This document shows, piece by piece, positions 1 to 33,236 of a stretch of DNA of 33,236 nt. The position numbers and the translations under genes were made by a program. Origin of the DNA: Nitrincola sp. A-D6 (GTDB lineage: Bacteria > Pseudomonadota > Gammaproteobacteria > Pseudomonadales > Balneatricaceae); NCBI RefSeq assembly GCF_000764495.1, contig NZ_JRLB01000003.1, forward strand, positions 1 to 33,236, written 5' to 3'. The notes below the pieces were generated by a model. It was not told the origin of the DNA. It was given only the letters and a program-made list of their open reading frames with translations, and ran no database searches. How positions within the stretch are numbered: the stretch's first letter is position 1; every line of letters begins with the position of its first letter.

Positions 1-566
1 GCTGATCCAGCTGTGTCGTATTCTGGGTGCTATTCCCTATGCAGTGTCTCAGCCAGGCAAGGCTGAAGCTTTGTTGGCCCTGGGGGCTGAAGCTGTGATT
101 GATCGGGGTAATTTAGACGATTTTGTTGATCGGACGCTTGCTGTAACAGCCGGTGCCCCGATTGATGCGGTAATGGATCTGGTGGGCGGAGAGATGACTG
201 ATCGTTTTATCGATACCATGATTCAGGATATGCATGCCCGAACAACCTATCCGCGTCTGAGTATTGCGGGCGCCAGTGGTGGCAAGTCTCAGCCAGATGA
301 TGTGGACACGCATCTACCTCTACCAGGTACAAATTTTTGGTGTGTCCCACGGAACGAGGGAAGAGGCACGGCAGTTAATGCGCTGGATTGCCGAGGGGCA
401 GCTCAAACCTGTGTTGCATGGCACTTTCCGGCTTTCACAGTTACACGCCGCGGAAGACTATTTCGTTAATCGAGGCAGTAACTATCTGGGTAAAATCGTC
501 ATAGTGCCGGATGATGAATGGGCTGAACAGGGTGCTCCTTTTGCGTTGCCGGAGGCTGGCGTATGA
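1..566 (+). pseudogene. MDR-family zinc-binding/quinone-type dehydrogenase, C-terminal part, frameshifted
   Basis: This is the 3' end of a medium-chain dehydrogenase/reductase (zinc-containing alcohol dehydrogenase or quinone-oxidoreductase type). The gene is already open at base 2 in frame 2, so its start lies outside the window. The first frame carries the end of the nucleotide-binding fold (LGAEAVIDRG, then PIDAVMDLVGG) up to RLSIAGASGG. The protein then continues in frame 3 with SQMMWTRIYLYQVQIFG and ends GSNYLGKIVIVPDDEW. The switch lies near 283-290 and is a net +1 (or -2) change. With one base removed the junction would read GGNLSQMMW, a natural sequence for this family as I remember it. 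The stop overlaps the next gene's ATG (ATGA), so the two are probably co-transcribed. The substrate is unknown; given the neighbours, an amine- or imino-acid-derived intermediate is a guess. The frameshift may be real or a sequencing error. Confidence 0.75.
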
Positions 567-1599
567 GTCGACAACTGAGCCTGCATTTGATGGATACGCA
601 TGCCGGGGGAGACGTTAGCCGGATCGTCTATGCCGGGGTAAAAGCGCTACCAGGAGACAGTGTCCGACAACAGATGGAATACCTGCAACGCGAAGCTGAT
701 GGGCTGAGAACACTGTTATTGTTTGAACCCTATGGTATTCCGGAAATGTCAGTGGATCTGCTGGTGCCTGCCACCAATCCTCAGGCGGTGGCTGGTTATA
801 TTATTATGGAGGTCATGGGGTATCCGATCTATTCCGGTTCCAACACCCTATGCACGGCAACCGCGGTACTGGAGCTGGGCCTGGTGCCCAAACAGGAAGG
901 TCGGCAGCAGTTTATGCTGGAATCACCTGCCGGACTGGTGCAGATCGACGCTGAAATACGCGATGGGTGGTGGAGTCAATTACTTGTGAGGGCCTTCCCA
1001 GTTATATCGATTGCTATCAACAGACGATCTCAGTAGCGGGTCTGGGTGAGGTAACCTACAGCATAGCCTACAGTGGTGGGTTTTATGCGCTGGTCGATGC
1101 TGCCGCACTGGGTTTCAGTCTGACACTGGATGAAGAAGCCCGGTTAAGTGTTTGTGCACACGCCATTATTGAAGCGATTCGAGCTGAACGAAGTTTCCGC
1201 CATTATTCACTCGGTGATGTTGGTCCTATTCCCTTTCTGCACTTTATGGGGCCGGTTGAAAGCCCGGCTAAAGGGCAGTACGCCTCTCGTTCGGCAACCT
1301 ACGTGCATCCGGGTGTTATCTGTCGTAGTACCACGGGAACGGGCACGTCTGCACGACTGGCGTTGATGCAGTATGAACAGCGTATAGTGCCGGGTGATAC
1401 GCTGGAAACCTGCTCCCTGAGAGAAACCCGCTTTGTCGGCCGGTTTACCGGTTTGAGTCAGGTAGCAGGGCAAACCCTGGTTGAAAACAACATCACCGGG
1501 AAAGCCTATGTGTTAAATCGCGCTGAAATAATCGTCAATGCAGATGACCCGATGGTGAAAAGTGACGGGTTAAATTTACTGTTGAAGCCGGTCAGTTGA
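563..1599 (+). pseudogene. Proline racemase superfamily protein with Ser/Thr in place of both catalytic Cys, one frameshift
   Basis: This belongs to the proline racemase / hydroxyproline epimerase / hydroxyproline dehydratase superfamily (PF05544). The first frame (563 to about 965) holds the N-terminal half, including MDTHAGGD and the first active-site loop SGSNTLCTATAVLELG. The second frame (about 967-1599) holds the rest, including the second loop CRSTTGTGTSARLALM. The shift is a net -1 beside a GGG run near 964-966; restoring one G gives RDGVVESITCEGLPSYI. The repaired length is about 345 residues, normal for the family. In classical racemases the loops read MCGHGT and DRSPCGTGTSA; here serine occupies the first cysteine position and threonine the second. 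That argues against a two-cysteine racemase/epimerase and suggests a dehydratase-like or other activity. The gene overlaps the upstream dehydrogenase by 4 bp and lies about 110 bp before a PuuA-like synthetase. Confidence 0.78.
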
Positions 1600-1658
1600 A
1601 TGGATTATTAAGCCGGTTTTAGCTGACACTCGTTTTGTATCGCTATTTTTGTTATTTT

Positions 1659-1684
1659 CAGCTAGTGAAAGCAACAACTAGCTG
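1659..1684. promoter_or_regulatory. Perfect 8-bp inverted repeat ahead of the PuuA-like gene
   Basis: CAGCTAGT (1659-1666) and ACTAGCTG (1677-1684) are exact reverse complements separated by 10 bases, and TTTTAT follows. The repeat sits in the 109-bp gap between the racemase-like gene and the PuuA-like gene, about 25 bp before the start codon. It could be a regulator-binding site or a weak stem-loop attenuator; the stem is short and moderate in GC, so I do not call it a terminator. No convincing -35/-10 pair was found around it. Confidence 0.4.
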
Positions 1685-1708
1685 TTTTATATCAACGAGG
1701 AGTCAGCA

Positions 1709-3073
1709 ATGGCGTTTGCAAAAGTGCAGGAAGCACTGGATTTTCTGGAGCGTTATCCTGACATAGAACTATTCGAGCTGTTTATCCTGGATGCCAATGG
1801 GGTGCCGAGGGGCAAGCTGTTGCATCGTGAGGAACTGCTGCCGGTGTATGAATCCGGTCGCCCCCTGCCAAGCACCATTATGGGCCTGTCGATTAACGGT
1901 GATGATGTTGAAGAGTCCGGTTTGGTATGGGATGTGGGCGATGTTGACTGCCGAGCCTATCCACTGGCTGGCAGCCTGGTGCTCATGCCCTGGCGATGTA
2001 TTCCGACAGCCGCGCTACAAGTCAGTATGCATCCACAACAGGGACTCCCTGCGGCTGTAGCTGATCCACGTCATCTGTTGCAGCAGGTTATCGGGCGTTT
2101 CGAGGCTAAGGGATATTACCCGGTAATGGCTTGTGAGCTGGAGTTCTACTTGCTGGATCAACAGACTGACAGCCTGGGTAAACCCCAGTTGGCACCGGAG
2201 CCAGGTGGTGCCAGACCCTATGCCACACAAGTCTATGGCCTTCGCGAACTGGAGCAATTAGAGCCTTTTCTGGCCGACCTGTATGCCGCCTGCAAACTGC
2301 AAGGTATACCAGCGCGCACCGCGATTTCTGAATATGCTCCCGGTCAGGTTGAGATCACCCTGCAGCATGGCGATGCCTTGACCGCTATGGACCAGGCGGT
2401 GCGTTACAAGCGGCTGGTGAAGGGCGTCGCGCATCAACATGGCATGCAGGCCTGCTTTATGGCTAAACCCTTTGCACAGCTATCGGGTTCAGGCATGCAT
2501 ATGCATATCAGTCTGAACGATGATCAGGGGCATAATCTTTTTGCCAGCGACGATCCGGCTGGAACACCGCTGTTGCGCTGGTCGATTGGTGGCATGCTGG
2601 CGTGTTTGACCGATACCCTGCTGTTTTTCTGTCCCAACGCCAACTCCTACAGGCGTTTTCAATCGGAAAGTTATGCGCCGCTGGCGCCCACCTGGGGTGT
2701 TGATAACCGGACGGTATCCATGCGTATTCCCGGAGGCCCGCCTGCCAGTCGTCATATAGAACACCGGATCTGTGGTGCTGATGCCAATCCTTATTTGGCA
2801 GCGGCTGCGATTCTGGCTGGCGTGCTGCGTGGTGTTGACGAACGCCTGGACCCTGGAACACCGGTAACTGGCAATGGCTATGCGCAGGTCACTGAAACTC
2901 TGCCAGGAGATTGGCTGACAACTCTGAATGCCTGCTCCACATCTACCTGGCTACCCGAGTTGATAGACCCGGCATTTCTCAAAATTTATCTGGCCGTTAA
3001 GCAGGCTGAATACCAGCAGTTTATGGCCGAAGTAGGTGAACAGGACTGGCGCTGGTACCGTCACACCACTTGA
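1709..3073 (+). CDS. puuA: Gamma-glutamylputrescine synthetase-like glutamine synthetase family protein (PuuA-like)
   Basis: This 454-residue protein of the glutamine-synthetase fold would ligate glutamate to an amine using ATP. In the Puu pathway putrescine becomes gamma-glutamylputrescine in the cytoplasm. The N-terminal beta-Grasp domain (about 1-110) includes DANGVPRGKLL. The catalytic domain has the acidic metal-binding stretch ACELEFYLLD (about 143-152), SGSGMHMHISL, the NSYRRF arginine region, and IPGGPPASRHIEHRICGADANPYLAAAA near the C-terminus. The length and the absence of an adenylylation-type GlnA C-terminus fit PuuA/SpuI-type enzymes rather than housekeeping GlnA. The start is supported by GAGGAG at 1697-1702, six bases before ATG. 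A PuuB-like oxidase follows 29 bp later, so the two form a ligase-oxidase pair. The real amine may differ from putrescine, since upstream genes suggest imino-acid chemistry. Confidence 0.82.
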   Translation: MAFAKVQEALDFLERYPDIELFELFILDANGVPRGKLLHREELLPVYESGRPLPSTIMGLSINGDDVEESGLVWDVGDVDCRAYPLAGSLVLMPWRCIPTAALQVSMHPQQGLPAAVADPRHLLQQVIGRFEAKGYYPVMACELEFYLLDQQTDSLGKPQLAPEPGGARPYATQVYGLRELEQLEPFLADLYAACKLQGIPARTAISEYAPGQVEITLQHGDALTAMDQAVRYKRLVKGVAHQHGMQACFMAKPFAQLSGSGMHMHISLNDDQGHNLFASDDPAGTPLLRWSIGGMLACLTDTLLFFCPNANSYRRFQSESYAPLAPTWGVDNRTVSMRIPGGPPASRHIEHRICGADANPYLAAAAILAGVLRGVDERLDPGTPVTGNGYAQVTETLPGDWLTTLNACSTSTWLPELIDPAFLKIYLAVKQAEYQQFMAEVGEQDWRWYRHTT

Positions 3074-3102
3074 TGGCTGTCTAAATGAGTAAGGATTAAC
3101 CG

Positions 3103-4416
3103 ATGAATCGTAACAATCTGGCCGGTGCCCCTCGTCAGGAGCGCTTGCCTTCCTATTACAGTGCCACTGTGAATGATCAGAGCGTCTATCCGCCTTTGCA
3201 GCAGGACATAGAGACGGATGTGGTGATTATTGGCGCCGGTTTTACCGGTATTGCATCGGCAGTGGAGCTGGCTGAGCGCGGCTATCGTGTGGTGGTAGTG
3301 GAGTCCAATCGCGTTGGCTGGGGTGCCTCTGGCCGAAATGGCGGTCAGGTGACCGGCAGCTTATCCGGCGATACGGCGATGCGCAAACAGATGCGCGCAA
3401 CTCTGGGTAAGGATGTCGATGATTTTATCTGGTTTATGCGTTGGCATGGTCACGACATTATTCGTCAGCGTGTTGAGAAGTATGCCATTGACTGTGACTT
3501 GCGCTTTGGTCATCTGCATACAGCGATGAAGCCGGTACACATGGATGAACTACAGCAGAGTTATGCCGAGGCGCAGGCTCGCGGTATGGCCGATGAGATC
3601 AGCTTACTTGATGCAGAAGGCGTCCAGACGGTGTTGGCAACAGACCTGTATTGTGGCGGGCTTCGAAATAACCGCAATATGCACCTGCACCCATTGAACC
3701 TCTGTCTGGGTGAAGCCCGCGCGGCAGTCTCTTTGGGCGCTCGGATTTACGAGCAGACACAGGTGCAGGCCATTGAAGAGGGTGATAAACCGGTTGTAGT
3801 CACAGATCGGGGTCGGATTCGTGCTAGTCACGTGTTACTGGCGGGTGATGTGTATCACCGATTGGCTCAAAAGCAGCTGGGCGGGATGATATTTCCCGCG
3901 ATGGGGGGCATAGTGACAACCGAACCCCTGGGTGAGTTGGCCAAGCGGTTGAATCCGGAAAACCTGGCTGTATATGACTGTCGTTTTGTGCTGGATTACT
4001 ACCGTATGACCGCCGATGGACGTCTGCTTTTTGGTGGTGGCTGCAATTACTCCGGCCGTGATTCCCGCGATATAGCTGCTGAGTTGCGGCCCGCTATTGA
4101 AGCGACCTTTCCACAGTTGAAGGGTGTTCATATTGAGCATCAATGGAGTTGTGCCATGGGTATTGTGGTCAACCGTATTCCGCAACTGGGGCAGCTATCG
4201 CCCAATGTCTGGTATTGTCAGGGGTATTCTGGTCATGGCGTGGCCAGCAGTCACATTATGGGGGAAATTATGGCTGAGGCGATTAGCGGTCAACTGGATA
4301 AGTTTGATGTCTTTGCCCGTTGTTCACATGTACGTGTTCCCATGGGGGATTGGCTGGGTAATCCAATGCTCGCAGCAGGGATGTGGTATTACCGTTTACG
4401 GGAAGCGCTGCGTTGA
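3103..4416 (+). CDS. puuB: FAD-dependent amine/amino-acid oxidoreductase (PuuB-like gamma-glutamylputrescine oxidase)
   Basis: This 437-residue flavoprotein belongs to the D-amino-acid oxidase (DAO) family. The dinucleotide-binding fold lies at about residues 38-70: VVIIGAGFTGIASAVELAERG, followed by the ribose-binding glutamate in VVVVES. The family hallmark GWGASGRNGGQ follows directly. The C-terminal FAD-contact region contains YCQGYSGHGVASSHIMGE. In the Puu pathway this enzyme oxidises the gamma-glutamylated amine to the aldehyde, releasing ammonia and peroxide; that substrate is inferred from its position right after the PuuA-like ligase. AAGGA about 10 bases before the ATG serves as ribosome binding site. 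Its stop overlaps the start of the next gene, a glycosyltransferase, by 4 bp. No frameshift is present, unlike the two genes at the left end of the cluster. Confidence 0.82.
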   Translation: MNRNNLAGAPRQERLPSYYSATVNDQSVYPPLQQDIETDVVIIGAGFTGIASAVELAERGYRVVVVESNRVGWGASGRNGGQVTGSLSGDTAMRKQMRATLGKDVDDFIWFMRWHGHDIIRQRVEKYAIDCDLRFGHLHTAMKPVHMDELQQSYAEAQARGMADEISLLDAEGVQTVLATDLYCGGLRNNRNMHLHPLNLCLGEARAAVSLGARIYEQTQVQAIEEGDKPVVVTDRGRIRASHVLLAGDVYHRLAQKQLGGMIFPAMGGIVTTEPLGELAKRLNPENLAVYDCRFVLDYYRMTADGRLLFGGGCNYSGRDSRDIAAELRPAIEATFPQLKGVHIEHQWSCAMGIVVNRIPQLGQLSPNVWYCQGYSGHGVASSHIMGEIMAEAISGQLDKFDVFARCSHVRVPMGDWLGNPMLAAGMWYYRLREALR

Positions 4417-5660
4417 GTGATCTGGCTTTGAAAGTGTTGGTGATTGGCTATGTCTGGCCCGAGCCCAATTCATCGGCAGCGGGAAGTCGTATGCTGCAGT
4501 TACTCAACAGCTTTATAGGTCAGGGCTGGCGGGTGGATTTTGCCAGCCCGGCACAACCTACCGAACATCAGGTCGATCTGGCCGAGCTGGGTATCAACAG
4601 TCATGTTATACGCTTAAATTGCAGCTCATTTGATCAGTTTTTACTGGATACCTCCCCCGATCTTGTTGTCTTTGATCGATTTATGATGGAGGAACAATTT
4701 GGCTGGCGGGTTGAAAAACATGCGCCTCAGGCCTTGCGTATTCTAAATACCGAAGACCTGCACAGTCTGCGTCAGGCACGACATCAGGCACTCAAGGCCG
4801 GGCGGGACTATCAGCCGGAAGACCTGCACAGTGAATTGGCGATACGTGAAGTTGCAGCCATTTTTCGTTCTGACCTGACCCTGATGATCTCTGCCGTCGA
4901 AACCCGCTTGCTGCAACAGCAATTTCAACTGCCTGCCACGCAACTCTATACCCTGCCGTTTATGTTGGAGCCCATTACGCTGACGCAGAAACAACAGCGT
5001 TTAAGCTTTGCCCAGCGACGTGACTTTGTCAGCATCGGTAACTTTCGTCATGCACCTAACTGGGATGCCGTGCTCTATCTGAAACAGACGCTCTGGCCAG
5101 CCATTCGCCAGCAGTTGCCAGATGCCTGCGTACATATTTACGGTGCCTATCCACCGCCCAAAGCCACACAACTGCATAATCCTGCCCAGGGGTTTCTGGT
5201 AAAAGGCTGGGCCGATGATGCCAAACAGGTAGTCGGTCAGGCGCGGGTGTTACTGGCCCCTTTACGTTTTGGGGCTGGATTGAAAGGCAAGCTGGTAGAA
5301 GCGATGCAAACGGGTACACCCAGTGTCACCACACCAATAGGTGCCGAAGGCATGCACGCTGAGTTGCCCTGGAGTGGTGCAATTTGTGACGGTGAGACTG
5401 CGTTTGTCCAGCAGGCGGTAAACCTCTATACCGCTGAAGTTGACTGGCAGCAAGCACAGCAGCAGGGTGATCAAATACTTGAGCAGTTATATAACCGAGT
5501 AGTGTTGGAACCGGATTTTATTGCTCATATTCTGCAGCAATATCAGCAGCGTGAAACCCTGCGGCAACAACACTTTATCAGCCAGATGCTGCGGCATCAC
5601 AGTATGAAAAGCACGCAGTATATGGCGCAGTGGATTGAAGCGAAAAACAAGCACAACTAG
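4413..5660 (+). CDS. Glycosyltransferase, GT-B fold (GT4-like)
   Basis: This protein of about 415 residues has a Rossmann-like N-terminal start (LKVLVIGYVWPEPNSSAAGSRM) typical of GT-B glycosyltransferases. The C-terminal donor-binding half contains FVSIGNFRHAPNWDAV, ARVLLAPLRFGAGLKGKLVEAM and PSVTTPIGAEGM, the glycosyltransferase-1/4 signature region with a conserved glutamate. The donor and acceptor sugars cannot be read from the sequence. I chose TTG at 4413, which overlaps the previous stop as TTGA; a GTG at 4383 is in frame but would overlap the upstream gene by 34 bp and add ten residues of unlikely sequence. The gene has no obvious link to amine catabolism, so it may simply share the transcript. 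No membrane segment is apparent, so a cytoplasmic or peripheral enzyme is expected. Confidence 0.72.
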   Translation: MSDLALKVLVIGYVWPEPNSSAAGSRMLQLLNSFIGQGWRVDFASPAQPTEHQVDLAELGINSHVIRLNCSSFDQFLLDTSPDLVVFDRFMMEEQFGWRVEKHAPQALRILNTEDLHSLRQARHQALKAGRDYQPEDLHSELAIREVAAIFRSDLTLMISAVETRLLQQQFQLPATQLYTLPFMLEPITLTQKQQRLSFAQRRDFVSIGNFRHAPNWDAVLYLKQTLWPAIRQQLPDACVHIYGAYPPPKATQLHNPAQGFLVKGWADDAKQVVGQARVLLAPLRFGAGLKGKLVEAMQTGTPSVTTPIGAEGMHAELPWSGAICDGETAFVQQAVNLYTAEVDWQQAQQQGDQILEQLYNRVVLEPDFIAHILQQYQQRETLRQQHFISQMLRHHSMKSTQYMAQWIEAKNKHN

Positions 5661-5733
5661 GCTAACAGAGCAGGGCTTAGGTGGTATGCTAGATTACCTG
5701 AGTAGATAGAGATAACGGATTGTTACGGAAGCA

Positions 5734-6030
5734 ATGACTATGGCAAAAATATGTTTACATGTCCGCGTGATTGGCCGGGTGCAAGGGGTTTGGTTTCGGC
5801 GCTTTACCCAGCAACAGGCCGAAGCGCATGGTGTAGTGGGCTGGGTGCGTAATCTGGCGGATGGCAGTGTTGAAGCCCTGTTGTGCGGTGAAGAGATCAA
5901 TGTTCATCATGTAGAAGCCTGGCTGAATCAGGGGCCGGAGTTAGCCACAGTAGCTGAAGTGATTGCCGAACCACGCGATTGGGATGAAAGCTATACCGGC
6001 TTTGAAATACGCGATGATGCTGGCAATTAA
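5734..6030 (+). CDS. acyP: Acylphosphatase
   Basis: This 98-residue protein has the full acylphosphatase fold. The phosphate-binding loop GRVQGVWFRR (about residues 14-23) carries the catalytic arginine, and the conserved asparagine is in GWVRNLADGSVEALLCG. The C-terminal FEIRDD matches the last strand. It hydrolyses carboxyl-phosphate bonds in small molecules such as acetyl phosphate or 1,3-bisphosphoglycerate; its physiological role is unclear in most bacteria. The start is ATG 5734 with GGAAG just upstream; a second in-frame ATG at 5740 is also possible. The gene stands alone, 73 bp after the glycosyltransferase and convergent with the alternative oxidase gene. No clear terminator separates the convergent pair; only a short TATTG/CAATA hairpin lies in the 20-bp gap. 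Confidence 0.93.
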   Translation: MTMAKICLHVRVIGRVQGVWFRRFTQQQAEAHGVVGWVRNLADGSVEALLCGEEINVHHVEAWLNQGPELATVAEVIAEPRDWDESYTGFEIRDDAGN

Positions 6031-6050
6031 AGTTATTGTTTGCAATAGAT

Positions 6051-6665
6051 TCAAGAATTTAATTCATCGGCAAAGTCGTGATTAACATCGCGATGCTTTG
6101 CTTCGTCGGCCCGCACAGCCAACACCACCTCACGCAAACGCGCATCTTCCGGTAGCTGCCAGTAGTCTATGGCAATCTGGGGGGCGGGGACGTTTTCATA
6201 GAGTCCGCTGTCTATACCGGCGAGATATTCGGTATAACTGTATACCGCTTCCTCTTCCAGGTAGCCGACAAAGCGATGTGCTGTTCGTGGTGATATCAGG
6301 TAGAGCAGGAAAAAACAGTTATAGAACAGACCTTGAACCAGCAGAATCAGCAAACGTTCAAAACGGTTGGGCTGGGCGATCTGTACAAAGGTCATCAAGT
6401 GCATACGCTCATTCTCAGCCTCTTCCAACAGCGTTCGAATCCAGCCATCGTCACTTTTAAGACGTCTTAGCGCTTTTAAATGCTGCAGGGCTCCACCCAC
6501 CATTCCCGGAACGGCGGCAACCGTTTCAAGCACAACGGCACGATGCCCGTAGCGCTGGGCAAAAAATTTATCGGCAAAAAAACGCAGAAAACGGGTCATG
6601 AAATAGGCCACCCGATCAGACCCTGTCTTTGGTTTGAAATGTGTCTGAATAGGCTGTTCGGACAT
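6051..6665 (-). CDS. aox: Bacterial alternative oxidase (cyanide-resistant ubiquinol oxidase)
   Basis: This 204-residue di-iron protein transfers electrons from ubiquinol to oxygen without pumping protons. All six predicted iron ligands are visible: E47 in VVLETVA, E86 and H89 in AENERMHL, E138 in [10 protein letters not shown], and E188 and H191 in [12 protein letters not shown]. The hydrophobic stretch at about residues 103-124 (LERLL-like through NCFFLLYLI) is the interfacial or membrane helix. The length matches short bacterial AOX proteins, which lack the plant mitochondrial targeting peptide. It lies 81 bp downstream of the GGDEF/EAL gene in the same direction and could have its own promoter. 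AOX occurs in a minority of proteobacteria, often marine ones, where it is linked to nitric oxide or cyanide tolerance. No NO-sensing regulator gene is visible in the window. Confidence 0.95.
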
Positions 6666-6746
6666 GTATAATCCCAGGTTATTTTTGCAAGATTCAGTTA
6701 AGTATGGCTACTCAAGGTCGAATAGGTTCCCGACAACTCAACAATA

Positions 6747-9327
6747 CTACAGGCCTTGATAGGGAGGGATGGTGTTACTGTGTGAGGCAAAGGCTTCGAT
6801 GGGCATAGGCCGGGCATATAAAAATCCCTGAAACGAGCGGCAACCGAAGCGCTGCAGTGCATCGCGTTGATCGAGATTTTCAACGCCTTCAGCAATGACA
6901 TTTAACGCCAGGCTGCGGCCCAGATCGATAATGGTTCTGACCACAGCAAGATCACGAGCATCTCTATGCATATCGCGTACAAAAGACTGATCTACTTTCA
7001 AGGTATCCAACGGCAGATTAATGAGTAGATTCAGCGATGAAAAGCCGGTGCCAAAATCATCCAGTGAAAAGCGTATCCCTTCGGCTTTCAGTAGCAGCAT
7101 TTTCTCAATAGTTTGTTCAACGTTATCTATCAGCAGACTTTCGGTTAACTCCAGTTCCAGGCGGTTAGCTGGTGCACCGGTTTGTTTCAGGATACCCAAC
7201 ACATCATCAACAAAACTGTTGTGATGCATCTGCGCAGCACTGATATTGACCGCGATGGTCAAGTGCGCCGTATCGGGATGTTCTGACCAGCTAACTAACT
7301 GTTGACAAGCGGTACGTAAAATCCACCGCCCCAGCGGAAGGATCAGCCAGTCGTCTCAGCCACCGGGATAAAGTCAGCTGGGGATACCAGTAGCTGTTGC
7401 GGTGGTTGCCAGCGGATTAGAGCTTCGACACCGGTCATTTGCCCTTCAGCATAATACTGGGTTGGTAGTAAAGTATAAACTCCTGGTCTTTAAGTGCTCG
7501 ACGCAGGCCAAACTCCAGCTTAGCCCGATGCTCGGCTTTTTGTTGCATGCTGGTATCAAAAAAACGTATCTGATTGCGTCCGACTTTTTTGGCGTCATAA
7601 ATAGCCAGTTCAGCACGTTTAATCAGTTCTTCCGGGTTGTGCTTACTGTCAGAATAGAGCGCTACACCCAGGCTGGCTGAGGTGGTGTAGTCCTGCTCCT
7701 GTATCCGAAATGGACGTTCAAAGGCCTCTATAACCTTGTCCAGAACCTGCTCAACCTGGTTCAGCAGCAAGGTATCATCCGCTGACAGATCTTCCAGTAA
7801 TAACATGAACTCATCACCGCCAAAGCGTGCCAGGGTATCACTGACGCGTACCTGCTTGCTTAGCCGCTCGGCTATGCCTGTGAGTAACTGATCACCGGCC
7901 TGATGCCCCAGGGTGTCGTTCAGCGTGCGAAAGTTGTCCAGATCTATAAGAATAACGGCACCATTACCCTGCTGGTTATGACGACTGGCCAGGCTATGTT
8001 GAAGCCGGTCCATGAGTAATCGTCGGTTCGGCAGTCCGGTGAGTAAATCGTAAAATATCAGTTGATGAACTTCCTTTTTATGACGCTTCTGCTCAGATAT
8101 ATCGGTTGCCAGTCCGCATAAGGCATAGATATTTCCTTGTGCATCAAGCATAGGCACTTTTATTGAAAGAAAAGTGCGTGGTTCGTTTTCACCGGGGAGC
8201 TTGTTTACCTCTTCTTTGACTATACTTTCTCCGTTTATGAGTGCTCTGTCGTCGAGACGGAAAATTTCAGCCGTAGATTCACTATCAAAAAAAGCGGCAT
8301 CGGTTTTACCTATAATCTCCTCTTCAGGGAAGCCAAACAGTTCGCAAACCTTGGGGCTGGCATAAACATAGTGATGCTGAGGATCCTTGATATACACATA
8401 AGCCTGCAGGTTATTGAGTATGGTGGTTAACTTGTCATCACTTACTTGCAACTCGCGCAGGGTGTTCTGCACTTTTTGTCTGAGGTATCTCATAGTTAAC
8501 AATGCCAGCAGCAGCAGGCCAAGTAGCGTAACCAAACCGACCCATACCAGCTTGGGAATAACCTCTACTTCAACGGATGTTTGCCAGTTTTGCAGAATAC
8601 GGTTATAGGGTGAGTCCTGTTCGGTTTTCCATTGTTCCAGCCAGTAATCAATTTTTTCCAACAGTTCGGTGTGTTGATTAATAGAGGTGGCAAAAAACAG
8701 CCGTGCAGGTTGAAACAAAATCGAGGTGGGTTCTAGGTCATAGCCATTTATATGATAGCCACCAAACAGATTATTGGTAGCCAGAGCATCGGCTTTGCCT
8801 TCGGCTAGCAGGTTGAGCGCTGACTGCAGATCGCTAACCCGTATCAGCTCCATCTGTATACCAAACTCTTGATTAATCTGCTCTAAAAAGTCTAGTTGAA
8901 TTGAACCAGCCAGAATGGCTACACGCTTTTGATCAAGGTCCAGTACAGAGTCGATTTCTATGTCAGCATGACGAAACACCTGTGACCAACTGTGCAAAGC
9001 GGGCAGGTGATGAAATGACATCAGTGTCTGCCGTTGCTCACTGAAGGCGACATCCGGCATCAATTCAATCTCACCCTTGTGGAGCAGTTGCAGGCAGGCA
9101 TCCCAGTTACAGGGAACCACCTGGAGTTGCCAGTCTTCACGCTTGGCAATTTCCAAAATCAGTTCCCCTAAAATGCCAGAAGGCTGACCGTCAGGCCCCA
9201 GCATGATTTTAGGGGGATTTTCATACACACCGATACGAACGCTTTGCGTGTCAGCCTGAGCGTTGAGCGTGAGCAACAAAGCCAGTAACAGACAACACTG
9301 CCTGATACCCATTGATATCCGTGTCAT
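6747..9327 (-). pseudogene. Membrane c-di-GMP enzyme, SBP_bac_3-PAS-GGDEF-EAL, with two frameshifts
   Basis: Repaired, this is a protein of about 860 residues. It has a signal peptide (CCLLLALLLTLNAQA, about 11-25), a periplasmic solute-binding domain (SBP_bac_3 type, about 28-245), a membrane helix (VGLVTLLGLLLLALLTM, about 260-278), a PAS domain (about 300-410), a GGDEF domain and an EAL domain. GGDEF is intact (ARFGGDEFML), with an inhibitory RxxD site (RVSD) five residues before it. The EAL domain retains GVEALIRW, NISAAQ, DDFGTGFSSL and EGVE. Both shifts are losses of one base: near 7459-7463 (restoring it gives YYQPQYYAEGQMTGVEAL) and near 7345-7352 (restoring it gives TGLILPLGRWIL). 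It probably links a periplasmic ligand, perhaps an amino acid, to c-di-GMP synthesis or breakdown. As written, the product stops after GGDEF and would lack the phosphodiesterase half. Confidence 0.85.
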
Positions 9328-9390
9328 AAAGCCAACTGTTCCATAAAATAGTTCATAACCGCAGTATAGACATGAAAATATAAACTAGCC

Positions 9391-9418
9391 TGTCTTCATG
9401 GGGTTGTCTTCATGGGGT
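9391..9418. repeat. 14-bp tandem duplication beside the transposon end
   Basis: TGTCTTCATGGGGT occurs twice head to tail (9391-9404 and 9405-9418). The second copy overlaps the first bases of the left inverted repeat of the transposase element. It may be a by-product of insertion or of replication slippage. Confidence 0.75.
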
Positions 9419-10208
9419 CAGCCAGCTTGATTGAAAGTTGATATCATTGATTCATTAGGTAAACTGATCTTGGTCTGAATACTACAAGGATGTAACATCA
9501 TGGCTAGACTACCTAGATTGGTACTACCCAATCAGCCTCTGCACATCATGCATCGAGGTAATAATCGTCAAGAAATATTTGAAAATAAAGAGGATGTTTC
9601 GCGTATCCTTTCCGATATTGCGAAGTCGCTCATCAAGGCAGATTGCCAATTACATGCTTATGTCATCATGACAAATCATTTGCATTTACTGGTTACACCA
9701 AAAGACAAACACCAGTTATCTGTGTTTATGCAGTCTATGACCAATCGCTATGTCAGGTACTTTAATTCCAGTCGGGAACGAACAGGCACCATTTGGGAAG
9801 GGCGGTTTAAATCATGCCTTGTAGACAGCGATCATTACCTTTTCACGTTATATAAGTATATCGAGATGAATCCGATAAAAGCCGGAATGGTAATTGACCC
9901 AAAAGAATACCCTTGGTCAAGCTATCACCACAATGCACTTGGAGTTGTGGACGAACTGATTACAGAGCACCCTCTCTATCTGGATTTAGCAGCCACAAAA
10001 GCTGAAAGAGCTGTTCTTTACAAGTCGATGATAAATAACGTTGACCTAAGTAAAGAGAATCAGAATATAACTGAGGCAACTATTCGTGGGGAAGCATTGG
10101 GTGATGTAAACTTCAATGATTGGGTAAGCAAACAAACTGGAAGGCCAGCAAAGCTGACGTCTCATGGGGGAGATAGAAAGAGTGCCAAATACCAAGCTGG
10201 CTGACCCC
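9414..10208 (+). mobile_element. IS200/RAYT-like element bounded by 16-bp inverted repeats
   Basis: GGGGTCAGCCAGCTTG (9414-9429) and its exact reverse complement CAAGCTGGCTGACCCC (10193-10208) enclose one Y1 transposase gene. The right-hand repeat encodes the end of the transposase and its stop codon, so gene and end are integrated. From memory, elements of this kind in gammaproteobacteria often have ends beginning GGGGTCAG. The element is 795 bp and lies between the promoter region of the GGDEF/EAL gene and recC, 27 bp before the proposed recC start. Terminal stem-loops, rather than target duplications, are expected for this family. Confidence 0.78.
9500..10204 (+). CDS. REP-associated tyrosine (Y1/HUH) transposase
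   Basis: This 234-residue single-strand transposase is of the IS200/RAYT type. The N-terminal MARLPRLVLPNQPLHIMHRG and NNRQEIF match the family start. The HUH metal-binding motif appears as TNHLHLL (about residues 58-64), and the catalytic tyrosine is in YKYIEMNPIKAGMV (about 119-132). Ser-His-Gly-Gly-Asp-Arg-Lys-Ser near the C-terminus is also typical as I remember it. The enzyme would nick and join single-stranded DNA at palindromic ends. All key residues are present and the frame is intact, so it could be active. Its AT-rich codon use stands out from the flanking recC and GGDEF genes, which fits recent acquisition. A predicted recC frame overlaps its last codons, but true recC similarity begins only after the element. 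Confidence 0.9.
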   Translation: MARLPRLVLPNQPLHIMHRGNNRQEIFENKEDVSRILSDIAKSLIKADCQLHAYVIMTNHLHLLVTPKDKHQLSVFMQSMTNRYVRYFNSSRERTGTIWEGRFKSCLVDSDHYLFTLYKYIEMNPIKAGMVIDPKEYPWSSYHHNALGVVDELITEHPLYLDLAATKAERAVLYKSMINNVDLSKENQNITEATIRGEALGDVNFNDWVSKQTGRPAKLTSHGGDRKSAKYQAG

Positions 10209-10235
10209 TTGATTCCGGACTGGCCAACTGGGTTG

Positions 10236-13200
10236 ATGGTGATTCAGGGAAACCATCTGGAAGAGCTGCGCAACTTGATGGTGCGCTGGACAAAGGCCTA
10301 TCCATTAGCCCCACTGGAAAACGAAGTGATGCTGGTGCAGAGTAACGGCATCGCACAGTGGTTGAAACTGGCGTTGGCGGCCGATAGCAGTGAAACGCTT
10401 GAGGGGGGCTTAGGCATTGCGGCCGGGTTGCAGGTGATGTTACCCGGGCGGTTTATCTGGCAGGCCTACCGACAAGAGTTTCCACAGTTGCCCAGTGCTT
10501 CACCCTTTGATAAAGCGCCATTGACCTGGCGCTTGTTACGCTTGCTCAGTGATCTGCCAGCCCTGGACACCAGAACAACTGATCCTCAGGCATTACAGCC
10601 GTTGCAGCATTTTCTCGATCAGGACCCCTCCGTGTCACGTACCTGGCAGTTAGCAGCGCGGTTGGCTGATCTTTACGATCAATATCAGGTCTATCGTGCC
10701 GATTGGCTGGATGCCTGGCTGCAAGGTGATGCTGTATTGATCACGGCTGCGGGGGAACGTCAGCCACTGAAAGCGGAGCAGGCCTGGCAGCCGTTGCTTT
10801 GGCAATGGCTAAATGAAGATATTCGACAGGCGCATACGGAGGCTGATTTTCTCAGTTATGCCAGTCGTTCCAGCGTTCATCAACAGTTTTGTCAGCAACT
10901 CAGCGAGGCGGGGAACAGTCAGCGACTGAGTGGTTTTCCACGGCGAATCATTGTGTTCGGTATTTCGTCCTTGCCGCGGCAAACATTGGAAGTACTTGAA
11001 GTGCTGTCACAGTTTTCCCAGGTGATGCTGTTTGTCTGTAACCCCAGTCAGCATTACTGGGGCGATCTGATCGAAGGACGGGAACTATTCAAAAAAGCCT
11101 ATCAGCGTAATCCGGAGCGCCGGGTGCCGGATAATCTCGACGAAGATCAGCTGCATCTGCATGGCCATCCCTTATTGGCAGCCTGGGGACGTCAGGGCGT
11201 GACTATCTGAGACTGCCAGATGAGCGCGATCAACCGCCAACCTATCAGCAGCACTTTGAACGCATCGATCTGTTTGCCTCCCCGGGCAGTGAAACGCTGT
11301 TGCAGCAACTGCAGGACGATATACTGGAACTGCGCAGTCTGAATGAGCGCCAGGCGATGCACAGCCAGGTGGAGGAGCGGGATCGCAGCCTGGGCTTTAT
11401 GGTTGCGCATAGTCCGCAACGTGAGGTGGAGATACTCCAGGATCAGCTACTAGCTGAGTTTGAGGCAGCACAACAGGCGGGCCATGTGTTGAACCCCCGC
11501 GATATTCTGGTCATGGTGCCGGATATCCAGGTGTATGCCGCCCATATCGATGCGGTATTCGGTAAACTGGATCGTGACGATCCGCGTTATCTGCCATTTC
11601 ATATTGCCGATCAGGGCAACGCCACAAAGCGCCTTTGCTGATTGCACTGGAAAGTCTGCTGCATCTGCCTGAGTCCCGTTTCAGTGTAACGGAACTGCTG
11701 GATCTATTGGATGTGCCCGCCCTACGTGCCCGATTTGAACTGGATGAGGTTGATCTGCTCAGCCTGAAACGCTGGATACAGGGCGCCAATATTCGCTGGG
11801 GGCTGGATGCAGCGCAGCGTGCGGCGCTGGAGCTGCCTGAGGGTGTGTCGGGCAATACCTGGCGTTTTGGCTTGCAGCGTATGCTGCTGGGGTATGCCAG
11901 TGGCGAAGGATCTGCCTGGCAGGGCACCGAGCCCTATGCTGAGGTGGCGGGTTTGGAAGCGGCCAGGCTGGGGCCTCTGGTGGTGCTACTGGATCAACTG
12001 GAACGTGCCTGGCAGACGCTGCAGTTACCCACCTCTGCCGGTGAATGGGCGACACGTTTGCAGCAGTTGCTGCAGGATTTCTTTTTGCCTCAGTCGGAGC
12101 TGGATCAGGCGTTGCTGCTTAGAGTTGAACAGCAGTTAACCCAGTGGCTCGAGGCTGTCGAATTGGCTGAAGCCAGTGAGCTGCCATTAACGCTGGATGT
12201 GGTGCGTGAAGAGCTGTTGTCCGGTCTGGATCAGCCGGGACTGAGCCAGACCTTTCTGGCCGGGTCGGTCAATTTCGCCACGCTGATGCCGATGCGTGCC
12301 ATTCCGTTTCGGCAAGTCTGGCTGCTGGGGATGAACGATGGTGCTTACCCGCGTGCTGTCAGACCGGTGGATTTTGATCTGATGGCACAGGATTACCGTC
12401 CTGGTGACCGTTCCCGGCGTGAAGATGATCGCTACCTGTTTCTGGAAGCCTTGTTAGCCGCACGTGAAAAGCTGGTGGTCAGTTGGGTTGGTCGTAGTGT
12501 TCGCGATAATTCCGTGCGCCCGCCGTCTGTGCTGGTTGGGCAGCTGCGTGATCATCTTCAGGCGGGTTGGCAAGGTCAGAGTGACGATCTGCTCAGCGAG
12601 TTGACCACTGAACACCCGTTACAACCCTTCAGTCAACGCTATTTTGCCCAGGACGCTGTTTCACCGGCACCGTTCAGTTATGCCTCTGAATGGTTGGCAG
12701 TGCATCAGCCGATCAGCCAGGTGCAATCACCGTCAGGACTAGTGGCCTGGCAACCGGAATCCGCCTTGTCTCTAGCCCAGTTAGTGCAGTTGATGAAGCA
12801 GCCGATCGATAGTTTCTATGCACTGCGTCTGCAAGTGCCGCGAAGTGAATCCATTCAGGTGTTACGCGATACGGAAAGCTTTGCTTTGGATGGGTTGGAG
12901 GTCTGGAGTTTACGCGACCGGTTGCTGCAGTCAGCGGTTTTACCTGCGCTAGATGAAGCCGATTTTTTCCAGCGTCTTGCCGATGAAGTAAAGCGCATTC
13001 AGCGGCAAGGCTTGCTGGTCGAGGGCAGTCATGGTCAGTTGCAGGGGCAGAAATTGTGTCAGGGGCTGGACGCGGTCTACACCGACTGGCTAGCCGAGCG
13101 CACAGCATTCAGTGAACGGTTGGAGAGCCAGCCGTTGGTGTATTCAGCGCAGAGTGCATGGGGAGTGTTGGGCGTTGAGGCAACGCTTGAACCCCTGTAT

Positions 13201-13716
13201 CAACACCCTGAAACAGGGGAAATCACCCTGCTGTTGTTGCAGAGCGCAGGTTTGATCAAACAGGGCCGGTCACGCAAATGGCACAATCATCTGCGCGGCT
13301 GGCTGATGCATCTGCTGGCTAACCAGAACGGCCTTGAACTCAGCACCCGGATTATTACGCCTGAGGGTAAAATTCGCTTTGCGCCTCTGACGTCTGAGCA
13401 GGCAAAAGCCTGTCTGGATCGTCTGCTACAGGCGGCACATGCAACACTGCAAGCCCCCACACCCTTGAGCCTGGAGACCGCCATTGCCTGGTTGGCCAAT
13501 CGGGAAGATGCGGCTGAATCTGCTTTCCCTGAAGGAAAGCTGCTGGCCAAACTGCAGGAAGCGCTGGATAAAAGCGCCGAGCATAGCCGTTTCTTTCATC
13601 AGCATTGTGCTGATCTTGAGCAGCTCTGGTCAGAGGGTCGTTTTGCTCAACATGTGCAGGCGCTTTATGGTGATTTTCATCAGGCGGTGGCATCGCAGAA
13701 GGAAGGCCGCTCATGA
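10236..13716 (+). pseudogene. recC: RecC subunit of exonuclease V, two frameshifts
   Basis: RecC is the Chi-recognising scaffold of the RecBCD helicase-nuclease in double-strand-break repair. The N-terminus fits the family (GNHLEELRNLMVRW, NEVMLVQSNGIAQWLKLALA, LPGRFIWQAYRQEF). The first frame runs to 11210. Restoring one base near 11195-11199 gives WGRQGRDYLRLPDERDQP in the second frame. A second lost base near 11618-11634 leads into LLIALESLLHLPESRFSV and the rest, including RQVWLLGMNDGAYPR and RRYLFLEALL-type sequence (DDRYLFLEALLAARE). Repaired length is about 1160 residues, close to family size. I chose ATG 10236 because upstream residues come from the transposon; no good ribosome-binding site precedes it. 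The stop overlaps recB as ATGA. Whether the shifts are real is open. Confidence 0.88.
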
Positions 13717-16700
13717 ATAATCGCATCAATCGTCTGGACCCTTTAAGCTTTCCACTGCAGGGCAAGGCGCTGATAGAGGCCAGTGCGGGTACCGGCAAAA
13801 CCTTTACCCTGGCGCTGCTGTATCTGCGTCTGGTGATTCAGCATGGTGGTGATCAGGCCTATAGGCGCCCGCTGCTGCCACCGGAAATACTGGTAGTCAC
13901 CTTTACCAATGCGGCCACAGCGGAACTACGTGAGCGTATTCGTGCGCGCCTGGTGGAAGCGGCAGGGGTTTTTCAGGGTGAGGCGTCAGACGATACCTTG
14001 TTGCAGGCGTTGATGCAGCAGTTGCCTGCCGATCAGCACCTGCGTGCGGCACGGCAATTGACACTGGCCGCGCAGTGGATGGATGAGTCGGCCATCTCTA
14101 CCATTCATGCCTGGTGTTATCGCATGCTCAAAGAGCACGCCTTCGACAGCGGCAGTGCATTTGATCCGCAACTGGAAACCAGTGAGCAGGCCTGGCAACA
14201 GCAGGCCAGTGAAGATTACTGGCGCTGTGCCTACAGCCAGTTGCCTGTGGATGAACTGGCCCTGGTGGTCGACTGCTGGGCATCACCCGATCTGTTGCTG
14301 AAACAAGTCAAACCCTGCCTGGACAAGTTGGCTTATCTGGCCAATCCGCCAGGATCAGCCTTGCAGCTGATTCAGCGTTACCAACAACAGCGCTCCGCTC
14401 AGCTGGATGCATTGAAAGCCGAATGGCGGGCGCAGGATTATATCGGTCAGCTACAGCGGGTGTTTGATGAAGCCGCTAAACAGAAAGCCTTTCAGGCGAA
14501 GAAGCTCAATACTGGCCATCGTGCGGGGTACTGAACAAGCTGAGCAACTGGCTGGCACAGGCCTCGCTGGAGGATCCGGGTATCTTCGCGGCTAAAAGCT
14601 GGCGGGTGATGTCATCTGCAGGGGTTAGCGAAATCTGGGTGGATGCCCAACAGGCCCCCGTCAACCACCCAGCCTGTGTGGCTCTGTCACAGTTGCAACA
14701 GGCACTGGCGGACTTGCCGGATCTTCAACCTGAGCTGTTATGCCATGCGGCTCACTGGATTGCTGCGCGGATCGAGAAGGTTAAGCAACAGTCAAACAGC
14801 CTGAGCCAGAATGACTTGCTGTTACGTCTCGACCAGGCTTTGGCTTCCTCCAGGGGGAGGCGCTGGCTACGGCGATTCGCCGGCAATTTCCGGTGGCACT
14901 GGTGGACGAGTTTCAGGATACCGATCCGGTGCAGTACCGTATTTTCCGGCGTATTTATCAGCAAAGTCCTGATAATACGCCGGTCGGCTTCTTTATGATC
15001 GGTGATCCCAAACAGGCGATCTACGCTTTCCGCGGGGCCGATATCCATACCTATCTGCAAGCGCGTCAGGACAGTGAAGGGCAGCATTACACCCTGGATA
15101 CCAATTACCGTTCATCGGCTGCATTGATCGAGTCGGTCAATGAGGTGTTCAGTCTGGCCGATCAACGTGCCCAGGGCGCGTTTATGTTCAAGACCGAAGA
15201 GTACAATCCGCTACCTTTTTTACCGGTGAAGGCTGGTAAGGCTGATATGCCAGGATTAATGCTGGAGGGAGAACAGGCACCCGCACTGCAAGGCTGGTTG
15301 GTTGAACAAACCGATGACAAGCTCAATAAAGGTGATGCCCGCGATAAACTGGCACTGGCGACGGCTGCTAAAATTGCCGGGTTACTCACCCAGGGACAGC
15401 AGGGGAAAGCCTTGTTACCTTTGGCCGAATCGGGCGGTTGGCGCGGGGTGCAGCCATCGGATTGCGCGGTATTGGTGAATAATCTTAATGAAGCTAATCT
15501 GGTCAGACAGGCTCTGCAGCAGTTGGGGGTTGCCAGTGTCTACCTTTCGGATCGTTCCAGTGTATTCCAGACCTGGATTGCCAGCGAGTTGTTGCAATTG
15601 CTGCGTGCGGTGTCGGACCCTTTGAATGAGAAACGCATACGTACTGCACTGGCCAGTCCGTTATTGCGCCCCGATATCGCCGCCCTGGAGCGGCTGAATC
15701 AGGATGAGCTTTACTGGGAAAGCCAGTCGGGTCAGTTTATGACTTATCATCAGATCTGGCAGCGCCAGGGTATTCTGCCGTTGATCTATCGCCTTATACA
15801 GGATTTCAATATTGCCGAGAGTGCCGGTCAGCGGCCTCAGGGGGAGCGCGAGTTAACTGACTTGCTGCACCTGGGCGAACTCCTGCATCAGGCGGCTGAT
15901 ACGCTGGATGGTGAGCAGGCATTGATACGTTATCTGGAAGAGTCGATTCTGGAGCCGGATGATCAGAGTGAAGCGCAGCAGTTGCGTCTGGAAACGGATG
16001 AGCAATTGGTACGGGTGGTCACCATCCATAAATCCAAAGGCCTGGAGTATCCTCTGGTGTTCTTGCCGTTTATCAGCGATAGCCGCCAAGCCAAGGCACA
16101 GGATACGCTACTGGTCACTCACAACGCCGAGCAGCAGGTTGAAGTGCATCTGCGTGCCAATTCTGAAAACCTGGTGCAGGCGGACACAGAGCGTCTGGCC
16201 GAAGATCTACGCAAGCTCTATGTGGCCTTGACCCGTGCCCGTTTTGTCAACTGGATAGGCCTGGCCGAAACCGATAGCTTTGCATCTTCGGCACTGGCTT
16301 ATGTGCTGGGCGCCTCATCCGGCGCTTTGGCTGAACCCTTACAGCAGCTACAACATCTGAGCCTGCAACCTCTGCCCGACGCGCTACCCGATGCCTGGCA
16401 GCCGCCGAGCAAAAATCTGCTGTTAAGTGCCAGGTCTGCACCGCGCCTGACGCATGAATCCTGGTGGATTGCCAGTTATTCCGCACTGAAGCATGGCACC
16501 AGACAGGTCAGTGAGACCGCCTGGCAGGAAACCCTGCTGGAAACGCAGGATTCAGAGACTGACGCGCTCGACAGGCTGTCACTCCCGGACGCTCTGGATC
16601 TGCATAGCTTAGCCAAAGGCAGTCAGATAGGGACGTTTTTGCATAGTCTGCTGGAGTGGGCTGCGGGGCTGACATGGATCGATGCGCAGGGTGAACGACA

Positions 16701-17402
16701 ACAAGGCTTTGCGGGGGTATTGGAACCGTCGTTACAGGAAACCTGTCGGGACTATCTGATCCAACGTTGCCAGCAGCGACAACTGCAGTCCTGGAGCGAA
16801 CCACTATTGCACTGGCTGCAGCAGTTTATACGTCAGGAGTGGCAGTTTCCGCAGCAGGCTGTATCGGCAGCCTCGCCTTTGTGCCTGGCCGCGCTGTCAC
16901 CCCGGCAATACAGTGTCGAACTGGAATTCTGGTTTGCCAGCCATCAGGTGAGTACCTTGAAACTGGATCAGTGGGTTCAACAGCGTACCCTGGCAGGTCT
17001 TGAGCGACCACCGTTGGCGGCCAATCGCTTGAATGGCATGCTCAAAGGTTTTATTGATCTGGTGGTTGAACATCAAGGGCGCTACTACATTATAGACTGG
17101 AAATCCAATTGGTTAGGTGTGAATAATCAAGCTTATTCTGACGATATGATGCGTCAGACCCTGCTGGCTAAACGCTATGATCTTCAATACCTTCTGTACC
17201 TGTTAGCCCTGCATCGGCAGCTGCGCTTGCGTTTGCCTGATTATGATTACGACCGTCATATAGCGGGGCCGCCTATGTGTTTTTGCGTGGTTACCGTGCT
17301 GACTCGCAGGGGGTGTTTTTCGATAAACCGGATCGTCAGGTGATTGAGGGACTGGATCGGCTGTTTGCCGGTCAGGCACTAACCGATGAGGTACTGGCAT
17401 GA
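13713..17402 (+). pseudogene. recB: RecB helicase-nuclease subunit of exonuclease V, three frameshifts
   Basis: RecB is the 3'-5' UvrD-family helicase and the sole nuclease of RecBCD. Walker A is ASAGTGKTFTLALLYLRL (about residues 23-40), followed by VVTFTNAATAELRERI. Walker B is LVDEFQDTDPVQY. The C-terminal nuclease retains GFIDLVVEH and the IIDWKSNW catalytic core. Three net -1 shifts break it: near 14504-14507 (repair gives KKLQYWPSCGVLNKL), near 14835-14841 (repair gives LDQAFGFLQGEALATA), and near 17264-17271 (repair gives IAGAAYVFLRGYRADSQG). Repaired length is about 1230 residues, normal to slightly long. All helicase and nuclease motifs survive, and no in-frame stop other than those caused by the shifts was noticed. 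The TGA overlaps the recD ATG, so the genes are translationally coupled. Confidence 0.9.
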
Positions 17403-19424
17403 AAGCGGATATCGAAGCGTCATTCACCTGGCTGCATCTGTTCCATCAGCAAGGAAAGCTCCGGGCACTGGATCTGGCGCTGTGTCGCTATATTGCCGAG
17501 GCTGCACCAGAGTCAGATTCCTATGTGTTGTTGGCGATTGCCATGACCAGTGAACGTAACGGCCATGGTGATGTGTGCTGGATCTGATCGGTGCCCTGGC
17601 CAATCTGGAGGTGACAGCTGGGTCTGATGCTCAGGCATTGGCCGGTGTCTTGCAAACACTTAACTCCCTGAGCCCGGATGAATGGTGGGCGCGTTTGAGT
17701 CGCTCAGCCGCAATTCAGCCGCTAGCGATGGATGGGCGGGATGAACAGCCAGACAAAACCAGTGCTCCTTTGGTGTTAGCGGGTTCACCGCAACGTCCCA
17801 TAGTCTATCTGCGCCGTTACTGGAACTATGAGCAGCAGGTGCGTGAGGCACTGATGCAGCGCATCGATCAGTGCTACGACTTGCCTGAAGACGAAATGGC
17901 AGCCTTGTTGAGTAGTTTGTTTCCACCAGCGACCGATGCAGGGCAACCGGATTGGCAGAAAATTGCCTGCGCCTTGTCGGCACGGCGAGGGTTTGCGGTG
18001 ATTACCGGAGGTCCGGGAACCGGAAAAACCACCACGGTGGTCAGGTTGTTGGCGCTATTGCAGGCACTGGCATTGCAACAGGGCCAGACGGTGTTGCGTA
18101 TTGCGCTGGCAGCCCCGACGGGCAAGGCCGCTGCTCGCCTTAACGCATCCATTGCCGCCCAGGTGGCAAGTCTGCCCCTGGCTGATTTAAGTCATGATCC
18201 TGAGCAACTGGCGGCGGCTATTCCGACAGAGGTGACCACACTGCATCGACTGTTAGGGCCGTTGCCGGACAGTCGTCGCTTTCGTCATCACCGGGCCCAG
18301 CCATTGCCGGTCGACTTGGTGGTGGTGGATGAGGCCTCCATGGTTGACCTGGAGATGCTCGCGGCACTGGTCGATGCACTTAAACCCGGTGCACGTCTGA
18401 TTCTGCTGGGAGACAAGGATCAGTTAGCTTCTGTTGAAGCTGGCGCTATTTTGGGTGATTTGTGTCAGCAGGCTTCACTGGGGCGCTATCAGGCCGACAC
18501 GGCTCAGTGGTTGGCGCGTGTCACCGGGTATGCGCTTGATGCCTCTTATCTTAGTGAGGCAGGGCGCCCCCTGGATCAGGCAATTACCATGTTGCGCCAG
18601 AGTCATCGCTTCAGCGAACAGGGTGGTATAGGAGCCCTGGCGCGTCTGGTCAATGATGGAGAATTGTATGGTCAAGCGGTGACTGATCGCCTGGCGGCTT
18701 TGGAGCAACTATTTGCTGAGCAGAATGATCAGATCGATCGCCTCAGAGTAAGTCATGCGGCGGATGCATCACTGGCACAACTGATTATTCAGGGTTATCA
18801 AGGTTATCTGCAACAGATTCAACAGAGTCGACCCGCTTTAGATGCCGGACAGGCGGCTCATGATCACTGGGCCGCTCAGGTACTGGAGTCCCACACCAGC
18901 TTTCAATTGTTGTGCGCGGTGCGCCAGGGTCCCTGGGGTGTTGAGCAGTTGAATCAGTGGATCAGCGGAATTCTGGCAGGGACCGGATTGCTTAAAGGCA
19001 GTGATGCACTCTGGTATGAAGGACGGCCGGTGCTGATTACCCGCAACGACTACAGCTTGCGTTTAATGAATGGCGATATAGGTATTGCGTTAATGCGCCC
19101 TGTGGAGCAGCCAGACGGCACTATCACTTCCGCATTACGGGTCGTTTTTCCGGCCGCCGATGGTAGCGTGCGCTGGATCATGCCGAGTCGCCTGCAGGCA
19201 TTGGAAAGCGTTTTTGCCATGACCGTGCATAAATCACAGGCTCTGAATTCACTCACACCGCCCTGGTATTACCGGATCAACCCAACCCTGTACTGACCCA
19301 GGAGCTAATCTACACCGGCATCACCCGCTCCCGCGAGCGTTTCACCCTGATCTACAGCCGTGACAGCCTGCTCAGACATGCCCTGGAAAAACGCGTAACC
19401 CGCCTCAGCGGCCTTCACCTCTAA
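17399..19424 (+). pseudogene. recD: RecD helicase subunit of exonuclease V, two frameshifts
   Basis: RecD is the 5'-3' SF1B helicase of RecBCD. The first 60 residues lie in one frame (ASFTWLHLFHQQGKLRALDL). One lost base near 17575-17579 moves to the next frame (CLDLIGALANLEV). That frame holds Walker A (ITGGPGTGKTTTVVRLLALL), APTGKAAARL, and Walker B (VVVDEASMVDLEMLAAL). A second lost base near 19238-19241 interrupts the motif VI region; repair gives TVHKSQGSEFTHTALVLP and then ELIYTGITRSRERFTLIY, ending at TAA 19422-19424. Repaired length is about 675 residues, longer than the E. coli protein but within family range. As written, the product would lose motif VI and the arginine finger, and so would be inactive if the sequence is correct. 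Confidence 0.9.
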
Positions 19425-19429
19425 GTCTC

Positions 19430-19456
19430 AAAAAAGGGGTGCTCCCCTTTTTTTTT
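19430..19456. terminator. Bidirectional Rho-independent terminator between recD and mfd
   Basis: The sequence is AAAAAAGGGG, loop TGCT, then CCCC followed by nine T. The stem pairs the A and G runs with the C and T runs. Read on the minus strand it also ends in six T after a GGGG/CCCC stem. It lies 5 bp after the recD stop and about 10 bp after the mfd stop, so it probably serves both convergent operons. Confidence 0.85.
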
Positions 19457-19465
19457 GACCTCCTT

Positions 19466-22400
19466 TTAGGAGGCCAGGGTGGTTAGGAGGGCTTCGACTT
19501 GTTGGAAGCGTTCTTCGATGCTTTCCATAGGCAGGGTGAAGCGGAGTCCGGAGGGGCCGTCCAGTTTGAAGATGCGCGGTTGGCGCTGGATCATCTGGAT
19601 AAGCTTGATCGGTTCAACTTTGGGTTCAGCGTCAAATTCGATTTTACCGCCTTTATTGCCGACATCCAGCTTCTGGATGCCCAACACTTCGGCTTGCAGC
19701 TTCAGCTCGGTCAGGCGTAACAAATTTTTACTGGCTTCAGGGAGCAGGCCGAAGCGGTCAATCATTTCTACCTGGATCTCGCGTAAGGCATTGGCATCGC
19801 GCGCATTGGAGATACGTTTGTACAGCATCAGGCGGTTATGTACATCCGGCAGGTAATCATCCGGAATCAGTGCTGACAGGTGCAGATTGACTTCACAGCC
19901 GTGGTTTAGCGGTTTGTCCAGATTCGGTGTTTTGCCATCGCGGATCGCTTCAACGGCTTGCTCGAGCATTTCCATATACAGACCAAAACCTATCGTTTGC
20001 ATCTGACCGCTTTGATCTTCACCCAGCAGCTCACCAGCACCGCGGATTTCCAGGTCATGCGTAGCAAGCGTAAAGCCTGCGCCCAGTGTGGAGGCTTCAG
20101 AAATGGCTTCAAGACGTTTCTGCGCATCATCGGTCATGTTGCGCTTATCTGGTGTTAGCAGATAAGCGTAGGCCTGGTGGTGCGAGCGGCCGACGCGGCC
20201 ACGTAACTGATGCAGCTGCGCCAGGCCGAATTTATCTGCACGCTCAATAATAATGGTGTTGGCGTTGGGGATGTCTATGCCGGTTTCGATGATGGTGGTA
20301 CACACAAGCACATTGAAGCGTTTGTGATAAAAGTCGCTCATCACCTGTTCCAGCTCACGTTCCCGCATCTGTCCATGTCCTGCCGCAACACGGGCTTCCG
20401 GCACCAGAGCGTCAATTTCAGCAACCACTTTATCGATGGTTTTGACTTCGTTATGCAGGAAATAGACCTGTCCACCACGTAACAGCTCACGCAGTATGGC
20501 TTCTTTTAACAATGCGGGCTCTGATTGGCGGACAAAGGTTTTTACCGATAGACGCCGTGCCGGTGGGGTTGCGATGATGGATAAGTCACGCATTCCCGAC
20601 ATGGCCATGTTCAGTGTGCGCGGGATGGGTGTGGCCGTCATGGTCAGAATATCGACTTCTGCTCGCAGCGCTTTGATTTTTTCTTTCTGTTGAACACCGA
20701 AACGGTGTTCTTCATCAATAATCAGTAAGCCAAGGTTTTTGTAGGTCAGGCTGCCTTGCAATAATTTGTGTGTGCCGATCAGAATATCCACCTGACCGTC
20801 ACTGAGCTGTTGGGCAATAACCTGTTGCTGTTTGGCGCTGCGAAAGCGTGAGATGAGCTCTACATTGATTGGCCAGTCAGCAAAACGGTCACGGAAATTG
20901 TCGAAATGCTGTTGAGCCAGCAGTGTAGTGGGCACCAAAACTGCCACTTGTTTACCCGCTTGCGCGGCAATAAAGGCCGCACGCATGGCCACTTCGGTTT
21001 TACCAAAACCGACATCACCACATACCAGCCGGTCCATAGGTTTGGCTGAACGCATGTCGCGGATCACAGCCTCTATAGCACTGGCCTGATCCGGAGTTTC
21101 TTCAAAAGGGAAGGTTGCTGCAAAACGTTCGAAATCGGTCTCAGGAAATTCAAATGAAAAGCCTTCGCGAGCATTACGGCGGGCATAGATATCCAACAGC
21201 TCAGCGGCAGTATCACGGACTTTTTCAGCAGCCTTGCGACGTGCCTTACTCCATTGTTCAGTACCCAGACGGTGCAGCGGCGCCTGTTCATCAGTAGCGC
21301 CTGAGTAGCGACTGATGAGGTGTAGTGACGAAACCGGGACATAGAGTTTCGCTTCGTTGGCGTATTCCAGCATTAAAAACTCATTGATCTGCCCATCAAC
21401 GGTGATGCTTTGCAGGCCACGGTAGCGGCCGACACCATGGTCAATATGTACCACGGGTGCATTCGTGGTCAGCTCGGACAGGTGGCGGATAACCTGATCG
21501 GATTGTTCTTTCTCACGCTGGCGGCGACGGCGCTGAAAGATCTGTCGACCAAATAACTGCGTTTCCGTAACCAGATGTAACTCACCCGGAATGGATATAC
21601 CCTGGTCCAGTGCAAAAACACTGATGCCGAGTCGTACCGGCTTGGCTTGAAAGGCTTGCCAGTTGTCAAAGTCTGTTGCTTTCAGATGAGTGCGTCGCAA
21701 AAGCTCCTGTAGCGCTTCACGCCGGCCAGGTGATTCGGCACAGATTAAAAAATGCGCCTTGCTGTCACTTTCCATTAACTGCTTGAGTTTATACAGAGGT
21801 TCATCACTGCCGGGCTCAGCCGTCAGGTCAGCAGGCGCAGTACAGGGTAGGTTATCACGCCCAGGTTTGCGTTGTTCTGTGTCGGTTGTTACGCGAATAC
21901 GTGGGTAGTGCTTGAGACGGCCAAGCAGCTCATCCGCTGAGAGGTACAGTGCATCGGGGCTCAATATAGGCCGCTGGGTATCAAAGTTGCGTTCCTGATA
22001 GCGGTTTTGCACTTCGTCAGCGAAATGTTTAGCCGCATCACTGACACCTGCCTGCTCAACGATTAATGTTTGCTCGGGTAGGTAATCAAACAGCGTTGCA
22101 AGCTGATCGAAAAACAGCGGTAAATAGTATTCTATACCCGAGGGAGCAATACCCTCAGAAACATCGCGGTAAACCGGGCAGCGGTTAAAATCCACTTCAA
22201 AGACTTCGCGCCAACGCTGCTTAAAATGGCGTATAGAATCCTGGTTAAACGGAAATTCTCGCGCAGGTAACAGGCGAATGCGTTCCAACTGATCGATGGA
22301 AAGCTGGGTTTCCGGATCAAAGGTGCGCAGCGTTTCAATTTCATCATCAAACAGATCGATACGGAAGGGGAGGTCACTACCCATCGGGAAAATATCGATA

Positions 22401-22912
22401 ATGGCACCACGAATGGCAAACTCGCCATGTTCATACACGGTATTGACCGCCTGGTAACCCGCATGAACCAGTTGTTGGCGTATGGTATCTGGATTGAACT
22501 CCTGTCCCTTATCCAGGCTCAGGCTGTTTCCGGTGATGAAAGTGGTGGGGGCTATGCGCTGCATCAGCGTGGATGCCGAGACAATCAAAATGCCACGCTT
22601 CATGGCCGGTAAGCGATACAGGGTTTCTATACGCTGGGAAATAATATCCTGATGCGGTGAAAAAGAGTCATAGGGCAGGGTTTCCCAATCAGGAACCAGC
22701 AGTATTTCATTGTCATCCTGACTAAAAAAACGGGTTTCCTGGCGGATACGCAGTGCGGTTTCGTTATCCTTGCACACAAGTACCACCAGCCCTTGTTGCT
22801 GCCGGGTGAGTAGTTGTTGCAGTACCAAGCCGGTGCTGCAGCCAGTGACTTGCCCAACACGTTTAATGTCACCTGTCGAGTGGGGTAACGTAAAGGAAAA
22901 TGGGGCCAGCAA
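19466..22912 (-). CDS. mfd: Transcription-repair coupling factor Mfd
   Basis: This 1148-residue protein is the full-length DNA translocase that removes stalled RNA polymerase and recruits UvrA. It has the UvrB-like N-terminal module, with DWETLPYDSFSPHQDIISQR at about 75-95. The RNA-polymerase interaction domain follows (VVHIDHGVGRYRGLQSI, about 485-501). The helicase core has Walker A VCGDVGFGKTEVAMRAA, the DEEH box LLIIDEEHRFGVQQKEK, TMTATPIPRTLNM and motif VI (QLRGRVGRSHHQAYAYLL). The C-terminal TRCF domain is present to residue 1148. The start is TTG (22910-22912 on the plus strand), supported by AAAGGAG six bases upstream; no nearby in-frame ATG fits better. Unlike the recBCD genes next to it, this 3.4-kb gene has no frameshift. 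It is transcribed divergently from gap. Confidence 0.97.
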   Translation of the reverse strand: MLAPFSFTLPHSTGDIKRVGQVTGCSTGLVLQQLLTRQQQGLVVLVCKDNETALRIRQETRFFSQDDNEILLVPDWETLPYDSFSPHQDIISQRIETLYRLPAMKRGILIVSASTLMQRIAPTTFITGNSLSLDKGQEFNPDTIRQQLVHAGYQAVNTVYEHGEFAIRGAIIDIFPMGSDLPFRIDLFDDEIETLRTFDPETQLSIDQLERIRLLPAREFPFNQDSIRHFKQRWREVFEVDFNRCPVYRDVSEGIAPSGIEYYLPLFFDQLATLFDYLPEQTLIVEQAGVSDAAKHFADEVQNRYQERNFDTQRPILSPDALYLSADELLGRLKHYPRIRVTTDTEQRKPGRDNLPCTAPADLTAEPGSDEPLYKLKQLMESDSKAHFLICAESPGRREALQELLRRTHLKATDFDNWQAFQAKPVRLGISVFALDQGISIPGELHLVTETQLFGRQIFQRRRRQREKEQSDQVIRHLSELTTNAPVVHIDHGVGRYRGLQSITVDGQINEFLMLEYANEAKLYVPVSSLHLISRYSGATDEQAPLHRLGTEQWSKARRKAAEKVRDTAAELLDIYARRNAREGFSFEFPETDFERFAATFPFEETPDQASAIEAVIRDMRSAKPMDRLVCGDVGFGKTEVAMRAAFIAAQAGKQVAVLVPTTLLAQQHFDNFRDRFADWPINVELISRFRSAKQQQVIAQQLSDGQVDILIGTHKLLQGSLTYKNLGLLIIDEEHRFGVQQKEKIKALRAEVDILTMTATPIPRTLNMAMSGMRDLSIIATPPARRLSVKTFVRQSEPALLKEAILRELLRGGQVYFLHNEVKTIDKVVAEIDALVPEARVAAGHGQMRERELEQVMSDFYHKRFNVLVCTTIIETGIDIPNANTIIIERADKFGLAQLHQLRGRVGRSHHQAYAYLLTPDKRNMTDDAQKRLEAISEASTLGAGFTLATHDLEIRGAGELLGEDQSGQMQTIGFGLYMEMLEQAVEAIRDGKTPNLDKPLNHGCEVNLHLSALIPDDYLPDVHNRLMLYKRISNARDANALREIQVEMIDRFGLLPEASKNLLRLTELKLQAEVLGIQKLDVGNKGGKIEFDAEPKVEPIKLIQMIQRQPRIFKLDGPSGLRFTLPMESIEERFQQVEALLTTLAS

Positions 22913-23108
22913 GGTAAGCTCCTTTAATTCAGCGGCTGAGAGTCCAAATCGGCTATTCTAACCAATGCTGTAAAAAAACACAGTGAATCATGAGATTTAC
23001 TCCCAAAATTCACCTATTCTTGTAAGTTCGGACCAAAGTATATCGAATCGAATTTGATCCGGATGGCCTAAACAGGGATAATGCGCGCACGCAAATGGAG
23101 CCATTACA
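22913..23108. promoter_or_regulatory. Divergent mfd/gap intergenic region
   Basis: This 196-bp region separates divergently transcribed genes and must hold both start sites. The mfd Shine-Dalgarno (CTCCTTT at 22919-22925 on the plus strand) and the gap one (GGAG a few bases before ATG 23109) are clear. An internal pair of TCGAAT repeats (about 23042-23053) is visible. No match to a -35/-10 pair or to the HexR operator was strong enough to claim. Confidence 0.45.
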
Positions 23109-24566
23109 ATGTCGGAGCAAGCTGTGAGCCAAGAACTGATTTTAGCGGACTGGAATGCGCGTGAGTCTATTGCTGAAGCAATGATTCCGTTGGTCGGTAG
23201 ACTTTACCGTGAACGTAATGTCGAGATCTCTATCTATGGTCGTGTCATCGTTAAGCGTTCGGTGATCGATGTGATCAAAGCGCACCGCTTTGTAAGACAG
23301 GTAGAGGATGAAGAGGTGTCAGTGATCGATACCTTTCCGGTATTGGAAGTAGTCAGTGGCCTGGATCTTCACAATGCACATGTGGATATCGCCAAACTGG
23401 CAGTAAACTTCCGGACTGAAGCAAAAGGGCGTTCACTGGAGCAATTTGTTGCTGATGAGCTAGCCGATGCTGTGGGCCCAATCGATGATCGTAAACCGGT
23501 GGATGTTGTTCTTTACGGTTTCGGTCGTATCGGTCGTATCCTTACGCGGCAGTTAGTTGACCGTGCGGGTATTGGTCATAGTATGCGCCTGCGTGCGATC
23601 GTTGTACGTAAGGGTAGCGCAGAAAATGACCTGGAAAAGCGCGCCAGTTTATTACGTCGTGATTCTGTGCATGGCTCATTTAAAGGCACGATACAGGTAG
23701 ACGAAGAGAACCAGTCTATTATTGCCAATGGTGTGGCGATTAAAGTAATTTTTGCCAGTCAACCAGAAGACATAGACTATACCCAGTACGGTATCAATGA
23801 TGCACTGGTTATCGATAACACGGGCATGTTCCGTGATGCTGAAGGCATGTCTCGCCACCTGAAAGCCAAGGGTGCGGCCAGGGTGATGTTGACGGCACCA
23901 GGTAAAAACATGAAAAACATTGTCATGGGTGTCAATCATTTAGATATCACCGCTGAAGATACTATTCTTTCAGCGGCATCCTGTACCACTAACGCGATTG
24001 TGCCGGTGTTAAAAGCGCTGCAGGATAAGTTTGGTATTGAAAATGGCCATGTAGAGACAGTGCACTCCTACACCAATGATCAGAATCTGATTGATAATTA
24101 CCACAAAGGAAGTCGCCGTGGTCGTGCGGCGGCACTGAATATGGTTATTACTGAAACAGGTGCGGCCAAGGCGGTTGCCAAGGCGTTGCCTGAGCTGGAA
24201 GGTAAGCTGACCGGTAACGCGATTCGTGTGCCAACACCCAATGTGTCCATGGCAATTTTGAACCTGAACCTAAAAGCTGGAACCACTAAAGAAGAGCTGA
24301 ATGACTACCTGCGCTTTATTGCACTGCATTCTGATTTGCAGAAGCAGGTGGATTACAGTATTTCAGCTGAAGCGGTTTCATCTGATTTTGTTGGTTCAAG
24401 AGCCGCGGGCGTCGTTGATGCGCTGGCAACCATTGCTGAAGGTAATCGTTGTGTGCTGTATGTCTGGTACGATAATGAATACGGCTATAGCTGCCAGGTT
24501 ATACGTATGGCGCAACAAATTTGCAAGACTACGCTGACACCCTATCCGTTAGAAACAAATAAGTAA
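23109..24566 (+). CDS. gap: Glyceraldehyde-3-phosphate dehydrogenase, long form with N-terminal extension
   Basis: This 485-residue GAPDH interconverts glyceraldehyde-3-phosphate and 1,3-bisphosphoglycerate using NAD(P). The catalytic part begins only at about residue 130, with the nucleotide-binding GFGRIGR at 137-143. The nucleophilic cysteine is C292 in SAASCTTNAIVP, and the partner histidine is in VETVHSYTNDQNLIDNYHKG. WYDNEYGYSCQV near the end is a family hallmark. The first ~125 residues are an extra domain absent from ordinary ~335-residue GAPDH. The same long form stands between mfd and the nqr operon in Pseudomonas, as I recall, so this is an orthologue in conserved position. In that group it is thought to work mainly in gluconeogenesis. 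A strong terminator follows 33 bp after the stop, so it is transcribed alone. Confidence 0.95.
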   Translation: MSEQAVSQELILADWNARESIAEAMIPLVGRLYRERNVEISIYGRVIVKRSVIDVIKAHRFVRQVEDEEVSVIDTFPVLEVVSGLDLHNAHVDIAKLAVNFRTEAKGRSLEQFVADELADAVGPIDDRKPVDVVLYGFGRIGRILTRQLVDRAGIGHSMRLRAIVVRKGSAENDLEKRASLLRRDSVHGSFKGTIQVDEENQSIIANGVAIKVIFASQPEDIDYTQYGINDALVIDNTGMFRDAEGMSRHLKAKGAARVMLTAPGKNMKNIVMGVNHLDITAEDTILSAASCTTNAIVPVLKALQDKFGIENGHVETVHSYTNDQNLIDNYHKGSRRGRAAALNMVITETGAAKAVAKALPELEGKLTGNAIRVPTPNVSMAILNLNLKAGTTKEELNDYLRFIALHSDLQKQVDYSISAEAVSSDFVGSRAAGVVDALATIAEGNRCVLYVWYDNEYGYSCQVIRMAQQICKTTLTPYPLETNK

Positions 24567-24599
24567 CAGATAACGCATATTGAAAGACGTAAATTTTAT

Positions 24600-24630
24600 A
24601 AAAATGCCGCAGTAATGCGGCATTTTTTTT
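24600..24630 (+). terminator. Rho-independent terminator of gap
   Basis: AAAATGCCGCA and TGCGGCATTTT form a perfect 11-bp stem with loop GTAA, followed by further T (eight in the run). It starts 33 bp after the gap stop and separates gap from the nqr operon. Confidence 0.93.
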
Positions 24631-26277
<1,647 letters not shown>

Positions 26278-26286
26278 GAGACAGGC

Positions 26287-27495
26287 ATGAGTATTAGAGC
26301 TGTTTTAGATAAAATGGAGCCGCATTTCCACAAAGGCGGCAAATATGAAAACTGGTATGCTCTGTTTGAAGCAGTGGATACCATTTTCTATACCCCTGGC
26401 AAGGTAACCCGTGCCGGTGCACATGTGCGTGATGGTGTTGACCTGAAGCGTATGATGATCCTGGTATGGATGTGTACTTTTCCTGCTGTTTTCTTTGGTT
26501 TGTACAGTGTAGGCCTGCATGCCAATACGGCTATGGCACAGTTGGGTATCACCGAAGCTGAAGGTTGGAGAGGTTCTATCCTGAGTGCTTTGACCAGTTA
26601 TAACGCCAACAGCCTGTGGGATAACATTATCCACGGCGCGGTTTACTGGTTACCCATCTATGCTGTGACCTTTATCGTGGGTGGCTTCTGGGAAGTCCTG
26701 TTTGCCATGAAGCGTGGCCATGAAGTCAACGAAGGCTTCTTTGTGACGTCGATCCTCTTTTCACTGATTTTACCGGCTACTATTCCGTTGTGGCAGGTTG
26801 CACTGGGTATTACCTTTGGTGTGGTCATAGGTAAAGAGGTGTTTGGTGGTACGGGTAAGAACTTCCTGAATCCCGCCTTGACTGGTCGTGCCTTCCTGTA
26901 TTTTGCTTATCCGGCACAGATATCCGGGGATGCGATCTGGACGGCAGTAGATGGCTTTTCCGGTGCGACCCCTCTGGGTTTAGCCGCCATGGGTGGTGTA
27001 CAGGAAATCATTGGCGCAGGTGTTACCTGGACCAGTGCATTTGTTGGCACAATACAAGGCTCAGTTGGTGAGGTGTCAACACTGGCAATCATCATAGGTG
27101 GTGCCATTATTATGTATGCCAAGATTGCTGCCTGGCGGATTGTCGCGGGTGTGACGGTCGGTGTTATTGGTACAACACTGCTATTCAATATTATCGGTTC
27201 GGAAACCAATCCGATGTTTGCTGTGCCTTTCTGGTGGCATTTCGTCATTGGTGGTTTGGCATTTGGTATGTTCTTTATGGCAACGGATCCGGTATCGGCT
27301 TCGATGACCAATACGGGTAAGTGGGTATTCGGTGCGTTGATCGGTGTGATGACCATTCTGATCCGTGTTGTGAACCCGGCCTTCCCGGAAGGCATCATGC
27401 TGGCGATCCTGTTCGCCAACCTGTTTGCGCCGCTAATTGACAACTTTGTTGTGCAGGCGAATATCAAACGGAGGATGTTACGTAATGTCGTCTAA
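26287..27495 (+). CDS. nqrB: Na+-NQR subunit B
   Basis: NqrB is a 402-residue multi-helix membrane subunit that carries covalently bound FMN and riboflavin and forms much of the Na+ path. The FMN-attachment motif is in [16 protein letters not shown], with the acceptor threonine at about residue 228. Several hydrophobic helices are evident, such as VLFAMKRGH-flanked segments and [28 protein letters not shown] precedes the ATG closely. The last 11 bases overlap the nqrC start, indicating translational coupling. Attachment of FMN to this threonine requires the flavin transferase ApbE, whose gene is not in this locus. Confidence 0.97.
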
Positions 27496-28333
27496 TAAAG
27501 ATTCTATCGGAAAAACAGTTACTGTAGCCTTGGTGCTGTGTGTAGTCTGTTCTGTTGTTGTATCGGCAGCGGCTGTCATGTTGAAGCCTATGCAGCAGTA
27601 CAATATGGATCAGGATCGTAAATCCAATATTCTTCGTGCTGCGGGCATTACTGATCCGAGTAAATCGGTTGATGAGCTGTTTGCACAGATTACAACTCGC
27701 ACGGTCGATCTCGAAACCGGAGAGTTTACGGATGAATTTGTTCCTGCGGCAGAAGACTTCCGTCGTGCGGCAGGTGATCCTGCTTTATCGGAGTCGCTTG
27801 ATCGTCGTGAAGATATTGCTTCTATCAAGCGCCAGCCCAATATCATGCCAGTGTATATAGTAGAAGCCGATGATGGTTCTATCGATACATTGATATTGCC
27901 GGTTTATGGTTATGGTTTGTGGTCTACTCTGTATGGCTTTCTGGCATTGGAAGGTGACCTGAATACGGTTGCCGGGCTGGGATTCTATGAGCATGCAGAG
28001 ACCCCAGGTCTGGGTGGCGAAATCGATAATCCGGACTGGAAAGCCTCCTGGGTTGGCAAAGAGATTTATGCAGGTGAATCTACAAGCGAGCCAGCACTGC
28101 GTGTGATCAAGGGTGCTGTGGATCCTTCACAATCCGGGTCTGAACATCGTATAGATGGTCTGGCAGGGGCAACCCTGACATCCAACGGGGTCACTAATAT
28201 GATCCGTTTCTGGATGGGTGAGTCGGGTTTTGGTCCGCTTATTGCCAATCTGCGTGAAGCGAGTGCAACAGGTACGGCCGAATTGGTTGAACCTGATGCC
28301 GATGCTGATGCGCTTGAAGTGGATGAGGTGTAA
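27485..28333 (+). CDS. nqrC: Na+-NQR subunit C
   Basis: NqrC is a 282-residue subunit with one N-terminal membrane helix ([22 protein letters not shown], about residues 12-33) and a periplasmic FMN domain. The flavinylation site is in [13 protein letters not shown], with the acceptor threonine at 230; alanine stands where many homologues have serine. I chose ATG 27485 over the earlier frame opening at 27437 because [15 protein letters not shown] matches the family start and GGAGG lies upstream. The C-terminal ~20 residues after [10 protein letters not shown] are very acidic ([12 protein letters not shown]) and look like an appended tail. It lies 2 bp before nqrD. Confidence 0.96.
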
Positions 28334-28335
28334 TC

Positions 28336-28995
28336 ATGTCGAATACTAAAGAGATTATTTTAACGCCAATCTTCAAGAATAACCCTATTGCACTTCAGGT
28401 GTTGGGAGTTTGTTCTGCATTGGCGGTGACAACCAATATGAACAATGCAGTGGTTATGACACTGGCTGTTATGTCAGTAACAGCCTTTTCTAACTTGTTC
28501 ATTTCGCTGATCAGATCACAAATACCCAGCAACATCCGTATCATCGTACAGATGACGATAATCGCTTCTCTGGTAATTGTGGTTGACCAGGTACTGAAAG
28601 CCGTCGCTTATGATGTGTCAAAGCAGCTGTCGGTGTTTGTTGGTCTGATCATCACTAACTGCATCGTGCTGGGTCGTGCAGAAGCCTTTGCCATGAAAAA
28701 TCCACCTTTGCCAAGCTTCATTGATGGCCTGGGCAATGGTTTAGGCTATGGCTTTGTCTTGCTGTTTGTAGCATTCTTCCGTGAATTACTCGGTGCTGGT
28801 AGCTTGTTTGGCTACGAGATTCTGCCGTTAGTTACCAATGGTGGCTGGTATAACAGCAACGGCTTGTTCCTGTTACCTCCAAGTGCATTCTTCCTGATTG
28901 GTATTCTGATCTGGGTGATACGCACCTGGAAACCTGAGCAGGTTGAGCATCCTGATTTCGTTATTGCACCTAACACCAGTAAGGAGGCTGTGTAA
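28336..28995 (+). CDS. nqrD: Na+-NQR subunit D
   Basis: This 219-residue membrane subunit is homologous to RnfE/NqrE. The two conserved cysteines that hold the intramembrane iron centre together with NqrE are C26 ([12 protein letters not shown]) and C109 ([15 protein letters not shown]). About six hydrophobic helices are visible. Conserved [12 protein letters not shown] and [12 protein letters not shown] confirm the family. It lies 2 bp after nqrC and 3 bp before nqrE, tightly within the operon. Confidence 0.97.
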
Positions 28996-28998
28996 GTC

Positions 28999-29607
28999 AT
29001 GGAACAATATATCAGTCTTGCTATTCGGGCCATATTTGTTGAAAACATGGCATTGGCTTTCTTTCTGGGTATGTGTACTTTTCTGGCTATTTCCAAAAAG
29101 GTACAGACGGCTCTGGGCTTAGGTATCGCGGTGGTAGTGGTATTGGTTATCACTACACCCATCAACAACCTGATCTACAATTATCTCCTGCGTGAAGGCG
29201 CCTTGAGCTGGGCAGGTTATCCCGATGTCGACCTGAGTTTTCTGGGTTTTATCTCTTATATCGGTATCATCGCGGCGGTGGTGCAGATACTGGAGATGTT
29301 CCTGGATAAATATGTGCCGGTTCTATACAACGCACTGGGTGTTTTCCTGCCGCTGATTACAGTGAACTGTGCCATTTTGGGTGCTGCGCTGTTTATGGTT
29401 GAACGTGACTATACTTTTGGCGAAAGCATTGTTTATGGTGCAGGCGCAGGTATTGGTTGGGCTCTGGCGATTACAGCGCTTGCCGGTATTCGTGAAAAGC
29501 TTAAGTATAGTGATGTACCAGCCGGTCTGCGTGGTCTGGGTATCACTTTCATTATTGTGGGGTTGATGTCTCTTGGCTTTATGTCGTTCTCCGGCGTATC
29601 GCTTTAA
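28999..29607 (+). CDS. nqrE: Na+-NQR subunit E
   Basis: This 202-residue membrane subunit is homologous to NqrD and inserted in the opposite topology. The iron-binding cysteines are C26 ([12 protein letters not shown]) and C124 ([13 protein letters not shown]). Start [20 protein letters not shown] is the standard family N-terminus. It runs on from nqrD, and a 36-bp gap leads to nqrF. With NqrD it forms the sodium- and electron-conducting core around the iron centre supplied through NqrM. Confidence 0.97.
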
Positions 29608-29643
29608 TCCACTGGGACAACAATAGAAGGGTGGAATAAGCTG

Positions 29644-30870
29644 ATGAATGCAGAAATTATTCTGGGTGTGGTTATGTTTACGGCGTTGGTGTTGGCAATG
29701 GTTGCCATCATTCTGGCCGCACGCTCAAAACTGGTGAGTACCGGTAACGTCACTATAGAAATCAATGGCGATCCGGACAAAACAATTACCGTGCCAGCCG
29801 GTGGAAAGCTGTTGAATGCCTTGTCTGATCAAGGCGTGTTCCTGGCATCGGCCTGTGGTGGCGGTGGTACCTGCGCACAGTGTAAATGTGAAGTCCATGA
29901 AGGTGGTGGCGCTATGCTGCCAACCGAGGAGTCGCACTTTACTCTGCGCGAAGCCAAAGAAGGCTGGAGGCTTTCTTGTCAGGTGCCGGTTAAGCAAAAC
30001 ATGAAAATAGAGGTCGAGGACGATGTCTTCGGTGTCAAAAAATGGACTTGTACCGTTGACTCTAACCCCAACCTGGCAACTTTTATTAAAGAGTTGACGC
30101 TGCGCTTACCCGAAGGTGAAAACGTTGATTTCCGGGCTGGTGGTTATGTGCAGTTGGAATGTCCACCACACGTAGTGAACTACAAGGACTTTGATATTGA
30201 AGAAGAATATCGGGGTGATTGGGATAAGTTCGATATGTGGCGGTATGTCTCTAAAGTGACTGAACCGACAATACGTGCTTATTCTATGGCGAACTACCCG
30301 GAAGAGCGTGGTGTGGTGAAATTCAATATTCGTATTGCGTCTCCACCACCGGGAACTGATTTGCCACCAGGGATTATGTCGTCCTACGTGTTTGCGTTGA
30401 AGCCTGGCGATACTATTGATGTTTACGGTCCCTTTGGTGAGTTTTTTGCCAAGGACACCGAGAATGAAATGGTGTTTGTAGGTGGTGGTGCCGGTATGGC
30501 ACCGATGCGTTCACATATCTTCGATCAGTTGTTGCGCTTGCAGTCCAAACGCAAGATAACCTTCTGGTATGGTGCGCGTTCATTACGTGAAGCTTTTTAT
30601 GTCGAAGAGTTTGATAAGCTGGCAGCAGAAAATCCCAATTTCACCTGGCACTTAGCGTTATCTGATCCATTGCCGGAAGATAACTGGGAAGGCCCGACTG
30701 GCTTTATTCACAATGTACTCTATGAAAACTATCTGAAAGAGCATGAAGCTCCGGAAGACTGTGAGTACTACATGTGTGGACCACCAATGATGAACTCGGC
30801 TGTTATTAAGTTGCTTGAAGATCTGGGTGTGGAGCCAGAAAATATCCTTCTGGATGATTTCGGCGGCTGA
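29644..30870 (+). CDS. nqrF: Na+-NQR subunit F, NADH dehydrogenase entry subunit
   Basis: NqrF takes electrons from NADH through FAD and a [2Fe-2S] cluster. The product is 408 residues. An N-terminal membrane helix (about 4-26) is followed by the ferredoxin domain, whose ligands are C71, C77, C80 ([13 protein letters not shown]) and C112 (SCQVP). The FAD-binding signature [11 protein letters not shown] and the NADH-binding [13 protein letters not shown] follow, and the protein ends [18 protein letters not shown] then LLDDFGG. All cofactor motifs are present. It is the last gene of the operon and is followed by a strong terminator 28 bp after the stop. Confidence 0.98.
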
Positions 30871-30898
30871 TCCTAGCCAATGCCCCCCTAAGTTCGTT

Positions 30899-30936
30899 AA
30901 AATGGCTGGAAACGCAAGTTCCGGCCATTTTTTTTT
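30899..30936 (+). terminator. Rho-independent terminator after nqrF
   Basis: AAAATGGC (30899-30906) pairs with GCCATTTT, extended by GGAA/TTCC inside and a loop of about seven bases, then nine T at 30928-30936. It lies where apbE stands in many nqr loci, and should end the nqrA-F transcript before nqrM. Confidence 0.9.
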
Positions 30937-30992
30937 AGCTAACCTGACTCTATTCAGTTTGCTAATGGCCTGTTTAGTCTTTGGAGACTGTT

Positions 30993-31244
30993 ATGGAAGT
31001 ATTTTTTATTACATTGGTGATTTTGTTATTACTTACCCTGGGTATGTCAGTAGGCGTGATTATGGGGCGTAAACCGATCGCCGGTTCTTGCGGTGGTATG
31101 AGCTCGCTGGGCATGGAAACAGCTTGCGATATTTGCGGCGGCGATAAAGAAATATGTGATGATGAAGATGAAAAGCAACGCATTATCAATGCCAAAAAGC
31201 AGGGCAATGCTGATCTTGCCTATGAGGTTAATTCTAAAGGCTAA
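30993..31244 (+). CDS. nqrM: Na+-NQR maturation protein NqrM
   Basis: This small protein (83 residues, DUF539 family) is required to install the iron centre held by NqrD and NqrE. It has one N-terminal membrane helix (about residues 3-25) and a cytoplasmic part with four cysteines: C33 in GSCGGMSSLG, C45 and C48 in ACDICGG, and C55. I chose ATG 30993 because GGAG precedes it by seven bases; a TTG at 30981 is in frame but has no such signal. The reading frame ends inside a 13-bp tandem duplication, so the C-terminus may be shortened. It follows the nqrF terminator and needs its own promoter or read-through. Confidence 0.92.
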   Translation: MEVFFITLVILLLLTLGMSVGVIMGRKPIAGSCGGMSSLGMETACDICGGDKEICDDEDEKQRIINAKKQGNADLAYEVNSKG

Positions 31245-31254
31245 TTCTAAAGGT
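31229..31254. repeat. 13-bp tandem duplication at the nqrM stop codon
   Basis: TAATTCTAAAGGC (31229-31241) is followed directly by TAATTCTAAAGGT (31242-31254). The TAA of the second unit, at 31242-31244, is the nqrM stop codon. Because 13 is not a multiple of three, removing one unit would extend the frame by 17 residues to a TGA at about 31306. Confidence 0.85.
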
Positions 31255-31357
31255 GAATTGGCATTAAGGGCCATGCAGGCTAGGCTTGATGGCTACTGTT
31301 ATATCTGAATACTATCAATTCTGTAACGTATTCAACAATCATACAAGGGGATAGTGA

Positions 31358-32758
31358 ATGGCTGAGTATAACTACGATGTCGTAGTCATAGGTTCGGGCC
31401 CGGCAGGTGAAGGCGCTGCCATGAACGCGGCTAAAAAAGGGCTGCGTGTGGCTGTCATTGAGGAGCAGGATACCGTCGGTGGTAACTGTACTCACAAAGG
31501 CACTATCCCATCCAAAGCGTTGCGCCACTCGGTTAAGCAGATTATTGAGTTCAATACCAACCCGATGTTTCGTGATATAGGTGAGCCGCGTTGGTTCTCC
31601 TTTCCCAAAGTGTTGCGACGTGCTGAAAAAGTAATCTCTAATCAGGTGATGTTGCGTACAAACTTCTATGCCCGTAACCGTATCGATGTTTTTTTTGGTT
31701 TCGCCACTTTTGTTGATAAAGGCCAGTTAAAGGTTAAAAGCACCGGACAGGATGAAGAGATACTGCGGGCAAAAAACTTCATTATTGCCACAGGTTCAAG
31801 CCCCTGGTGTCCGGCTGATGTCGATTTCACACACCCACGCATTTACAACTCTGACTCTATTTTGAAACTGAACCATACGCCGCGTACGATGGTGATTTAT
31901 GGTGCGGGGGTTATTGGTTGTGAGTATGCGTCGATTTTCAGTGGTCTGGGTGTCAAGGTAGATCTGATTGATAACCGTGATCGCTTGCTGTCATTCCTGG
32001 ATGCTGAGATATCCGACTCGCTTAGCTATCACCTGCGTAACAATGCTGTCAAAATTCGTCACAACGAAGATTATCAAAGCATTGTCGGTGATGAACGCGG
32101 CGTGACTGTAGATTTCAAATCAGGCAAGCGTTTACGTGCGGATGCGTTTCTTTGGTGTGCGGGTCGTTCAGGAAATACCAAAGGTCTCGGCCTGGAGGCT
32201 ATTGGCCTGAAGGCAAATAGCCGGGGGCAGATTGAAGTTGATCAACATTATAAAACGGCTTGTGAAGGTGTATATGCCGTTGGTGATGTAATCGGCTGGC
32301 CAAGTCTGGCATCGGCTGCACTGGATCAGGGGCGTGCGGCTTCATCTGATTTGTTGCAAGCGGATGACTTCCGTTACATTAATGATGTACCAACAGGCAT
32401 TTATACCATTCCTGAAATCAGCTCAGTAGGTAAAACAGAAGAAGAGTTGACTCAGGATTGTGTGCCTTATGAGGTCGGTCAGGCCTTCTTCAAGGATACG
32501 GCGCGTGCGCAGATTTCCGGTGAGCCTGTGGGCATGCTGAAAATTCTGTTCCACCGGGAAACCTTTCAGATTTTGGGTATTCACTGCTTCGGCGATCAGG
32601 CCTCAGAGATTATCCATATCGGCCAGGCCATTATGAGTCAGGAAGGTGAAGCGAATACGCTGAAGTATTTCGTCAATACCACCTTTAACTATCCGACCAT
32701 GGCTGAAGCCTACCGTGTGGCCGCGATTGCAGGTATTAATCGCGTCGACAATCTTTGA
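31358..32758 (+). CDS. sthA: Soluble (Si-specific) NAD(P)+ transhydrogenase
   Basis: This 466-residue flavoprotein of the pyridine nucleotide-disulfide reductase family exchanges hydride between NADPH and NAD+. The FAD site is [21 protein letters not shown] (about residues 8-28). The usual redox disulfide is broken: C44 is present in [15 protein letters not shown] but the second position is threonine (T49), as in E. coli SthA. The NAD(P) fold follows in [20 protein letters not shown], then [20 protein letters not shown] for the second FAD contact. The dimerisation domain ends with [22 protein letters not shown] precedes the ATG. Its place after nqrM matches Pseudomonas-type gene order, and it links the NADH used by NQR to the NADPH pool. 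Confidence 0.96.
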
Positions 32759-32840
32759 TAGCTTGATGAGTAGTCCTGCCAGGTCAGCTTGAAAGACTTG
32801 TTGGTGGGACTTGTCTTTACTCATAACAATTGGTGACCTA

Positions 32841-32947
32841 GGGCTAATGGGATCGGATCTGTCTGACACGCCGTTAACCCATCCCTGGGGGCTCAGCTGC
32901 CGCCGTCCTGGCGGCAGATGGTCAGCCATATCCGATCCCATCAGCCC
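32841..32947. repeat. 107-bp imperfect palindrome, MITE-like or structured RNA
   Basis: The outer arms are GGGCTAATGGGATCGGAT (32841-32858) and ATCCGATCCCATCAGCCC (32930-32947), which pair at 17 of 18 positions. The next ten to twelve bases inwards (GATCTGTCTGAC against GTCAGCCATATC) also mostly pair. Inside are two more stems: CCCATCCCTGGGGG and the GC-rich palindrome at 32897-32917. There is no coding potential. Confidence 0.75.
32897..32917 (+). repeat. GC-rich 21-bp palindrome, copy 1
   Basis: CTGCCGCC and GGCGGCAG flank GTCCT, giving a perfect 8-bp stem. The same sequence occurs in reverse complement at 33100-33120, so this is a dispersed REP-like repeat and not a chance hairpin. Confidence 0.85.
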
Positions 32948-33099
32948 TCTCAAGCTTGGGTGCCAACATTAACGCCGTAAACATCCTCTTTTAAAGTTTG
33001 GTATATACGATAAGCATGCAGTCTTATTCCATGCCGTCGTGCATTTGGATTTGGCACAGGGCTTTGGGCAGGGTAGTGGTATCGTTTTGGTGGGACCGT

Positions 33100-33120
33100 C
33101 TGCCGCCAGGACGGCGGCAG
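33100..33120 (-). repeat. GC-rich 21-bp palindrome, copy 2 (inverted)
   Basis: CTGCCGCC and GGCGGCAG flank AGGAC; this is the exact reverse complement of copy 1. Similarity extends outwards in the same orientation: AGAyGGTC on one side, and GCTC plus an ACACGC motif about 23-25 bases away on the other. The repeat unit is therefore longer than the stem. Confidence 0.82.
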
Positions 33121-33236
33121 TGGAGCGGTCAGGATGACGAAAAGCGTGTATGGACTCCTCCTCTTTTGCAAGCACTTTGTTTGATCGAAGCCAAGGTACG
33201 ACTGCCTACGTGTATCCGGTCTCATTAATGATGCCG

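Follow-up and report, generated by a model that had tools for sequence, protein, structure and literature searches.

The seven frame breaks in recBCD of the Nitrincola sp. A-D6 draft genome are almost certainly consensus errors

In the RecBCD operon of Nitrincola, as found in genome G010 and in N. lacisaponensis 4CA, recC is followed by recB and recD, and mfd lies downstream in the opposite orientation. In G010 both recC and recB form one open frame each, and recD forms one 675-codon frame after the two stretches fetched for this locus are joined. Indeed, each of the three genes is read in a single frame in G010, in N. lacisaponensis and in a further relative, G005. The synteny of G010 and the reading frames of the relatives thus indicate that the gene order and orthology of recBCD are conserved across the genus. 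A search of the paper collection used here for Nitrincola together with RecBCD found no paper.

Nitrincola sp. A-D6 is an arsenic-resistant isolate from a salt flat in Chile, and its draft genome was produced on the Ion Torrent PGM from single-end libraries. MIRA and CAP3 were used for assembly, at 40x, and the draft was published as 117 contigs of 3,795,776 bp in all, with a G+C content of 49.96% and 4,401 protein genes (PMC4239347). In the PGM error study of Bragg et al. (2013; PMC3623719), the high-frequency indels of this platform are described as mostly single-base, as occurring about once per 1000–2000 bp and as causing frameshifts in assembly. Only 29% of them lie in homopolymers, the commonest being A/T insertions and C/G deletions, and under-calling of longer runs yields further deletions. 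The A-D6 assembly analysed in the present work comprises 3,794,254 bp in 117 contigs; it is 1,522 bases smaller than the published figure, which we count among the points against the explanation preferred below. The G+C content of the contigs that were sampled is 50.5%, compared with the published 49.96%. Genus, contig number, size and G+C content fit the PGM-sequenced draft, and on these grounds the assembly is taken to be that draft. No 16S sequence turned up in a search of the assembly.

The window, that is the whole stretch of DNA analysed, is one complete contig of this draft (C41; 33,236 bp). It carries recC (10164..13716), encoding the gamma subunit of RecBCD, recB (13713..17402), encoding the beta subunit with helicase and nuclease, and recD (17399..19424), encoding the alpha subunit, a helicase. 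All three lie on the plus strand and are followed by mfd on the opposite strand, so that the gene order, the position of mfd and the domain content are those of the Nitrincola operon. A later ATG near 10236, which had been picked when the DNA was read from sequence alone, is an alternative start for recC. When the fragments of the three genes were scanned separately against Pfam, the domains specific to each subunit were recovered: Exonuc_V_gamma and RecC_C (PF04257 and PF17946) on two fragments of recC, UvrD-helicase, UvrD_C and the PD-(D/E)XK nuclease domain PDDEXK_1 on two fragments of recB, and the RecD-type AAA helicase domains AAA_19 and AAA_30 in recD. Moreover, stretches that we take to be the Walker A, DEFQDTD and DWKSN motifs are directly legible in the recBCD sequence.

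The reading frames of recBCD are not intact in the deposited sequence. In order to locate the breaks, the window was compared, by gapped DNA alignment, with the syntenic locus (L032 and L033) of G010, which by RecB (88% identical) is the nearest relative among the genomes compared. The two align as a single colinear block from position 2 to 24566 with 84.9% DNA identity, and amino acid identity by codon is 86–89% over recBCD and 89% for RecB. Within recBCD there are exactly seven uncompensated indels, and in every one the window is one base short relative to G010. They lie on the plus strand at about 11198 and 11618 in recC, at about 14525, 14849 and 17262 in recB, and at about 17578 and 19239 in recD, these positions being approximate as the aligner may place gaps some bases off. 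The G010 RecB protein matches the window in four pieces. The sequence-only reading had listed two breaks in recC, three in recB and two in recD, each of one base, with the helicase and nuclease parts kept; the alignment confirmed the number, places and sizes, and the domains recognized on separate fragments bear out the rest. The recBCD of the window differs from the RecBCD operon of gammaproteobacteria, here that of Nitrincola, only by these seven one-base deficits, which we attribute to assembly.

The coding sequence between the breaks is conserved. Read codon by codon in the frame of G010, recB and recD contain no stop codons, and recC contains one apparent stop, at 10400, which is an artefact of the alignment: it falls within a compensated gap cluster, and the window's own frame is open there. 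The dN/dS values between the window and G010 are 0.091 for recC, 0.076 for recB and 0.100 for recD, and the corresponding values between N. lacisaponensis and G010 are 0.077, 0.094 and 0.075, at a dS above 1.3, which is near saturation. Judged from these substitutions, the comparison shows that recBCD remains under purifying selection, and the pseudogene signs looked for in recBCD, relaxed selection (dN/dS 0.076–0.100) and extra stops, are absent.

That all catalytic parts are kept and that conserved sequence picks up after each break would also be expected if the ribosome shifted frame at these sites to give full-length proteins. However, G010, N. lacisaponensis and G005 use one frame per gene, and unrelated genes in the draft carry the same breaks, which makes such recoding scarcely credible. 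A second possibility is that the deletions are present in the living strain, which would have lost RecBCD very recently and would repair double-strand breaks in another way. The dN/dS values are by themselves compatible with this, because a very recent event would not alter them, and the three genes, which are linked in function, carry several breaks apiece; against it, stop codons have not accumulated, the artefact at 10400 aside. The distribution of breaks over the rest of the draft bears directly on this reading, which on the evidence given below is very unlikely.

Beyond recBCD, three further genes of the window are broken. A neighbouring gene on the plus strand (563..1599; 345 codons in G010) is one base short near 968. 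A gene on the minus strand (6750..9327), with SBP_bac_3, PAS and GGDEF domains on a 630-codon fragment, has two one-base deficits, near 7347 and 7460. A break near 286 consists of one extra base, in a gene truncated by the contig edge. The alignment to G010 revealed no net break in coding sequence over the 13.8 kb downstream of recD that form the last part of the window, which is a point against the error explanation preferred below.

A census of breaks against G010 was then taken over 134 kb on four of the 117 contigs, comprising the window, C13 and C45 in full, and C14 up to 40 kb; the three additional contigs were picked for carrying rpoC, alaS with mutS, and dnaE, and not for their quality. 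After a coverage filter, 42 net frame breaks were counted in 124,691 coding bases, which is 0.34 per kb, and 31 of 106 coding sequences carried them. The great majority were lone one-base deletions (38/42), with two lone one-base insertions. Contig by contig, the counts were 11, 9, 10 and 12 breaks, for aligned coding lengths of 31.2, 24.2, 33.3 and 36.5 kb respectively. The rates are thus similar, at 0.30–0.37 per kb, and the single-base indels were spread over them irrespective of gene function. The sequence-only reading had offered a local sequence-quality problem as one of its two alternatives. A quality problem it is, but these rates, together with the essential genes hit on the same contigs, show that it is not local.

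The seven recBCD breaks in 9.3 kb exceed the 2.8 predicted from the 35 breaks found elsewhere (P = 0.025, uncorrected), and this excess could be taken in favour of a real loss. However, in simulations that scattered all 42 breaks randomly, 85% of the runs had at least seven of them within one 9.3 kb stretch or another (scan P = 0.85). The excess over the sample rate therefore needs no separate explanation. It would equally fit a mixture in which at least one of the seven breaks is real amid errors and the strain is truly without RecBCD, a reading to which we give as little weight as to a loss through all seven.

The pair N. lacisaponensis/G010, which is more distant than A-D6/G010, was used as a control. 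Well-aligned genes of at least 150 codons were scored as cut if the open frame was below 90% of length. By this ORF-length test 23 of 95 genes are cut in A-D6, compared with 3 of 72 in N. lacisaponensis (Fisher P = 0.0004). Two of the three control cuts, and one of the 23 in A-D6, fall in a single stretch of G010 beside EF-Tu, containing a 255-codon frame that is possibly no gene. In the gap census of the control, which covered 102,214 aligned coding bases, 13 of 84 coding sequences carried 14 net events; only four of these events were lone one-base deletions, and several were clusters of multiple gaps. Because this census control is noisy, the main weight is placed on the ORF-length test.

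The breaks are not limited to dispensable genes: on the four contigs sampled, dnaE, alaS, pyrH, tsf and rpoB are broken too. The dnaE gene has three breaks, with 689 codons open compared with 1187 in the relative G001 and 1186 in G010, and alaS has two, with 542 codons open compared with 880 in both relatives. Two breaks divide tsf into three pieces, pyrH also has two breaks and is split in two pieces, and rpoB has one, yet more than 90% of its length is open; rpoC is whole. An EF-Tu gene, an aspartate kinase gene and birA are also broken. For alaS, dnaE, tsf and pyrH the genome holds one locus each. The products of dnaE, alaS, pyrH, tsf and rpoB are essential, and a cell in which all five genes were truly frameshifted would not be viable. 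Because a living cell cannot carry all of these breaks, those in essential genes must be artefacts. Nothing was found to distinguish the breaks in recBCD from these, and because the same kind of break occurs elsewhere in the draft, even in indispensable genes, the breaks in recBCD are likewise seen as errors.

These observations argue against the loss of RecBCD, which the sequence-only reading had put forward as its other alternative and which is left unsupported, since a strain with dnaE, alaS, pyrH, tsf and rpoB equally frameshifted could not live. They bear in the same way on the suggestion that the genome as a whole is truly decaying, as it might in a mutator strain. The breaks are widespread, and mutS is itself broken (672 codons open, compared with 878 and 891 in relatives); however, essential genes are hit as well, four of them with no other locus in the genome, and the substitutions in recBCD are still those of genes under purifying selection. 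A mutator reading of the broken mutS was rejected as essential genes are broken along with it, and genome-wide decay is hardly conceivable.

A strain that had lost RecBCD might be expected to show another route of repair, and the earlier reading had proposed a search for addAB or a second recBCD. The genome yielded neither another recC match nor another RecB-specific locus, and the alphaproteobacterial AddB model gave no match in it. Two other long UvrD-like frames, one on contig 15 and one on contig 74, were scanned as partial frames, considered as AddA candidates and rejected, their scores being far below the AddA cut-offs. The recC, RecB and AddB results are further points against a loss.

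Taken together, the data make it almost certain that the seven recBCD breaks arose as errors in the consensus of the Ion Torrent PGM draft. recC-recB-recD would be a conserved RecBCD operon of the kind usual for a Nitrincola species, and at each of the seven sites one base would have been dropped from the draft consensus, as would happen on each sampled contig roughly once in 3 kb of coding sequence; we infer that the remaining contigs have a similar rate. The broken recBCD is no biological feature. RecBCD very probably works in this organism, and it is simplest to suppose that the intact enzyme is in use, as in relatives.

The character of the breaks is close to that of the high-frequency PGM indels, which according to PMC3623719 are likewise mostly single-base, survive into the consensus, lie mostly outside long homopolymers and shift frames in assembly, and whose published rate is of the same order as the 0.34 per kb of coding sequence in A-D6. 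Two differences from the paper stand out: lone deletions dominate in A-D6 (38, compared with 2 insertions), whereas the paper has both kinds, and the reported C/G bias appears in A-D6 only as a non-significant trend (23 of 38 deletion sites; P = 0.17). Deletion sites lie within runs of at least three bases in 12 of 38 cases, compared with 14.6% of coding bases (P = 0.006), and wider definitions of homopolymer context gave P = 0.018 and 0.045, a modest enrichment. With 17 of the 38 sites showing no run at the aligned base, an explanation by homopolymers alone was rejected. Because the homopolymer enrichment is modest and the C/G excess non-significant, both of which count against the explanation preferred here, the cause is put as PGM consensus errors and not as a purely homopolymer effect.

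For users of this draft, about one in four sampled genes of at least 150 codons (the 23 of 95 above) is cut short, and it would be a mistake to deduce gene loss from it, including that of RecBCD or MutS. Split genes probably inflate the published count of 4,401 genes in 3.8 Mb. More generally, claims of a recently broken gene can be settled without reads by checking single-copy essential genes of the same assembly. Shortened frames also occur in other genes of the draft: on contig C33 the open frame of a Rep/UvrD-like helicase spans 340 codons, compared with the 676 codons of a similar match that G010 contains.

A gene resembling those for REP-associated tyrosine transposases was found at window 9500-10204, on the basis of a score above the cut-off for Pfam Y1_Tnp and of a match to NCBIfam NF047646 that falls just below the cut-off (79.2 bits versus 80). 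The gene is flanked by a pair of 20 nt inverted repeats (left arm, 9410-9429; right arm, 10193-10212) with 95% complementarity between the arms. Gene and repeats together form an element spanning window 9410-10212.

The opening codons of the recC frame contain both the stop codon of the transposase gene and the right repeat arm, so this element may provide the recC start. In G010, the nearest by RecB of the relatives compared, the transposase gene, inverted repeats and recC are arranged as in the window. At the corresponding place in Nitrincola lacisaponensis nothing could be aligned to the element.

A search for the repeat core AAGCTGGCTGACCCC, allowing at most one mismatch, identified 11 copies in the A-D6 genome, 13 in G010 and one in N. 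lacisaponensis; the core was absent from the further relative G005. The reversed pattern, searched as a control, gave no matches in any of the four genomes. These repeats look like a small REP-type family linked to the transposase.

The distribution of errors within the contig is uneven, since the 13.8 kb from mfd onward (window 19466-33236) contain no net coding frame break. Among the genes after mfd are some that resemble, in sequence, a Na+-NQR operon and a soluble transhydrogenase.

Another assembly of the genus, G006 (140 contigs, 87% complete), is possibly a further error-rich draft. On its contig C69 (loci L007 and L039), recB carries two in-match stops, one TGA and one TAG, and recC is split into pieces.
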